Of a stretch of DNA of 64,000 bases, positions 1 to 64,000 are shown in pieces (the first letter of the stretch is position 1; every line of letters starts with the position of its first letter). Position numbers and translations under genes: made by a program. The notes beneath the pieces were generated by a model. The model was given only the letters and a program-made list of their open reading frames with translations. It did not search any database and was not told the DNA's origin. The DNA is from Gayadomonas joobiniege G7 (GTDB lineage: Bacteria; Pseudomonadota; Gammaproteobacteria; Enterobacterales; Alteromonadaceae), in assembly GCF_000300815.1 (NCBI RefSeq), contig NZ_AMRX01000008.1, positions 62,001-126,000 of the forward strand. Reading direction: 5' to 3'.

Positions 1-49
1 TATATGTAAAAACGGCATGCCAGAAGCCAGCTAATGGCATGCCATTGTA

Positions 50-1036
50 TTAAATGTCGATTACAACTTTACCTCTTGCTTTGCCACTGGAGAGGTGATC
101 GTGGGCTTTACCGACCTCAGCTAATGTGAAACGCTGTTCATCTACTATTGGTTTAAGCGCACCTTGACCGACAATTGCTGCCAGATCTTTTAATATGGCT
201 CCGTGGGTTTTACGATTTGCATTGTGTAACATAGGTATAAGCATAAAGATCACATGTAATGAAAGGCCCTTTAAGTGAGCTAAGCTCAGATCCAATGAGA
301 CTAAAGCGACGGTAGAGGCAACTTGACCATTTAACTTTGCAGCCTCAAAAGAGTTCAACATATTTTCGCCGCCAACAGAGTCAAAGACGATATCAAAACC
401 TTGTCCGTTTGTGGCGCTCTGAACATAATCTTGAACAGATTGTGTTTTATAGTTGATACCTTTAGCACCTAGGGATTCAATCAGTTGAATTTGCTCATCT
501 CCACCGCCAGTTGAAAAAACTTGTGCTCCCCAGTGTTTTGCAAGTTGAATGGCAATATGACCAACACCGCCTGAACCGCCATGCACTAATACGGACTTAT
601 TCGCCGCGATCTGGCTGCGCTGTAAACCTTCATAAGCCGTAATGCCGACTAATGGTATTGCTGCGGCTTCTCGCATAGATAACCGTGTTGGTTTATGAGC
701 AATTAAATCCGCATCTGCATTGATATATTCAGTCAGTGTGCCTGGTAAATTGGCTAAACCACCAGCACAACCATATACCTGATCGCCAACCTGAAATTGC
801 TCAACCCCTTCGCCAACGGCTTCAACCGTGCCGGCAAAGTCCATTCCTAAAATGGCGGGCAACGCAGGGGATAATGGCAAACTTTCGCCCATTTCTCTGA
901 TCATGGTATCCACTGTATTGACACTGGTCGCGGCGATTTTTACCAACACATGTCCCGCTTTAATCTCTGGTTTTTCTACCTCAGCGGATTCAAATACTGA
1001 GCTGTCACCAAAACTTTTAATTATCATTGCTTTCAT
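50..1036 (-). CDS. NADPH:quinone reductase / zinc-independent MDR alcohol dehydrogenase
   Basis: 328 aa protein of the medium-chain dehydrogenase/reductase superfamily, quinone oxidoreductase branch; it probably reduces quinones or enones with NADPH in the cytoplasm. The N-terminal GroES-like domain contains GMDFAGTVEAVGEGV (about 64-78). The Rossmann domain has the nucleotide loop HGGSGGVG at 152-159, and the protein ends in GKARGKVVIDI, as in QOR-type enzymes. The zinc-ligand GHE signature is absent, so it is a zinc-independent member. It is transcribed alone, with a 17-bp palindrome just upstream of the start. The true substrate cannot be read from sequence. Confidence 0.88.
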   Translation of the reverse strand: MKAMIIKSFGDSSVFESAEVEKPEIKAGHVLVKIAATSVNTVDTMIREMGESLPLSPALPAILGMDFAGTVEAVGEGVEQFQVGDQVYGCAGGLANLPGTLTEYINADADLIAHKPTRLSMREAAAIPLVGITAYEGLQRSQIAANKSVLVHGGSGGVGHIAIQLAKHWGAQVFSTGGGDEQIQLIESLGAKGINYKTQSVQDYVQSATNGQGFDIVFDSVGGENMLNSFEAAKLNGQVASTVALVSLDLSLAHLKGLSLHVIFMLIPMLHNANRKTHGAILKDLAAIVGQGALKPIVDEQRFTLAEVGKAHDHLSSGKARGKVVIDI

Positions 1037-1057
1037 TTGTTATTCCTCAGGTTTGCT

Positions 1058-1074
1058 AAATTGGATACCAATTT
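1058..1074. promoter_or_regulatory. Palindromic operator candidate AAATTGG-ATA-CCAATTT
   Basis: Perfect 7-bp inverted repeat with a 3-bp centre, ending 22 bp upstream of the start of the minus-strand oxidoreductase gene. It resembles sites of small dimeric repressors. From memory it also resembles the E. coli UxuR/ExuR half-sites, but with one base less in the centre. No regulator gene is adjacent, so the binding protein is unknown. Confidence 0.45.
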
Positions 1075-1225
1075 ACACTAAGCTAGTTTTTTAAGAACCT
1101 GGGATGTAGATAATCAGTTTCAAAAAATTATTGAAAGATTGTTGACGGTTAAAAAAATTAGTTGCCGTTTTGCAGGGCAGATTGCACTGTGACCGAACAA
1201 TGGGCAGTTTAAAAGAAAGGTTAAT

Positions 1226-1291
1226 ATTGCTAGCAATAAGTTAATTTTTATATCCTTTATAAAATTTCATAAATACCAAAATTGCTAGCAA
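1226..1291. promoter_or_regulatory. Pair of TTGCTAGCAA palindromes upstream of the amidase gene
   Basis: A perfect 12-bp palindrome ATTGCTAGCAAT lies at 1226-1237 and a 10-bp copy TTGCTAGCAA at 1282-1291. Their centres are 55 bp apart, about five helical turns, which would suit a looping or cooperative regulator. They lie in the 383-base gap between the divergent oxidoreductase and amidase genes. Apart from these and the palindrome at 1058, nothing else is evident in the gap. Confidence 0.5.
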
Positions 1292-1419
1292 CCTGCGGAA
1301 TCATTGTTACCAATCACTACATTTGTTCGTTTTATATTTTAACATTTGTCTTGTATTTGTTTTTTGGCCTGTTGTTTGCTTTAACGATTTAGACATCAAC
1401 AAACACGGAAAATAAAAAT

Positions 1420-3153
1420 ATGAAAAAACATCTATTAAGTTTAACCGCAGTGGCTTTGTTGCAGGCCTGTAATAGCAGTGATTCGGATCCTGCTGGGGAA
1501 ACCATGAACCCAGAACCTATTGATATTTCTGAAATCACTATTGCTGGAATCCATTCAGCAATTGAAAGCGGTGAGGCTACCTGTGAAAGTATTATTGAAC
1601 AATATGTTGAACGTAATAATGCGCTCAACAAAGAAGGCCCTGCTTTAAATGCGGTTATCACCTTAAACGATAAAGCTATCGAGCAGGCGATTGCATTAGA
1701 TGAAGCATATGCCGAAGAAGGGCTGACTGGTAAAATGCACTGTGTGCCTGTTACCCTTAAAGATAACGTAAATACAAAAGATTTGCCGACCACAGGTGGG
1801 GCTATTGCTGGGGCACAGCCAGATTATGATGCTTTTATCACTCAGCGTATTTTAGCCGAGGGCGGTATCATTATTAGTAAAGCGAACCTGCACGAATACG
1901 CTTTGGGTTATGGCGGTGGCAGTACTTTAGGTGGGCAAGCTAAAAACGTATACGATATTAGCAAAGGGCCGGGTGGTTCCTCATCTGGTACAGCAACCGC
2001 TGTTTCTGCAAATATGGCCGTTGTTGGCATAGGAACAGACACAGGGGGCTCTATTCGTGTACCTTCTTCAGTACAAGGTTTAGTGGGTATCCGACCCTCA
2101 ATGCGCTTAGTTTCGCAAAACGGTATTATGCCACTTGCACCTTTCCAAGACACCGCTGGGCCGATTTGTCGAACGGTTGCAGATTGTGCTGTGTTTTTAG
2201 ATGTACTAACTGGTTATGACGAAGCTAAGGACAGTGGTCAACGGCAGGAATTTGCAAAAATAGCACCATTAATTACCAATGAAGCACAATATAAAGCCAT
2301 TACCAATGTGCCAGAAAATGGTTACAAGTTAGATGCTGATGCGCTCGAAGGCGCTCGTATTGGTGTTGTTCGAGATATGTTTGCACCGGGTGACACACCA
2401 GAGCAATTAGAAGTAAATCGTTTAATGGAAAACGCAATCGAAAACATGAAAGCCATGGGTGCTGTTATTGTTGAAGTTGATATTCCAGATTTAGATTATA
2501 TTGTTTCACGTTATTACAGTTTGTCTCGTTATGAATTTGAAACGAGTCTTGAAGATTATTTATTAAGCTGGCCGTCTGATATCGATAATCACCCAACCAC
2601 TATGGCTGATTTATATAACCAAGGTATGTATACAGACGGTTTGTATTTTAATAGTTCATACGAAAGCCGCTATTTAAACTTAGACGATCCTTGGGAAGAA
2701 GAAGAATATTTAACGGTTATTAATGAGCGCCCTGATTATGTACGTAGCCGAATCACACAAACTCTGGATCAGACAGATGAATTGGGTAATTCATTAGCAG
2801 AACCACTAGATGTCATTATTTATCCAAGTATTTTAGGTCTAGCTGGCGAGCTAGGACGATCACCAACTACCTCAGGTACCAATAACAGATTAAGCCCATT
2901 TAGTGGTTATCCTGCGATCACTCTACCTGTTGGTTACAGTGATATCGAAGGCACTTTACCATTACCAGTTGGCTTGGAGATGTTAGCACGTGAATTTGAC
3001 GAAGCGACTTTGATCAAATTGGCTCATTCATACGAATCGCATTATTCAGCGCGTATTGAACCTGAGTTTTTATCTTCAGAAACTTTATCAACAAGTGCTA
3101 AAACTATCTCAGCACGGTCTTATGTAGAGTATGGTCTGCCAGAAGAAAACTAA
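1420..3153 (+). CDS. Amidase-signature family lipoprotein
   Basis: 577 aa secreted amidase that hydrolyses an unknown amide, probably in the periplasm. The N-terminus carries a lipoprotein signal with lipobox LLQAC (Cys17). The amidase-signature Ser-cisSer-Lys triad is visible: Lys114 in VTLKDNVNT, Ser187/188 in GPGGSSSGTA and Ser211 in DTGGSIRVPSS. The length fits secreted amidases with an extra middle segment. The start at 1420 is chosen because it gives a clean lipoprotein signal. It is monocistronic, followed by a strong terminator, and preceded by a pair of palindromes suggesting specific control. Substrate unknown; a GatA role is unlikely because it is exported and has no gatB/gatC neighbours. 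Confidence 0.88.
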   Translation: MKKHLLSLTAVALLQACNSSDSDPAGETMNPEPIDISEITIAGIHSAIESGEATCESIIEQYVERNNALNKEGPALNAVITLNDKAIEQAIALDEAYAEEGLTGKMHCVPVTLKDNVNTKDLPTTGGAIAGAQPDYDAFITQRILAEGGIIISKANLHEYALGYGGGSTLGGQAKNVYDISKGPGGSSSGTATAVSANMAVVGIGTDTGGSIRVPSSVQGLVGIRPSMRLVSQNGIMPLAPFQDTAGPICRTVADCAVFLDVLTGYDEAKDSGQRQEFAKIAPLITNEAQYKAITNVPENGYKLDADALEGARIGVVRDMFAPGDTPEQLEVNRLMENAIENMKAMGAVIVEVDIPDLDYIVSRYYSLSRYEFETSLEDYLLSWPSDIDNHPTTMADLYNQGMYTDGLYFNSSYESRYLNLDDPWEEEEYLTVINERPDYVRSRITQTLDQTDELGNSLAEPLDVIIYPSILGLAGELGRSPTTSGTNNRLSPFSGYPAITLPVGYSDIEGTLPLPVGLEMLAREFDEATLIKLAHSYESHYSARIEPEFLSSETLSTSAKTISARSYVEYGLPEEN

Positions 3154-3191
3154 TGGTTTGAACCAATCATAATTAAAATGGTGAGATAACT

Positions 3192-3226
3192 AAAAAAGCT
3201 AAACAACCAGGTTGTTTAGCTTTTTT
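3192..3226 (+). terminator. Rho-independent terminator after the amidase gene
   Basis: A long stem, AAAAAAGCTAAACAACC paired with its complement around a single A, runs straight into a T-tract. It lies 39 bp after the amidase stop codon. Confidence 0.85.
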
Positions 3227-3342
3227 ATTAATGGGTCAATCTCGTTTTCAGCTGGCTTAAAAGATATTAAATAATCATCGGCGCTAAACGTTTGCTGTGT
3301 TAAATTAGTGGCTTGTCGCTTTATCGATTGCCGAAAAACTCG

Positions 3343-3969
3343 ATGATACCACTAGAAACCCTGCTCGTATTTATTACCGCATCATTTGCTTTAGCCCTTG
3401 TCCCAGGCCCAGATAATATCTTTGTCTTAACTCAGTCGGTATTGTATGGCCGTCGCGCCGGTTTGTTCGTCAACGCGGGTTTGTGCACTGGGTTGTTATT
3501 TCATACCGCATTAGTCACCTTGGGTGTTGCGGCTTTATTGCAGGCGTCACCATTGGCGTTTAATTTAATAAAAACCGTTGGCGCGCTCTATCTGCTGTAT
3601 TTAGCATGGCAGGCTTGGCACGCACACCCTAGCTTGTCAGTGGGCAAGCAAAGTCGTACTTTGCCGAAGCGCGCGCTATATTTTCGTGGACTGATGATGA
3701 ATATGAGTAACCCTAAAGTAGCGATTTTTTTTATCGCGTTTTTACCTCAGTTTAGCGATCCTGAATCCGGCTCAGTTTTTTTGCAAATGGCCATGCTGGG
3801 TGTTTTGTTTATGTTGGCCACCTTGATTATTTTTTCTGCAATTGCGTGGGCAGGCGAGTTATTGGCTAGAGGCTTTATTCATTCAGTCAAGGCACAGCGA
3901 GTACTGAATCGATTTGCCGCTGCTATTTTTGCCACTTTGGCGATTAGGCTACTGTTTATAGAACTTTAA
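3343..3969 (+). CDS. LysE/RhtB-family amino-acid exporter
   Basis: 208 aa inner-membrane protein with about six hydrophobic segments. The family hallmark VPGPDNIFVLTQS lies in the first helix region and the segment MNMSNPKVAIFFIAFLPQF in the middle. The family exports amino acids such as homoserine, threonine or lysine; specificity cannot be inferred here. The start is placed at the ATG giving MIPLETLL, because an upstream in-frame TTG would add a charged, atypical leader. It precedes an MFS transporter on the same strand, with a gap of 82 bp. Confidence 0.85.
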   Translation: MIPLETLLVFITASFALALVPGPDNIFVLTQSVLYGRRAGLFVNAGLCTGLLFHTALVTLGVAALLQASPLAFNLIKTVGALYLLYLAWQAWHAHPSLSVGKQSRTLPKRALYFRGLMMNMSNPKVAIFFIAFLPQFSDPESGSVFLQMAMLGVLFMLATLIIFSAIAWAGELLARGFIHSVKAQRVLNRFAAAIFATLAIRLLFIEL

Positions 3970-4051
3970 GCTGGGCTGATTAACAAAATTTCAAAACACA
4001 AGCTTGTGGTTAATCAGTATAATGATGGTTTTGTGTCGCTATTGGTTTTAC

Positions 4052-5263
4052 ATGTCAAACCTTCAACTTACTTCTTCGTTTTATCGGTTTTTGGCTGGCC
4101 GTGCATTATTCAGCCTAGTTGAGTCAGTGCTCTTGGTCGCGGTGGGCTGGCACTTGTATCAGCAAACCGGCGACCCCTTTGACTTAGCGCTGGTTGGTCT
4201 GTTCCAAATAACGCCGGTTCTGGCTTTATTTTTAGTCACTGGCTGGGTGGTTGATCATGTCTCGCGGAAAAAAATCTTAGTTTATGGTGCCGCAATGCAA
4301 AGCTGTATTTTGTTGGCGATCGCTTTTGTGATGAATGCGGCGAGTTTTGATAAATGGCAGTTATTATTACTGTTAAGTGCCGCTGGTGCTGTTAAAGCTT
4401 TTATGTCGCCCACTATTCAAGCCGCGCTGGTTAATATTGTTGAATCTAAACGATTAAATAAAGCCATCGCTATCAGTAGCACTGTGTGGAATTTAGCGAC
4501 TACACTAGGGCCTTTTATTGCTGGGATTTTAGTGGCTTGGATAGCTTACGATACCTATTGGCTGTTGGTGGTTGGATCGCTTTTAACATTGATTAGCTTT
4601 ATTAGCTTACCTGCAATACCAGCCAGTAACAAGGTCGCACGTTCTTGGGCTGTGATGCTGGGTGGTTTTACATTTTTGCGCCGAAATCCCATTGTTTTTG
4701 GCTGTTTATTATTAGATTTATTAATGGTGTTATTAGGCAGTGTGGTTGCTTTGTTACCCATATATGCCGCGGATATTCTAAAAGTAGGTGCTGAAGGTTT
4801 AGGTTTATTGCGGGCCATGCCTGCGGTTGGCGCTGTGGTGATAGGCGTCTATTTGGCTCGTTATAAAAGTGATTTTGCGCATACGGGTTACACATTATTT
4901 ATTGCGCTGGTGGTTTTCGCTATGTCTATTTTGATGTTTTCGTTTGCGACTACCTTATGGCTTGCCGCGGTCTCGTTATTTATCTACGGCGCATCAGACA
5001 TGTTTAGTGTGGTGATAAGGGGGGCTGTCGTTCAGCATCATACGCCCGATGAGCTAAGAGGTAGAGTCAGTGCGGTTAACTCGATTTTTATCGCTAGTTC
5101 AAACCAGTTAGGAGATTTTAGGGCTGGCAGTGTTGCAGCAGCCGGTGGTGCTGTTAACGCAGCAATTTGGGGTGGCATAAGTGCATTGTTAGTGGCAGTT
5201 TGGGGAGCTTATTATTTTAAAGATTTGCGTAAATTAAAATCCAGCCAAACCGCAAACCATTAG
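4052..5263 (+). CDS. MFS transporter (EntS-like exporter branch)
   Basis: 403 aa major facilitator superfamily protein with about 12 hydrophobic helices. The loop GWVVDHVSRKKILVYG after helix 2 is the MFS motif-A type. Similar proteins (EntS/YfiS-like) are drug or siderophore exporters; the substrate here is unknown. The start is set at the ATG giving MSNLQLTSS, since upstream in-frame codons encode a poor leader and no good ribosome site precedes either. The stop codon lies inside a hairpin shared with the convergent LysR gene. Confidence 0.82.
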   Translation: MSNLQLTSSFYRFLAGRALFSLVESVLLVAVGWHLYQQTGDPFDLALVGLFQITPVLALFLVTGWVVDHVSRKKILVYGAAMQSCILLAIAFVMNAASFDKWQLLLLLSAAGAVKAFMSPTIQAALVNIVESKRLNKAIAISSTVWNLATTLGPFIAGILVAWIAYDTYWLLVVGSLLTLISFISLPAIPASNKVARSWAVMLGGFTFLRRNPIVFGCLLLDLLMVLLGSVVALLPIYAADILKVGAEGLGLLRAMPAVGAVVIGVYLARYKSDFAHTGYTLFIALVVFAMSILMFSFATTLWLAAVSLFIYGASDMFSVVIRGAVVQHHTPDELRGRVSAVNSIFIASSNQLGDFRAGSVAAAGGAVNAAIWGGISALLVAVWGAYYFKDLRKLKSSQTANH

Positions 5264-5291
5264 CCCTAATTAATTAAAATAATGGGCTAAT
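5259..5291. terminator. Hairpin between convergent MFS and LysR genes
   Basis: Inverted repeat ATTAGCCC / GGGCTAAT with a 17-base AT-rich loop. The left arm contains the MFS stop codon, the loop holds the LysR stop codon, and T-rich sequence follows on the plus strand. It probably serves as a bidirectional terminator. Confidence 0.5.
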
Positions 5292-6172
5292 CTTTGATAT
5301 TTATTTTTAATATGTTCAATTAAGGTTTTGGTTTTAAGCGGCAGATGTTTAGTGTTTGGATACACAGCATAAACCCCTTGTTTTTTAGCCACCTGTGAAG
5401 GAAATAAGAGGCTTAATTTGTGATCGCGAAGATCTTCATGCACTAAACAGCGGGGTAAATACGCAATACCATAACCGGCTAATACAGCTTTACGAAGAGC
5501 CGCAGCGTTGTTTGTCGAAAATGAGCCGTTAACTCGAATCGAATATGTATGCTGACCGTCTTTAAATGCCCATTCATTTGCGCCAGAACTCTGATAAGCG
5601 TATTTTAAACAATTATGCTGTAAAAGATCTTTAGGTGTCTTGGGGGACGGGTGATTTTGCAGATAGCTTGTTGATGCACATACCACCCATTGTGAATCAA
5701 TAATATGACGGGCAATTAAACTTGAATCTGTTAGGTGCCCAGTACGGATCACAAGATCATAACCTTCTTCTATCAGATCGACAAAACGATTATCAAGCGA
5801 CATATCAACAGTTAAACCTTGGTGCAGCTGGCAAAATTCTGCGACTGCTTCGGCTAATAACAAATCACCAGAAATTGTTGGCACAGACATTTTTATATGT
5901 CCAGTGATGCAAGTCTCTAAATTCGAGACGCTGGCAAACGCTTCTATGGCAGCCTGATTGACGTTTTTTGCACCTTGCGTCAACAGCCGCCCAGCTTCAG
6001 TGACGGTCAACTTGCGCGTTGTCCGATACAGTAGCTGTACGCCCAATTCAGCTTCTAACCGTGCAATACGTTTACTGACCACTGAGTTGCTTACTTGGTT
6101 GATTTCGGCGGCTTTACTAAAACTGCCAAGTTCAACCACCTGAGAAAATAGAATTAAATCGTCAGCTTGCAT
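5270..6172 (-). CDS. LysR-family transcriptional regulator
   Basis: 300 aa regulator with an N-terminal winged helix-turn-helix (about 3-62, including FSKAAEINQVSNSVVSKRIARL) and a LysR substrate-binding domain (about 90-290). It is divergent from the L-lactate dehydrogenase gene with 106 bp between starts, which is the classic arrangement for a LysR regulator controlling its neighbour. A dyad with 7-bp arms lies in that gap. The effector is unknown; lactate or a related 2-hydroxy acid is a reasonable guess from context only. Confidence 0.9.
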   Translation of the reverse strand: MQADDLILFSQVVELGSFSKAAEINQVSNSVVSKRIARLEAELGVQLLYRTTRKLTVTEAGRLLTQGAKNVNQAAIEAFASVSNLETCITGHIKMSVPTISGDLLLAEAVAEFCQLHQGLTVDMSLDNRFVDLIEEGYDLVIRTGHLTDSSLIARHIIDSQWVVCASTSYLQNHPSPKTPKDLLQHNCLKYAYQSSGANEWAFKDGQHTYSIRVNGSFSTNNAAALRKAVLAGYGIAYLPRCLVHEDLRDHKLSLLFPSQVAKKQGVYAVYPNTKHLPLKTKTLIEHIKNKYQRLAHYFN

Positions 6173-6186
6173 ATTATGTAACTTTT

Positions 6187-6211
6187 AGAAATAGTGTTTT
6201 TCATTATTTCT
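6187..6211. promoter_or_regulatory. Dyad AGAAATA-N11-TATTTCT in the lysR/lldD intergenic region
   Basis: Perfect 7-bp arms at 6187-6193 and 6205-6211 with an 11-bp spacer, located 14 bp upstream of the LysR start and 67 bp upstream of the LldD start. Size and spacing suit a LysR-type activator or autoregulation site. It is AT-rich, so chance remains possible. Confidence 0.4.
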
Positions 6212-6278
6212 ATTTATTGACAAAAAATAAAGCAGTAAAGTTAAAAAATCATAAATATTAATTGTCTGGTACGCAAAA

Positions 6279-7421
6279 ATGATTATTTCAGCTTCAACTG
6301 ACTATCGCAAAGCGGCTCAAGCCAAGTTACCACCGTTTTTATTTCATTATATTGATGGTGGATCGTACGGCGAACATACGTTAAAACATAATACGAGTGA
6401 TTTAGCCGATATCGCGCTGAAGCAGCGTGTTTTAAAAAATATGTCTGAATTAGATCTGTCGACTGAATTGTTTGGCGAAGAACTGTCACTTCCTATGGTG
6501 TTAGCCCCCGTGGGTTTAACGGGCATGTATGCACGCCGCGGTGAAGTGCAAGCAGCGAAAGCGGCTGAGAACAAAGGCATTCCTTTTTGTATGTCTACGG
6601 TTTCTGTTTGCCCTATTGAAGAAGTCGTGCCAACAATCGATCGTAAAATGTGGTTTCAGTTGTACGTATTACGTGATCGCGGTTTCATGAAAAACGTGTT
6701 AGAGCGGGCAAAAGCCGCGGGGGTAAAAACGCTTGTTTTTACGGTTGATATGCCAGTACCAGGTGCTAGGTATCGCGATATGCATTCTGGTATGAGTGGG
6801 CCGAATGCGGCGATGCGTCGCGTTTTACAGGCAATGACACATCCTTCTTGGGCACTCGATGTTGGTTTGTTGGGTAAACCGCACGATTTGGGTAATATTT
6901 CAACTTATCGCGGAGAGCCAACTAAACTAGAAGATTATATCGGCTGGTTAGGAAAAAACTTTGATCCTTCGATTTCTTGGCAAGATCTTGAATGGATCCG
7001 TGATTTTTGGGATGGTCCCATGATCATCAAAGGGATTTTAGATGCTGAAGATGCAAAAGATGCCGTTCGTTTTGGTGCCGATGGCATTGTCGTTTCGAAC
7101 CATGGCGGTCGCCAATTAGATGGTGTTTTGTCTTCAGTAAAAGCCTTGCCAGATATTGCCGATGCGGTAAAAGGTGATATAAAAATTTTAGTTGATTCTG
7201 GTATACGGACTGGCTTGGATGTAGTGCGGATGATCGCGCTAGGTGCGGACTGTACCTTATTAGGGCGCTCGTATATTTATGCGCTGGCCGCTGCGGGGCA
7301 AAAAGGGGTTGAAAATTTATTGGATCTCTACCAAAAAGAAATGCGTGTTGCTATGACACTGACAGGTGCGAAAAATTTATCTGAATTAAATCAAGATGCG
7401 TTAATTCAACACAATAAATAA
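6279..7421 (+). CDS. lldD: FMN-dependent L-lactate dehydrogenase
   Basis: 380 aa FMN alpha-hydroxyacid dehydrogenase, which oxidises L-lactate to pyruvate and passes electrons to quinone at the inner membrane. The N-terminus, the flavin segments [17 protein letters not shown] and [18 protein letters not shown], and the active-site block [11 protein letters not shown] (His275) are all present. The length matches E. coli LldD, whose catalytic histidine also has this number. The divergent LysR gene is a likely regulator. Next to a galactan locus, it may recover L-lactate produced from L-galactose or L-fucose breakdown; that link is inference. Confidence 0.93.
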
Positions 7422-7491
7422 TTGCGGTTTTTGGCGGTTGCATTGTTTTATTTTTAGTAAAATTAAATTAATAACAGAGTAATAAAATTTC

Positions 7492-8964
7492 ATGAAAATA
7501 AACGTGTTATTGAGCAGCCTAGTGCTGCTGACCGCCAATGTTAGTGGTACCCTGAGTGCGCATGAACATGGTCATACACAAGCAAAAGACCTAAGCAAAC
7601 CGAACGTTATTTATATTTTATCTGATGATACCGGCTACGGTGATTTAGGAAGCTACAATCCTAACTCAAAAATACCAACACCGAATTTAGATAAAATGGC
7701 GGCTCAAGGGATCAGGTTCACCGACGCTCATTCGCCATCTTCAGTTTGTACGCCCACTCGGTATAGTGTTTTAACTGGGCGATACGCTTGGCGAAGCCGA
7801 TTGAAAAAAGGGGTCCTATGGGGATATGATCCTGCGTTAATTGAAGATGGAAGGGAAACTCTAGCCTCGTTACTTAAACGTAGCGGTTATAATACGGTTG
7901 GTATCGGCAAATGGCATTTAGGATTAGGTGATCGTAAAAAGACGGATTACACGCAGCCATTAAGACCTGGTCCAGTCGACAATGGCTTTGATTATTATTA
8001 TGGTATTCCAGCGTCTTTAGACATGTCACCGTATGTGTATTTTGAAAATGATAAAGTGGTAGAGCCACTTAGTAAAAAAATTGCAACGCATGGCAAACCA
8101 AGAGGTCAAGGGTTTTACGACGGAGAAGGGTATTGGCGCGGAGGCGCTATATCGGAAAACTTTAAACATATAGATGTAGTGCCGCATTTTACCGAAAAAG
8201 CAGCAAATTATATTAAGTCGCAAAAAGACAGCGATAAACCTTTCTTTTTATTTTTTCCTGTGCCAGCTCCGCATCAACCTTGGTTGCCAACCGACGAATT
8301 TAAAGGTAAAAGCCAAGTAGGTGCGTATGGTGATTTTATTAATCAAATGGACGCGTCAATCGGTCAATTAATGGCTGCTTTAGACGATGCGGAACTAACT
8401 CAAAATACCATTATAGTGTTTACCAGTGATAATGGTTCTCACTGGTACGAGCACGACACCAAAAAATATGGTCACTCGGCAAACTATATCTATCGCGGCC
8501 TGAAAGGCGGTGTATATGAGGGCGGACATAGGGTACCTTTTATTGTGCAGTGGCCTGCGGCGATCCCGGCTGGGCAGGTTTCAGATCAATTAGTTAATTT
8601 AACCGATTTTATGGCCACTTTGGCTGATATTACAGGAACTCAGTTAGCTGAAGATGCTGGCGAGGATAGCGTCAGTTTGTTGCCGATTTTAACGGGAAAA
8701 CAAGCAGACAAACCAGTCCGTGAATCAACTATAGTGCACTCAGTATCTGGCATGTTTGCGATCTTAAAAGGGCCTTGGAAACTTATTGATGGTGCCACCT
8801 CAGGCGGATTTGGTGCTGGTAAACAAGATACAAAAAACTTGCCACCGATTCAGCTGTTCAATTTAGATAAAGATCCGTCGGAAACAACTAATGTTTACGA
8901 CAAACATCCAAAAATTGTTAAAGAGTTATTATCAGATTTAGAGCGGATTAAAAACCAATCTTAG
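7492..8964 (+). CDS. Secreted sulfatase, S1 family (formylglycine type)
   Basis: 490 aa alkaline-phosphatase-fold sulfatase with a signal peptide (about 1-23) followed by a short His-rich stretch. The maturation motif is CTPTR, with Cys86 as the residue converted to formylglycine; this is the C-x-P-x-R variant with Thr in place of the usual Ser. Metal and substrate residues are seen in YILSDDTGYGDLG, GKWHLGLGDRKK and FTSDNGS. It is the first gene of the plus-strand galactan cluster. It closely resembles the sulfatase at 24998 (SSVCTP[TS]RY..LTGRYAWR, GYxxPLI-like segment, GGHRVPFI), so the two are paralogues. Probable role: removing sulfate esters from a galactan; position specificity unknown. 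Confidence 0.93.
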   Translation: MKINVLLSSLVLLTANVSGTLSAHEHGHTQAKDLSKPNVIYILSDDTGYGDLGSYNPNSKIPTPNLDKMAAQGIRFTDAHSPSSVCTPTRYSVLTGRYAWRSRLKKGVLWGYDPALIEDGRETLASLLKRSGYNTVGIGKWHLGLGDRKKTDYTQPLRPGPVDNGFDYYYGIPASLDMSPYVYFENDKVVEPLSKKIATHGKPRGQGFYDGEGYWRGGAISENFKHIDVVPHFTEKAANYIKSQKDSDKPFFLFFPVPAPHQPWLPTDEFKGKSQVGAYGDFINQMDASIGQLMAALDDAELTQNTIIVFTSDNGSHWYEHDTKKYGHSANYIYRGLKGGVYEGGHRVPFIVQWPAAIPAGQVSDQLVNLTDFMATLADITGTQLAEDAGEDSVSLLPILTGKQADKPVRESTIVHSVSGMFAILKGPWKLIDGATSGGFGAGKQDTKNLPPIQLFNLDKDPSETTNVYDKHPKIVKELLSDLERIKNQS

Positions 8965-9041
8965 CTGCTAATTACCAATAACGATTAACCTTCTTCTAAA
9001 CAGAGACAGGGACGTCTTTTTCCGTCAGATATTTGGTCAAA

Positions 9042-10526
9042 ATGATGAAACTATTATCAAAAAAACGACTATCAAAACAGGTCAAAATTTTGTCTGTGTG
9101 TGCGCTTGGTTTTAGCAGTGTTTTTGCGCAATTTTTAGCACCCGCAGCAGCAAGTCAAGTTAAGCCCAATGTCATTGTAATATTTACCGATGATCAAGGG
9201 TGGGAAGATGTTGGTATTTATGGTGGTGACCATGTACTTACGCCTAATTTGGATCAAATGGCAAAAGAAGGTATTCAGCTGACCGATTTTTATGCCCCAG
9301 CCCCTTTGTGTTCGCCATCAAGAGCTGCGTTAATGACGGGGTCTTATCCGAGACGTGTTAATATGGCGACCGGATCCAATTTTCCCGTATTATTGGCCGG
9401 TGATGCTAAAGGGCTCAATCCAGCCGAAGTGACGATTGCCGAAATTATGCAGCAGGCCGGTTATGCGACAGGCATGTTCGGGAAATGGCATCTGGGTGAT
9501 CAACCCAGTTTTTTACCAACCAAGCAGGGTTTTAAAGAGTTTTTTGGTTTGCCATATAGTCATGATATTTGGCCAAAACACCATCGACAGGAACACTTTA
9601 AGTTTCCGGATTTACCATTGTTAGACGGTGAGACCGTTATTGAATTAAATCCAGATCCACGCCAGTTAACCCGTCGTTTTACCGCCCGTGCGATTGATTT
9701 TATTAAGCGCCACAAAGATCAACCTTTTTTTCTTTATATGCCACAGCCGATGCCGCATGGTCCCTTATATGTATCGCCAGAGTTTACTGAGGGCGAGGGG
9801 CAAATGAGCATTCAAAAATTTGGTTTTACTGAAAAAGAGCTTAAAAAACGTAACCGAAAAGCGACTTATCCTTTAGTTGTTGCTGAATTAGACCATTCAG
9901 TTGGGCAAATTTTAAATACGCTTAAAACCTTAGGGATAGACCAAAAAACTCTGGTTATTTTCAGTTCAGATAATGGCCCTTCTGGACGCAAAAACTCTGA
10001 CGGTACTGACCGGTTGTTAGCTGGCCATAAAACACAGACGTTAGAAGGTGGTATGCGGGTCCCGACTATTGCGCGTTGGCCCGGTAAAATTCCTGCCGGA
10101 CAAGTGTCAAATGAAGTGGCGACACTAATGGATATCTTACCTACAGCTGCATATTTAGCAGGTGCCAGCTTGCCAACCGATAGAGTCCTTGATGGTAAAA
10201 ATATTTGGCCGCTTTTATCCGGCCAGCAAGGGGCAAAATCGCCATATGAAGCTTTTTTTTATCACCGCGAAAATACTATAGAAGCGGTACGCGTTGGGGT
10301 TTGGAAGTTAGCAATAAAAGGCCAGCGCCCCGGGTTATACAATTTGTCTGAAGATCCATCTGAAAAGCAAAATGTGGCAAAAGATTACCCAAATAAAGTT
10401 ATTGAATTAACCAAAAAAATTAATGAATTTAAACAAAATTTACAAATAAATGACGATGAGAGTTGCGGAAAGTGTCGACCCGCTGGTTATGTAGATGTCC
10501 CTGTTAATTTAATGTTTCAAAAATAA
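9042..10526 (+). CDS. Secreted sulfatase, S1 family
   Basis: 494 aa sulfatase with a long N-terminal signal (hydrophobic ILSVCALGFSSVFAQFLA then AAA-S). The formylglycine motif is CSPSR (Cys90). The metal site FTDDQGWEDVGIYGG, GKWHLGDQ and FSSDNGPSG are intact. The C-terminus carries an unusual Cys pair, ESCGKCRPAGYVD, not seen in the other four sulfatases. The ATG at 9042 is preferred to an upstream TTG. It follows the first sulfatase by 77 bp and is probably co-transcribed with it. It is not a close paralogue of its neighbour, so it probably acts on a different sulfate position. Confidence 0.92.
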   Translation: MMKLLSKKRLSKQVKILSVCALGFSSVFAQFLAPAAASQVKPNVIVIFTDDQGWEDVGIYGGDHVLTPNLDQMAKEGIQLTDFYAPAPLCSPSRAALMTGSYPRRVNMATGSNFPVLLAGDAKGLNPAEVTIAEIMQQAGYATGMFGKWHLGDQPSFLPTKQGFKEFFGLPYSHDIWPKHHRQEHFKFPDLPLLDGETVIELNPDPRQLTRRFTARAIDFIKRHKDQPFFLYMPQPMPHGPLYVSPEFTEGEGQMSIQKFGFTEKELKKRNRKATYPLVVAELDHSVGQILNTLKTLGIDQKTLVIFSSDNGPSGRKNSDGTDRLLAGHKTQTLEGGMRVPTIARWPGKIPAGQVSNEVATLMDILPTAAYLAGASLPTDRVLDGKNIWPLLSGQQGAKSPYEAFFYHRENTIEAVRVGVWKLAIKGQRPGLYNLSEDPSEKQNVAKDYPNKVIELTKKINEFKQNLQINDDESCGKCRPAGYVDVPVNLMFQK

Positions 10527-10678
10527 CAAGGGACAGGCTGATTGTTCAGCTGAAGTTGACTAGTAGGAAATAAATGTTCACTCAGCGGACCAGCACTTTA
10601 ATGATGATAATGCTGTAGTTAAATCGTGAATTATTTAACTTATCGTTAAGGTATACATAATTATTTTGGGGAATTAGC

Positions 10679-12916
10679 ATGCGTAGCTATCGATATCCAG
10701 TTCTAAAACCGATAATTGGACGTTTAAATACTCTGTATAATAAATCTATCCTTCTGATTCTATTCAGTGTGTTCGGTTTATATAGTCAAACCGCCAATGC
10801 CGCAGGTGAGGGCATTGAGCCACCACCAGGTAACTGGACCTATTGTGCAACAGCACAGCAAGATTGTACTTTTGATGGCACTAAACAAGTGGCGTTTGGT
10901 TTAGATGGTAAATTCAACTATCAAGTGCATAGTGATGAGGTGTATTGCCATCCGTCAGTTTTTGGTGATCCTAAACCTGGCGTTCGAAAACATTGTTGGA
11001 TCCGCAATGATATCTCTCATTTAACACCGCCGGCTGGTTTAAATTGGCAGTATTGCAGCCAGGAACAAACTGAATGTACATTCAGTGGCGAATATTCAGT
11101 AGCCTATGGTCGGGATGGACAGTTTAACATAGAAACTCATACCGATGGCGTGACTTGCGACAATAACGAATTTGGTGATGCTGCGCCAGGCAAATACAAA
11201 CATTGCTGGGTTCGACCTGCGGGTACAGTTGATCCAGTTGGCCCAGAGGGAGACGATTGGGTTATTTGTGGCGGCGAAAACGCGACCTGCTATTTTAATG
11301 GTTATGCCGAAGTTGCTTATGGCCGACAAGGCAGCTTAGTTTATGGTACTTATTATAATGAAGTGGCATGTACCAATGCCGAGTTTGGCGATCCTGCGCC
11401 CGGTAAAGCAAAATATTGCTGGTTTAAAGAGGTCGATGTTGATAATACTGTGACACTAGACTTAGCCAATCCCGGTCAAGAGATCACCTTGATGGGTTCT
11501 GATATGGAACGTTCTCAGTTTTTTTTAAATAATGCTGCGAACTCACAAGAAATTTCTGATTGGGTATTTAAAGATATTCCATTTGATTACGCGCGCGTAT
11601 CTTATGATAGAAAACAAGAATTGGTTGAAGGCGAGCCAAATCATGCGTTTTATGACCGTGCCATTTTGTCGATGAAAATGGTGCAGCAATCCAACCCTAA
11701 TGTAAAGTTCTGGGCCACTTTAAAATCCGATTATGATGGTTATGGTACGGTGAATAATTTGCCTGATTGGGCATATACAGGCGGTGGTTATAACGGTGGC
11801 AGCTATGATCCAGAAGCATTAAATGTTGAAAAATATGCCCGTTTTTTAGCTGATTATTTGAAGATCATGAGTGATAATGGCGTTCCTATCAGTGTATTAA
11901 GTGTCGTAAAAGAGTGGACACAAGTCGTTTCATCGGAAAAAGAAATTGCTGTCATCGAAGAAATTAAGCGTTTATTAACGACCAGTGATTATATCGGTGT
12001 ACCTGAACCAGAATTTTCTGGACCTTCCACATGGGGCACTAAACAAGCACTTAACGTATTACGACAGTATATTGCGCAAGACAAAGTGTCTTTGTTCAAA
12101 GGCATTTCTACTCACGCTTATGACGGTGCGGCTGAATCAGTATGGAAAGACCTAGTAACTGAAGCGAACGCAGTGGGCCTCGATGTTTGGCATACAGAAA
12201 CAGGGTTAGGCACAGGACCTACTTCAGGTGTTGAACTGGATATAAATGCACCTATTAATCGTTTTTCAAGCCGAGCTAGATGGTATCGCGCTGGAATGCA
12301 AGGTGAGCTCTTTTTTGAACCTTGGTCACGCGGGGTTAACCGTGAAACTCGCATGATTTATTTTAAAAATGGTCAAGTGGGACAAAAATACCGAGCTTAT
12401 TACATTATGAAATTGTTCGGCAATAACGCGCCTGAAGGATCTCAATATATCCCAACCCAGCTGACAGGTTTAGCTGAAACGGATGCGATGGCGTTTAGAA
12501 ACGGCAATAAAGTGATTTTATGGTTAATGAATGGCGCTGAAATTGCTCATACAGATACCACTTTCTATTTTAATGGTGAAGCATTAAGTAGTGATCAGAT
12601 TGAACAGGTAACTTGGACAAATGATACCACGGCTGAAGGTTTATCTTCATCTTACGGATCAACAGATTCAAGTACTTTGGAAACTGTCATTGAGCCTAAA
12701 TCAGTCAATGCGTACATTTTTACCCTATACGAAGCAGTCGCTGGCGATTTAGATGAGGATGGTGAAGTTACACAAGCAGATATAAGTGCTTTTATCAGCG
12801 TAATGGGTACAAAAGAAGGGGATGCCGAATTTAATGCAGCCGCCGATTTTGATGCCGATGGCCTAATTTCGCGTCGAGATTACAGTTACATCTATAATTT
12901 ATATCGTTCACGTTAG
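10679..12916 (+). CDS. Multidomain glycoside hydrolase (clan GH-A, GH30-like) with three Cys-rich modules and dockerin-like tail
   Basis: 745 aa secreted enzyme. Order: signal peptide (about 20-41); three ~57 aa modules at 52-108, 122-178 and 193-249; a (beta/alpha)8-type catalytic domain (about 255-640) with a beta-sandwich edge resembling GH30; and a dockerin/EF-hand-like tail (about 689-745) with two Asp-rich loops, DLDEDGEVTQAD and DFDADGLISRRD. Candidate catalytic residues are Glu412 (VVKEWTQ) and Glu507 (VWHTETG), 95 residues apart as expected for acid/base and nucleophile. The usual Asn before the acid/base is Lys here, which is odd. A good ribosome site (GGGG) precedes the ATG. It sits between a sulfatase and a GH95 gene, so a galactan backbone or side-chain substrate is inferred. 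The family is not certain; GH39-like is an alternative. Confidence 0.72.
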   Translation: MRSYRYPVLKPIIGRLNTLYNKSILLILFSVFGLYSQTANAAGEGIEPPPGNWTYCATAQQDCTFDGTKQVAFGLDGKFNYQVHSDEVYCHPSVFGDPKPGVRKHCWIRNDISHLTPPAGLNWQYCSQEQTECTFSGEYSVAYGRDGQFNIETHTDGVTCDNNEFGDAAPGKYKHCWVRPAGTVDPVGPEGDDWVICGGENATCYFNGYAEVAYGRQGSLVYGTYYNEVACTNAEFGDPAPGKAKYCWFKEVDVDNTVTLDLANPGQEITLMGSDMERSQFFLNNAANSQEISDWVFKDIPFDYARVSYDRKQELVEGEPNHAFYDRAILSMKMVQQSNPNVKFWATLKSDYDGYGTVNNLPDWAYTGGGYNGGSYDPEALNVEKYARFLADYLKIMSDNGVPISVLSVVKEWTQVVSSEKEIAVIEEIKRLLTTSDYIGVPEPEFSGPSTWGTKQALNVLRQYIAQDKVSLFKGISTHAYDGAAESVWKDLVTEANAVGLDVWHTETGLGTGPTSGVELDINAPINRFSSRARWYRAGMQGELFFEPWSRGVNRETRMIYFKNGQVGQKYRAYYIMKLFGNNAPEGSQYIPTQLTGLAETDAMAFRNGNKVILWLMNGAEIAHTDTTFYFNGEALSSDQIEQVTWTNDTTAEGLSSSYGSTDSSTLETVIEPKSVNAYIFTLYEAVAGDLDEDGEVTQADISAFISVMGTKEGDAEFNAAADFDADGLISRRDYSYIYNLYRSR
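10832..11425 (+). repeat. Three tandem Cys-rich modules within the GH-A enzyme
   Basis: Coding repeat: modules at 10832-11002, 11042-11212 and 11255-11425. Each has four cysteines with identical spacing (7, 27 and 16 residues): C56/63/90/106, C126/133/160/176 and C197/204/231/247. Each also shares W-x-x-C, C-x-F-x-G, V-A-[FY]-G and FGD-x-x-P-G-x-x-K-x-C-W. Such modules accompany secreted polysaccharidases and may bind carbohydrate; no family name is assigned here. Confidence 0.85.
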
Positions 12917-12928
12917 TCACTCAACCAA

Positions 12929-12953
12929 GATGGCTGTGTAAATCACAGCCATC
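12929..12953 (+). terminator. Hairpin terminator between the GH-A and GH95 genes
   Basis: Perfect 10-bp stem GATGGCTGTG/CACAGCCATC with a 5-base loop, then ATCATTTT. The T-tract is short, so it may attenuate rather than fully stop transcription into the GH95 gene 20 bp downstream. Confidence 0.65.
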
Positions 12954-12972
12954 ATCATTTTGAAACCTTATT

Positions 12973-15516
12973 ATGAACACCTTAAATACTCTTTTTGACA
13001 AGCCCATGAGAAAACTCTTTTTACCGAGAGCTTTAGTTTTAACCACTACCTTGGTTACATTGAATACTGCTTTGGCCGGTTCCTTGGAACAATCAAATGC
13101 TCAACCATCAAAACTTTATTTTAATGCCCCGGCGCAGGTTGATATAAAACCTAAAGCGAATGATGATGCTAAAACTCGTGGTAAAACCTTTATGGGTGAA
13201 GCTTTGGCGCTAGGCAATGGGCGTTTGGGCGTTATGTTTTCAGGAGGCGTAGAAGCCGAATATCTAGTGATGAATGAAATCACCTTATGGATGAATAGCG
13301 TTCGGGGTTTAGATAAAACCGCACAATCAGGTACGCGAATTGGCGCTTATAAACATCTAGATACTGTTCGAAAAGCAGCCCGTGAACGTCATTTTGGCCG
13401 TCGTAACGACTCAGTAGAAGCATTGGGCAGTAAATATCTAGCAACGCAAAAGCCTTTAGGTAATTATGCACCTTTTGCTGATTTAAAAATTCAAACTGGC
13501 CATAGAATAGATGAAAGTAAAAATTATCGTCGTGAGTTAGATATACAATCTGGTATCGGTCGCGTTTTTTATCAAATAGACGGTGTAAACTATCAGCGTG
13601 AATATTTTTGTAGTCATCCGGATGATCTATGTGTAGCAAAGTTTACCGCTGACCGAAATGCCCTCAATTTAACCGTTAGCGCCTACACAGCTCATCAAAA
13701 TTACCAGGTTACCAGCCAAGAGAATCAGCTCACGTTATTGGGCCATTCCCCGATGCAAGCTGGTAAAGACATAGAGTTTAGCCAAACCGCACAGATTATC
13801 CATAAAGACGGACAAATAACTCAATTAAAGGATAAACTGAAAATAAATAATGCTTCGGAAGTGATTTTTTATATTTCTGGTTTTACCGATTATTTACCGA
13901 ACTATCCAAATTTTAACGGCCGCGATCACCTTGCAGAGAATAAACAAACCTTATCGGCAGCGGTTAATAAAGGCTATGAGCAAGTTAAAAAAGATCATCA
14001 ATCAGACTTTAGCGGGTTAATGGATAGAGTTTCATTAAACTTAATGGCGGATTCAAAGCCCATTTCGACTGTTCAACTGGCTGCGCATGGCGATCCTTTA
14101 TTTTTATACAAATTGTATTTTGATTATGCGCGCTATTTACATATTAGCTCATCGAGAGATGCGCCTGTACCGAGCAATTTACAAGGCCTGTGGAATACAC
14201 TTGAAGCACCGCCATGGCGTTCGGATTACCACACAGATATTAATATTCAAATGAATTATTGGTTAGCTGAAACCACTAACTTAAGTGAAACCTTCACCCC
14301 CTTTTTGCGTTGGTTAGACGTGGTTGCTGAATCAGGTCGTTATACAGCCGCGGAAACGTTTGGCGTAAATAAAGGCTGGAGCATAGGTTTAAACGGTAAT
14401 GTTTACGGCTTTACTGCACAAAACGAACATGGTCGGCGTATGCAGCAGGGCGGGCACTGGGTGGCCCAGCATTTGTTTGAGCATTATGCATTTAACCCGA
14501 ATCTTAAATACTTGCAGCAGGCCTACCCAATTTTAAAAGGGGCTTGCGACTTTTTTGCCGGACACCTGGCTCCCTGGAAAGATGGTAGTTTATTGGTATA
14601 TCCAACCTGGTCACCAGAAAATCACTTTTTAGACAAACAGTACGGGCGTTTAAATAAACAAGCTTGGGGCGCCAGTTACGACCAACAGTTGTTAGTTAAT
14701 CTATTTACTGATTGTATTCAAAGCGCGCTAATCCTAAATACAGATCAGAAGGCACAAAATCTGTGGCGACAACTGATAGCGAAATTAACACCACAAAAAA
14801 TTAACGCCGATGGGGTGATCCAAGAGTGGCCAGAAAATTATGACGATCCAGAAAATACTCACCGTCATTTATCTCATTTAATTGCGCTACACCCTGGCCG
14901 TGATTTTTCACCCTTGACCACACCTGAACTTGCTCGCGCCAGTAAAAAGGTGCTGATAAATCGCGAGTTGCGGGGATTTTGGGCCGGTGCTTGGCGCGCT
15001 GCGCTTTGGGCACGATTAAGAGACGGGGACCAAGCACTCAGTTATTACCATGATGTGGTCTATAAAATGGACGCGATCAATTTATTTAATGGTGATCCTT
15101 GGCAAATAGATGCTAATCTAGGCGCTGGTGCTGCCGTTGCTGAAATGTTATTGCAGAGTCATTTACGCAGTATAGATCCAAAAGCCAAAAGCATCAAAGA
15201 TGCCGCTTTTGTTGCTTATAAAGCCGACCCGAATAATGCGGGTGACTATGTCCCGGTATCACCGCCAGAATCATTGGCGGATGCTCCGTACATCCTTGAT
15301 TTGCTGCCAGCGCTGCCGTCGCAATGGGCAAAGGGATCAGTAAAGGGTTTAAAAGCCAGAGGTGGCTTTGTTGTTGATCTAACTTGGCGTGATCAGCAAT
15401 TGACAGAAGCTCGGATTAGCGCGTCTCAAGACGGGGCATTTAGGCTGTATCATAACGGGTTTTTATCTAAAACCCTGCAGTTAGAAAAAGGAGAGGTTTA
15501 TATATACAAACCTTAG
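12973..15516 (+). CDS. GH95 alpha-L-fucosidase / alpha-L-galactosidase
   Basis: 847 aa secreted glycosidase of family GH95. The N-terminal beta-sandwich starts at [18 protein letters not shown] with EITLWMNS. The (alpha/alpha)6 barrel includes [32 protein letters not shown] and the family signature [20 protein letters not shown]-terminal sandwich ends the protein. A hydrophobic signal follows an internal Met (about residue 12), so translation may start at 13006 instead. GH95 enzymes release alpha-1,2-L-fucose or alpha-L-galactose. With GH50 agarases and sulfatases around it, alpha-L-galactose from agaran/porphyran is an attractive but untested substrate. It lies downstream of the GH-A enzyme and upstream of the first GH50. 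Confidence 0.9.
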
Positions 15517-15664
15517 GCGCTCGTTTGTGATTTAAATAAATACAGGTCCTTTTGTTTTATTGCTGAGTCAACATTTAATTTTATTTTTGTTTACAATTTT
15601 AAATTTAAATGTATACAATCATATGTATGATGAGTTATTAAGTGATAAAACTAAAAGGTACCTT

Positions 15665-18049
15665 ATGAGCTTTCAATTTAATCAAATTGCCGGTGCACTT
15701 GCTGTGTTAGGCTGGCTAACGGCCTGTAGTGACCCGAATACGGATAACAATAACAGCCAAGCGAGTGAAACGGCACAAAGCACCTCTAAACCCCCTGTCT
15801 CGGTGATAAACGCTGAGCCGTCGTCAAATGATGCACTTGTCCAAGTGGTAGATTTTGAAAACCTTGATAAACAAGCAATAGCGCTAACTAATGTCAGCGG
15901 CCAGCGAGTCTCTGCGCTTGGTGTTAGCGAAGGAAAGTATGCTTATCAGCTTACGTTTGATGCGTCCGAGCCTGAACATGAAGCCGTCATCAAAGCCAAA
16001 ACTAAATGGGATTGGAGTAAGCTGGGTAATATTAATTTGGCGTTAGATATTAATAATCCGAAAGAGGTCTCGGCTTTTATTTATCTTGTTGTCATTGATC
16101 ATTCCGGCAAATCACACCGCCGTGGTATTAGTATCCCAGCCAATAGCACTGCAACCTATTATGCTTTATTAAAAGGTCCACAACTTGATTTAGATAGCGG
16201 CTTACGCGAAGACCCTAAATCTTGGCCATCTGATGACAAAAAAATGTTTTGGTTAAATGGCAATAAACAGTTAGATTTAGCCAATGTTAAAGCGATTAAA
16301 ATTGAAATGGGATCGACTTCCGAAGATAAAACCATTGTTGTTGATAACATTAGAATCCGTCAAAACCCAAGTTTTAATACTGCGTATCTGGAAGGGCTTG
16401 CCGATAAGTTTGGTCAAAATGCAAAATTTGAATTTGCCGAAAAAGTTAAAAGTGATAGCCATATTAAAGCCCTTGCAGAAGCTGAAATTGCACAGCTAAA
16501 TAAAGAAGGCCCGATGGCAGATAGGACTGAGTACGGAGGGTGGAAAAGTGGCCCTAGATTAGAAGCGACAGGGTATTTTAGAACTGAAAAATATAAAGGT
16601 AAATGGTGGATTGTTGACCCTGAAGGGGCATTATTCTTTTCATCTGCGTTGGCAAATATACGTATCGCAAATACCACTACTTTAACGGGTATTGACTTTA
16701 AAGATGATTCAGTCAGGTATCGAGATCCAGAAGATGTTACACCAGAAGACTCATTGGGGATCCGGCCTGTCTCCAAAGCGGCTCAAAAAACACGTTACAT
16801 CGCCTCAGAGGTTAGACATAAGATGTTTAACGAGTTACCGGATTATGATGACCCTCTGGCCAATCATTATAGTTACCGAAGATCAACTCACAAAGGCCCA
16901 TTACCACATGGTGAAACATTTAGTTTTTATCAAGCTAACTTAGAGCGTCGCTATGGTGAGACTTACCCAGATTCATATCTAGATACTTGGCGAGACGTAA
17001 CCATAAAAAGGTTTAAAAATTGGGGATTCACATCAACCGGTAACTGGACAGACGCAAGTTATTATCAAATGAATAGAATCCCATATTTTGCAAATGGTTG
17101 GATCATTGGCGACTATAAAACGGTTGAATCTGGCGGTTATGTTTGGTCCCCCATGCCAGATCCTTTTGATCCTGAGTTTAAACGCAGAGCAGAATTAACC
17201 ACGCAAGTAATAGCAGAAGAAGTCAAAAATAATCCTTGGTGTATCGGTGTATTTGTCGACAACGAAAAAAGCTGGGGCAATGTCAATAATGTTAAATCGC
17301 ATTACAGCATTCCAATGAATACCATGGGCTTAAAAGATTCAGAAAGCCCCACCAAAGCGGTATTTACTGGACTATTGAAAGACAAATATGCTGACATAAA
17401 AGCGTTAAACAAAGCATGGGAAACCGCGTATGACTCTTGGCAAGTGGTGGAACAAGGCGTTGAAATCAAGCATTTAAATGATGCGGTTTTGGCTGATATG
17501 TCCTCTATGTTATACACCTACGCAGAGCAGTATTTTAAAATTGTCCATGATGCGTTAGAAAAAGTATTGCCAAATCATATGTATATGGGCGTTCGTTTAA
17601 CCATGTGGGGTAAAAATCCAGAGGTGATTCAAGCGTCTAAAAAATACGTGGACATTATGAGTTACAACTCGTACCGCGAAATTTTGCATGAAAAAGATTG
17701 GGCTTATCTAGCTAAATACGATAAACCTTCGATTATTGGTGAGTTTCATATGGGCGCAAACAGTGATACAGGCCTTTACCACCCGGGTTTGATTCATGCA
17801 GAAGATCAAAAAGACAGAGCTAGAATGTATCAATTGTACATGCACAGTGCGATCGATAACCCATATATTGTTGGGGCCCACTGGTTCCAGTACTTAGATT
17901 CACCGCTAACCGGCCGCGCCTATGATGGTGAAAACTATAATACGGGTTTTGTCACCATTGCTGATATCCCATATAAAACCATGGTTAATAAAGCAAAAGA
18001 GATAAATAGCAATTTATATCCGCGCAGAATGAAAGCGTCAACTGACTAA
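15665..18049 (+). CDS. GH50 beta-agarase-type lipoprotein (copy 1)
   Basis: 794 aa GH50 protein, probably exo-acting on agarose-type chains (family knowledge: releases neoagarobiose). It has a lipobox LTAC (WLTACSD), a Ser/Asn-rich linker, an N-terminal jelly-roll module (about 60-250) and the GH50 barrel. Catalytic glutamates are Glu534 (VFVDNEKSWG) and Glu693 (IIGEFHMG); the family block PYFANGWIIGDYK is also present. Start chosen at the ATG giving MSFQFNQIAG, with AAGG upstream and a proper lipoprotein signal; the frame is open further upstream but AT-rich with no signal. It is anchored in the outer or inner membrane facing the periplasm. It is paralogous to the minus-strand GH50 at 20764 over its whole length. 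Confidence 0.92.
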   Translation: MSFQFNQIAGALAVLGWLTACSDPNTDNNNSQASETAQSTSKPPVSVINAEPSSNDALVQVVDFENLDKQAIALTNVSGQRVSALGVSEGKYAYQLTFDASEPEHEAVIKAKTKWDWSKLGNINLALDINNPKEVSAFIYLVVIDHSGKSHRRGISIPANSTATYYALLKGPQLDLDSGLREDPKSWPSDDKKMFWLNGNKQLDLANVKAIKIEMGSTSEDKTIVVDNIRIRQNPSFNTAYLEGLADKFGQNAKFEFAEKVKSDSHIKALAEAEIAQLNKEGPMADRTEYGGWKSGPRLEATGYFRTEKYKGKWWIVDPEGALFFSSALANIRIANTTTLTGIDFKDDSVRYRDPEDVTPEDSLGIRPVSKAAQKTRYIASEVRHKMFNELPDYDDPLANHYSYRRSTHKGPLPHGETFSFYQANLERRYGETYPDSYLDTWRDVTIKRFKNWGFTSTGNWTDASYYQMNRIPYFANGWIIGDYKTVESGGYVWSPMPDPFDPEFKRRAELTTQVIAEEVKNNPWCIGVFVDNEKSWGNVNNVKSHYSIPMNTMGLKDSESPTKAVFTGLLKDKYADIKALNKAWETAYDSWQVVEQGVEIKHLNDAVLADMSSMLYTYAEQYFKIVHDALEKVLPNHMYMGVRLTMWGKNPEVIQASKKYVDIMSYNSYREILHEKDWAYLAKYDKPSIIGEFHMGANSDTGLYHPGLIHAEDQKDRARMYQLYMHSAIDNPYIVGAHWFQYLDSPLTGRAYDGENYNTGFVTIADIPYKTMVNKAKEINSNLYPRRMKASTD

Positions 18050-18088
18050 TCTCAGTGCGCACCTTTTGATCGGTTAAATGTTATTAAA

Positions 18089-18111
18089 AAAGGGCCAATT
18101 ATTGGCCCTTT
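18089..18111 (+). terminator. Terminator hairpin after GH50 copy 1
   Basis: 11-bp inverted repeat AAAGGGCCAAT / ATTGGCCCTTT around one base (functionally a short loop), followed by TATCGTTTTT. It lies 40 bp after the GH50 stop and just before the Asp-box lipoprotein gene. Confidence 0.7.
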
Positions 18112-18136
18112 ATCGTTTTTAGTTTGGAAACACGTT

Positions 18137-20654
18137 ATGAAATTTATCTATTTATTACCGCTCGCCTTGATACCTCTGGGTCTAATAGGATGTCATAGTA
18201 AGCCCGAGCCTAGTCATTATGCTCATCATCAAACGGAATATTTTGAGCAACTCAAACACAACAAAGTAAAATCTGATGATATGGTTAATTGGAAAAATAT
18301 TGGCCCAGGCATGTCGGGTTACAATGAAGAATTATGGACTCATCCTGATGATCCCAATGTGATCTTGATGGGGCCTGATATGCATGTTGCTTATGGTAGC
18401 TGGGATCAATCCGTATGATCCTGAAGCATTTAAAAAAGGTTGGTACGATGAACAATTAGGCTTTCGTCTGAGCCATATCGCAGTTGACCCGAGTAATGAT
18501 TCAGTTTGGTATGTAGGGGCTGGCGATTTTTGGAACGTTAAAGAAAATCATAGATCAAAAAACAAACTCACGGGCAATCAGCTTAGTTATGCAGATTATG
18601 TTTATATTTTAAAATCAGCTGATAAAGGTAAAACTTGGCAAAAAATAAGCAATGGCTTGCCAGATGATTTAGACGTTGGTCAAATTCTGGTTGATCCACG
18701 TCAGTCAAATACTCTGTTAATGTTAACGAATCATGGTTTAATGGAAAGCTTAGATGCAGGTTTAAATTGGCACAAAAAGCAAACTATTGGCTTACCTAAT
18801 GAACGGCCGAGGGATTTAACTTATCACTATAATGAAAAAACTGGCGAATACACACTCTATTTAGTTGAGCAAACCTTTTATCACCCAGATGGAGATTCAA
18901 TTAAAGCGACCGGCGGTGTTTTTAAAAGTACTGATGGTGGTGCCAGTTGGCTGGACTTAACGGGCAATCTTGCGTTTGATTTATCAAAATTAAACTACAA
19001 AACAGAGGTTTATCGTTATTATCGAGCTATCGCGCACTGGTTTTCTATCAGCTGGAATCAAGCAAAAAAACAATTTCCAGTGCTCCCAGATGCAGCCCTA
19101 CCTGTTTTCAACCGACTGGTGGTTAATCCCCAAAATCCGGATGAAATTTATCTAACTTACAACAAAAAACATGACAGAAGTTTTGGCCCCGGCCACGTAT
19201 GGCGAACATTAGACGCTGGTAAAAGCTGGCATGTGGTAGCCCGTGAGGGCGCGTATTGGCATCAGTTGCCGGAGCAAGATAAGGCTTATTGGCAATCACG
19301 CGGCAATCCGGTTAAACCTAATGTTGAATTTGCGCACGTACAAGCTTATATGGATGTTCATCACGAACAACAGGGGAATCGTTTATTAAACATTAACTCT
19401 AATGGCGAATTATTTATCAGTGTTGCGCAGCAAACTCAGATGTCAGATGATAAAGGCGCAAATTGGCGGCAAATAGATGATATCCAAGTTTCTGCTGGTA
19501 AGAACCTGTGGGTTGGACGAGGGAATAGTGATCTGCCAGGTCGGTTTATGCTGCATAGTACAGGGATCAAAGATCGTCGTTTAATGGCGAGTGGAGAGCA
19601 TGGATTATGGCAAACAGTCGTGGTTGATGGTATCTCTGATAAACAAGCGGTTGCGATGAAACAAATTGAAGGGCAAGTCAATATCGATGGCATGGTCTCT
19701 ATTTCAACGGTCGCTGTGCATCCAAAAAATCCAGACATTATTTACATCACTGCTTGGCGACAGGATCACAGAGGCCAATTGAGACGGTCAACCGATGGTG
19801 GCAAAAGCTGGGAAAATATTTCAACCATTTTAAAGGTCAACGAACAAAGACGAAGTGACCTCGGGCAGGTTGTTCAAGGGCCACCTGGGCTGATCCCGGC
19901 TCAAAATAGCCTATTAATAGATCCAGTGAATTCAGATAACATGTATCTGGCCGTGACACTAGATGCGTTTTCAGAAATATACCGTGCGCCACGTCGTAAA
20001 CCTACGGTTGGTGGTTTTGGCGTCATGAAATCAACTGATGGTGGTTATAGTTGGCAGGTCAGTAACAAAGGCTTTCATCCACAAGCGAGCATTCGCATGA
20101 TTGCACTCGACCCAAACAATTCAAAGGTCTTGTATGCCGCGGCAAGCGATGAAAATGGTGGTCTGTACAAGTCAATTGATCAGGGTAGCAGCTGGCAAAA
20201 AATGAAAATACCGGAACAAATATCGAGTGTTAACCATGTGTTTATTGATGCCAATAGTGCAGATATATATATCAGTGCAGGTGGTTTTTATCACGGTGAC
20301 TATGAGCAAGGTGGTGCATGGCGCAGTAGCGACCAAGGTAAGAGTTGGCAGCAGATTTTTAAAGCTCCCCTGGTATTGCAATTGGAGTCGTCACCAGTTG
20401 ATAAAAACATCTTATTATTGACGGCTGGTAATCAGATGAATACAGAGGTCAAATTTACAAATCCCGGACTGTATCTATCACTAGATGCTGGTCGCAGCTG
20501 GAAAAAAATCAATAATAACTTATCAAATTACGACAAGATAATTGATGCTAAACCGGATCCCTATAATGCGAATGTGCTTTGGGCCGCAGGTTGGGGCAGT
20601 GGCTGGTATGTTGGTTATATTAATGGGGCAAATGGCCAAGCATGGCACGAATAG
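18137..20654 (+). pseudogene. Frameshifted Asp-box (BNR/Vps10-type) repeat lipoprotein
   Basis: A single gene is split into two frames. Codons from 18137 encode a lipoprotein signal (lipobox LIGC) and the start of a beta-propeller, ending at a TGA at 18416. The rest continues one frame over from about 18408 (NPYDPEAFKKGW) to 20654. One extra base, or two missing, near 18407 explains it. The long part has about nine Asp-boxes of the type S-x-D-x-G-x-x-W (STDGGASW, TLDAGKSW, STDGGKSW, STDGGYSW, SSDQGKSW and others), as in sialidase/GH74/sortilin-like propellers. Intact, it would be a roughly 838 aa periplasmic or surface propeller that binds or cleaves the glycan. The downstream frame is otherwise undamaged, so a sequencing error or very recent mutation is possible. 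Confidence 0.75.
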
Positions 20655-20694
20655 GATACGTGCAAGCTAAGTGTTTATTCCCATTGATCTAATA

Positions 20695-20720
20695 AAAAAG
20701 GCTTCTAACGAAGCCTTTTT
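20695..20720. terminator. Bidirectional terminator between convergent propeller and GH50 genes
   Basis: 11-bp perfect stem AAAAAGGCTTC / GAAGCCTTTTT with a 4-base loop. A-tract on the left and T-tract on the right allow termination in both directions. Confidence 0.85.
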
Positions 20721-20763
20721 GTTTTAAGGGATGTTAAACCCTAATATTTGTTTTGTTAAACAA

Positions 20764-23190
20764 TTATTTTTCGGTTTTTATTTCATCACCAAATCGACGC
20801 TGATAAATTTCGCCATTGATTTCTCTGGCGGCATCAATCATGGCATTGTAAGGTACGTCAGCAACAGTGACAAAACCAACATTGTAGTTTTCGCCATCAT
20901 AGGCTCGTCCTGTGATGGGTGAATCTATATATTGGAACCAGTGCGCACCAACAAAATAGTCATTATCTATGACTGAACGCATATACTCTTTATACATACG
21001 GGCTCTGTCTTTTTGATCGGTCGCTGCTATTAATCCCGGATGGAAAAAGCCTGACGCCGTGGTGCCAAAATGATATTCGCCGATAACAGCTGGCATATCC
21101 AATTCTTTTAAAAATTCCCAAGTGGACGGAATTAAACCTTCTTTATATAGATTTATACTCAATACATCGACGTATTCTGAGGCTGCTTTAACCACAGGTG
21201 CTGGCATGCCCCAGCCAGCAAAACGAACGCCCATATACAGATGATTGGGTAGATACTTAGCGAGTGCGCCATCAACCACTTTAAAATACTGTTTTGCGTA
21301 CAAATACAATAAGTTTTCAAAATCAGCAATGCGCGTTTTATTAGAAGGTTTAGTATCAAAACCACCTTTTTGGAATGCCTCCCAAGACTCAAGTGATAAT
21401 CCCCAAGCTTGGTTTAATTTGTTTATGCTACCGTATTGCGCTTTAAGCGTTTGGGTAAACATATTTTTAGTGGGCACATCGGCTCCGTCTCGGTTCAAGG
21501 TATGAATGACTATGCCAAGCTCACTTTCTGGGCTACCTGGACGACCCCAGCTTTTTTCGTTATCAACAAATACCCCAACGCACCAAGGGCTGCCTTTTAC
21601 TTCATCCGCAACCACTTTAAGCGTTACGTCTGCGCGTTCGGCAAACTTAGGGTCAAATACATCGGGTAAAGGCGACCAAAAATCATTTCCGCTTGAAACT
21701 GTTTTAAAATCACCAATGATCCAACCATTGGCAAAATAGGGCATTTTTTTGTTTTCGTAAAAAACTGGATCCACCCAGTTGCCAAATGATGTAAAGCCCC
21801 AGCTGCGCATTCGATCTAAAGTGACTTCCGCCCAATCATTAACGTATGAATAAGGACTGGTTTCGCCGTATTTACGCTCCAAGTTAGCCATATAAAAACT
21901 AAATACTTCACCATGCTCAATTGGCCCTGAATGCACTTCACGGCGATAACCGTAGTTGCCCGCTAACGGATCGTCATAACTTGGTAACCATTGAAACATA
22001 TTTTTACGGGTCTCAGAGACCAAGTGACGTGTTGGAATCGCTTCAGGTGGTGGCGTATTTAAACCCTCTGAATCTTCTGGTGTCACATCATCGGCCGAAC
22101 GCTGTTTGATTTTGTCTTTCGCAAAATCATAGCCTGTGACTGTGGTGGTATTAGACATACGTACATTGGCAATGCCAGAGGTAAAAAAGATATATCCGTC
22201 AGGATCAATCAATGACCATTTATCGCCAATTTTTTGCGTTCTAAAGTAACCAGTTGCCTCAAATTTAGGACCTGCTTTCCAGCCACTATATCGAGAGCGG
22301 CCCTCTAACATTTCGCCATGATTAAGGCGCGCCAGCTCTTTATTTTTAAATTCGATCAGCTGTTCAGTTGAATGGACTTTTTCTTCAAATTCTTGTTTTG
22401 AAGATTGGCCAAATTTATCAACAATACCAACTAAATAATCAGGGTTAAGTTTAGGATTGGGCCGGATACGGATATTGTCTATGATGAGTTCTTTGTTACG
22501 AAGGTTATGCTCTAGTGACAGGCTGATTTTTTTAATGCCTTTTAGATTCAGGTTTTTATTGCCCCACATCCAAACGAATTGAACTTCATCTGAGTCCCAA
22601 GTAGGTGGGTTAGATCGCAAGCCAGAACTTAAATTAAGTTCAACATTATCGCCTAAATCAGAGTCTGGGCTGCCAACATCATGACCTGCCATTTTTGAAT
22701 AATAAGTTTTAGCGGGTCCAACAGGCACAACAATTGAGCGGGTATAATTACTGCCATCTATGTCCGTTACACCAAGTTTTAAAAATACCGAAACATCCCC
22801 TTCGTTTGCCATATCAAATGCAATATTAAAGCTATCGTATTGGCTCCAATCCCAGGGTGTTTCAGGTTCAAAACTGATGGATGCGTATGGCTTGTTGGCT
22901 GAGTTAAAATGAACTTTTAAGGCATTTTTCCCTTCAGTCACGCCATGATTAGAAATGATTTCGCCTGTTGCATTACCAAACTTTATCGTGTTTGGAATTT
23001 GCCCTGTTTCAAAGTTGTACAGTATCTCTGTAACCTTTGATTTATCTGAGGTTGTCGCTTGATTTTTGGCTTTACTCTCTTGTTGAGACACTGAATCTTG
23101 TGGATTTTGCGTAGCGTCAGAACAAGCAGTTGCAAATGCGCAACTCGCTGCAATAACAGACCATTTAAATAGATTAGGATTTGCTTTCAT
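20764..23190 (-). CDS. GH50 beta-agarase-type lipoprotein (copy 2)
   Basis: 808 aa GH50 protein with the same architecture as the one at 15665: lipobox ATAC (AFATACSD), a Gln/Ser/Lys-rich linker, a jelly-roll module and a catalytic barrel. Catalytic residues are Glu545 (VFVDNEKSWG) and Glu705 (VIGEYHFG). Shared blocks include PYFANGWIIGD, ARMY..YM.S.IDN and HWFQY.DSP.TGRAYDGENYN. It has an extra insertion in the jelly-roll (about 165-190, DVGSPDSDLGDNVELN). It faces copy 1 across the propeller gene. A 12-bp palindrome lies 29 bp upstream of its start. Likely to be exo-acting with a somewhat different sulfation or chain preference from copy 1 (inference). Confidence 0.92.
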   Translation of the reverse strand: MKANPNLFKWSVIAASCAFATACSDATQNPQDSVSQQESKAKNQATTSDKSKVTEILYNFETGQIPNTIKFGNATGEIISNHGVTEGKNALKVHFNSANKPYASISFEPETPWDWSQYDSFNIAFDMANEGDVSVFLKLGVTDIDGSNYTRSIVVPVGPAKTYYSKMAGHDVGSPDSDLGDNVELNLSSGLRSNPPTWDSDEVQFVWMWGNKNLNLKGIKKISLSLEHNLRNKELIIDNIRIRPNPKLNPDYLVGIVDKFGQSSKQEFEEKVHSTEQLIEFKNKELARLNHGEMLEGRSRYSGWKAGPKFEATGYFRTQKIGDKWSLIDPDGYIFFTSGIANVRMSNTTTVTGYDFAKDKIKQRSADDVTPEDSEGLNTPPPEAIPTRHLVSETRKNMFQWLPSYDDPLAGNYGYRREVHSGPIEHGEVFSFYMANLERKYGETSPYSYVNDWAEVTLDRMRSWGFTSFGNWVDPVFYENKKMPYFANGWIIGDFKTVSSGNDFWSPLPDVFDPKFAERADVTLKVVADEVKGSPWCVGVFVDNEKSWGRPGSPESELGIVIHTLNRDGADVPTKNMFTQTLKAQYGSINKLNQAWGLSLESWEAFQKGGFDTKPSNKTRIADFENLLYLYAKQYFKVVDGALAKYLPNHLYMGVRFAGWGMPAPVVKAASEYVDVLSINLYKEGLIPSTWEFLKELDMPAVIGEYHFGTTASGFFHPGLIAATDQKDRARMYKEYMRSVIDNDYFVGAHWFQYIDSPITGRAYDGENYNVGFVTVADVPYNAMIDAAREINGEIYQRRFGDEIKTEK

Positions 23191-23218
23191 ATTAACAATT
23201 CACTCTGGTTTATTGGTG

Positions 23219-23230
23219 ATTGTTAACAAT
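23219..23230. promoter_or_regulatory. Palindrome ATTGTTAACAAT upstream of GH50 copy 2
   Basis: Perfect 12-bp palindrome 29 bp upstream of the GH50 start. The half-site ATTAACAATT lies at 23191-23200, directly at the start codon. The identical 12-mer occurs again at 32644 in the sulfatase/TonB-receptor promoter region. It is a good operator candidate for a locus-specific regulator. Confidence 0.55.
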
Positions 23231-23358
23231 TGTATAGATTTAATTAACTAATTTGAAGCTTTATTTTGCAAGTTAATTATTCGTCATAAAATGCGGTGCT
23301 AAGTTTGGCATGGTTAAAATTGTTTGCCTTTGATAAAAAGAGTGAGTGAACATTTATT

Positions 23359-23394
23359 CCCATTAGTCGTTTAATAATCACAGCGACTAATGGG
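23359..23394 (-). terminator. Hairpin downstream of the DUF6786 gene
   Basis: 11-bp perfect stem CCCATTAGTCG / CGACTAATGGG with a 14-base loop, 31 bp past the DUF6786 stop on the minus strand. There is no clear T-tract, so it may be an mRNA-stabilising or attenuating structure rather than a full terminator. Confidence 0.5.
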
Positions 23395-23424
23395 TGGTGT
23401 TAAAAACATGCTTTAATGTTTAGC

Positions 23425-24750
23425 TTATTTCAAACCACTTTCAATTTGACTTAAACTAACACCAAATACCTTTAAAGCAACTTGGTTAAGCTGATTCCTT
23501 TCGCCTTTTATATGAAAACTTTGATGTAGGTGTTCATATGATTGACCCGGCGCAAGCGCTAATGCTGGGCTAGAGGTTTCAATTTCATAAAAAGGCCCTA
23601 ACATGCCACCATCAACCGGCCCATCATTGTAGCTATTAATGGCATCACCAACAAATGGGTCTTCTTGTTTTTGCCAAGACGAATTAACATAGTCGGCTGG
23701 ACCCTGCGGTTGATTATAACGGGTAATGGTTAATACTTGTTTTTGTGCATCCCAACTACCGGCAATGCCTAAACTACGGGCGTGGTTAATACCGATTTTG
23801 CTGCGATACTTGCCATCCGCAGAAAAATAGATGACGCCCTTATCTGCAACTAAACGTTCGCTTGGCACTTGACCAAAATAATCATCTTTTACGATTTCAG
23901 CGTCCGCATCGCTTGGGGTTTCATTGTATGGGATCACGACCGTTGTTTCTGGGCCGTGATTTAACATACCTAAGATCCAAATAGACGGCATACCTGTGTT
24001 TTGGCTCCAGCTAAAATCTCCGTCATTGGTGATGGTATTGCGACTTTCGTATGCCACGACCGACAACTTGTTTAAGTCTTCGATATTAAAAATGTCTGCC
24101 AGCGCCTGTGGTGATAATAAATTAACCGTACGGGTAATGGCTAAATTAAATTCAGTGCCGGACCAGTTAGTTAAGCTTTCGCTATGGTTAAAAGTGACAC
24201 TATTTGCTGTCTGCGCTGAGACCTGCCAGGGTTTGGTATCAATAAAGGCTGGGACTTTCCATTGTGCAAAGGTAAACTCGCTACCGGGTTTAAAATACCA
24301 AGAAAATTGACCACCTTCTGGACCGATCCAAAATCTGTCGGCACCGCCAAAAGCGTAAAGATGCTGGGTTAAGCCTTCACGTTCGGCTTCTGGTTTAATC
24401 CCTTGTTCTATTAATTTATAATTCAACCAACCAAAACTATCACCTTGGCCAGTTGTTGCGGTCATGATACGACCCTGCCAAGCAGGCACTACGGCTAACG
24501 CGGCACCGCTTTCGGCATCTTTAAGGATCAGGGTTTCAACATGATTTTGTAAAAATTGAATGTCTTTAGTGAAAGCATCAGTGCTTTTATTCGTGTTCGC
24601 TGGCAGCACAGGTTTTTGCTTTTCAGATGGTTCTACCTTTGTTTCTGCGCCTTTTGGCCCGCCATTTGTTTGTGTATCTTGACAGCCCGTTAGCGATAGA
24701 GAAGCAGCTAAAATGCCGGCTGCAATCATGGTTAGCTTTTTAGTTTTCAC
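23425..24750 (-). CDS. DUF6786-family lipoprotein
   Basis: 441 aa lipoprotein: signal with lipobox LTGC, a short charged linker, then one large domain (about 60-440) rich in beta structure. Conserved-looking blocks are AVVPAWQGRIMTATTGQG, GGADRFWIGPEGGQFSWYF and YEHLHQSFHIKG near the end. I recognise it as the DUF6786 type, a family of unknown function often seen in polysaccharide loci; its shape recalls mutarotase/GH-like sandwiches. It is upstream of and co-oriented with GH50 copy 2 (235 bp gap with its own promoter) and divergent from a sulfatase. A role in handling the released sugar, for example as an epimerase or lyase, is a guess. Confidence 0.75.
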   Translation of the reverse strand: MKTKKLTMIAAGILAASLSLTGCQDTQTNGGPKGAETKVEPSEKQKPVLPANTNKSTDAFTKDIQFLQNHVETLILKDAESGAALAVVPAWQGRIMTATTGQGDSFGWLNYKLIEQGIKPEAEREGLTQHLYAFGGADRFWIGPEGGQFSWYFKPGSEFTFAQWKVPAFIDTKPWQVSAQTANSVTFNHSESLTNWSGTEFNLAITRTVNLLSPQALADIFNIEDLNKLSVVAYESRNTITNDGDFSWSQNTGMPSIWILGMLNHGPETTVVIPYNETPSDADAEIVKDDYFGQVPSERLVADKGVIYFSADGKYRSKIGINHARSLGIAGSWDAQKQVLTITRYNQPQGPADYVNSSWQKQEDPFVGDAINSYNDGPVDGGMLGPFYEIETSSPALALAPGQSYEHLHQSFHIKGERNQLNQVALKVFGVSLSQIESGLK

Positions 24751-24997
24751 GTGTTTATCCTTTTTGATTCATTGCTTGTTTTGTTAGTTACGCCACCAAG
24801 CGTCTATTTTTTGTGGGTTTGGCATTGGTGGTTCACTGGACCGCCAAAACCTTAATTGCATTAAATAAGCCTTATTTTTAATGTGTATTTTTATTTATAA
24901 TTATACTAATTTTATCGTATATTGCATGTTATGCAAATATTATATTTATGTAACTTTAATTGTATCTTGTTTAAGCCCTTTATTAGCCGAGAATATT
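24751..24997. promoter_or_regulatory. Divergent promoter region, DUF6786 / sulfatase
   Basis: 247-base AT-rich gap between divergent starts. It holds a 7-bp-arm dyad AAATAAG-C-CTTATTT (24863-24877) and a dyad TTGCAT-GTT-ATGCAA (24922-24936). Either could be an operator. No gene is supported: the open frame running through it has no signal and no ribosome site. Confidence 0.4.
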
Positions 24998-26464
24998 ATG
25001 ATGACACGCATTTTTAAAACCGTTTATTTATGTTTATATATGAGCTTTACCTTTGTACAGGCGAGCGATAAACCTAATATAGTGGTTTTATTTGCCGATG
25101 ACATGGGGATTGGAGAGGTGAAATCACTGAACCCCGAACGAGGTAAAATTTTAACCACCAATATTGATCAATTAGCTCGTACCGGCATTACTTTTACTGA
25201 TGCTCATACCGCTTCATCTGTTTGCACTCCTTCTAGGTATGCATTATTGACTGGGCGGTATGCATGGAGAACGCGGTTACAAAGTGGAGTGACGACCGGT
25301 TATGCAGATCCGCTGATTGCAGACGATCAATTAACTTTGGCTAAAATGTTAAAAACGGAAGGCTATCGAACGGCTATTTCAGGTAAATGGCACTTAAATT
25401 TTAATTATTATTTTGAGGGAAAAAAATTACTTAAACCTAAAAATAAACAGAGTCCACCTATTAATAGTTATATTCCAGACGGCCCAATAAGTAGAGGGTT
25501 TGATGAATATTTTGGTTTCCATCATGCCCGAGATATGCAAACGCTTATCCATAATGACCGCGTTATTGAGCATATTAACGTGGTTGATATGTTACCGAGA
25601 ACCACTGAATATGCGGTGGATTTTATAAATAAAAATGCATCAAACGCAAAAAATGGAAAACCATTTTTTTTATATATGGCGTTTGGATCGCCGCATACAC
25701 CAATAGTGCCGAGTAAAGAATGGATCGGGAAAAGTGGTTTAGGAAAATATGGCGATTTTGTCATGATGACAGATGCTATGGTCGGAAAAATTGTTGATGC
25801 CATTGATAAAGCAGGTTTATCCAAGGATACCCTTATCATTTTCAGCTCTGATAATGGCACCTCTAAAGCGGCTGATGTTAAATCTCTTATTGAGCAAGGA
25901 CATTATCCAAGCGCGCATTTACGTGGATTAAAATCTGATCTCTGGGAGGGCGGACATAGAGTTCCATTTATCTTACGCTGGCCCGCTAAGCAGGGTAACG
26001 GCAATAGAATACAAAAGGGTTTAATTGGCCTTACGGATGTATTCGCGACGCTTGCTGATATCTTGGAGGTAAAATTAGATCATCACCAGGGTGAAGATAG
26101 CATAAGTTTTTATCCGTTAATAAAAGGTGAAGATGCTCAGAGCGCGCGCCATGCAATAGTGCATCATTCGATTTATGGTAAATTTTCGATTCGGCAGGGA
26201 AACTGGAAATTGCTATTGGCACCAGGTTCGGGCGGCTGGAGTACACCGAATGATAAACAAGCAAAACAGCAAAAGATGCCAAAAGTACAGTTATATAACT
26301 TATCAACTGATGTCTCAGAACGTACTAACATAGCGCAACAATATCCAGCGAAGGTCACTGAATTGATTAATTTACTCAAAGATTATGTGAATAACGGCCG
26401 CAGTACGCAGGGCCCTATATTAAAAAATGATACGCAGGTTGATATCTGGAAAGATAATCTTTAA
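24998..26464 (+). CDS. Secreted sulfatase, S1 family (paralogue of the 7492 gene)
   Basis: 488 aa sulfatase. A short signal (about 1-22, TVYLCLYMSFTFVQA) precedes the fold. The formylglycine motif is CTPSR (Cys76); LFADDMGIGEVK, SGKWHLNFNY and FSSDNGTS complete the active-site scaffold. It shares with the first sulfatase the rare GRYAWR[TS]RL segment and GGHRVPFI, pointing to duplication. The start is placed at the tandem ATG (24998/25001), because the upstream in-frame extension contains a second hydrophobic stretch without a ribosome site. It lies divergent to DUF6786 and upstream of the GntR regulator. Confidence 0.91.
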   Translation: MMTRIFKTVYLCLYMSFTFVQASDKPNIVVLFADDMGIGEVKSLNPERGKILTTNIDQLARTGITFTDAHTASSVCTPSRYALLTGRYAWRTRLQSGVTTGYADPLIADDQLTLAKMLKTEGYRTAISGKWHLNFNYYFEGKKLLKPKNKQSPPINSYIPDGPISRGFDEYFGFHHARDMQTLIHNDRVIEHINVVDMLPRTTEYAVDFINKNASNAKNGKPFFLYMAFGSPHTPIVPSKEWIGKSGLGKYGDFVMMTDAMVGKIVDAIDKAGLSKDTLIIFSSDNGTSKAADVKSLIEQGHYPSAHLRGLKSDLWEGGHRVPFILRWPAKQGNGNRIQKGLIGLTDVFATLADILEVKLDHHQGEDSISFYPLIKGEDAQSARHAIVHHSIYGKFSIRQGNWKLLLAPGSGGWSTPNDKQAKQQKMPKVQLYNLSTDVSERTNIAQQYPAKVTELINLLKDYVNNGRSTQGPILKNDTQVDIWKDNL

Positions 26465-26527
26465 TTAAGGCCAAAAAAAACGCATTAAATTCAAAGATTA
26501 CTTTATGCTCAACAAGGAGTTATACTA

Positions 26528-26560
26528 ATGATGTTTTTTTTAATTAAAGCGGCTGGGTAA
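26528..26560 (+). CDS. Possible 10-residue leader ORF before the GntR gene
   Basis: ATG ATG TTT TTT TTA ATT AAA GCG GCT GGG TAA, preceded by a near-perfect AAGGAG (26514-26519) with 8-base spacing. The regulator gene 42 bases later has only a weak ribosome site. This could be a translated leader that couples or regulates expression of the regulator, or a degenerate gene start. Only the ribosome site supports it. Confidence 0.25.
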   Translation: MMFFLIKAAG

Positions 26561-26601
26561 TTAACTGGTCGCCGCAGTGTTTAATCCATGTTGGGACCCG
26601 C

Positions 26602-27510
26602 ATGACGTCAGAAAAAACTTATCTATTCAAGCACTCTGTCAATCGAATGTTATCGCAGATACAAGCATTGAGTGGCAAAGAACTGGTTATGCCAAATGAC
26701 ATACAATTAACGAATCAATTGAATATTAGCCGCACTACGGTAAGAAATTGTGTTGATTATCTTATCGGGCAAGGCATCATAGAACGACAAGGTTCTAAAA
26801 AAGTGGTTTTACGAAAACCAACAGATTCAGATTTTTTTAATATTAAAAATTCAACGTCAAGTAAAGATCAACTGATCGAAAAGTACTTTTTAAATCTTAT
26901 CAATACAGGCCAACTCGTACCGGGTGATCGTTTTTCTGAGCTGAGTTTAGCGCGGGATTCGGGGTGCACAACCATTAGTGTTCGTGAGTTTCTAATTAAG
27001 TTCTCTAATTCTGGTTTAATTAAAAAAAATCCACGTGGCCGCTGGCAAATGGTTGAGTTTGATGAATCTTTTGCCCGTGAGCTAATTGCTTTTCGTGAGA
27101 TGGTGGAATTAGATGCGTTAAACAAGTTATTGACAGTACCTAAAGATCATTCGCTCTGGCAGGACTTGGTCACTTTATTAGATAAACATCTGGCGTTAAA
27201 AGCAGACTTAAAAAATAGTTACCAGCGTTTTCCTGACTTAGATAAAGAAATGCATTATAAACTGCGTGAGCATATGCCTAACCGATTTACCGATCAGTTT
27301 TACGATATAGTTTCTTTTATCTGTCACTATCATTATCAATGGGACAAACAAGGTGAATACGAGCGTTTTAGTGTGGCGATTGATGAACATATCGATTTTT
27401 TAAATCATTTAATTGTTGGCAATCATGCGGGCGCTATCTTGAGCATGAAGAGACATTTAGAATCTGCAGAAAAAACCTTGATGCGATGTGTGCATGGCCT
27501 AGAAGTTTAA
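26602..27510 (+). CDS. GntR/FCD regulator with two winged-helix domains
   Basis: 302 aa. Two GntR-like helix-turn-helix segments lie in tandem: the first at about 25-72 (QLTNQLNISRTTVRNCVDYLIGQ, then IIERQG), the second at about 85-152 (PGDRFSELSLARDSG, TTISVREFLIKF, GLIKKNPRG). An FCD ligand-binding domain follows (about 158-297) with the His/Asp residues typical of its metal site (MHYKL, DEHIDFL, MKRHLESA). Standard FadR-type members have one winged helix, so the extra one is unusual. It is the only regulator inside the galactan locus and so the first candidate to bind the ATTGTTAACAAT palindromes. Ligand unknown, perhaps a sugar acid. Confidence 0.85.
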   Translation: MTSEKTYLFKHSVNRMLSQIQALSGKELVMPNDIQLTNQLNISRTTVRNCVDYLIGQGIIERQGSKKVVLRKPTDSDFFNIKNSTSSKDQLIEKYFLNLINTGQLVPGDRFSELSLARDSGCTTISVREFLIKFSNSGLIKKNPRGRWQMVEFDESFARELIAFREMVELDALNKLLTVPKDHSLWQDLVTLLDKHLALKADLKNSYQRFPDLDKEMHYKLREHMPNRFTDQFYDIVSFICHYHYQWDKQGEYERFSVAIDEHIDFLNHLIVGNHAGAILSMKRHLESAEKTLMRCVHGLEV

Positions 27511-27513
27511 TCC

Positions 27514-27987
27514 TTAAAGTAAAAGATCTGCGTTGATCTCTGTATATTGGTCGCAGGCTTCAATTAATGAATTTGCGGTCAGTAAAGGTACAGAGACAAC
27601 CTGAGTTTCAACTTGATATAATTGACGAATACGTAAAAGTAATAAATCAAAGTCTCCATCACCAGATAATAAAACAATTTTATCCACTTTGGCCGCTGTT
27701 TCCATAATATCTATGGCAATACCCACATCCCAATCACCTTTTGCCGAACCGTCAGCGCGTTGAATATAGGGTTTTAATTTAACGTTAAAACCTATGCTTT
27801 TAAGGGCCTTTTGAAACTTATGTTGTCCATCATCGCCTTTATGTATCGCGTAGGCATTTGCAAGCACTATATCCCCTTGGCACACCATATTTTGCCAAAA
27901 TGCCCGGTAATTAAATTGTTTCTGGTAGGCTTCTTTACAGGTGTAGTAGATGTTTTGCACATCGGCAAAAATAGCGATTTTGGTCAT
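27514..27987 (-). CDS. NYN (PIN-like) domain protein, LabA/DUF88 type
   Basis: 157 aa protein of the NYN/PIN-like nuclease fold. Acidic active-site residues appear in IFADVQNIYYTC (Asp9 region), KGDWDVGIAIDIM and LLSGDGDF. NYN proteins are putative RNA-processing nucleases. It is tail-to-tail with the GntR gene, with only 3 bases between stops, and is probably a housekeeping gene unrelated to the glycan locus. Confidence 0.85.
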   Translation of the reverse strand: MTKIAIFADVQNIYYTCKEAYQKQFNYRAFWQNMVCQGDIVLANAYAIHKGDDGQHKFQKALKSIGFNVKLKPYIQRADGSAKGDWDVGIAIDIMETAAKVDKIVLLSGDGDFDLLLLRIRQLYQVETQVVSVPLLTANSLIEACDQYTEINADLLL

Positions 27988-28002
27988 ATTTTTAAGGTTA
28001 TT

Positions 28003-28037
28003 TAAGCAAGCTGGAGGCAGTTTACACAGCTTGCTTA
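28003..28037 (-). terminator. Hairpin downstream of the dsbD-like/redoxin pair
   Basis: 11-bp perfect inverted repeat TAAGCAAGCTG / CAGCTTGCTTA with a 13-base loop, between the redoxin stop and the NYN start (both minus strand). It is followed only by TAAATAACC, so the T-tract is weak. It fills most of the 65-base gap and could also act in the NYN leader. Confidence 0.55.
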
Positions 28038-28052
28038 GATAAATACAGCATC

Positions 28053-28661
28053 TTAACTTTTATATTTTATCGAACATCCGTACGGTCGCGTCAGGGGATT
28101 TTTTACTGCTTGGTTTTGTAATAACAGGCTCATGCTCTCATCCAGGTAATTAGTGGCTTTAGCAATGTCTGCTGGGTTTGCTGATTTGATACTGTCGATG
28201 CCCCCAGCATACTTTAAATTACCTTGTTTATCTATTATGTAGATATGAGGTGTGGTTTTAGCGCTATACTGTTTGCCAACTGTGCCATCAGGGTCAAATA
28301 ACACATGGCTGGGGTAGGCATTTCTTTGTTTCGTCAGTTGGTTTGCTTTTTCAGCGCTCACATGGCCTTGTTTGCCTTTTGCGGACGAAATAATAGTGAG
28401 CCAAACTACGTCTTTTTGGTGGTATTTTTTTTGCAGTCCTTGCATATTCCCGCTGTCATAATGTTTTTGCACATAAGGACAGCCGTGATTCGTCCATTCT
28501 AAAATAACATATTGGCCGCGGTAGTCTTTTAAAGAAACCGTTTTACCGTAACTATCGGTTAATTCGAATTCGGGCGCGGGGGCGTCTATTTTAATAGCAG
28601 CCGTTAGGTTAAAACTGAATACCAGTAATAAAAATAAACTAAAACAGGGTTTAAGTTTCAT
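28053..28661 (-). CDS. Periplasmic redoxin (AhpC/TSA-thioredoxin-like) protein
   Basis: 202 aa exported protein with a signal peptide (1-22) and a thioredoxin/peroxiredoxin fold (about 27-170). A single reactive-cysteine motif, NHGCPYVQKH (Cys61), replaces the usual CxxC. The segment KTTPHIYIIDKQGNLKYAGGID carries the cis-Pro. Similar proteins are annotated as redoxin-domain or thioredoxin-family proteins. The start overlaps the end of the DsbD-family gene by 11 bases, so the two are translationally coupled. DsbD probably keeps Cys61 reduced in the periplasm. Its target is unknown. Confidence 0.85.
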   Translation of the reverse strand: MKLKPCFSLFLLLVFSFNLTAAIKIDAPAPEFELTDSYGKTVSLKDYRGQYVILEWTNHGCPYVQKHYDSGNMQGLQKKYHQKDVVWLTIISSAKGKQGHVSAEKANQLTKQRNAYPSHVLFDPDGTVGKQYSAKTTPHIYIIDKQGNLKYAGGIDSIKSANPADIAKATNYLDESMSLLLQNQAVKNPLTRPYGCSIKYKS

Positions 28662-30717
28662 TATTTATCTCCTTTTGAGCTTGGTTGAGGGCGTTTACTA
28701 CTTGTTTAGAGGTTAATAATTGGGGCAGTATTTGCTCACGTTTGTTACCTATATAGAGCACGTATAAAGGTACGCCAGCACGATTGTATTCTGTTAAAAA
28801 TTTAAAGATATGCTCATCCTTATTTGTCCAATCACCCACCATATAATGTACGTTTTCGACTTTAATGGCGTTTTTAAATGCCTCTGTATTAAAGGCGGTC
28901 TGTTCGTTTACTTTGCAGGTGATACACCAATCGGCAGTCATATTTACCAATATTATTTGATTATCTTGACGCAGTTTGGCGAGTGTTTTTGCGTCATAAT
29001 CGATACTGGTTAAAGTGTTTTGTGATGCCCGCTCAAAATCTTTGGGCTCTGGCGGAAAAATAACTGTGGGTAGCGTTAAACTCGTTAATAAAGTGAGGCA
29101 GGCAAAGCCTCTAATCCAAAATGATTTAAAGCCAAATAACCAAATAGCAAAAGCAAATAATAATAAACTAGACAATAATACTAAAAGGTTAAAATGACTG
29201 GATTGATTTAAATAGATCCATACTAACCAGATGACGGTTGCCAACATAGGAAAAGCTAAAAAGTGTTTAAATTTGATCATCCAAGCGCCCGGTTTAGGTA
29301 ACAGACGCCGACAAACAGGTAACCAGCTCATTAGGGTGAGTGGCAGGGCAAAGCCGATCGCCAACGAACTAAATAATAAAAAAGTGACTAGAGCAGGGCT
29401 GATAAGTGCGATACCTATAGATGCGGCCATAAACGGAGCTGTGCAGGGAGAGGCGACCACAACGGCTAACACACCTGTGAAAAACTGGCTTTTAAAACCG
29501 TTTCCTTGTGTTAATTGTTGCCCTATACCGGAAAACCGATCGTTTATTTTAAATTGGTCTAATAATGCAAGTGCGATGGATAAAAATAAAAAAGCCATCA
29601 CGGCTATAAACACAGGCGATTGCATTTGAAAACCCCAACCGATACTTTGCCCAGTTTCTTTCAACAAGATTAATAACAAAGCCAATAGATTAAAGCTGAC
29701 CAAAACACCTATCGCATATGCTAACTTTGACCAAACTGAGCGCATATTTGTTTGCAAGCTGAGCGCTTTAATTGCTAATACCGGCAATACGCATGGCATT
29801 AAGTTTAAAACTAGGCCGCCGACAAAAGCCATCAGCATAAGCACTGCTAGATTATTATCTTTTTGTGTATTGTTAGATTGAGGGGTGCTCGAATTTATAC
29901 TGTCTGGTGTATTCAGCTGGCTATTAACATAATAACCCTGGCGACCGTCCGTCACTAAAAACTGGATTGGTGCCTTGTTTGGGTTGAAAAAAGCAGATTT
30001 CATCAATTGAAACGAGGTTTGATTGTTATCTAAAACCACCTTTTGTTGAGAGCGACTATGTTCAATAATACTGTCGTTCGTGGGATAGAGTCGCCAGCTT
30101 GATGGATAAGGTAATTGCATTTGCACTATGATATGGCGGTCGGTAATTTCGTGTTGCGCGGTAAGTTGTTTAGCTTGGGGTAGCCGCATCCGAGTGTTTG
30201 CAAATAACTTTGCATGTTCGCTGGCGCTTGCTTTTGTTTGTATTGGTAGGGTTAAAGCGAGTGATGCCCAGCCGGGAATGCAATCTTCTTTACACACCAG
30301 CCAAGACAAATCCAGCGCCACTGTTAATTTTTCGGGTCTGTGTGCTTTGGCAGTGTCGCTAAATTCGATCGGGACCATTAATAAAGTATCGCCTTCGTAG
30401 CCATAATTGACCAGATGCGCCACTTTAATTGCTTGTGGCAAAGGCCATTCTATTTCGCCATAAGTTAAATGTGAGTTTGGCTGCCAGTTAAATTTTGGTG
30501 CTTCACCAGAGTCGCCGGGGTTTTTCCAGTAGGTATGCCAGCCTTTTTCCGGTTGTAAAAGAACGGCAATCCAGTTTGTTTGATGTGGGATTAAGGCATC
30601 CAGTTCACTGACTAGTGAAACACTTATATGGGGCCCAGCTGCTGAATTTTTTTGTTCTGCGGCCTGGCTGCTGAATTGAAATAAAAAAGTAAACAACAAA
30701 AAGCTAAATAAGCGCAT
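28651..30717 (-). CDS. DsbD/ScsB-family thiol:disulfide interchange protein
   Basis: 688 aa inner-membrane electron carrier. Domains: signal peptide (1-19); periplasmic N-terminal domain with Cys142/Cys146 (WLVCKEDCIPGW); an eight-helix membrane core (about 285-560) with the two paired cysteines in NLMPCVLPVLAIK and VVASPCTAPFMAA; and a C-terminal thioredoxin domain with the active site DWCITCKVNE. It moves reducing power from cytoplasmic thioredoxin to periplasmic partners. The wide N-terminal domain is of the ScsB kind rather than classical E. coli DsbD. The overlapping redoxin gene is its likely partner. Confidence 0.9.
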   Translation of the reverse strand: MRLFSFLLFTFLFQFSSQAAEQKNSAAGPHISVSLVSELDALIPHQTNWIAVLLQPEKGWHTYWKNPGDSGEAPKFNWQPNSHLTYGEIEWPLPQAIKVAHLVNYGYEGDTLLMVPIEFSDTAKAHRPEKLTVALDLSWLVCKEDCIPGWASLALTLPIQTKASASEHAKLFANTRMRLPQAKQLTAQHEITDRHIIVQMQLPYPSSWRLYPTNDSIIEHSRSQQKVVLDNNQTSFQLMKSAFFNPNKAPIQFLVTDGRQGYYVNSQLNTPDSINSSTPQSNNTQKDNNLAVLMLMAFVGGLVLNLMPCVLPVLAIKALSLQTNMRSVWSKLAYAIGVLVSFNLLALLLILLKETGQSIGWGFQMQSPVFIAVMAFLFLSIALALLDQFKINDRFSGIGQQLTQGNGFKSQFFTGVLAVVVASPCTAPFMAASIGIALISPALVTFLLFSSLAIGFALPLTLMSWLPVCRRLLPKPGAWMIKFKHFLAFPMLATVIWLVWIYLNQSSHFNLLVLLSSLLLFAFAIWLFGFKSFWIRGFACLTLLTSLTLPTVIFPPEPKDFERASQNTLTSIDYDAKTLAKLRQDNQIILVNMTADWCITCKVNEQTAFNTEAFKNAIKVENVHYMVGDWTNKDEHIFKFLTEYNRAGVPLYVLYIGNKREQILPQLLTSKQVVNALNQAQKEINNET

Positions 30718-30787
30718 CTAAAACCCTTCTAACGAGCATTTTATAGTCGCTTACGCTATCACTTTTTAGTCTAAAATTGTACATAAA

Positions 30788-30816
30788 AAAGCCAGATTAA
30801 AGGTTAATCTGGCTTT
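30788..30816 (-). terminator. Rho-independent terminator of the sulfatase gene at 30868
   Basis: 13-bp perfect stem AAAGCCAGATTAA / TTAATCTGGCTTT with a 3-base loop. On the minus strand it runs into a T-tract, 52 bp past the sulfatase stop. Confidence 0.85.
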
Positions 30817-30867
30817 CATTTAGGCTCATTTAACGGGAATAAGCTGAGCAGTCTTTGTTATAACTTG

Positions 30868-32577
30868 TCAATAAGGGTCATTGGGTTTGATTTTAATGAT
30901 CTCAGCATAATCAACAATTTTGTTTTCAGCCCGCCATTCGTCGATCATTTTACTGAGTTTTTTGACTAATTCAGGTTTTTTATCGGCTAGGTTTCTAGTT
31001 TCGCCCGGATCTTTTTGTAGATCATATAATTCAATTGCAATACCGGGTTTCGCTAATGTTTGTAAATACCAACCTGGCTCAATTAATAACTTCCAGCGGC
31101 CTTGATAAATCACACTTTGTTGCCCTTTATCGTTAAAATAAATGGCCTCGGGTGGCGCCATCTTTTCGCCTTTTAACGAGGCTAATACACTGCGACCATC
31201 TGGTTTTCGCGGAGTTTGGCCTCTAAAAGTTTCAGGAAACTTGGTATCTGATATTTCTAAAAAGGTCGGTAACATATCTCCCACCCAAACTATATCTCGG
31301 TTGATTGTGCCCGCTTTGATTACACCTGGCCAAGTCGCGATAGCATGTGCACGTGCGCCCCCCTCCCAAAGTAGTGCTTTAACGCCGTTATAAGGCGTAT
31401 TCATTAAATCGCCAATGTGAGCCGCAGCGCCATTATCTGACATATAGACTATGAGTGTATTTTCATATTCGCCGGTTTCTTTTAATGTTTTGACAAGCTT
31501 GCCAACATTTTCATCCAGCTTTTCCATCATAGCGGCGTGCAAGGCAGCTTTTAAACGATAATCTTCAACTTTCTTTTTGTCGGATTGGCGCCAATTATAG
31601 TTATTGTTTCTATGTGCTGCGTCTGCTGGAAACAGGTTTTGCTCAACTAAACCTTGATGACGGTCGTCGGCAATTTTTTGCAAGTTTTGATAGCGCTTTA
31701 AATATTTATCAACTAAAGGCTGTGGTGCTTGCAATGGCTTGTGCGGCGCTCGGTAAGCCACATACATAAAAAACGGATCTGGCTTTTGGCTGGCCGTTTG
31801 CACCATCTCGAGTGCACGATCTGTCATACCATCTGTGGCATAAAAAGCTTTGCCTTCTTTGCCGTCACAGGCGCTATAGTGTTTTTTCGCAAATGGGGTG
31901 CCAGCATAACAGTTCATTTTATATGAATACTTGTATTCTAACTTGGCTTTTTGATTGCCTTCCCAATATTCATGTTTATCTTCTGGGCGATAAAAAAGGT
32001 TACCCTGTGCACCATGAAAAACAAACGTGTGTTGGAATCCTCGTTGCGGCGGCAGGGCAAGATAATCAGCCTCTTTTTCGGCTTGCGTTAACTGCATTTG
32101 CGGTGGGTGAGTTTTTTTCCAGTGAGATTCCATTGCTGGATTATCTTTAATATAACTTCCACCTAGGTGCCATTTACCCACCATCATGGTTTGATAGCCA
32201 TTGCCGGCTAATAATTCAGAAATTAATGGTTGATTATATGGCAATCTGGCTCTATGGGCTTCAAATGGTAATTCACGTACCCAATCCCCAACAACGCCGC
32301 CACCAAAACCTACATGGGCTGCGTCAACGCCAGTTAATAATGAAGCGCGAGTTGGGCTACAGCGCGCATTACTATAAAAGGCACTAAATTTCATGCCATC
32401 TGCGGCTAACGCATCTAAGTTTGGCGTATCAATTTCGCCGCCAAAACTGCCTAAATCGGTGAAACCTGCGTCATCTGACAAAATAACAACAATGTTAGGG
32501 CGAGTAGCCTGCGCTATCGCGCCGCTTGCAAACAGAGTTAAGGCTGCGGCTAATAGTGATTTTTTAATAGACTTCAT
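30868..32577 (-). CDS. Secreted arylsulfatase, S1 family (S1_4-like)
   Basis: 569 aa, the longest sulfatase here. Signal peptide 1-22 (SGAIA-Q). Formylglycine motif CSPTR (Cys73) within FYSNARCSPTRASLLTG. Other blocks: LSDDAGFTDLGSFGGEIDTPNLD, VGKWHLGGSYIKDNP, AYRAPHKPLQAP, YMSDNGAAAH. The extra length and the GVDAAHVGFGGGVVGDW segment resemble arylsulfatases of the S1_4 type. It is divergent from the TonB-receptor operon and shares with it the intergenic region holding an ATTGTTAACAAT palindrome. Proposed role: desulfation of imported or surface galactan oligosaccharides. Confidence 0.93.
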   Translation of the reverse strand: MKSIKKSLLAAALTLFASGAIAQATRPNIVVILSDDAGFTDLGSFGGEIDTPNLDALAADGMKFSAFYSNARCSPTRASLLTGVDAAHVGFGGGVVGDWVRELPFEAHRARLPYNQPLISELLAGNGYQTMMVGKWHLGGSYIKDNPAMESHWKKTHPPQMQLTQAEKEADYLALPPQRGFQHTFVFHGAQGNLFYRPEDKHEYWEGNQKAKLEYKYSYKMNCYAGTPFAKKHYSACDGKEGKAFYATDGMTDRALEMVQTASQKPDPFFMYVAYRAPHKPLQAPQPLVDKYLKRYQNLQKIADDRHQGLVEQNLFPADAAHRNNNYNWRQSDKKKVEDYRLKAALHAAMMEKLDENVGKLVKTLKETGEYENTLIVYMSDNGAAAHIGDLMNTPYNGVKALLWEGGARAHAIATWPGVIKAGTINRDIVWVGDMLPTFLEISDTKFPETFRGQTPRKPDGRSVLASLKGEKMAPPEAIYFNDKGQQSVIYQGRWKLLIEPGWYLQTLAKPGIAIELYDLQKDPGETRNLADKKPELVKKLSKMIDEWRAENKIVDYAEIIKIKPNDPY

Positions 32578-32643
32578 CTATGTATTCATGCTCATCAACA
32601 AGGAAATTTGTTTACTATAGCGGATAAATTATTAGCTGTCATT

Positions 32644-32655
32644 ATTGTTAACAAT
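32644..32655. promoter_or_regulatory. Palindrome ATTGTTAACAAT between sulfatase and TonB-receptor genes
   Basis: Same perfect 12-bp palindrome as at 23219, 67 bp upstream of the sulfatase start and 239 bp upstream of the receptor start. A related core, TTGTTAACA, lies at 32834-32842, 52 bp before the receptor. These make the 316-base gap (32578-32893) a plausible shared control region; no gene is supported in it. Confidence 0.55.
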
Positions 32656-32893
32656 AAAATATATTCAATTTTAATTAGTCACTTAACCTGCCTAGAAACG
32701 ACGCCCCCATTTGCCCTTACTGCTTTGTTTTGCCTGTTCAGAGTTAAGATCAATAATGAGCTTGTAAAATATCTTTTGGTTTTGTTTCTTAAATGTTGTC
32801 AATCAGGATTTATTGATGTAAGTTTTATGTGTGTTGTTAACAGTTTCATGTTTATTTTAAGTGGACAATCGGCTCATCATTAAAGAGGACGTT

Positions 32894-35659
32894 ATGAAAA
32901 CACAGTATCGCTTTAACCCAATTCAGCTTGCTTTAGTAACAACATTAGCCAGCTCTGCTTTTGTTGCATCAGCGGCACAAGCAGAGGGAAATATTGAAAC
33001 TATTCAAGTATCTGGCATCCGAGGTTCATTAAATAAATCCGCTGCGATCAAACGAGATTCGGTTGGTGTGGTTGATGCAATCTCGGCTGAAGATATAGGT
33101 AAATTTCCGGATACCAACTTAGCTGAATCCTTGCAAAGGATCACCGGGGTTGCAATTGATCGCACGAATAACGAAGGTAATCAAGTGACCGTCCGCGGTT
33201 TAGGGCCAAATTTTAATCTAGTTACACTCAATGATCGCCAGATGCCAAATTCCTCGGCATTGCAAAGTCGCGGTATCAGCCGTAGTTTTAACTTTAGAGA
33301 GATAGCGGCAGAAACAGTCTCTGAAGTGCAGGTGATGAAAAGCAGCCAAGCAAATTTGGACTCTGGTGGCATAGGTGCAACGATTAATATTCGCACAGCA
33401 CGTCCATTTGATCGACCGGGTTTTAGAGCGCACGCCAGCGCTAAAGCCATTGTTGATACCAGTGTCGATAAAGGGGATTCGGTAACGCCAGAACTCTCTG
33501 GCATGGTCAGCAATACTTTTATGGACGATACGGTCGGTGTGTTATTGTCTGTGTCTCATTCGGCGCGTGATAGCCATGTTGATCGCACAGGGACTTCAGG
33601 TGACTGGGCAAGACTGACCAGTGATGACGCTGATAATATAGATACGTCAAATACTAATACGTCTACCAATCCCACTAATGAGATTTGGTCGGTTGAAACT
33701 ATTGATTATGAAAAAATAGATTACGAACGTGAGCGCCAAAACGCACAGTTGGTGGTTCAATGGGCGCCGCATGATTCTGTGGTTGCAACTCTTGACTACA
33801 CTTTATCGCGTTTAGATGAAAAAGGTAAACAAAACCGAATGAGCTATTGGTTTGACGGTTTTGATGATGGCGCAACCGATGAAAACGGCACCTTAGTGAC
33901 AGCGAGCCGAGACAATGATGAACTTAACTTTTGGGCGTGGGAATATGCCTTTGAAACCGAAAATGATTCTTTGGGTATTAACGTAGAATGGCAAGCCACT
34001 GACCAATTAAAGTTATTTTTAGATGCCCACGACTCTACTTCGCATGCAAATCCAGGTGCACTGCCGGCAGAGCGTATCGCTAACTTAAAAAATCCGTTTA
34101 GCGATGCATATCCAGTGACCATAAACGCTGATTTTACCGGTGACTTGCCATTGGCTTCATACAATGATTTTAATTTAAATGGTGGGGCGTTTGATCAAGA
34201 CAATATTATTGCCGACTTATATCAAGAACGGGGTTATGAAGTTGAAAATAACATCAAACAACTTAAATTGGGGGGTGTGTTAGAGCTTTATCAAGGTTCG
34301 TTCGATCAAAAACTAAGTTTTGGCGTTAGCAGTACTGAATATAAAGTGGATGTTCTGAATATTTATAATCGTAATTTTGCGTTAGGTAATACCATGGATA
34401 TTTCTGCCCTAAATTTATCCTTTGAAAGTGGCGGCGCAGGATTTGAATCTTTACCAAGATATAGTGCCGCACAATTCATCGATTTAGTCAGCGAGCAAAA
34501 TCTACGCAATGTTGAAGAAGTATCAGAAAATGGTATTGAAGAAATTACTGATGCGGTTTATATCAAATACGATCTTAGTGGTGAAATTGACGGCATGAGC
34601 TTTAATGCGAATGCGGGCCTACGCTATGAGCAAACCGATGTAAAAGCCTACTCTGTATTACAACCTGTGATAGGTTTACATTGGATCACAGAAATTGGTA
34701 TTGATCAAATTAAAGCTGAAACTACGGCTAGCTACGAAGCGAGCGATTATGATTATTTATTGCCAAGTTTAAGTTTTTCGTTAGATTTAAACGATGACAT
34801 GGTGGTCCGCGCGGCATACAGTAAAACCATAGCGCGCAGTAATATTAGTGCTATGTTCCCCAATACCAACCTAGTTACACGAGTAGATACTTTTACCGCC
34901 TCTATTGGCAACCCGGGGTTGTCACCGTATGAAGCTGATAACTATGATCTTTCGTATGAATGGTACTATGATGATACAAGTTATTTATCGGTCAGTTATT
35001 TTCTTAAAAACGTAGATAATTATATTGCGACAGGGACGACGGACAGAACTCTATCGGGTCCTGTGAGTGAATTTAATAACAATGGCGTTTACACAGATCC
35101 GAGTGCGGCAAATCGTGCAGACTGTACGAAAGGTGATGTTCGTAATAATGCGTGTAAATCAAGACCAACAGATCCTGAAATTATCTGGCGTGTCACCACC
35201 AGTGAAAACATTAATGCAACCACAGTGGATGGCATTGAATTTAATGTACAGCATATTTTTGGCGATACAGGTTTTGGCGGCATAGCTAACTATACTTATG
35301 TCAGCACCAGTGACGAATACGATATTTACAGTTTAGAAAACAAGTTTGCGATTAATGGCTTAAGTGATACAGCAAATTTAGTTGCCTTTTATGAAGATGA
35401 AGTGTTTGAAGCACGTATTGCATATAACTGGCGAGATAAATTTTTATTAAGCAGTGGTGTCGAACCTAAATTTACCGAAGCTTATTCACAAATTGATATT
35501 TCTGGCAGCTATCAAATAAACGATATGCTCTCGGTATTTGTAGAAGGTATCAATGTAACCAACGAAGAAACTCGCCGCCATGGTCGTTTTGCAAATCAGT
35601 TAATTGATTTTGAAGAGTATGGCGCGCGTTACAATTTTGGCGTAAGAGCTAAATTTTAA
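32894..35659 (+). CDS. TonB-dependent receptor, oligosaccharide uptake type
   Basis: 921 aa outer-membrane TonB-dependent transporter. Signal peptide (about 1-31, ...SAAQA), then a TonB-box-like IETIQVSGIRGSL, the plug (DAISAEDIGKFPDTNLAESLQRITGV... VTVRGLGPNFNLVTLN) and a 22-strand-type barrel ending ...YNFGVRAKF with a terminal aromatic. It is of the Caulobacter/Xanthomonas subfamily used for glycan import. Start chosen at MKTQYRFNP with AAAGAGG upstream, not the earlier in-frame codon. It is the first gene of an operon with the halogenase-like and SapC genes, a known partnership. Cargo inferred: neoagaro- or porphyran oligosaccharides. Confidence 0.93.
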   Translation: MKTQYRFNPIQLALVTTLASSAFVASAAQAEGNIETIQVSGIRGSLNKSAAIKRDSVGVVDAISAEDIGKFPDTNLAESLQRITGVAIDRTNNEGNQVTVRGLGPNFNLVTLNDRQMPNSSALQSRGISRSFNFREIAAETVSEVQVMKSSQANLDSGGIGATINIRTARPFDRPGFRAHASAKAIVDTSVDKGDSVTPELSGMVSNTFMDDTVGVLLSVSHSARDSHVDRTGTSGDWARLTSDDADNIDTSNTNTSTNPTNEIWSVETIDYEKIDYERERQNAQLVVQWAPHDSVVATLDYTLSRLDEKGKQNRMSYWFDGFDDGATDENGTLVTASRDNDELNFWAWEYAFETENDSLGINVEWQATDQLKLFLDAHDSTSHANPGALPAERIANLKNPFSDAYPVTINADFTGDLPLASYNDFNLNGGAFDQDNIIADLYQERGYEVENNIKQLKLGGVLELYQGSFDQKLSFGVSSTEYKVDVLNIYNRNFALGNTMDISALNLSFESGGAGFESLPRYSAAQFIDLVSEQNLRNVEEVSENGIEEITDAVYIKYDLSGEIDGMSFNANAGLRYEQTDVKAYSVLQPVIGLHWITEIGIDQIKAETTASYEASDYDYLLPSLSFSLDLNDDMVVRAAYSKTIARSNISAMFPNTNLVTRVDTFTASIGNPGLSPYEADNYDLSYEWYYDDTSYLSVSYFLKNVDNYIATGTTDRTLSGPVSEFNNNGVYTDPSAANRADCTKGDVRNNACKSRPTDPEIIWRVTTSENINATTVDGIEFNVQHIFGDTGFGGIANYTYVSTSDEYDIYSLENKFAINGLSDTANLVAFYEDEVFEARIAYNWRDKFLLSSGVEPKFTEAYSQIDISGSYQINDMLSVFVEGINVTNEETRRHGRFANQLIDFEEYGARYNFGVRAKF

Positions 35660-35665
35660 CTAACC

Positions 35666-35694
35666 TAAGCGCTTAACCTTTTGTTAAGCGCTTA
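35666..35694 (+). terminator. Intra-operon hairpin between receptor and halogenase genes
   Basis: 12-bp perfect stem TAAGCGCTTAAC / GTTAAGCGCTTA with loop CTTTT. It is followed by CTTTGAT, not a true T-tract. It probably lowers read-through or protects the receptor mRNA, giving more receptor than halogenase. It also shows that the halogenase cannot start at the TTG within the right arm. Confidence 0.6.
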
Positions 35695-35710
35695 CTTTGA
35701 TAGGCCGCTC

Positions 35711-37264
35711 ATGAATAAAGTTATCCGCTCTGTTGTTATTCTTGGTGGGGGCACCGCGGGCTGGTTAACAGCCGGAATTTTAGCGGCTAAACTCAAGCAG
35801 GAAAAAAAGTCAGGTTATAAAATTACCTTAATAGAGTCGCCCGATATAAAAACAGTTGGTGTGGGCGAAGGTACTTGGCCAACCATGCGTAAAACCTTAG
35901 CCAGCATGGGAATTAACGAAAGTGATTTTATTCAAGAGTGCCAAGTGTCTTTTAAACAAGGTGCCAAGTTCTCCCGCTGGGTCACTGGTTTAGACGATGA
36001 TCATTATTATCATCCATTGATGTTACCGCAAGGGAATGAGCAATTTGCCATTGCAAAACATTGGTTAGCTGGTGACCGTAACCTGAGTTTTGCTCATGCG
36101 GTTTGCCCGCAAGCAAAAGCCTGTGATCTAAACTTAGCGCCAAAGCGCATTGTTGATGCTGAATATCGTGGGCCGCTAAATTATGCATACCATTTAGATG
36201 CCGGTGCTTTTGTTTCTTTTTTAAAAAAACATTGCTGTCAAAATTTACAGGTAAACTATGTGTCGGCTACTGTGACCTCAGTACAGTCTGACGTAGAGGG
36301 TGATATAACCGGTTTGATGACAGATACTCAAGGGCTTGTCAGCGGCGATCTATTTATTGATTGCAGTGGCTTTAATAGCCGCCTGTTAGCTCAACATTAT
36401 CAAATCCCTTTTGTTAGCCAAGCTGATGTATTATTTGCCGATACTGCATTGGCTGTGCATGTGCCCTACGCAGATGCAAATACTGGCATAGCATCAATGA
36501 CATTATCTACGGCCCAGTCAGCGGGGTGGATTTGGGATATAGGTTTACCATCACGGCGCGGCGTTGGACATGTGTTTTCTTCAAATTATATTAGTCAGCA
36601 AGTGGCTGAGGATGAGCTGGCGCAATATATAAAAAATTCAGGTGGTCAATTAAAGGACGCACAATTTAAAAAGATAGCGATAAACTGTGGGCATCGACAA
36701 ACGTTTTGGCACAAAAACTCTGTGGCTATTGGTTTGGCTGCTGGCTTTTTTGAGCCGTTAGAAGCTTCGGCGCTGTTATTAATAGAAATATCTGCACAAT
36801 CTATTGCACAAAATTTTCCAACCAATAGAGCCGCAATGTCGCTGGTGGCTAAGCAGTATAACCGTATGAGTCACTATCGTTGGGCGCGCATTTTAGATTT
36901 TTTAAAATTACATTATTTATTAAATCAGCGCCAAGACAGTCAATTTTGGATTGATAATAGGGCGGCTGAATCCATCCCAGAAAGCCTGCAAGAAAAACTG
37001 GCGCTTTGGCAATACCAAGTGCCATCAGACGATGATTTTGAACAAGCCGTTGAAGTGTTTCCTGCGGCTAGTTATTTATACATACTCTATGGTATGGGCT
37101 TCAATACCCAGCCAGATCCGCTTGGCATTTCATCGGGCGGTCAAAGATTAGCCGAACATTATTTTAGCAAAAATCAGCAGCAATTTGAGCATTTGGCCAA
37201 AAGCTTGACTCAACATAAAACACTGCTTGATAAAATCCAACAATATGGCCTACAAAAAATATAG
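35711..37264 (+). CDS. Tryptophan-halogenase-family flavoprotein
   Basis: 517 aa FAD-dependent halogenase fold. The dinucleotide-binding loop GGGTAGW lies near the N-terminus (about 12-18) and the conserved lysine is in GAKFSRW (Lys86). The family WxWxIP motif reads WIWDIG (273-278), with Gly replacing Pro. Members next to TonB receptors are common in polysaccharide loci and have no shown indole halogenation; recent members halogenate other substrates. It is the second gene of the receptor operon. Its actual substrate is unknown; a modification of receptor or ligand is possible. Start at ATG 35711 follows the hairpin. Confidence 0.88.
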   Translation: MNKVIRSVVILGGGTAGWLTAGILAAKLKQEKKSGYKITLIESPDIKTVGVGEGTWPTMRKTLASMGINESDFIQECQVSFKQGAKFSRWVTGLDDDHYYHPLMLPQGNEQFAIAKHWLAGDRNLSFAHAVCPQAKACDLNLAPKRIVDAEYRGPLNYAYHLDAGAFVSFLKKHCCQNLQVNYVSATVTSVQSDVEGDITGLMTDTQGLVSGDLFIDCSGFNSRLLAQHYQIPFVSQADVLFADTALAVHVPYADANTGIASMTLSTAQSAGWIWDIGLPSRRGVGHVFSSNYISQQVAEDELAQYIKNSGGQLKDAQFKKIAINCGHRQTFWHKNSVAIGLAAGFFEPLEASALLLIEISAQSIAQNFPTNRAAMSLVAKQYNRMSHYRWARILDFLKLHYLLNQRQDSQFWIDNRAAESIPESLQEKLALWQYQVPSDDDFEQAVEVFPAASYLYILYGMGFNTQPDPLGISSGGQRLAEHYFSKNQQQFEHLAKSLTQHKTLLDKIQQYGLQKI

Positions 37265-37274
37265 GGGAGAAGAG

Positions 37275-37952
37275 GTGTCTAACATTGTTTTATTGGATAA
37301 ACAAAAACATCGCCAGCTAAAAATTAAAACAGGCCATGGCAAAGCTTTTGGTGAAAATATTCACTTTGTGCCCGTGGTTGCACAAGAGTTAAGTGAATTG
37401 GCTAAAGAATATCCGGTTTGTTTTTTAAAAGATGATCAGAGCGGTCAGTTTGGTTTATTTGCTTTGTTAGGGTTTGAAGCGGGCCAAAACTGTTTTTTGC
37501 AAAACGGTCAATGGCAGAGCCGATATCTACCACTGCATTTTCAACGGCAACCTTTTTTATTGCCGGCTGACAAGCAACAAGTTTATATTGATCTGGCGAG
37601 TGCAAAAATTTGTTCGGATGAAGAAGAGGGCGTTTTGTTGTTCGGTGATGACGGTGAGCCAAGCGATTATTTAAAGCAGACAGTCTCACAACTTAAGCTA
37701 TTAGCCGAGGGACGAGTGCAAACCAATAAGATGATTAAAGAGTTGCTCGCGCTTGATTTAATTGAAGCGGCGCAAGTTAACTTTATTGATAATACAGGCG
37801 CAGTAAAACAATATGAAGGTATTTATCGACTCAGTGAAGATCGTTTGCAAGCCCTTGATGTTGCCGACCGAGAGTCCCTTTTTAAAAAAGGATATCTCGA
37901 AGCCTTTTATTTATTAAAACAATCGCTGACAAACCTCAATCAATTATGCTGA
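37275..37952 (+). CDS. SapC-family protein
   Basis: 225 aa cytoplasmic protein of the SapC family (unrelated to the Sap peptide ABC transporter). Visible blocks: FVPVVAQELSELAKEYPVCFLKD, GQFGLFALLGFE, RYLPLHFQRQPFLL and LFGDDGEPSDYLKQ. A GTG start at 37275 with GGGGAG upstream is preferred; the open frame before it overlaps the halogenase gene. SapC genes recur beside TonB receptors and tryptophan-halogenase homologues in marine and freshwater proteobacteria; their function is not known. It is the last gene of the operon. Confidence 0.85.
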   Translation: MSNIVLLDKQKHRQLKIKTGHGKAFGENIHFVPVVAQELSELAKEYPVCFLKDDQSGQFGLFALLGFEAGQNCFLQNGQWQSRYLPLHFQRQPFLLPADKQQVYIDLASAKICSDEEEGVLLFGDDGEPSDYLKQTVSQLKLLAEGRVQTNKMIKELLALDLIEAAQVNFIDNTGAVKQYEGIYRLSEDRLQALDVADRESLFKKGYLEAFYLLKQSLTNLNQLC

Positions 37953-38015
37953 GCATATAGATTAACAAATAGCGGGCCTGCAATTTTTATCAAGTGTTAT
38001 TGCTTAATGTACTGC

Positions 38016-38717
38016 TTAATTTGATTTAACATAAAACTCAGAGTTATCAGCCGTTAAGCTTGCAGCCCCTTGCTGGTGTTTATTGATCCATGCTGCGTTA
38101 ATGCGCTCAAGACCACTAAACCAATCGAACAAATGTATATGTACTTTATTTAATGCATCTAAGTTGTCACAGCTAAAATGATAGCTGGCAATGATCTCAC
38201 TGTGGGACTCTTCGCCGCCTTGATGTGAATGTCCATTATGCGCGGTTTCATCTTCATCATGCCGGTGGTGATGGTGATCATTTTTGTTATCCTGATGCTC
38301 GTGCTCGTGCTCGTGCTCGTGTTCGTGCTCGTGTTCATGTTCGTCTTTATGTGGCTGAGTAGCATGAGGCTCATCGTGAGCATGACCTGCATTTGAATTT
38401 GCCATAACCGCCGATAGATCAAGCGAATAATCATCTAATTGACAGTTGGCGTTTGGTAATTCTAACCATTGGCTGCTGGTTAATCTTGTTTTTATTTGGT
38501 TAACCTTGTTAATTTCTGTTTGGCTACGCGCTTTATGCTCAAAACCTAACAGGTTATAGGCGGGTGATCTAAATTGGACAGAAAGTTGATTATTTTCAGC
38601 TGCAAGCATTAGCTCGGCTTGGCCGTGAACATGCGCACCGAGTGACGCTGCCTGAGCCAAATTGATACCAGTCACAGTCAACACTGAGGTGGTTAACAAT
38701 AATTTACAAAAATTCAT
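38016..38717 (-). CDS. zrgA: ZrgA/DUF2796 zinc-binding periplasmic protein
   Basis: 233 aa exported protein: signal peptide (1-23, INLAQA) followed by AASLGAHVHGQAELMLAAE, the hallmark of DUF2796/ZrgA. A very His-rich stretch in the middle (about 110-170, including a run of His-Glu dipeptides and HHHHRHDED) should bind zinc. In Vibrio cholerae ZrgA is the periplasmic part of a second zinc importer. Start set at MNFCKLLL with AGGA upstream. It follows the DUF3299 lipoprotein by 37 bp and is divergent from the ABC genes across a Zur-like site. Confidence 0.85.
   Translation of the reverse strand: MNFCKLLLTTSVLTVTGINLAQAASLGAHVHGQAELMLAAENNQLSVQFRSPAYNLLGFEHKARSQTEINKVNQIKTRLTSSQWLELPNANCQLDDYSLDLSAVMANSNAGHAHDEPHATQPHKDEHEHEHEHEHEHEHEHQDNKNDHHHHRHDEDETAHNGHSHQGGEESHSEIIASYHFSCDNLDALNKVHIHLFDWFSGLERINAAWINKHQQGAASLTADNSEFYVKSN
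38295..38345 (-). repeat. Hexanucleotide (His-Glu)n coding repeat in zrgA
   Basis: About eight degenerate copies of a 6-base unit (plus strand gctcgt, with gttcgt and gttcat variants), coding alternating His-Glu. Slippage here would change length by two residues without a frameshift. Confidence 0.8.
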
Positions 38718-38754
38718 TGATTTAAATCCTGTTAATGCCTTTAAGCGAGTGGGT

Positions 38755-39387
38755 TTATTGTTCGTCATAGCGCTGATAAGAATCTAACTGCAATTGATAC
38801 GCGGATGTGCCCATATCACTTTGTACAAGCTTTGTGCTTAATACACCAGATACCCAAATTGGGTCATAAAAATTGCTTATAGTCAGCCCCTTAGCGTATT
38901 CAACAAAAATCACTTGGTTAGGCGGCGGTGGCGGTACATGGATACAGGCACCAAAAAAGGGCACTAATAAAAACTGAGTCACCATCTGTTGCTCGTTATA
39001 TGCAAGCGGGACCACAAAACCGGGTAAGCGTATTGCTTGGCCATCCATTTTTTCAATGACTCGAGTGGAGGTCAAGGCTTGCTGATATCTATCGTCTGAC
39101 TCTGAAGCGCTATTATTGTTTAAACTGCCATCAATTTGATCAGCTTCGCTTCCATCTTCTATTTCTGATAAATAAGCAGGTGGGTTCATTAAGGCGTCGA
39201 GATCATCTTTTGGCATGAGATCTGTCCATTCTAATTCTTTATACTCAAGCTCGGTTTGTGGTTGCGCCTGGGCTGAGGTTTTGTTAATGAGAGGGTCATC
39301 GGGCTGGGATGGCTGGTTTTCATTACATGCCATTAATTGACCAGATAGCATGATAAACGAGAGCCCTTTTAATAAATGCATCTTCAT
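38755..39387 (-). CDS. DUF3299 lipoprotein of the zinc-uptake cluster
   Basis: 210 aa lipoprotein with lipobox LMAC (GQLMACNE), an acidic linker and a DUF3299 domain (about 95-205: GQAIRLPGFVVPLAYN, FLLVPFFGACIHVPPPPPNQVIFVEY). DUF3299 proteins are often encoded with ZrgA-like and ABC genes and may help load or shape the transporter. It is the first gene of the minus-strand half of a divergent cluster, sharing a short control region with the ABC ATPase. Confidence 0.82.
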   Translation of the reverse strand: MKMHLLKGLSFIMLSGQLMACNENQPSQPDDPLINKTSAQAQPQTELEYKELEWTDLMPKDDLDALMNPPAYLSEIEDGSEADQIDGSLNNNSASESDDRYQQALTSTRVIEKMDGQAIRLPGFVVPLAYNEQQMVTQFLLVPFFGACIHVPPPPPNQVIFVEYAKGLTISNFYDPIWVSGVLSTKLVQSDMGTSAYQLQLDSYQRYDEQ

Positions 39388-39424
39388 ACAAATGTTTGGT
39401 TACAAATTTGATTCAAAATATTGG

Positions 39425-39441
39425 TGTAATGTTATATCATT
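39425..39441. promoter_or_regulatory. Candidate Zur box in the divergent zinc-cluster promoter
   Basis: TGTAATGTTATATCATT: nearly palindromic (AATG-T-TATA-T-CATT) and matching the GTTATA-type core of gammaproteobacterial Zur sites. The 12-mer TGTAATGTTATA recurs exactly at 62059 before the ZnuD-like receptor. It lies 38 bp from the DUF3299 start and 35 bp from the ABC start, placed to repress both directions when zinc is plentiful. Confidence 0.65.
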
Positions 39442-39475
39442 TTATGTGGCTTGTAAGTATAAAATTGAGAGATAA

Positions 39476-40156
39476 ATGGCAATTCATTTAAAAAACTTAA
39501 GCTTTAGTTACCCTGAACAACCACAACAAAAGGTTATAGATATTGAACACTGGTCGCTCGCACAAGGAGAGCAAGTATTTTTGCAAGGTCCATCAGGCTG
39601 CGGTAAATCAACTTTATTGAGCTTGATCGGTGGCTTACTGGTGGCCGATGCTGGCGAAATCAATGTTTTAGGGACAGACTTAACGGCTTTGAGTGCGCGT
39701 GAAAGAGATGCTTTTCGTGCCCAGAATATCGGTTTTGTGTTTCAGCAATTTAATCTTATTCCGTATTTAAGTGCTGTTGATAACGTGCGCTTGGCATTGA
39801 GTTTTGCGTCCCAACAAAAAGGTAATGACCCTTTGTTTTATATTAATGAACTTTTTGATCAGCTCGCGATTAGTCAAGAAGATAGGCATAAAGCCACTCG
39901 CTTACTCAGTGTCGGTCAGCAACAAAGAGTCGCCATTGTCCGCGCACTTTGTAACAAACCAAAACTGCTGATTGCCGATGAACCAACGTCTGCGTTAGAC
40001 CAAAAAAATCGCGACGCGTTTTTATCCATTCTAAAAGCGTTAACGACTGAACAAAAAACCAGTTTATTATTTGTCAGTCATGATCTGAGCCTTGCCAAAA
40101 CATTTGAGCGAACCGAGCAGTTGGCGTTAATCAATCAAATAAGTGGACAAAATTAA
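39476..40156 (+). CDS. ABC transporter ATP-binding protein (Zrg-like)
   Basis: 226 aa ATPase of the MacB/LolD class. Walker A GPSGCGKST, Q-loop VFQQFNLIPYLS, signature LSVGQQQRVAIVRAL (Val for the usual Gly) and Walker B LLIADEPTSALD are all present. Its stop overlaps the permease start by one base (TAATG), so the two are coupled. With ZrgA and DUF3299 opposite, it probably energises a zinc-related system, although MacB-type pumps usually move larger substrates or apply force across the envelope. Confidence 0.88.
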   Translation: MAIHLKNLSFSYPEQPQQKVIDIEHWSLAQGEQVFLQGPSGCGKSTLLSLIGGLLVADAGEINVLGTDLTALSARERDAFRAQNIGFVFQQFNLIPYLSAVDNVRLALSFASQQKGNDPLFYINELFDQLAISQEDRHKATRLLSVGQQQRVAIVRALCNKPKLLIADEPTSALDQKNRDAFLSILKALTTEQKTSLLFVSHDLSLAKTFERTEQLALINQISGQN

Positions 40157-41391
40157 TGTTGCTAAAATTAGCGTTAGAGAGTTTAAAAGATCGTAAGTCC
40201 TCGGTTGTTTTGGCTGTGATTGCAATGACGATAAGCATTTTTGTTTTGCTGGCGGTTGAGCATGTAAGGTCCCAGACTAAAAAAAATTTTTATAGTACCG
40301 TCTCGGGTGTTGATTTGATTGTTGGCGCGCGTACTGGCCAAATAAACTTATTATTGTATTCTGTTTTTCGTTTAGGACAGCCGACAAATAACATACGTTG
40401 GCAAAGCTTTCAGCAAATAACACAAGATGATAGGGTTAATTGGGCAATTCCAATTTCGCTCGGTGATTCGCATAAAGGTTATCCGGTATTAGGAACGGAT
40501 AATCGGTATTTTGAGCACTTTAAATACGCACAGCAGCAAGCACTCAAGCTAGTTAAAGGTCATCAATTCACCTCAGTGTTTGATGTTGTGATTGGCGCCA
40601 ATGTGGCGACAAAATTAGGCTATCAGCTCGGTGATAAAATTACGCTTTCGCATGGCATGTCATCGACAAGCTTTAGTCAACATGACGATTTACCTTTTAC
40701 AGTAACCGGCATATTAGCACCGACTGGGACTGCGGTTGATCAAACTTTACATGTGCAATTAACCGCGTTAGAAGCTATCCACAAAGGCTGGCACGGTGGG
40801 GTGAAGATGGCAAACGTAAAGTTAACGCAGACCCAGTTAAATGGGTTAAAAGTAAATAATATTACTGCCTTTATGTTAGGTCTAAACTCTAAAATGTCGA
40901 CCTTTCAAGTGCAGCGTGCCGTGAATGATTTTGCGCAAGAACCATTAACAGCGATACTACCCGGGGTCGCTTTAAGTCAATTATGGCAAATGATGAGGGG
41001 GTTAGAGCGCGCTTTGGTCATGGTGACAGCCTTGGTATTTATTGCAGCGAGTTTTGGCGTAAGTGCTATGTTGTTGGCTTCAATTCGAGAACGTCAAAAA
41101 GAAATACAGCTATTGCGTGTAATAGGTGCACCGGCAATCAAGATTATTTTGTTAATTCTTATCGAAGCGACAGTGATCACCTTAATCAGTATCGGTTTAG
41201 CGCTGTTCGTTTTGTTTATTTGTTTAAATTTATTGCAAAGCTATTTAATGGTTGAGTTTGCATTGCATGTGCACAGCAACCTGATCACTGCAAACAATTT
41301 ATATTTGTTGCTCGGTGTCCTTCTGACTGCTTTGTTCATAGCTTTTATCCCGGCGATAAGTGGCTATCAGCAGACCAAAAAGGCTTGGTAA
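40156..41391 (+). CDS. FtsX/MacB-type ABC permease (Zrg-like)
   Basis: 411 aa permease: one N-terminal helix (about 18-36), a large periplasmic domain (about 40-270), then three C-terminal helices in the FtsX domain (about 285-405, including VFIAASFGVSAMLLASIRERQKEI). That four-helix plan is MacB/LolC type, not the BtuC type of ZnuB. Translationally coupled to the ATPase. A terminator overlaps its last codons. It probably belongs with ZrgA and DUF3299 in zinc acquisition, by analogy with Vibrio zrg genes. Confidence 0.86.
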   Translation: MLLKLALESLKDRKSSVVLAVIAMTISIFVLLAVEHVRSQTKKNFYSTVSGVDLIVGARTGQINLLLYSVFRLGQPTNNIRWQSFQQITQDDRVNWAIPISLGDSHKGYPVLGTDNRYFEHFKYAQQQALKLVKGHQFTSVFDVVIGANVATKLGYQLGDKITLSHGMSSTSFSQHDDLPFTVTGILAPTGTAVDQTLHVQLTALEAIHKGWHGGVKMANVKLTQTQLNGLKVNNITAFMLGLNSKMSTFQVQRAVNDFAQEPLTAILPGVALSQLWQMMRGLERALVMVTALVFIAASFGVSAMLLASIRERQKEIQLLRVIGAPAIKIILLILIEATVITLISIGLALFVLFICLNLLQSYLMVEFALHVHSNLITANNLYLLLGVLLTALFIAFIPAISGYQQTKKAW

Positions 41392-41403
41392 CAACGCCTT
41401 TTT
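41377..41403. terminator. Terminator between convergent permease and HD-GYP genes
   Basis: Stem AAAAAGGC / GCCTTTTT with an 11-base loop; the left arm is inside the last permease codons. A/T tracts on both sides allow bidirectional use. Confidence 0.75.
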
Positions 41404-41420
41404 GCATTAACAGTCAAAAT

Positions 41421-42083
41421 TTATTCGGCAAGTTTTTTGATATATTTTATCGAAAATTGTGTGATAAAGGCTTTTTTTGCCAGAGCTTGTTTTAAGCCCC
41501 AGATAACCTTGGCATCAAATAACTGGTCTGCGCCTTTTTCAAGCTCGGCCAATGCAAACTCGTCACCCAAGGCTGAGCGATAGGGGCGGCGATGAGAAAT
41601 CGCCTGGTATACATCAGCGACACAGACAATACGCACGGGCAAGCTGATTTGCTCACCAATCAGAGCATAAGGGTAGCCACTTCCGTCTAACCTTTCATGA
41701 TGCTGGCTAATGATATCTGTGATAACTTCAGGTAGCCGCAACATGTGGGCGATTACTCGGCCATGGTTAGCATGTTGTTTAACCGTATAAAACTCTTCGT
41801 CAGTGAGTTTAGTTCGTTTATTTAAAAGGGTGTTTGGCACATTCAGCTTGCCTAAATCATGGAGCAGGGCGCCGCACCAAATATTAAATATGTCGTCATT
41901 TGGGAGCTTTAGAACATCGGCGATAGCAGCTGCGTGTTGGGCGACGCTTAATTGATGCTGATAAGTATAAAGATCTTTACTTTTTATTAAGTTCGCTAAA
42001 TTTAATACTTGATCCAAGACCGAGCTGGCTTGCGGCTGGGTCGGCTGGTGATCAGGGGGTAGATTGTGTGTAGCGTTAAACAT
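41421..42083 (-). CDS. HD-GYP domain protein, putative c-di-GMP phosphodiesterase
   Basis: 220 aa cytoplasmic protein consisting of little more than an HD-GYP domain. The HD pair is in LLHDLGKLNVP (His75/Asp76), with further metal ligands at His43, HANHGRVIAHM and HHERLDGSGYPY. The G-Y-P triad and the preceding H-H-E are intact, so activity against cyclic di-GMP is likely. No sensor domain is attached, so a partner must provide input. It is monocistronic, tail-to-tail with the zinc permease. Confidence 0.87.
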   Translation of the reverse strand: MFNATHNLPPDHQPTQPQASSVLDQVLNLANLIKSKDLYTYQHQLSVAQHAAAIADVLKLPNDDIFNIWCGALLHDLGKLNVPNTLLNKRTKLTDEEFYTVKQHANHGRVIAHMLRLPEVITDIISQHHERLDGSGYPYALIGEQISLPVRIVCVADVYQAISHRRPYRSALGDEFALAELEKGADQLFDAKVIWGLKQALAKKAFITQFSIKYIKKLAE

Positions 42084-42177
42084 CCGAACAACTATTTTTC
42101 TCGAATTGAAGTGCGTAATTTAGCAAAACACCGTGTTTATTTAAATGCAAAAAACAGTGAAGGTTGCGCTAGATCAA

Positions 42178-43014
42178 TCAAAACCATTGATTATTTTGGT
42201 TAATGATTTTTTTGATCGCAAATCGGGCAGGCATTAGGGTTTCTGAGTTGTCTGTTTGGTACATTAAATAAACTGGGTAAGAGAATTCGGCAGCATCGGG
42301 GACTATTCTGAGTTCCTGTTTGTTTAGGTGTTTATGGATCACTCGAGTTCTAAAATATCCTTGTCCACCATATTCTAACAAATACTGGAGTGCAGCCGGA
42401 CCAAAATCGAAATAAAGCGCTGTTTTCACATAGCTTGGGTGTGCTGCTCGAAATTGTTCGGCAAAAACAGTGCCCCAATCGACATAGATATATTGTGAGC
42501 TGACTGGGTTTTCAATTAACACTAATTTTTCGTCTAAAATGTGTTCAACCATATGTTGGCCCCCGTAGATCGGCTGATGGGTCAGAGCGATGTCGATAAA
42601 CCCGTTGCGTATATCTTGATTAATTTGCTCGGCTGAAAGCACTTGCGAAACGATCACAAGATTAGGTTCTTTTGCCCTTATTGCGGCAATCCATTCAGCC
42701 AAAACCGGATTCCACAAGCTTTGCTCACATGCAAGACGAATGATTTTTTGGTCGTTTTTAAGCAATGGAATTTCTCGTTGGCTGGTTTGCCACAATTGCA
42801 ATATTTGTCGAGCGTAAGGTAAAAAACGTTGCCCATTGTCGGTTAAAGTCACGCCTTTTTTATTTCGTATCAGCAAGGTGCATTTAAGTTTATGCTCCAA
42901 GTTTTTTATACGCGCCGTTACCGCGGTTTGCGAAATATGCAGTTTTTCGGCGGCGGCGATAAAACTGCCGGATTCAACAACGGCAATAAAGGTATTGGCT
43001 AAATCTGTATCCAT
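42178..43014 (-). CDS. LysR-family transcriptional regulator
   Basis: 278 aa LysR regulator: winged helix (about 2-60, GSFIAAAEKLHISQTAVTARIKNLE) and substrate-binding domain (about 88-270). It is divergent from the HPP membrane protein gene (102 bp between starts) and probably regulates it or itself. The gap holds a 10-bp tandem repeat. Effector unknown. Confidence 0.88.
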   Translation of the reverse strand: MDTDLANTFIAVVESGSFIAAAEKLHISQTAVTARIKNLEHKLKCTLLIRNKKGVTLTDNGQRFLPYARQILQLWQTSQREIPLLKNDQKIIRLACEQSLWNPVLAEWIAAIRAKEPNLVIVSQVLSAEQINQDIRNGFIDIALTHQPIYGGQHMVEHILDEKLVLIENPVSSQYIYVDWGTVFAEQFRAAHPSYVKTALYFDFGPAALQYLLEYGGQGYFRTRVIHKHLNKQELRIVPDAAEFSYPVYLMYQTDNSETLMPARFAIKKIINQNNQWF

Positions 43015-43039
43015 TAGTATTAAAATTTTTGATTTTAAA

Positions 43040-43059
43040 ATTCATTATTATTCATTATT
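43040..43059. repeat. Tandem 10-bp repeat ATTCATTATT x2 in the lysR/HPP gap
   Basis: Two exact head-to-tail copies of ATTCATTATT, 26 bp from the LysR start and 58 bp from the HPP start. The period equals one DNA turn, so it could place two regulator contacts on one face. It is AT-rich. Confidence 0.45.
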
Positions 43060-43116
43060 TTAATTATACCCAAAAAGGTACAATTTGCACTCTTTTGGTG
43101 AGATGGGTTTAATTAA

Positions 43117-43809
43117 GTGAAACAGTTCCGACAGTTTTTAGGTATCGAGTCGCATAATTTACCGGTTAAAGAGATTTTAGTCGCAGTAGTTAGTGGCGGC
43201 CTAGCGATTTTAATATTATACCTAGCAGGTAGTTTCTGGGCTGAGCAATTTAATAACTATAAAAATTGTTTTGTATTGCTTCCAATTGGTGCAACTGCGG
43301 TATTGGTTTTTGCGGTCCCGCACGGTGCTTTATCACAACCGTGGAATGTGATCGCGGGAAATTTTATAAGTGCTTTAGTTGGAATTGCCTCGGCTCAAAT
43401 CTTTAAAGACGAAGCCTTAGCTGCCGCGGTTGCCTTGGCGATTGCTATTTTATTGATGCAAGTTTTTCATTGTATTCACCCCCCTGGCGGCGCGACCGCG
43501 TTAACGGCCGTGCTCGGCGGAAGCCATATTGAACAGCTTGGTTATGCGTATGCGTTTTTTCCAGTGTTAACGAGCGCTTTGATGATTGTTGTATTGGCGG
43601 TTGCGCTTAATTATCCCTTTAGCTGGCGTCGTTATCCAATTCATTTATTGTATATTCATCGTAAAAAAGTTCAAAAAAATGCCGCCGAAATTACCGCTAA
43701 CGATATGTTGTTGGCAGTTGAAGCACATGGTTCTTATTTGGATATCGGCGAAGAAACCTGGCAAGAATTGTTAGAGATTGCGAAACAAATAAAAGACCAA
43801 GCCGATTGA
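43117..43809 (+). CDS. HPP-family integral membrane protein
   Basis: 230 aa protein with about four to five hydrophobic helices (residues 15-170) and the family motif HPPGGATALTAVLGG. A cytoplasmic tail (about 175-230) follows. HPP proteins have been implicated in nitrite transport in chloroplasts and cyanobacteria; function here is unknown. GTG start at 43117, with no strong ribosome site. Probably controlled by the divergent LysR. Confidence 0.84.
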   Translation: MKQFRQFLGIESHNLPVKEILVAVVSGGLAILILYLAGSFWAEQFNNYKNCFVLLPIGATAVLVFAVPHGALSQPWNVIAGNFISALVGIASAQIFKDEALAAAVALAIAILLMQVFHCIHPPGGATALTAVLGGSHIEQLGYAYAFFPVLTSALMIVVLAVALNYPFSWRRYPIHLLYIHRKKVQKNAAEITANDMLLAVEAHGSYLDIGEETWQELLEIAKQIKDQAD

Positions 43810-43907
43810 TTTGATCTTAATAAGCGCTTGTTTGGTAACTAATTATAACAAAAGTATTAACTTTTTAAGTCATTGTTTAGTGAATAACACAGTTTATTAG
43901 GGGCATA

Positions 43908-44732
43908 ATGGTTATTGAACAACGGATTCCGCGCATCGGTTTAGGTACTTATCGGATGAAAGGAGAGGTGGCCATTAACTCGGTAAAAATTGCACTTGAG
44001 TTAGGTTACCGGCATATAGATACGGCGCAAATTTATAAAAATGAAGCAGAGATTGGCCATGCCATTGCGCAAAGTCAAATCGCTAGAGATGAAGTGTTTT
44101 TAACGAGTAAAGTGTGGCTAGATAATTTAACGCCAAAACGCTTTCTGCCAAGTGTTATAGAAAGTTTGCAGCAATTAAAAACCGATCACCTTGATTTGCT
44201 GTTAATACATTGGCCGGCGCCCAATGATGAAACAGCGATGGCGGTGTACTTGGATGAACTTTGCAAAATAAAAAAGCAGGGACTCACGCGATTTATTGGC
44301 GTGTCTAATTTTACCTGCACGCAATTGGCATCAGCGATGAGTTTTATGCCAGCGAATGAAATCTACACCAATCAAATTGAAGTCCATCCATATTTGCAAA
44401 ATAATAAGGTGAGGGATTTTTGCAGGCAGCATAATATTTTGGTGACCGCTTATATGCCGTTTGCCGTCGGTAAAGTTTTAGCCGATCCGCAAATTAAAAA
44501 TATTGCCAACCAATATAAAGTGACGAGCGCACAGATTGTATTGGCTTGGGCATATTCGCAGGGAATGGTTAGTATTCCGTCATCAACTAAAAAGTCTCAT
44601 TTATCTGCCAATTTGGCGGCTTTAGAGTTTAACCTTAAAGAACAAGACATACAGCTGATCAATCAACTTGACTCAAATCAGAGACAAGCTAATCCTGACT
44701 TTGCGCCAGTTTGGGACTCGTGTTTTAGCTAG
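43908..44732 (+). CDS. Aldo/keto reductase (2,5-diketogluconate reductase-like)
   Basis: 274 aa NADPH-dependent reductase. The catalytic tetrad is Asp38 and Tyr43 (HIDTAQIYKNE), Lys68 (FLTSKVW) and His101 (LLLIHWP). The cofactor site includes IPSSTKKSHLSANL near the C-terminus, and IGVSNFT marks the middle of the barrel. Length and motifs match DkgA/DkgB-type AKR5 enzymes acting on aldehydes and ketoacids. It is monocistronic, with AGGGGC before the ATG and a terminator after. Confidence 0.9.
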   Translation: MVIEQRIPRIGLGTYRMKGEVAINSVKIALELGYRHIDTAQIYKNEAEIGHAIAQSQIARDEVFLTSKVWLDNLTPKRFLPSVIESLQQLKTDHLDLLLIHWPAPNDETAMAVYLDELCKIKKQGLTRFIGVSNFTCTQLASAMSFMPANEIYTNQIEVHPYLQNNKVRDFCRQHNILVTAYMPFAVGKVLADPQIKNIANQYKVTSAQIVLAWAYSQGMVSIPSSTKKSHLSANLAALEFNLKEQDIQLINQLDSNQRQANPDFAPVWDSCFS

Positions 44733-44736
44733 TCAA

Positions 44737-44756
44737 AACTAACCATAGGTTTAGTT
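44737..44756 (+). terminator. Terminator after the aldo/keto reductase gene
   Basis: Stem AACTAACC / GG(T)TTAGTT with a one-base bulge, followed by GTTTTTATG. It lies immediately upstream of the Pho-box-like repeat. Confidence 0.6.
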
Positions 44757-44759
44757 GTT

Positions 44760-44778
44760 TTTATGACGCTTTTATGAA
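44760..44778 (-). promoter_or_regulatory. Pho-box-like direct repeat upstream of phoX
   Basis: Plus strand TTTATGACGCTTTTATGAA; on the minus strand this reads as two 7-mers, TTCATAA and GTCATAA, with a 4-base spacer. This is the 11-bp period of a PhoB box, and by eye 16 of 19 positions match the consensus. It ends 85 bp before the phosphatase start, in reverse orientation relative to the gene, which lowers confidence. Confidence 0.4.
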
Positions 44779-44863
44779 TTTTAAGTTCAGTGCTACTCTT
44801 TTATCTGTTTTGAATTAATATATCGGCTCATTTCTGTTTTTATAACCAACTAAATGGTTTTTT

Positions 44864-46243
44864 ATGCTGACTAGACGAAATTTTATTGTGGGTGCGGGGT
44901 CGCTGGCGTTTTTAGGTTTATCGAAAAGTGCTTTTGGCAAACTTTCATTAAGTAGCTTGACTGATAAAGTGTTTGCTTATGGTTCATTAATTAAAGATCC
45001 TCATGATTTATTAGATTTGCCGTCAGGTTTTAGCTATCAGGTTATCTCCCAACTTGGTGATAAAATGGACGATGGGTTTACCGTACCGGATAAAGCGGAT
45101 GGTATGGGCTGTATTCAGCTTGATGAAAACAGAGTCGCCTTAATTAGAAATCATGAATTAAAACCAACCGATTTAGCCAAAGCAGAAGCCAGTATCAAAC
45201 ATCATAAAACAGCATTGGCTTATGATACAGATCAAGCGGGCGTCGCACTGCCGGGTGGCACCAGCCACATCATCTACAATGTTAAAACAGGTCAAAAAGA
45301 ACAAGAGTTTTTGTCTTTGGTGGGGACGATTCGAAATTGTGCTGGTGGGATCACCCCATGGGGTACCTGGCTGACCTGTGAAGAATCAGTCCTTGATAAA
45401 AGTTCAGGTGTTGGTAAATCTCATGGTTTTGTATTTGAAGTGCCAGCCAATGCTAAGGGCTTGATTAAAGCAACCCCATTGCCTGAACTAGGCCGATTTA
45501 ATCACGAAGCCGCTGTGGTTGACCCTAACACAGGGATTGTTTATTTAACTGAAGATAGAGGCGATAGCTTATTTTATCGTTTTATTCCAAAAGAGTACGG
45601 TCAATTGCATAAAGGTGGTCAATTACAGGCCATGGTGATAAAAAACAGTGCGCAGTTTGATACACGCAATTGGCAATCAAATGATATGCCAATCCAACAA
45701 TGGTTTGATGTGGAGTGGCTTAATATTGATAATCCTTTAAGCCCTAATGATGATTTACGCAAGCAAGGCTATCAAAAGGGCGCTGCGCTTTTTGCGCGAG
45801 GTGAAGGGATTCACTGGGGAGACAATGAGTTGTATTTTTGTTGTACCAATGGTGGCGCTAAACAACTTGGGCAAATAATGCGGTATCAACCATCTACCAA
45901 TGAGGGGCAAGCGAGCGAAAAAACACAGCCAGCGCGAATACAGCTATTTATGGAAAGCCATCAGGTCGATTTTTATAACTTTGGGGATAACTTAACGGTT
46001 GCGCCGAACGGACACCTAATTGTATGCGAAGATCAATATACAGACGAGGTGAATAATCATTTACGCGGGGTTACGCCAGAAGGGCGTGTATATGATTTTG
46101 CACGCTTAACTGCGCCGACTGAGCTTGCGGGCGCTTGTTTTTCGCCGGATGGACAAACACTTTTTGTCAATGTATATGCGCCGGCAAAAACCTTAGCCAT
46201 AACTGGACCTTGGGCGAGCTTTTTAGAACAAAAGCCAGCTTAA
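44864..46243 (+). CDS. PhoX-like alkaline phosphatase (DUF839)
   Basis: 459 aa protein with a twin-arginine signal (TRRNFIVGAGSLAFLGLS) as expected for PhoX enzymes, which fold with metals in the cytoplasm. The DUF839/PhoX domain (about 45-450) includes IRNCAGGITPWGTWLTCEES, GRFNHEAAVVDPNTGIVYLTEDRGDSLFYRF and APNGHLIVCEDQY. PhoX enzymes are calcium/iron phosphatases releasing phosphate from organic esters in the periplasm or outside. At 459 aa it is shorter than the longer PhoX types, so a distinct subgroup is possible. A reverse Pho-box-like repeat lies upstream. Confidence 0.85.
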   Translation: MLTRRNFIVGAGSLAFLGLSKSAFGKLSLSSLTDKVFAYGSLIKDPHDLLDLPSGFSYQVISQLGDKMDDGFTVPDKADGMGCIQLDENRVALIRNHELKPTDLAKAEASIKHHKTALAYDTDQAGVALPGGTSHIIYNVKTGQKEQEFLSLVGTIRNCAGGITPWGTWLTCEESVLDKSSGVGKSHGFVFEVPANAKGLIKATPLPELGRFNHEAAVVDPNTGIVYLTEDRGDSLFYRFIPKEYGQLHKGGQLQAMVIKNSAQFDTRNWQSNDMPIQQWFDVEWLNIDNPLSPNDDLRKQGYQKGAALFARGEGIHWGDNELYFCCTNGGAKQLGQIMRYQPSTNEGQASEKTQPARIQLFMESHQVDFYNFGDNLTVAPNGHLIVCEDQYTDEVNNHLRGVTPEGRVYDFARLTAPTELAGACFSPDGQTLFVNVYAPAKTLAITGPWASFLEQKPA

Positions 46244-46264
46244 GACTTAGCTAACTCAGTTTAT

Positions 46265-47185
46265 TTATCGGTCAGTCGTAAGTCGTAGTGCAGCCGCAGT
46301 CGGCTGCCTGAATATTTGTATTTGATAAGACAAAGACCAACTTTCTCCTTGTTTAAAATACTGATCACCAGCAAATAAAAAAGCGGGGCTTATAAAAGGC
46401 ATATATTGGGAAACATACCAGGCTTCAGTCTGTTTTGTCACTGAGCTTTGGTTATTTGATATTTGTACCCCGCCATTATCACCACCATAATAAAGCCAGG
46501 GTAAATTTTTGCCGTGGATCTGTTTGGCTAAGGTATTTTGCTGATAGCTGAACTGCCAGTATTTTTTCAGTTCAGGTGAAAAGCGCCATGATAAACCCGC
46601 ATAACCGCCATACGAACGTCCATTCTTTTCACCAAGGATTGGGGTTCGTGATAAATGTACAGCTTCTAGTGCGGTAAAATCTGCCATCCAATCGATATCT
46701 AAAGAGCCATCTTTTTTAGGGGCTGATACACTGATTATGCGCTTTTCGCTGATCATAGAGTGCTTATGAATTTGGTACAGAAGTATGAGTTTAATTATTG
46801 CTGAGCCATCGTCATTTAGTGTTAAATCAATATCGCTTAGTAGCGTAGTGCCGTCTGAAACACCTGTCTGTTTGTCCTCTTCCCAAAAATTTGTCCCATT
46901 AATAAATTTAAAAGAAAACCATAAACCTTTATGCCAAGGATGTTCATCAGAATCCGGTTGATGGCGGGTAATTAAAGTTCTATCGGCTAAATAGATTGGA
47001 TGAAAAAAGGGCTTGTCGAACTTATTTTTATAGTTAAACCGCCAAATAACGGCTTTATTGTTATCCAACAGAGTTAATGAACCTGTTTGTTGCCGCCAAC
47101 TGATCGCGTGTGCCGATAGACTGAATAAATGCAGTAATAAAAAAAACAAAAGCGTTAATACGCTATTAAAAAACCTATTTTGCAT
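46265..47185 (-). CDS. DUF6807 (PmoA-like) secreted protein
   Basis: 306 aa exported protein with a signal peptide (about 1-26, ...SAHA). The beta-rich domain contains PIYLADRTLITRHQPDSDEHPWHKGLWFSFKFINGTNFWEE, typical of the PmoA/DUF6807 family, and TRTPILGEKNGRSYGGYAGLSWRF-like blocks. Function unknown; in many bacteria the family sits beside ThuA and sugar-oxidoreductase genes. Start at MQNRFFNS is preferred, giving a proper signal and an 11-base overlap with the ThuA gene end, so the pair is coupled. Confidence 0.82.
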   Translation of the reverse strand: MQNRFFNSVLTLLFFLLLHLFSLSAHAISWRQQTGSLTLLDNNKAVIWRFNYKNKFDKPFFHPIYLADRTLITRHQPDSDEHPWHKGLWFSFKFINGTNFWEEDKQTGVSDGTTLLSDIDLTLNDDGSAIIKLILLYQIHKHSMISEKRIISVSAPKKDGSLDIDWMADFTALEAVHLSRTPILGEKNGRSYGGYAGLSWRFSPELKKYWQFSYQQNTLAKQIHGKNLPWLYYGGDNGGVQISNNQSSVTKQTEAWYVSQYMPFISPAFLFAGDQYFKQGESWSLSYQIQIFRQPTAAALRLTTDR

Positions 47186-47957
47186 GGTTAAGGGCTCCGG
47201 TGACAAAAAGTAAACCATCTAATAAATGAGTTTGCATCATTTTATTAAAATAAGTATCGCCATGATGACCAAGCGATGTATAAAAGGACCGACCACCATC
47301 GTAATGGTGAAACCATGCAATGGGATGATGTTCGCCATGAATTTTTTTGCCCTGATAACTGGTTTCATCAACGGTTAAAATGTCGATGCGTTCGGGGTTT
47401 AGATTAATAAAGTTGTACCACTCATCGGTAAACATAAATGAAGCAGGTAAACGGTTGATAAAATAATCTGTCGTGTTTATTTTATTCAGTCGTGCAGATT
47501 GGATTTTGGGGTGGCTGATAAAAGTGCCGCCAACAAGTTTAACAAACCATGGCCAATCAAGTTCACACCAAGCGCTTGCATGTACACCCATAAAACCACC
47601 ACCTGATTGGATATATTTTTTAAACGCTTGGCGTTGTGTAGGATTAAATAGTGGGCCTGTTGTATTAATGAATACAATGGCATCGAAGTTTGTTAGTTTA
47701 TCCGTGGTAAACTCAGCCGAGTTTTCGGTTTTATGTACGCTAAACTGATATTGTTTACCTAACGCTTCAAACGACTCAATAGCCTCTTTGATGGATGCAT
47801 GCCTTACTTTAGTCGTTTTACTAAATAAAAGAAGATTTTTACCTGCTAATAATGTTGAGAGATCATTTTTTGCATTAGCATGGAATGTATGAATTAAACC
47901 GAATAATAAAACAAAAGCCGATATTATATTGCGTAGCTTTGTTAGAATAACTGCCAT
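47175..47957 (-). CDS. ThuA-family trehalose-utilisation-like protein, secreted
   Basis: 260 aa protein with a signal peptide (about 1-29). The class-I-amidotransferase-like ThuA fold (about 35-250) shows VFINTTGPLFNPTQRQAFKKYIQSGGGFMGVHASA, HPIAWFHHYDGGRSFYTSLGHHGDTY. ThuA proteins occur in pathways for 3-keto or otherwise modified disaccharides. It is divergent from the AraC regulator, with an 18-bp interrupted palindrome overlapping its ribosome site region, and is coupled to DUF6807. Confidence 0.88.
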   Translation of the reverse strand: MAVILTKLRNIISAFVLLFGLIHTFHANAKNDLSTLLAGKNLLLFSKTTKVRHASIKEAIESFEALGKQYQFSVHKTENSAEFTTDKLTNFDAIVFINTTGPLFNPTQRQAFKKYIQSGGGFMGVHASAWCELDWPWFVKLVGGTFISHPKIQSARLNKINTTDYFINRLPASFMFTDEWYNFINLNPERIDILTVDETSYQGKKIHGEHHPIAWFHHYDGGRSFYTSLGHHGDTYFNKMMQTHLLDGLLFVTGALNHAK

Positions 47958-47964
47958 TTTAATT

Positions 47965-47982
47965 ACCTTGTTGCAACATGGT
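47965..47982. promoter_or_regulatory. Interrupted palindrome ACCtTGTTGCAACAtGGT before the ThuA gene
   Basis: 18-bp dyad: arms ACC-TGTTG and CAACA-GGT symmetrical around a central G/C step, with only the two positions in lower case unpaired. It lies 8 bp upstream of the ThuA start and 85 bp upstream of the AraC start, so a bound protein would block ThuA translation-initiation-region transcription. It is probably a repressor-type site. Confidence 0.55.
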
Positions 47983-48066
47983 TACATATTTCAATTATTT
48001 TAAGTTAAAAATAGATCAACATTCGTTTAAAATATACTGGTCATTATTCAATGGTAAATATTTAAC

Positions 48067-49089
48067 ATGAAAGACATTGTTAAAGTAGCTCGCTATTTCA
48101 GCCAAGATGGGGTCCTGCATGCAGATAACTGCGATCTACTGGAGAAAGCTGCACGAGAAAAAAAGCTAACGATGAGTGCTATTTCACGTCGCGCGTATCC
48201 AGGCCAGCGATTAGCTGATTATGCAATGCCGGGGCTTTTGTCATTTGGCGTTTGGGATTGCCGAAAATTGCAAGACTGGCATCTTACCCCTCACAGAAAC
48301 GAAGGGGTTGAAATCACCTACTTGGCAAAAGGAAGTTTAAATTTTACCGTTGATGAGCAAAGTTATGTATTGACCAAGGGCGCTGTTAGTGTCACACGAC
48401 CATGGCAAAAGCACAGTTTAGGTGCGCCAAAGCTTGGGTATTCTAAATTATTTTGGTTAATTATTGATTTAAACGTGCAAAAACCAGATGACCAATGGCG
48501 ATGGCCGGCTTGGGTTGTGTTAGACGTCAATGAAATGGCCAGTTTAACCAATTATCTTCAACATACAGAACAACATGTTTGGATGGCTAACCAAAAGGTT
48601 CAGTCAATATTCAAAAAGCTTAATGCGCTGCTTATTAAACAAATTGAACAGAGTCAGAGTTATTATTCTTTAATTACACTCTGTATTAATGAATTATTAC
48701 TCTCTTTGCTCGATTTATTTAGAAGCCAAACGACCATCCTTAATAATCATCTGTCGTCAAAAACATATACAGTTGAACGTTTTTTGCAGGCTCTACCGGA
48801 AGTGTGTGAGCAAGCATGGGATCTAACACAAATGGCGAATGAATGTGGCTTAAAACGAAGCCAATTTAGCGAATATTGTTATCAATTGAAAGGCATGTCA
48901 CCAAATGATTATCTGACCACATGCCGTATTGATAAAGCAAAGCGTTTGTTAATGAATAGCGCTTTAAATATCACCCAAGTTGCATTTAGTGCCGGTTTTA
49001 GCAGTAGCCAATATTTTGCTACTGTGTTTAAAAAGAAAGTGGGCATGACGCCTATTTTGTTTAAAAATTACCAGTTAATAGAGCGGTAA
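48067..49089 (+). CDS. AraC-family transcriptional regulator
   Basis: 340 aa regulator with a cupin-type sensor domain (about 55-170: EGVEITYLAKGSLNFTVDEQSYVLTKGAVSVTRPWQKHSLG) and a C-terminal double helix-turn-helix (about 240-335: MANECGLKRSQFSEYCYQLKG, NITQVAFSAGFSSSQYFATVFKKKVGMTP). It lies between divergent ThuA genes and co-oriented cytochrome/sulfatase genes, so it probably activates the second catabolic locus in response to a sugar. Confidence 0.9.
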   Translation: MKDIVKVARYFSQDGVLHADNCDLLEKAAREKKLTMSAISRRAYPGQRLADYAMPGLLSFGVWDCRKLQDWHLTPHRNEGVEITYLAKGSLNFTVDEQSYVLTKGAVSVTRPWQKHSLGAPKLGYSKLFWLIIDLNVQKPDDQWRWPAWVVLDVNEMASLTNYLQHTEQHVWMANQKVQSIFKKLNALLIKQIEQSQSYYSLITLCINELLLSLLDLFRSQTTILNNHLSSKTYTVERFLQALPEVCEQAWDLTQMANECGLKRSQFSEYCYQLKGMSPNDYLTTCRIDKAKRLLMNSALNITQVAFSAGFSSSQYFATVFKKKVGMTPILFKNYQLIER

Positions 49090-49152
49090 ATACTAGACGC
49101 TTAGTTCGCTTAGTTTGTTTATCATTTAACAAAAAACAAACAGAGAGCGTTT

Positions 49153-51798
49153 ATGAAACAAGCAACTTTTGCGATTTGGCCATTATTATGTATGTTCAGT
49201 GTTTTACCTTTTATGTCATCTGCCGAGACGAACAAACCAAACGAACGGGTAAACATAGTAGCGCAAGGTAAAACACTGTTTGTTGATAAAGGCTGTGTTG
49301 AATGCCATGCAAATAAAAAAGGCGATACATCTTACAAAACCGGCCCTAATTTGTGGGGGCTCTTTCAAAAAACGCCTAAAATGCACTCTATTTATCTATC
49401 AAATGGGCGTTTAGCTCGGGTGGAAGCAGATCAAGAGTATTTAAAAAATTCGTTATTAATTCCGGCAACTCAGCTAGCCATACAGGAATTGGGCCCCGAA
49501 AGAGGGAGTCCATATTTAGCAGTCATGCCTAAGATCTTTTTAAATGGCCATGAGCGCAACGCTTTGTTTGCTTATTTAAAAACTTTGAATGAAAAAAGAT
49601 ATCGTGGGCCGCAGGAAGTTTGGCGTAGTATTTCTAACACCAATACCAAACAAAAACAGCGTTATGATAACGAGTTGTGGGCGGGGAAAGATGCAACTTT
49701 TTCTCGCCATCATATAGCAGACGTTTCAACGCGCAGTATTCATATTGCTTTGCCAAATAAAACCAATTATAGCTTTGACAGTAAAGACTTCTCGGTTAAA
49801 AGAATTTGGTCAGGCGGTTTTTTAGATATCACACCGGAGCGCACGAATAGAGGTCGTGGTTTAAACGAGCTGCCCAGTACGGCCAAAGAGTGGAAAGACC
49901 TTGTGCACTTATTACCCTTAACAAGCGACGGTAAACCTGTTGATTTAGGGTTTAAGAATTGGCCCACGTTTAAAACTGAAGGTTTGCTTGAGCAGTACCG
50001 GATAAAAAATGAAAACTCTAACTTTGCGCAACCTTATTTGGATCAAGTTAATGCAGCCAAAGGTCAATTTTTAGGCATCGACCATCAAAACAAAAAAGCA
50101 CCTATTCTAATGTATAAAATTGAAGGTGTGACCTATCGCCAGGCCGTAACACTGTCATTAGATGGACACATTCAATTTGCTTTTGCATTAGACAATAGCC
50201 AAAAACCGGTGCGTTTTAAGCTTGACAACATTAAAGAAAGGTTAATCGAAGTTTCGCATGGCACCGTTAATGAAGATATATGGACGGTCCCAGTTGAACA
50301 ACAAACCGCGTTTTCGATCCGTTTTAAACTAGATGCGCCCCAACTTTCCGAAAATGCCGCGAATAACCTACATGAAGTGACCCATGATAAACAACCGGTA
50401 AAAATGGTGCAGGATGACGAAGCTAAACTGCCAGCTGGCTATCAGGCGTTTAATATAATGGCGCCATTGGATAAGTTCGGGCGTGAGCAGCTATTTGAAC
50501 CTTTAGCAATAGATTTTGCGGTGAATGGTGATGCTGTGATTGCCTCTCGTACATCAGGAATATGGAAAATCAAGGACAAATATTGGCATTTTTTTGCGGA
50601 CGGCTTTTATGATCCGCTCGGGGTTTATATTGAAGATGAGGCGGGTGATCAAATGGTGATTGCGCATAAACCTGAATTGACTCGATTGACTGATGTAGAC
50701 GGTGACGGGTACGCAGATACTCATTATACAATTAATGACGATTGGCGTTACGCTGGCAATTATTGTGAGTACGTTCATGGGCCTGTACCTGATGGTCAAG
50801 GCGGTTACTTTTTGAACTTAAATTTGGCTCATGGCGGCGATAAGGTGCATGGTGGGCCTATGGGAACCTTCGGTGGGTATGATGGCTGGCTGGTGAAAAT
50901 TGATAAAAACGGCGTATTTACCCCATGGGCAAGCGGGCTTAGAAGCCCAGCTGGTTTAGGTTATGGCTCAAACAAACAACTTTTATATACTGATAATCAA
51001 GGGGTTTTTGTTGGCACTTCAAAAATGCATCTGGTGAAAAAAGATGCTTATTATGGTTACCCCGCAAGTTTGAAAGATCATCCCGATCATAGAGGCAAAT
51101 CTATCAATTGGCAGCAAGTGAACAAAAAAGCAAGGCTAGCTGAAATCTATTTCCCGCATGGGATTGTGGGTAATTCACCGGGCAATCCAACATTTGACTC
51201 TACAAAAGGTGGGTTTGGACCTTTTGCTGGTCAGATCTTAGTTGGTGATCAGAGTCTTTCTAATATTTCGCGGGTGGTGTTAGAAGAAGTGAATCACCAG
51301 TGGCAAGGGGTTGTGATCCCTTTTATCAGTGGATTACAGTCGGGCGCTATGCGATTAACTTTTGCGCCCGATAATAGTTTGTGGGTTGGTCAAACAGGAC
51401 GTGGCTGGAGCGCACGTGGTGGTCATTATCAAGCACTGCAAAAAATTGTTTGGGATGGCAAAACCCAGCCATTTGAAATTAAAAATGTGCAGCTCACTCT
51501 ATCTGGATTTAAATTAACTTTTAGTGATAGTTTACAATCTAACAAGATAGCGCAAGCAGATATCAGCGTAAAATCTTGGCGCTATTTAGATACCAATGTT
51601 TATGGATCCCCTAGGTATGATTTAGAGACACACCAGGTAACCGATTTATCGCAAGCAGACAAAAGTATAAAATTTAATATAAAAAATATGCGAGCGGGCT
51701 TTATTTATGAAATCAAACTCGCGGACATTAGAGCGAGCGCAGGCACGGAACTGGGGCATAACAGTGCCTATTATACTTTACATCAACTAAAACCATAA
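49153..51798 (+). CDS. Cytochrome c - sorbosone-dehydrogenase-like fusion protein
   Basis: 881 aa exported redox protein. After the signal (1-24) there is a class I cytochrome c domain (about 33-150) with heme site CVECH (Cys48, Cys51, His52) and a possible Met ligand in AVMPKIF. A middle region (about 180-430; DUF6797-like, from memory) includes SGGFLDITPERTNRGRG. The C-terminal part (about 440-800) is a glucose/sorbosone-dehydrogenase-like propeller (DKFGREQLFEPLAIDFAVNGDAVIASR, GLRSPAGLGYGSNKQLLYTDNQG, IYFPHGIVGNSPGNP), ending in a small sandwich. It could oxidise a sugar in the periplasm and pass electrons to its own heme. It lies downstream of the AraC gene and upstream of a sulfatase. 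Confidence 0.82.
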   Translation: MKQATFAIWPLLCMFSVLPFMSSAETNKPNERVNIVAQGKTLFVDKGCVECHANKKGDTSYKTGPNLWGLFQKTPKMHSIYLSNGRLARVEADQEYLKNSLLIPATQLAIQELGPERGSPYLAVMPKIFLNGHERNALFAYLKTLNEKRYRGPQEVWRSISNTNTKQKQRYDNELWAGKDATFSRHHIADVSTRSIHIALPNKTNYSFDSKDFSVKRIWSGGFLDITPERTNRGRGLNELPSTAKEWKDLVHLLPLTSDGKPVDLGFKNWPTFKTEGLLEQYRIKNENSNFAQPYLDQVNAAKGQFLGIDHQNKKAPILMYKIEGVTYRQAVTLSLDGHIQFAFALDNSQKPVRFKLDNIKERLIEVSHGTVNEDIWTVPVEQQTAFSIRFKLDAPQLSENAANNLHEVTHDKQPVKMVQDDEAKLPAGYQAFNIMAPLDKFGREQLFEPLAIDFAVNGDAVIASRTSGIWKIKDKYWHFFADGFYDPLGVYIEDEAGDQMVIAHKPELTRLTDVDGDGYADTHYTINDDWRYAGNYCEYVHGPVPDGQGGYFLNLNLAHGGDKVHGGPMGTFGGYDGWLVKIDKNGVFTPWASGLRSPAGLGYGSNKQLLYTDNQGVFVGTSKMHLVKKDAYYGYPASLKDHPDHRGKSINWQQVNKKARLAEIYFPHGIVGNSPGNPTFDSTKGGFGPFAGQILVGDQSLSNISRVVLEEVNHQWQGVVIPFISGLQSGAMRLTFAPDNSLWVGQTGRGWSARGGHYQALQKIVWDGKTQPFEIKNVQLTLSGFKLTFSDSLQSNKIAQADISVKSWRYLDTNVYGSPRYDLETHQVTDLSQADKSIKFNIKNMRAGFIYEIKLADIRASAGTELGHNSAYYTLHQLKP

Positions 51799-51946
51799 CG
51801 GCTCAAGCCTCGAGCCTAATTGTTATATCGATTTTGACGCAGCAAATTAGTAAACCTATAGGCATCAGCCACTTCAGAGTTTTTGTTCCGGTTTTAAGTT
51901 TGCGAACGGTTTAATCATTAAAATTTTATTTTTTTGGAGCTTTTTG

Positions 51947-53560
51947 ATGCTTAACCTCAACCCTGCTGCGTTCATTTTAAAGTCTTTGTTTAATGGCTTG
52001 CTCGCTGGCAACGCAAAACCAGTTACGTTTAAATTGGGTTTTATTTTTGGGCTAGTTTTATTTTTAAATTTTTTTCGCAGTGCAGAAGTGTTGGCTGCGA
52101 GTCATAAAAAGCTTGAGTCACCTAATGTTATTTATATCATCGTTGATGATATGGGCATAGGTGACATTAGCCCATATGGTCAAGAGAAAATACGGACACC
52201 TAATTTGCAAAAAATGGCAGACGAAGGATTAACTTTCACTCAACATTATGCAGGAAGTACCGTATGTGCGCCGTCGCGTGCCTCTGTGATCACTGGTTTG
52301 CATTCAGGACATAGTCAAATTAGAGGCAATTTTGAATTAGGTGGTTTCACTGACGATAAAGAATACGGCCAAATGCCGTTGGATCCGGGCACGCCAACAA
52401 TCGCAACGGTAATGAAAGAAGCTGGCTACAAAACAGCCCTAATAGGTAAATGGGGATTAGGAGGTCCTGGTTCACATGGTGAACCCACTAAACATGGTTT
52501 TGATTACTTTTTTGGTTATTTAGATCAAAAACAAGCCCACAACCACTTCCCAACACACCTTTGGCGAAACACCAATCAATTTCCGTTAGGGAATGCTTGG
52601 TTAGATCCACATCAGACTTTGCCCGGGCACGTTGATAAAAATGATCCAGCCAGTTATAGGGTGTATCAACGAGATGATTTTGCCCAAGAAAGGCTGACAC
52701 AAGATGCTTTAAATTATATCAAAACACATAAAGATGGGCGCTTTTTTATGTACCTAGCTTATGCAGGGCCGCACGCTGCTTTGCAAGCACCACAAGATCT
52801 CATTAACGAGTACAATTTTGATGAAACCCCTTATACAGGTGAAACTCATGGTAACTATGTTCCTCAGCTAAAACCAAGAGCGGCAAGAGCAGCCATGATC
52901 ACCCATATAGATCAAGGTGTCGGTCGTTTGCTCGACTTGTTAAAAGACCTAAATATAGATAAAGATACTTTGATTATTTTTACCAGCGATAATGGGCCTA
53001 GTTTTGAGGGGGGCGCTGACTTAGACTTTTTTAACAGCAATGCTAAGTATCGAGGGTATAAACGGGACTTGTACGAAGGGGGCATTCGAATGCCTACCAT
53101 TGCGCGTTGGCCGGGCAAAGTTGCCGCTGGTGTAAAAACCGATCACCTTTCTGCGTTTTGGGATTTAATGCCAACACTTGCCGAGCTAACTGGTGTCAGC
53201 GCGCCGAAAAACACGGATGGGATTTCTTTTTTGCCCACCTTGTTAGGTTCCAAAAAAATGCAAGCTCAACACACAAGTTTATACTGGGAATTTCATCAGG
53301 GTAAACGACGCCACATTCAAGCCGTTCGCATTAATGATGATAGAAAAGCTGCATGGAAAGCGCTGCGTACATTTGATAAAAACCATCGTTTGGATCCGCC
53401 AGTAGAATTATATGATTTAAAAACGGATCCCGGTGAACAAAATAATTTGGCATCAGAATACCCAGAGGTTGTTGCCCAAGCGAAACAACTAATGCAATCG
53501 TCGAGAACGCGATCGACTTTTGAGTACTGGAATTTTGATTATTTACAGCCAGCAAACTAA
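51947..53560 (+). CDS. Secreted sulfatase, S1 family
   Basis: 537 aa sulfatase with an unusually long N-terminal leader (hydrophobic FIFGLVLFLNFF at about 31-43; mature start after VLAAS). Formylglycine motif CAPSR (Cys107) in AGSTVCAPSRASVITG. Other blocks: VDDMGIGDISPYGQ, GKWGLGGPGSHGEP, AYAGPHAALQAP and FTSDNGPSFEGG. The GKWGLGG form differs from GKWHLG in the other four, placing it in another S1 subfamily. ATG at 51947, with GGAG 8 bases before it, chosen over the overlapping TTG. It lies in the second catabolic locus with the ThuA and cytochrome genes. Confidence 0.92.
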   Translation: MLNLNPAAFILKSLFNGLLAGNAKPVTFKLGFIFGLVLFLNFFRSAEVLAASHKKLESPNVIYIIVDDMGIGDISPYGQEKIRTPNLQKMADEGLTFTQHYAGSTVCAPSRASVITGLHSGHSQIRGNFELGGFTDDKEYGQMPLDPGTPTIATVMKEAGYKTALIGKWGLGGPGSHGEPTKHGFDYFFGYLDQKQAHNHFPTHLWRNTNQFPLGNAWLDPHQTLPGHVDKNDPASYRVYQRDDFAQERLTQDALNYIKTHKDGRFFMYLAYAGPHAALQAPQDLINEYNFDETPYTGETHGNYVPQLKPRAARAAMITHIDQGVGRLLDLLKDLNIDKDTLIIFTSDNGPSFEGGADLDFFNSNAKYRGYKRDLYEGGIRMPTIARWPGKVAAGVKTDHLSAFWDLMPTLAELTGVSAPKNTDGISFLPTLLGSKKMQAQHTSLYWEFHQGKRRHIQAVRINDDRKAAWKALRTFDKNHRLDPPVELYDLKTDPGEQNNLASEYPEVVAQAKQLMQSSRTRSTFEYWNFDYLQPAN

Positions 53561-53641
53561 ATTTATTACAAGAGGTAATTTGTTGAGTGATCGTTCAAGT
53601 TTGTTTATAGTAAGCATACATATTAAGTTGGAGTTTAAAAC

Positions 53642-54295
53642 GTGAAAGACAAAATTAAGCTGGATATAGTCTCTGATGTTGTTTGTCCTTGGTGCATTAT
53701 CGGCTATAAACATCTGTCTGCGGCGATTGAATCTTTAGGGATTGAAAACCAAATAAACATTGAGTGGCAACCATTTGAACTCAACCCTGATATGCCAGCG
53801 GAAGGCGAAAACCTAGTTGAACATGTTGCGCGTAAGTACGGGGCATCAAAAGCAGATAGCGAACGCGCTCGCGCCCAAATCACACAAGCTGGCGCTGATT
53901 ATGGATTTACATTTAACTACTTTCCAGAAATGAAAATTGTAAATACCTTTGATGCGCATGTTTTATTGACTTATGCGCACTCAATAGGTAGACAAACTGA
54001 GTTAAAAATGCGCTTGTTTGAAGCCTTTTTTAGTGAACAAAAAGACGTGTCTAAACCTGAAGTTTTAATAGAGGCCGCAATTCAAGTTGGCATAGCAGAG
54101 GATGAAGCAGCAGCGGCGATTAAAAGTAAACAGTTGCAAACTACAGTGAAATTACGTGAATCTAATTGGCTATCATTGGGAATTGATGGTGTGCCAACTG
54201 TTATCATAAATGGCAGTCAGGCGCTCACGGGCGCACACCCAGAGCACAGTTTTAAAGCCGCTCTAAAAAAGGTCATTGCTCAAGCGAACCAATAA
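53642..54295 (+). CDS. DsbA-family oxidoreductase (FrnE-like)
   Basis: 217 aa cytoplasmic thioredoxin-fold protein with helical insertion (KefA-like DsbA family, FrnE subgroup). Active site CPWC (Cys15, Cys18) at the N-terminus; cis-Pro loop GVPTVIINGSQALTGAHP near residue 190. No signal peptide. Family members are disulfide isomerases or polyketide-biosynthesis-like oxidoreductases, often linked to oxidative stress. GTG start at 53642 with GGAG upstream. Stands alone after the sulfatase gene. Confidence 0.88.
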   Translation: MKDKIKLDIVSDVVCPWCIIGYKHLSAAIESLGIENQINIEWQPFELNPDMPAEGENLVEHVARKYGASKADSERARAQITQAGADYGFTFNYFPEMKIVNTFDAHVLLTYAHSIGRQTELKMRLFEAFFSEQKDVSKPEVLIEAAIQVGIAEDEAAAAIKSKQLQTTVKLRESNWLSLGIDGVPTVIINGSQALTGAHPEHSFKAALKKVIAQANQ

Positions 54296-54760
54296 ATTTA
54301 AATCGGTTTAATACAACTAGGTTTGTTATTATGGCTAACCCAAGAAGCAGTTTAATCTCGTTCGCTGATGGGCCTTATTATCATCGTATCCCGATGCGTG
54401 CGTCGCAGCTAAGTCAATATAATTAATATATTGATTTATAAAAGGCGCTTTTTGAATCTTTAAGCTGGGTCAACATATTTGCTTTTTATAATATGAGCGG
54501 CCGAACTTTCTAAAGAGGAGTATGCTGGCTTTTGCGACGGTTGAGATAAAGCGACTAGTGGGAGGTCATTAAACGTACCGAATAGATGAACTATTTGAAG
54601 CGTCAATTAACATAGGGTATTGTATTTAACATAACGTACATTATCGGGTATTTGAAAAAATGCAAAGCAAGTCATGTTTAGTTGTTTTTGTCATATTTAA
54701 TTGTGGTTTTTAAGTCTATACTTATCAAGAATCCTAGTTAAGTAATCAGGTAGCGTTACG
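54296..54760. other. 465-base gap with a transposase relic only
   Basis: Between the DsbA-like and chemoreceptor genes. Apart from the short RAYT fragment at 54331-54426, reading both strands gives no credible gene: a 16-codon ORF at 54522 has its purine tract too close to the ATG. The last 120 bases are AT-rich and probably hold the chemoreceptor promoter. Confidence 0.6.
54331..54426 (+). pseudogene. Relic of a REP-associated tyrosine transposase (RAYT, Y1_Tnp)
   Basis: The frame starts M-A-N-P-R-S-S-L-I-S-F-A-D-G-P-Y-Y-H, matching the N-terminus of REP-associated IS200-type transposases (MxxPRxxLIxxxxTPYYH). After YYHRI the frame breaks; skipping one base restores R-C-V-R-R, the conserved continuation of that family. 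The remaining ~130-250 residues, including the catalytic Tyr, are missing. It is thus a frameshifted N-terminal remnant about 30 residues long. Confidence 0.7.
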
Positions 54761-56080
54761 ATGTTTTTCGGAAAAAACAAATTATTAAAAGAAGAAAATG
54801 CAAGATTATCTGCCGAAGTGCAAACTTATCGGCAAATAAAAGAAAGTTTACAGTATGAAATGATTCATATTGGTTTAAATCAACAAGGCCAAATTACAGA
54901 TATCAATGATAACTTCACCAAGACTGTTAAACTGACATCTAATCAGACGATAAACCGTCCATTTAAAGATTTGTTAGCACCTGCTTCATTGCAATCTGAG
55001 CACAGCCAAGAATTGTTACGCGCTATAAAAGATAAAAAACATTGGCATGGCGCAGTACAAATGCTCGATGGCCAAAATCAACCGGTTTGGTTGCGTGCAA
55101 TTTTGCAACCCGTTAAATTGAGTGATGGTAATACGAGTCACTTTTTAATTTATGCTACTGAGCTGACTAATACTATCCAATTAGCATTTGAGCATGAAGA
55201 TTTGGTTAAAGCTCTATATCGTTCATCTGCTGTTATTCAATTCGGTTTAGATGGCATCATATTAGACGCAAACGATAATTTTCTATCTGCCGTTGGTTAT
55301 TCAAAATCGGAGGTTATCGGTCAACACCATCGAATGTTCTGCCGCCAAGAAGACGCAAACTCAACAGAGTACAAAGAGTTTTGGCAAAAACTGCAGCGCG
55401 GTGATTATGTCAGCGGACGTTTTCAGCGTTTGAATAGCCGCGGAGAGCCTTTATGGCTAGAAGCTAGTTATAACCCAATTCATGACTCACAAGGTCGTCT
55501 TTATAAAGTTGCTAAATTTGCGACAAATATAACAGAGCAAATGGAACGAGAGTTTGCGATTTCCGAGGCCGCTGAGGTTGCTTATGCAGTCTCCGAAAAA
55601 ACAGATGCAAATGCGACCCAAGGTCGTCAAGTTATTGATACAACTAAAGATACTATGGAGTCTTTGTCTAAACAAATGGGCTCAGCCGCGCAAGGAATAA
55701 GTGAATTAGATAAACAATCACAAAGAGTGACTGAGTTAGTTAAAAGTATCAGCGGTATCGCTGATCAAACAAATCTATTGGCCTTAAATGCTGCGATTGA
55801 AGCAGCCCGCGCCGGAGAACAAGGTCGTGGTTTTGCGGTGGTGGCGGATGAAGTTCGACAGTTAGCTTCTCGCACTAATGCAGCAACCGAAGAAATTGTT
55901 TCGGTGGTTGCTGAAAATCAAAAATTGACAGTTAAAGCGGTTGAGTTGATACAAGAAAGTCAGAAAAAAGCCGAAGAAGCACTACAATATTCACAAGAAT
56001 CCGGCAATGTGTTTAATAATATTCAAATAGGTGCACGGGAAGTAGTCGATGCAGTCGGTCAATTTACAAAAAAATTATAA
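54761..56080 (+). CDS. Soluble PAS-PAS methyl-accepting chemoreceptor (BdlA-like)
   Basis: 439 aa protein with no membrane helix. N-terminal coiled coil (about 5-22), PAS domain 1 (about 28-130), PAS domain 2 (about 145-262: [38 protein letters not shown]) and a cytoplasmic signalling domain (about 275-439) with the hairpin-tip motif [40 protein letters not shown]. The tandem PAS and lack of a transmembrane part resemble BdlA/Aer-2-like receptors that sense redox or energy. The C-terminal arm ends soon after the tip, as is usual for this class. Free-standing gene. Confidence 0.9.
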
Positions 56081-56192
56081 ATTAAAATCTCAAGCAGTGT
56101 TTAAAATCGCTAAGTTTAATACACTGCTTAACGAAGTTTGTATACGCGTCCTCTTGTCTGACACGCTGTGGTCAATTCAATCATATCGGTGC

Positions 56193-57029
56193 TTAAAGGC
56201 CGCCGGATTTTCGATATTGGCCCGGCGCTAATCCCACCGATTTTTTAAAGCGTTTTGCAAAATTAAACACATCCGAATACCCTACTTGTTCGGCTATTTG
56301 TTGGATGCTCCACTGGCTGTTAGTTAACAGATACTTGGCGCGCTGCATCCTGAGCTTAATCAAATATTGAATTGGGCTAAGTTGGAAATGCCTTTTAAAT
56401 AGTTTATGCAGGTGTGGACTTGAATAATGAATAGTTTGTGCCATTGTCTCTACTGTCCAATCGTAGTGCAGTGATTTTTCAATATCACGCCTTAATTGTT
56501 TAAGTTTGGCTATTTCTTCTGATATGGGTGTCGCGTTAAAGGTTTGGTTTAAATAATGAGCCAATAACTTAATACTCGGCGCTCTAAGTTCAGCTGAGCT
56601 TTCATAATATAAATGGCCTAACAAGTGAAAAATTTGTTTTCCGTTTGCACAACTATGTATACCTGGGGCCAAATTGTGAAAAGATTGCCAATTAGCGGTA
56701 TCGTCTAATGCAAACCAAGCCATTTCCCAGTAATCAGCCTGCAACTCTAATAAAAATGATTGACCCGCTGGTATCACTATAATTTGTCCTTTGCGAGCGA
56801 TGAGTGTTTGTTGATTCATAGTGACAGATATCTCACCGTCGTTGCAGTAAAATAAACTATGTGTATACGGACTAATACGGCCGACTTTATAGTGCCCTCT
56901 AAGATGCGATATCCCAGATAGGTGAATGTTTAAACTTTCTAATTCTGGTACTTTTTCGCAATCGACAAAGCGTTCTTTACACGCTTCACCGATCTCTAAA
57001 ATATCCCCAATATTGTTTGCTAGAACCAT
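56193..57029 (-). CDS. AraC-family transcriptional regulator
   Basis: 278 aa: cupin-type N-terminal domain (about 40-110: SLFYCNDGEISVTMNQQTLIARKGQIIVIPAGQSFLLE) and AraC-type double helix-turn-helix (about 178-276: WTVETMAQTIHYSSPHLHKLFKRHFQLSP, WSIQQIAEQVGYSDVFNFAKRFKKSVGLAPGQYR). It is divergent from SemiSWEET (gap 139 bp) and near a DUF5060 glycosidase, so it is a plausible sugar-responsive activator of these genes. Confidence 0.9.
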   Translation of the reverse strand: MVLANNIGDILEIGEACKERFVDCEKVPELESLNIHLSGISHLRGHYKVGRISPYTHSLFYCNDGEISVTMNQQTLIARKGQIIVIPAGQSFLLELQADYWEMAWFALDDTANWQSFHNLAPGIHSCANGKQIFHLLGHLYYESSAELRAPSIKLLAHYLNQTFNATPISEEIAKLKQLRRDIEKSLHYDWTVETMAQTIHYSSPHLHKLFKRHFQLSPIQYLIKLRMQRAKYLLTNSQWSIQQIAEQVGYSDVFNFAKRFKKSVGLAPGQYRKSGGL

Positions 57030-57168
57030 ATTTTAAGTCCTTATGATAGTTTTGAACATATTAAAGATAGTCTAAACCATACTGTAAAAAGTGCCAGTTT
57101 GAGAGAATATACTCATGGCTTAGCAATAAAGCTAACGCCACTTGTTTATTTAAGTGAGGAAGCAAACC

Positions 57169-57474
57169 ATGTCTAACATTGAGCTTTTAGGCTTTGTATC
57201 TGCGTTTTTAACAACTATTTCATTTTTGCCACAAGCGATACAAGTGATTAAAACACGCAATACCGAGTCCTTATCACTGGCGATGTATAGCCTGTTCACT
57301 TTCGGTGTGGCTGCTTGGACAGTTTATGGCTTCATGATAGGTAACATTGCGGTGATAGCTGCGAACATTATTACCTTCGTTCTTGCTGCTATTATTTTAA
57401 CTATCAAAATAATCAATGAGTTGAATAAACGTCAAGTTGTCGATGAAACATTAACTGGGAAAGTACAAGGATAA
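57169..57474 (+). CDS. SemiSWEET sugar transporter
   Basis: 101 aa membrane protein with three hydrophobic helices and a PQ-loop: SFLPQAIQVIKTRNTESLSLAMYSLFTFG. SemiSWEETs are dimeric facilitators of mono- and disaccharides. The ATG at 57169 is chosen because the GTG at 57154 is part of the ribosome site GTGAGGA. It is divergent from an AraC gene and upstream of (convergent with) a glycosidase gene. Confidence 0.88.
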   Translation: MSNIELLGFVSAFLTTISFLPQAIQVIKTRNTESLSLAMYSLFTFGVAAWTVYGFMIGNIAVIAANIITFVLAAIILTIKIINELNKRQVVDETLTGKVQG

Positions 57475-57491
57475 TTAGACTTTTAGTTGAT

Positions 57492-57513
57492 CACCGCTGG
57501 AAAACCAGCGGTG
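57492..57513. terminator. Hairpin between SemiSWEET and DUF5060 glycosidase genes
   Basis: 9-bp perfect stem CACCGCTGG / CCAGCGGTG with a GAAA-type tetraloop (AAAA), lying between convergent genes. T-tract weak (GGATCTTA). Both gene ends lie within 20 bp of it. Confidence 0.65.
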
Positions 57514-57525
57514 GATCTTACGATC

Positions 57526-59385
57526 TTATTGTTCAGCTTCTTTAACAAAGATCACCCAGTCTTTATGCTGATCTTTTGGTGGTTTACCTAAATCGTAAAA
57601 GTCAGGCTGCCAATACCCTTCATCTTGCGTATCCGCTTGAAAAGATTTTATGCTACCGGTTTGCAACTCACCACCTTCACGTGGGTTGTACCAATGGATG
57701 TTATATTGTCCTTTAAAGCCACGCATTTTTATTTTTAATTCTTTTTTTGCACTTTTTGCAAACATAATATAAAACTCGCCATCTTTTGCTAAAGCCCAAC
57801 CATGATTCAGTGCTTCGTCTTGATTGACAGCATTTTGATAATCTACATCGATAAGTTTAAAAAAATCTAACGCATATTTGGCTTGGGTCCAGAAATTATC
57901 CCGGCTTCTAAAATCTTCAGCTGTTAAGTCTGAATGAGGTCGTTTATATCCAAAATACCATTCTGTCCCCCAGGCGCCAGCTGTTAATGCACCCCAGAGA
58001 CCATTGGTTCGAGCGTCGTTATGTAAAGGATCAAACTCATCGGGCTGTAATGCATATTCGGCATCACCAGGCTCATCAACTGCCACTGCCAATGGCCGTT
58101 CATTGACTACTGGCCAGCTCCGTAATCGTTTAACTTGGTCGTGCACACTGCCAAAATCTTTGCGCCCTGTTTGCAAAGAAACGCCAGTATAATAACTGTC
58201 GTTGCCAGTAATATCTTCAAAAAAGTTACCATTGTGGATGACAACATGATGCTTATACGGGTCATTTAAATAAAAGTATTTTGCCATCGCCAAACGTTGC
58301 TGGGTGTTTTGAGGCGGCGTTTGATGGTTTGCATACCATTCTCCGTTTTCTTCACCCATGTTCCAGTTCAGAGCCAAATGATGAGAAAACCTAGCAATTA
58401 ATTCACGATAATAAACTTGCCGCTGCAGGCCCAATCCCCCATTATCTAATAAGCCCTGGTTTTCTACTTCTTGAGTTTTAAAATGTAAAAACAAACCTTT
58501 ATGTTGAGCGTGGCTGAATATGATATTCCACTGCGCGAGTTTTGATACATCGTACCTATCATAAGTCTCATAATTGATAAATGGGTATACGTTTTGATCG
58601 TCGCCTTTAATATTCAAAGTTAAAAAAGAGATTGAATTCATGCCTTTTTGACTTAAATAATTGATCGCACCGATAAGGCCTTTCCCCTTACCATTTTGCC
58701 AGCTTGGATCACCTGGTTGCCAATCTTTAATATGTGGTTGCCAAGTTTTTACTAAATGATCTTTATGACCATCATTATGAAAGTCTCCATCAAAATCTTT
58801 ATATGAAAGCAGATTCTCAGGGGCATCTGGGCCCGCTTTAATAAAATAACCGCCCTGCTCTGAAAATTTTAGGTACGGTTCCCCAACATATTTAAGGCGG
58901 CCACGCTGACGAAAGTCTGGATACGGTTTATCTGAAACTTGCACCGTAAATTTGCCTCGTTGGCCATCTAATGGCTGAACGATTTTACCCGTTAATACAT
59001 TATCAGAGATTGCAACATACGGGCCTGTTCGAAAGCTAATTCGCCAAGACCAGACACCTATTTCATCTGGGCTGAATCTAACGCGCCATTTATTGCCATC
59101 AGTTGCACCTGTTTGTGCGGCGTTACCGTCCGCTGCAAAAAATCCGGGCACTTGATAGCTTTTACCTGTTTTTTTATGGATGAAAGTTGCGTTAAGACGG
59201 TAGTCTGTAAAAGGATTGATTTTACCTGTTTCGGATGCGTGAGGCCCCTCAAAGGTCAAGTTAATGGTATGCCATTTTTTAAGCTCTCCAGTTATTTGGG
59301 GTTGTGCAAGCAAAGGCGCACAAAAAAAATTAAGCACACATAGATAAAACGCAGCATATCGTTGATAAACAGTAAATATTAACAT
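57526..59385 (-). CDS. Secreted DUF5060 glycoside hydrolase (clan GH-A, apiosidase-like)
   Basis: 619 aa. Signal (1-28, ending LLAQ-P), DUF5060 beta-sandwich (about 33-125: WHTINLTFEGPHASETGKINPFTDYRLNATF, GFFAADGNAAQTGATDGNKWRVRFSPDEIGVWSW), a (beta/alpha)8 barrel (about 160-530) and a C-terminal collagen-binding-like sandwich (about 540-615). Candidate catalytic residues are Glu in LNWNMGEENGEW and Asp/Glu in VAVDEPGDAEY. The DUF5060 plus barrel architecture is shared with GH140-like and other marine glycosidases. Not an assigned family by my reading. A pair of GTTAAC palindromes lies upstream of its start. Confidence 0.78.
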   Translation of the reverse strand: MLIFTVYQRYAAFYLCVLNFFCAPLLAQPQITGELKKWHTINLTFEGPHASETGKINPFTDYRLNATFIHKKTGKSYQVPGFFAADGNAAQTGATDGNKWRVRFSPDEIGVWSWRISFRTGPYVAISDNVLTGKIVQPLDGQRGKFTVQVSDKPYPDFRQRGRLKYVGEPYLKFSEQGGYFIKAGPDAPENLLSYKDFDGDFHNDGHKDHLVKTWQPHIKDWQPGDPSWQNGKGKGLIGAINYLSQKGMNSISFLTLNIKGDDQNVYPFINYETYDRYDVSKLAQWNIIFSHAQHKGLFLHFKTQEVENQGLLDNGGLGLQRQVYYRELIARFSHHLALNWNMGEENGEWYANHQTPPQNTQQRLAMAKYFYLNDPYKHHVVIHNGNFFEDITGNDSYYTGVSLQTGRKDFGSVHDQVKRLRSWPVVNERPLAVAVDEPGDAEYALQPDEFDPLHNDARTNGLWGALTAGAWGTEWYFGYKRPHSDLTAEDFRSRDNFWTQAKYALDFFKLIDVDYQNAVNQDEALNHGWALAKDGEFYIMFAKSAKKELKIKMRGFKGQYNIHWYNPREGGELQTGSIKSFQADTQDEGYWQPDFYDLGKPPKDQHKDWVIFVKEAEQ

Positions 59386-59400
59386 AAGACTCCTTTAAAT

Positions 59401-59427
59401 GTTAACGATAGACTTTAATTGGTTAAC
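59401..59427. promoter_or_regulatory. Two GTTAAC palindromes upstream of the DUF5060 gene
   Basis: TGTTAACGA (core GTTAAC 59401-59406) and GGTTAACAT (core 59422-59427), 21 bp apart centre to centre, two helical turns, and 16 to 42 bp upstream of the start. The core is the same as in the ATTGTTAACAAT sites of the galactan locus, which would suggest a shared or related regulator. Confidence 0.4.
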
Positions 59428-59537
59428 ATACTATAAGAGGTCAGGAAGATTATCTAGCTCAAACTTCTGTAAAAAATAAAATGGGCAGCTTACGAAGTCG
59501 TGTTGAATTGCGAGTAACTTTTTAAAAAATGAATAAA

Positions 59538-59563
59538 ATAGAGCGGCTCAGCGGCCGCTCTAT
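59538..59563 (-). terminator. Terminator of the ZnuD-like receptor gene
   Basis: 10-bp perfect stem ATAGAGCGGC / GCCGCTCTAT with a 6-base loop. On the minus strand it continues into TTTTATTCATTTTTT, 30 bp past the receptor stop. Confidence 0.85.
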
Positions 59564-59592
59564 CGGATTATTATGATGTTGAACGATAAAAT

Positions 59593-62022
59593 TTAAAAAT
59601 AGCCACGTATACCAAAATGCAGAGTTCTTCCGGCTATTGGCGCTTCATCTTTAATAAATGAGGTGTGGTTTTTAGCATAAACATCACCAAGATTATGTGC
59701 TTTTAGATACACAGATATATCCTGCTGAGCGATATTGAGGTTATAACTAACATTTGCGTCAATTAGGTTATAGCCGTTAGTTTGGCTTTCATATTGTGCA
59801 ACTTTGTCCTGACTGTCATAGCGCGTAAAGCTGAGTTTACTTGTGAAAGCTTGCCAGTTGTAATTAATTTCACCGCCAAAGCGCAGTGGCGGTGTGCGAG
59901 GTAGATCACCCCCCTCAATTAATTTTGCTCTGACATAATCGGCAAACACTCTTGTTTTCAAATGTTCCGTAGCCTGCCAAACAAATTGTGCTTCAAAACC
60001 GTACAGTTTTGCATCTGCATGGTTAAATACAAACACCGGAAGCTCATCTGAATGTTCATGTTCTTCGTCATGATCAGTATCATGTTCATCAGCATCTTCA
60101 TGCATTTCGTCTTCATGCTCATGTGAAAATTCAGCAAATAGGCCGGTTTCTGCTTGGTAGTAGTAGTTATGAACTCGATTATAAAAAACATTTACAACAA
60201 ACCCAAAATCACCTTCATATTTTCTGAGCGTCAGATCAATGTTATTAGAAAGTTCCAATGGTTGGTCCGCAGATAACACATCTATATGATATTCGTTTTC
60301 AGCTTCTTCGTGAATTTCATATAGTGCGCCAATTTCGTAAGTTTGTGCCCCAATGTGTGGGCCAAAAGAGAGAATTTCTGCTGCAGACGGAGCACGTTCG
60401 GCGTGTGATACTGCTATTCCTAAGTTATAGCCCGGCACAAAATCCCAAACTACGCCCCCAGATAAATTTACGGTCGCAAAACTTTGATCAATGGCATCTA
60501 CTTCAATGTCTTCGGTTGGGTGCTCGTTTTCATGGTCGTCACCGTGTTCATCACCATGTTCATCCTCGTCATGGTGATCTTCGTCGTCACTATGATCTTC
60601 GTGGCTGTGTACATCAAACATCTCAATCTGTGAAGATTTCGATTTCAGAGTGATGTACTCAGTGCGTGCGCCAAGCTGCACTAAAAAGTTACCAAAATGT
60701 TGTTCTTGCATCATTGCAATTGCGAAAGTTTCATTGTCTGAGGCCGGCGCAAATGCTTCGTCTCCAATGGCAGAAAACTCTGATTTTTTATAATGCAAGC
60801 TAATACCACCACGCCAACCAGCGATTTCTTGCTGCATAAAATCGAATTTTGCTTCGCTAGTCTGGTTGCTAAATAAGGTGCCAACTTCGCCATTTTCGAT
60901 TTCAGCATGTTCGTAATCAGTGTACGATAAACGTGAGTGCAATGCTTTTAATGCGCCACTGTCAATATCTACTTCGCTTTGCAGTTGCACTCTGTCCTGA
61001 GTTAAATCTGCATAAACCGATTCACCTTCTTCGCCGTGCCCAGGGATACCATATTCGCGTTCTAACCGACCATAAGAAATTCCAGCATAGCCTTTGTCCG
61101 CGATATAACTGACACCCAAAGTGCCGCCCGTACTATCTTCAAAGCTATTATCGACTAGTTGCCTTATGCGATTTTTTTGTTTGCCTGCTTCATAATTTTC
61201 AGACTCGCGCCAGAAACCATCTAAATGAAATGCGAACTGCTCGCTACCTGTATTTAAGCTGGCAGACGCAAGTTTCTGCTGATCGTTGGTGCCTTTTTGC
61301 AATGTCCACTCACCAAAGGTGTCTGAGCTTTTAGGAATGCGTTCATCTACGACATTAACCACTCCACCAATCGCGCCGCTGCCGTAAAATAACGTCGCTG
61401 GGCCTCTAAGTACTTCAATTTGTTGCGCAGTAGTGGCTTCTGTGGTGACTGAGTGATCGGGACCAATACGACTAACGTCGCCAGCATCTAGGCCGTTCTG
61501 GCTGATTAATACACGGGGCCCGCTTAAACCTCGAATAACTGGGGTACTTGCAACACCGCCGTACGAGCTAGAATGAACGCCGATTTCTGATTTTAAACTT
61601 TCACCTAAAGTACTGGCTTGCTGCTCACGCAAGCGGTCACCGGATAATACACTCACAGGCATCGCTGATTCTATAGTTGACGAGTGAAACGGTGTAGCCG
61701 TCACATCTATCACTTCAATTGGCGACGAGACTAGCGTTATAGTTAATGTTTGATTATTTTTTTGATTAAAATCTATCGCTTGGTTTTTATGCGCGTAACC
61801 ACTGGCAGAAATATGTAGTTCTGGATTTGATTTGTTAGTATTTATTTTAAAACGACCATTCTCATCAGCAATGACTTTTTTATTAGACCCCATTACTGAT
61901 ATTTTTGCTTTGGCAATACTTTTACCATTTGCATTAAGAACCTGGCCGTTAATTGTCTGGGCTTGAGTGGCAGTTGTTAACAGTGCACTGCACACGAGTG
62001 CTACTTTGCTTAATTTGTACAT
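59593..62022 (-). CDS. znuD: TonB-dependent receptor, His-rich, ZnuD-like zinc receptor
   Basis: 809 aa outer-membrane receptor. Signal 1-21; a carboxypeptidase-regulatory-like beta-sandwich (about 22-105: INGQVLNANGKSIAKAKISVMG); plug (about 115-225: IESAMPVSVLSGDRLREQQASTLGESLKSEIGVHSSSYGG...GPRVLISQNG); then the barrel ending in HFGIRGYF. Two acidic His-rich loops lie in the barrel (about 467-507 and 632-662, rich in HEDH/DEHGDEHGDDHENEH), typical of zinc-importing ZnuD receptors. The extra N-terminal domain is common in Bacteroidetes and some gammaproteobacteria. A Zur-like site lies 37-53 bp upstream. The gene symbol reflects similarity, not tested function. Confidence 0.85.
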   Translation of the reverse strand: MYKLSKVALVCSALLTTATQAQTINGQVLNANGKSIAKAKISVMGSNKKVIADENGRFKINTNKSNPELHISASGYAHKNQAIDFNQKNNQTLTITLVSSPIEVIDVTATPFHSSTIESAMPVSVLSGDRLREQQASTLGESLKSEIGVHSSSYGGVASTPVIRGLSGPRVLISQNGLDAGDVSRIGPDHSVTTEATTAQQIEVLRGPATLFYGSGAIGGVVNVVDERIPKSSDTFGEWTLQKGTNDQQKLASASLNTGSEQFAFHLDGFWRESENYEAGKQKNRIRQLVDNSFEDSTGGTLGVSYIADKGYAGISYGRLEREYGIPGHGEEGESVYADLTQDRVQLQSEVDIDSGALKALHSRLSYTDYEHAEIENGEVGTLFSNQTSEAKFDFMQQEIAGWRGGISLHYKKSEFSAIGDEAFAPASDNETFAIAMMQEQHFGNFLVQLGARTEYITLKSKSSQIEMFDVHSHEDHSDDEDHHDEDEHGDEHGDDHENEHPTEDIEVDAIDQSFATVNLSGGVVWDFVPGYNLGIAVSHAERAPSAAEILSFGPHIGAQTYEIGALYEIHEEAENEYHIDVLSADQPLELSNNIDLTLRKYEGDFGFVVNVFYNRVHNYYYQAETGLFAEFSHEHEDEMHEDADEHDTDHDEEHEHSDELPVFVFNHADAKLYGFEAQFVWQATEHLKTRVFADYVRAKLIEGGDLPRTPPLRFGGEINYNWQAFTSKLSFTRYDSQDKVAQYESQTNGYNLIDANVSYNLNIAQQDISVYLKAHNLGDVYAKNHTSFIKDEAPIAGRTLHFGIRGYF

Positions 62023-62040
62023 ATCTCCCTCAGTCTGTTA

Positions 62041-62075
62041 TGTAATAACATTGATAAATGTAATGTTATAGTGTT
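62041..62075. promoter_or_regulatory. Candidate Zur site(s) upstream of the ZnuD-like receptor
   Basis: TGTAATGTTATA at 62059-62070 is identical to the 12-mer at 39425; it extends as the imperfect palindrome AATGTTATAGTGTT (62062-62075). A further half-site TGTAATAACATT lies at 62041-62052. Together they overlap the -35/-10 region of the receptor promoter (minus strand). Control by zinc-sensing Zur is the simplest reading. Confidence 0.6.
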
Positions 62076-62271
62076 GCTAGCACTAAATGCAAGTGCTTTC
62101 CTTAACTACGCATTAAATCGTTCTGTTTATGAAAAATATAACTATGACGATTCGTTCGGTTATAACTAAGTGATGATAAATGCATTAACACATTGCTTTG
62201 TTTGAGAATTTGGGGTTTGTGCGTATTCAACTTATACTCTCATTTATGACAATTTTATTTTAGGATCCCGA

Positions 62272-63174
62272 ATGCACGGACATCATCATCATCATCATAA
62301 CCAGTCCTCAGACCTTTCAAGTCAACGAATTGGTTGGGCGTTTTTTCTCAACCTGGTTTTTACCATCATTGAGTTTATTGGGGGCTTAATAACCAATAGT
62401 ACAGCGATAATGGCGGACGCCGTCCATGATCTGGGTGATACGCTGTCGATTGGTAGTGCTTGGGTTCTGCAAAAGCTTGGTAAGCGCGGTGCAACAGCCG
62501 AATATACATACGGTTTTTTACGATTGAGTCTGTTAGGCGCTTTAATCAATGGCGTCATTTTATTAGCGGGCTCAATTTGGGTTTTAATGATTGCAATACC
62601 CAGGCTTGCCGAACCGGTGCAGCCTGATGCTGAAGGTATGTTCTGGCTGGCTTTATTAGGTGTTTGTGTAAATGGCTACGCCGCTTATAAATTAAGTTCG
62701 GGTAAAACATTAAACGAAAAAGTTTTAAATTGGCACTTGATTGAAGATGTACTCGGTTGGGTGGCAGTTTTAGTGGTTTCTGTTGTGCTCATGTTTGTAA
62801 ACTTACCTATTTTAGATCCTCTGTTATCAATAGGTTTTACTTTATTTGTATTGGTTGGGGTTGCACGTGTGCTTTTTAAAACGTTAAACCTTTTTTTGCA
62901 AGCGGTGCCGGATCCTCAGATAAAACGAGCAGCAGAAGATGTGTTTATGAAACAAGCCGAAGTGGACGATGTTCATCATCTACATTTGTGGTCACTGGAC
63001 GGCGAACAGCATGTACTCACTGCGCATTTAGTTTTGGCAGAACCATTAAGTTCGTTTGATACTATGGCACTCAAGATACGCCTCGCTGACGAGTTAGCGC
63101 AATTTAAGTTAGCACATACAACGATAGAATTTGAACATCCTGGTGAAACTTGTCGTGATAAGGTAGACGTATAA
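62272..63174 (+). CDS. Cation diffusion facilitator metal exporter (CzcD-like)
   Basis: 300 aa CDF exporter. N-terminus MHGHHHHHHNQ is a metal-binding tag. Six hydrophobic helices (about 20-200) carry the metal site motifs ADAVHDLGD (HxxxD) in helix 2 and WHLIEDVLGW (HxxxD) in helix 5. A cytoplasmic domain (about 205-290: VDDVHHLHLWSLDGEQHVLTAHLVL) follows. CDF proteins of this type expel zinc, cobalt or cadmium. It is divergent from the ZnuD-like receptor, 249 bp apart, so import and export genes face each other. The next small ORF starts directly after its stop. Confidence 0.88.
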   Translation: MHGHHHHHHNQSSDLSSQRIGWAFFLNLVFTIIEFIGGLITNSTAIMADAVHDLGDTLSIGSAWVLQKLGKRGATAEYTYGFLRLSLLGALINGVILLAGSIWVLMIAIPRLAEPVQPDAEGMFWLALLGVCVNGYAAYKLSSGKTLNEKVLNWHLIEDVLGWVAVLVVSVVLMFVNLPILDPLLSIGFTLFVLVGVARVLFKTLNLFLQAVPDPQIKRAAEDVFMKQAEVDDVHHLHLWSLDGEQHVLTAHLVLAEPLSSFDTMALKIRLADELAQFKLAHTTIEFEHPGETCRDKVDV

Positions 63175-63345
63175 ATGTCAGATATCATCGTTAGTTTATT
63201 CTTTGAGATGATCTTGTACTACCCTGGACACTATTTAGGAAAAATTCTTAAAAAGAAAAACAATCTGCTTTTTTGTATGAGTCTTAGTCTTATCTTTTGG
63301 GCATTACTGGCGAGCTCTGGTTTTTTGATTTTTACCCATTATTAG
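63175..63345 (+). CDS. Small membrane protein coupled to the CDF exporter
   Basis: 56 aa ORF whose ATG abuts the CDF stop (TAAATG). Predicted: a short amphipathic N-terminus, a basic loop KILKKKNN, and one hydrophobic helix (LLFCMSLSLIFWALLASSGFLIF in two halves). No recognised domain; short proteins of this kind next to CDF exporters are often unannotated. The end-to-start junction supports translational coupling, but a strong ribosome site is not evident. Confidence 0.45.
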   Translation: MSDIIVSLFFEMILYYPGHYLGKILKKKNNLLFCMSLSLIFWALLASSGFLIFTHY

Positions 63346-63414
63346 CAGACACATTTATCGTCTTCGATTGTATATTAGCGGTGTCATTTTTACTTGATTG
63401 CAGCTGGAGTGAAT

Positions 63415-64000
63415 TTGCAGCCTTTTGTTGAAAAAATATTTTTAGATGAATCCAAGTCGCTTGCGTTATTTGAGCGGACCGAGCCGGATAGCATACCTTT
63501 TGAATGGCATCACCATCCAGAAATCGAACTGACTTTAACTTTAAATAGTTATGGTCGTCGTTACATCGGTGATCACATCGAAAACTATTACGAAACTGAC
63601 CTAGTGCTTGTTGGCAAAGGTACCCCGCATACTTGGGCATCGTGCGGCAAGTATGATGAAAATAAACCCCATAAAGTTTATGTTGTGTGGTTCAGATCGG
63701 CTTGGTTAAAGTCGTTAATAGAACTCTGCCCTGAGCTCATATCGCTTGCTAAATTAATTGAAACAGCTCAAGGTGCATTGGTTTTTTCACCGGCATTAGC
63801 GCTCAGTGTAAAAGCTCAAATACTCAGTTTATTTGAACTGCCACAAGTTAAGCGACTGCCGGTGTTTATTTCAATTATGACTGAGCTTAGTCAGAGCAGT
63901 GCAAAACGCATTATAAGTCCACTGTGGATAAGGACCAGCCAGGATGAGCGTTTGGATCGGGTCTTAAATTATTTGAACAAAAACTATCACAACAAAGTGT
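63415..64000 (+). CDS. AraC-type regulator, 3' end beyond the window
   Basis: Open from a TTG at 63415 (GGAG at 63406-63409, 5 bases earlier) to the end of the window with no stop; 195 codons are visible. N-terminal cupin-like sensor: PFEWHHHPEIELTLTLNSYGRRYIGDHIENYYETDLVLVGKGTPHTW. The last residues (SQDERLDRVLNYLNKNYHNK) start the helix-turn-helix domain of AraC regulators. No ATG start is available near the ribosome site, so the TTG is the best choice. Its target is outside the window or is the CDF operon. Confidence 0.8.
   Translation, partial: MQPFVEKIFLDESKSLALFERTEPDSIPFEWHHHPEIELTLTLNSYGRRYIGDHIENYYETDLVLVGKGTPHTWASCGKYDENKPHKVYVVWFRSAWLKSLIELCPELISLAKLIETAQGALVFSPALALSVKAQILSLFELPQVKRLPVFISIMTELSQSSAKRIISPLWIRTSQDERLDRVLNYLNKNYHNKV

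Follow-up and report, generated by a model that had tools for sequence, protein, structure and literature searches.

A recurring cassette of DUF6807, ThuA and AraC genes with a cytochrome c-propeller fusion in Gayadomonas joobiniege and other bacteria: a candidate periplasmic sugar oxidation system

LacA-type enzymes are GMC flavoproteins. In Caulobacter crescentus, periplasmic oxidation of lactose is the task of the LacABC system, and hydrolysis of 3'-ketolactose has been proposed for a secreted DUF1080 (PF06439) protein, as described in the sections of PMC9007349 drawn upon here. The locus presented below would share with this system the combination of periplasmic glycoside oxidation with a secreted protein acting on the oxo-sugar, and relatives of its propeller enzyme likewise adjoin PF06439 genes; unlike LacABC, its DUF6807 and ThuA genes accompany a fusion of cytochrome and propeller, and it has no PF06439 gene. 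A further parallel is offered by the AA12 enzyme CcPDH of Coprinopsis cinerea, in which an N-terminal cytochrome is joined to a PQQ-enzyme propeller that passes electrons to the heme (from the parts of PMC4332668 consulted). Whereas CcPDH has heme b, PQQ and a CBM1, the fusion considered here has a c-type heme motif, a DUF6797-like middle region and no retained PQQ/Ca2+ motif, and its gene is bacterial and grouped in a cassette with those of DUF6807 and ThuA.

The window, i.e. the entire stretch of DNA analysed, comprises 64,000 nucleotides of Gayadomonas joobiniege G7 (NZ_AMRX01000008.1, 62,001-126,000), and all coordinates below are positions within it. On the minus strand lie a DUF6807 gene (46265-47218; PF14100, 117 bits where the cut-off is 27, E 1.5e-33), whose real start is probably at 47188 rather than 47218, and a ThuA-domain gene (47175-47957; PF06283, 208.5 bits against 33.4, E 1.7e-61), the two overlapping each other and both encoding proteins with signal-peptide-like N-termini. 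Divergent from them, on the plus strand, are a gene for an AraC-family regulator with cupin and HTH_18 domains by Pfam (48067-49089) and one for an 881-residue fusion protein (49153-51798), which combines a cytochrome c domain, a DUF6797-like middle region and a GSDH/DUF7133-like propeller. These four genes are the core of the cassette; an S1-type sulfatase gene (51944-53560, plus strand; 208.9 bits against a cut-off of 25) follows the fusion as a neighbor that is not a conserved member. Open reading frames and Pfam matches thus bear out all five genes of the original prediction at their proposed positions, along with the coupling of ThuA to DUF6807 and the divergent orientation of the AraC gene.

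A search of genome contigs with the single fusion protein found no relatives, whereas an alignment query recovered 549; the loci tallied below are the best 80 of these, i.e. the most similar ones and not a random sample. DUF6807, ThuA, AraC and the fusion occur together on plasmid pCadTS8_1 of Catenovulum adriaticum, where the cassette is flanked by integrase and transposase genes, and again in G429, another Alteromonadaceae genome. Identities to the window copies in C. adriaticum and G429 are, respectively, 73% and 42% for DUF6807, 81% and 54% for ThuA, 85% (333 aa) and 53% for AraC, and 58% and 52% for the fusion, in both of which the CxxCH heme motif is conserved. Two Verrucomicrobiota display a variant arrangement, with an AraC gene, a TIM-barrel gene, a DUF6807-cytochrome fusion protein and a separate propeller; the cytochrome-fused DUF6807 domain of locus L019 is 35% identical to the window copy, and the AraC proteins of L019 and L206 are 40% (326 aa) and 30% (319 aa) identical to that of the window. 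Because the unit recurs in other genomes, its grouping exceeds chance, and the four genes constitute a single recurring unit, which is probably a compact catabolic package that has moved between bacteria.

Alignment of the three intergenic regions delineated a stretch upstream of the AraC gene (48023-48066) containing TCGTTTAAAATATACTG at 48023-48039, common to the window and C. adriaticum and partial in G429, and GGTAAATATT at 48053-48062, common to all three. This stretch is a possible operator or promoter, and the AraC protein would probably drive the two divergent transcripts on sensing a sugar or a product of its degradation.

The sulfatase had been proposed as the fifth member of the unit, and in this respect the co-occurrence of the predicted families held for four of them and failed for one. 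The sulfatase gene is on the same strand as the fusion gene and 145 bases from it, and its product bears a CAPSR motif, which we take to be the S1 sulfatase signature. Its closest relatives of solved structure are 7ana (E 6.3e-124) and 7an1 (E 3.2e-99), which appear in the portion of PMC10154620 used here as BT1622 and BT1636, of subfamily S1_20 with 3S-Gal/GalNAc specificity. The window protein is accordingly best described as S1_20-like, of a putative 3-O-sulfogalactose type, with the subfamily assigned by nearest relatives only. It could then be an integral step of the pathway, removing the 3-O-sulfate of galactose and freeing the C3 hydroxyl for the dehydrogenase, a proposal with which the occurrence of three sulfatases next to the AraC gene of L206, of two sulfatases upstream of a paralogous cytochrome-propeller pair in the same G. 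joobiniege genome, and of a sulfatase by profile at 14 of the 80 loci (best 80 of 549; a count that comes with no background rate) would be in agreement. However, neither C. adriaticum nor G429 has a sulfatase beside the cassette, and among five loci the window is the only one with an adjoining sulfatase of this S1_20-like kind, distantly related ones being present there at one other (L206), although the contig of L019 ends about 600 bases past the propeller, leaving that side unseen. The L206 sulfatases are just 28-31% identical to the window copy, and sulfatases are not enriched in operons of the enzyme (3/128 neighbors vs 4/127 far genes). A palindrome directly 3' of the fusion gene (51800-51816), terminator-like in both directions and weakly supported by consensus evidence only, also separates the two genes. 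The sulfatase as a fixed member of the cassette is hence rejected on co-occurrence, and we regard its being an integral step as decidedly improbable.

The N-terminal part of the fusion has the features of a class I cytochrome c: the heme motif CVECH at residues 48-52 (49294-49308, plus strand) lies in a PF00034 match that is above its cut-off (28.2 bits against 21.3; residues 36-145, 49258-49587, plus strand), with Met125 as the probable axial heme ligand. The cytochrome of the original prediction is thereby upheld, while its description of the propeller (residues 426-881; 50428-51795, plus strand) as sorbosone-dehydrogenase-like is weak by sequence but gains support from the predicted fold. 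Matches to DUF6797, GSDH and DUF7133 in the fusion are all under their Pfam cut-offs, with GSDH (PF07995) scoring 21.4 bits against a gathering cut-off of 25. An AlphaFold model of the fusion (mean pLDDT 85.2) has a propeller that matches 2ism (E 4.2e-13, TM by target 0.72), a likeness of a predicted rather than a solved structure, as well as 3a9g, 6jt5, 3das and 1c9u, which are PQQ sugar dehydrogenases and AA12 enzymes, 6jt5 being the AA12 match. The propeller could therefore be read as a conventional PQQ sugar dehydrogenase of the GSDH/AA12 type that obtains PQQ from the environment and feeds the fused cytochrome, and an hhalign comparison with true GSDH (E 4.9e-7) and the conservation of Arg597 in 86/87 aligned sequences speak for such a distant affinity. 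In the hhalign comparison, however, the GSDH motifs GHRN and GDEVN, which together with the GDELN form we presume to mark the PQQ/Ca2+ site, correspond to GLRS and VGTSK in the propeller, with Ser598 present in 83/87 aligned sequences, and the propeller profile recovered no PQQ enzyme by sequence from among the solved structures. PQQ can be scavenged, so that biosynthesis of one's own is not essential. The pqqC gene was found in none of 27 carrier genomes (0/23 and 0/4 further), completeness being given for six of the 27, with a model that does detect pqqC above cut-off in 8/75 genomes of the class; its absence is compatible with PQQ use, because genome G272 has canonical GSDH genes and likewise no pqqC. 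On balance, we consider a conventional PQQ enzyme unlikely.

Lacking the GDE(V/L)N motif, the propeller may not be the oxidising center of the fusion. Propeller folds are catalytically versatile, and the domain might instead be a lyase, a lactonase or a binding domain, with the cytochrome serving another redox partner. The degraded PQQ site, the lower-ranking fold matches to a putative gluconolactonase and a luciferin-regenerating enzyme, and the 14 of 78 propeller-profile loci (among the best 80 of 549 relatives) without a cytochrome by profile are compatible with this possibility. Against it, the top fold matches are sugar dehydrogenases, and the cytochrome and propeller are fused at 17/78 and adjacent on the same strand at 45/78 of these loci (again among the best 80 of 549), across Pseudomonadota, Verrucomicrobiota and Bacteroidota, which suggests electron transfer between the two. 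A role other than that of an oxidoreductase accordingly appears very unlikely.

The link between ThuA and oxidised sugars that had been predicted gains support from fusions and operon neighbors, which tie relatives of the enzyme to 3-keto-disaccharide hydrolases (PF06439) and ThuA. Among the best 80 of 549 loci, a full C-terminal PF06439 domain is fused to the enzyme at three (98-125 bits), and an N-terminal PF06439-like domain is present at ten, as also at L010, with scores of 26-54 bits, nine above the Pfam cut-off and one just below; at L011 Pfam detects no fused PF06439 domain. In L093 the propeller, a TIM barrel and ThuA are joined in a single protein. PF06439 is found in 10/128 operon neighbors of the enzyme vs at most 1/127 distant genes, and ThuA in 6/128 vs at most 1/127 (p 0.06 for ThuA alone). 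Related Cellvibrionaceae account for many of the PF06439 rows. Within the bacterial family, PF06439 copy number differs with the enzyme (p 0.003), while its presence does not differ significantly (5/5 genomes with vs 12/19 without, p 0.15). In G. joobiniege itself a paralogous cytochrome-propeller pair lies upstream of two PF06439 genes, and elsewhere in this genome there is a cluster of GMC, gluconate 2-dehydrogenase subunit 3 and PF06439 genes. None of the PF06439 matches of the genome falls in the window, where neither a PF06439 nor a GMC protein was detected among 20 proteins scanned. The second ThuA gene of the genome adjoins a PhoD-like gene and not the enzyme. Recent origin of the window enzyme by duplication of the split paralogs of its own genome is disfavored, as a different branch of the tree contains L013, L014 and L108.

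In view of these links of its relatives with PF06439 hydrolases and with ThuA, the cassette is best read as a periplasmic oxo-sugar route, and we give slightly better than even credence to its being a cytochrome c-linked periplasmic glycoside or sugar dehydrogenase system in which DUF6807 and ThuA handle the oxo-sugar. The secreted fusion would probably be the periplasmic dehydrogenase, its propeller oxidising a hydroxyl, with C3 as the best guess, and passing electrons via the fused cytochrome c into respiration. Subsequent cleavage or rearrangement of the oxo-sugar would fall to the putatively secreted DUF6807 and ThuA proteins, which would take the position that PF06439 hydrolases have beside related enzymes.

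The literature searched assigns no function to DUF6807, which was detected in 88 of the 112 genomes in a sample of a single verrucomicrobial order; in Verrucomicrobiota its genes occur in varied contexts (Gfo/Idh in 4/62 neighbors). A distant relationship to PF06439 is unsupported (hhalign probability 1.1%), phmmer against solved structures gave no credible match, and a fold model built from two sequences only (pLDDT 33.5) was discarded. In its fusions with the cytochrome, DUF6807 stands in the position that a PF06439 domain has in relatives, and on this ground it might be the oxo-glycoside-processing partner of a PQQ-independent, cytochrome c-linked propeller dehydrogenase. Further, Cys538 and Tyr636 are present in all five DUF6807-linked propellers at positions that are His in 109/115 and 102/115 relatives, respectively, and this replacement of two conserved histidines could mean that the oxidation chemistry or the substrate differs. 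A single clade of the five Cys/Tyr enzymes is not rejected (AU p 0.42), but the free tree separates them. The N-terminally fused PF06439-like domains are divergent and often lack conserved PF06439 residues (in a check of 16 fused rows that included the stand-alone L207, counted for its length), and may bind rather than cut; these losses weaken the argument for placing DUF6807 in a catalytic slot. The specific role of DUF6807 and the distinct chemistry thus stand as a tentative proposal, about which we are more doubtful than hopeful.

With four genes, one candidate dehydrogenase and one regulator, the cassette offers a small system in which the role of DUF6807 can be tested. If the periplasmic oxo-sugar route is correct, it would represent a second, non-flavin type of enzyme for the periplasmic oxidative use of glycans, which may matter for the breakdown of algal polysaccharides.

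The five genes of the original prediction (DUF6807, ThuA, AraC, a secreted cytochrome c-propeller fusion and a sulfatase) are borne out by the open reading frames and Pfam matches of the window. The overlapping DUF6807 and ThuA genes lie on the minus strand with the AraC gene divergent from both, followed after 63 bases by the fusion gene (49153-51798, plus strand) and after a further 145 bases by the sulfatase gene (51944-53560). The translations of ThuA, DUF6807 and the fusion have signal-peptide-like starts, and the cytochrome domain of the fusion contains the CVECH motif. Elsewhere in the window (contig C1, positions 62001-126000, of a host genome of 3.91 Mb), the gene of a TonB-dependent receptor precedes that of a tryptophan-halogenase-like protein at 32861-37264. 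At 56193-62022 an AraC regulator gene stands with those of a DUF5060/Collagen_bind_2 protein and of a TonB receptor that carries a CarboxypepD-like domain; this is likely to be a further glycan locus.

The co-occurrence foreseen for all five families holds for four, which recur across genomes; of the five loci compared, the sulfatase is seen directly beside the fusion only in the window. On plasmid pCadTS8_1 of Catenovulum adriaticum the four genes occur together in the same arrangement (identity to the window: DUF6807 73%, ThuA 81%, AraC 83-85%, fusion 58%), flanked on one side by integrase fragments together with an IS3 transposase gene and on the other by a transposase gene. A genome of another genus of Alteromonadaceae (G429) has the same genes at 42% (DUF6807), 54% (ThuA), 53% (AraC) and 52% (fusion) identity, with DUF6807 and ThuA confirmed by Pfam, the orientation of DUF6807 inverted and a lipobox-like start in the translated fusion. 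In L019, a locus from an Akkermansiaceae MAG, the AraC gene points away from genes for a TIM barrel, a DUF6807-cytochrome fusion and a stand-alone propeller, and the same gene set is present in L206 (genome G749), found via an order of Verrucomicrobiota. ThuA was not seen at these two loci, its position being occupied by the TIM-barrel gene, whose products are 62% identical to each other. At E limits of 0.001 and 1e-15, DUF6807 is scarce around the host (2/295 genomes of the order and 6/295 of the family, its own genome counted) and common in the Verrucomicrobiota order (88/112 genomes); this fits horizontal transfer of the cassette from Verrucomicrobiota, a direction not proved by trees. The DUF6807 contexts in that order are varied (L146-L175).

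As for the sulfatase, distant versions (28-31% identical) adjoin AraC in L206, the nearest one in C. adriaticum is about 10 kb from the cassette, and a profile search recovered none within 19 kb in G429; the L019 contig stops about 600 bases past the propeller, with the sequence beyond unseen. To compare neighborhoods, 229 genes from enzyme operons were reduced to up to two per side (153), of which 150 were taken and 128 used, leaving out 22 (the longest genes, TonB genes and one GH2); from 310 far genes 150 were drawn at random and 127 used, leaving out the last 20 and three others. By Pfam, sulfatases make up 3/128 operon neighbors versus 4/127 far genes. The closest solved relatives of the window sulfatase are S1_20 enzymes, which, according to PMC10154620 and PMC10154612, act on 3-O-sulfated Gal/GalNAc.

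The GSDH match of the window fusion is under the Pfam cut-off, and no PDB entry of the PQQ sugar dehydrogenases was found by sequence with the enzyme profile. An AlphaFold model of the enzyme (72 rows; mean pLDDT 85.2, pTM 0.82) matched these dehydrogenases in Foldseek, led by 2ism (E 4.2e-13) and followed by 6jt5, 3a9g, 3das and 1c9u among others. hhalign against three true GSDH proteins (probability 92.5, E 4.9e-7) paired GLRS of the enzyme with GHRN of GSDH and VGTSK with GDEVN. The PQQ biosynthesis gene pqqC was recovered in 0/27 carrier genomes (23 and 4 further) and 0/14 named control genomes, and over the cut-off in 8/75 genomes of the class and in the positive control G324. Its lack speaks only weakly against PQQ, since canonical GSDH genes also occur in genome G272, where pqqC was not found, and the comparison of 0/23 with 8/75 gives a Fisher p of 0.11.

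Of the 78 loci matching the propeller profile, drawn from the best 80 of 549 relatives, 17 have the cytochrome fused to the propeller, 45 have it next to the propeller and 2 have it separated from the propeller; in the other 14 the cytochrome profile gave no match. At L006 1-3388 (G272, contig C5) the search match spans one TAG because the cytochrome and the propeller are encoded there by two neighboring genes that share a reading frame. Some MAGs with doubtful-looking species labels also contain propeller genes of the family (L090, Klebsiella pneumoniae; L022, L023, L026 and L077, Akkermansia muciniphila).

At two positions (numbering of the window's fusion protein) the five enzymes seen with DUF6807 differ from most relatives. 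Histidine occupies 538 in 82/87 propellers and 636 in 83/87, and only the window and L019 combine Cys538 with Tyr636; these are also the only two with DUF6807 by profile among L010-L096 and the window, a set with many short flanks. The pair is shared by C. adriaticum and G429, both retrieved on account of their similarity. When a profile built from the four enzymes was run over the 112 Verrucomicrobiota-order genomes, one match stood out (707 bits; next 512): G749, which possesses the pair and a DUF6807 fused to its cytochrome. In an enlarged set without C. adriaticum and G429, His538 is seen in 109/115, His636 in 102/115, Asn636 in 8/115 and the pair in 3/115. A Fisher value computed for 5 against 112 is unreliable, since only a minority of the loci added had been screened for DUF6807. 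Judging from the hhalign alignment to GSDH rather than coordinates, both positions would lie in the active site.

Several associations link these propellers to 3-keto-sugar enzymes. PF06439 (3-keto-disaccharide hydrolase) accounts for 10/128 operon neighbors and ThuA for 6/128; both are absent from the 25 listed far-set families, and as that list reaches single members, each has at most 1/127 far genes (Fisher p 0.005 and 0.06, respectively, with the far set taken as 1). In the best 80 of 549 relatives, of which only 35 have about full flanks, an iterated profile detected N-terminally fused PF06439-like domains in 10, and also in L010 and L011. Pfam places 9 of those 10 over the cut-off (27-54 bits), with L020 at 26.5 against 26.8, and supports L010 (37 bits), and finds no PF06439 domain in L011. 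Strong C-terminal PF06439 domains (98-125 bits) are present in L062, L088 and L094. L093 (2743-6414) encodes a single 1223-aa protein combining a propeller of this family, an AP_endonuc_2 TIM barrel and ThuA. ThuA is in the locus or fused in 9 of the same 80; in L022 it is fused to a DUF7133-cytochrome protein adjoining the enzyme, not to the enzyme itself. In the host genome, paralogous cytochrome and propeller genes at L109 (7733-15794) lie directly upstream of two PF06439 genes, with a TonB receptor past one intervening gene; another such pair (L014) is accompanied by two sulfatases and a GH2. The propeller profile matches 5/295 genomes of the order, and PF06439 exceeds its cut-off in 5/5 of these versus 23/290 others; within the family the difference (5/5 versus 12/19) is not significant. 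The host also has a LacA/LacC-like set at L112 (9481-12537, G000 contig C2), where genes for a GMC oxidoreductase, gluconate 2-dehydrogenase subunit 3 and 3-keto-disaccharide hydrolase cluster.

In the literature searched, with most subscription papers and preprints outside it, neither DUF6797 nor DUF7133 is mentioned and no description of the cassette was found; DUF6807 appears in one paper, only as the highest DUF number (PMC10971088). Among studied systems, LacABC with its DUF1080 proteins in Caulobacter (PMC9007349) comes closest, and in architecture the fusion is nearest to the AA12 enzyme CcPDH (PMC4332668). On the best reading, AraC would control production of a secreted dehydrogenase that probably oxidizes a glycoside and passes the electrons through its own cytochrome, and DUF6807 and ThuA would act on the oxidized product.
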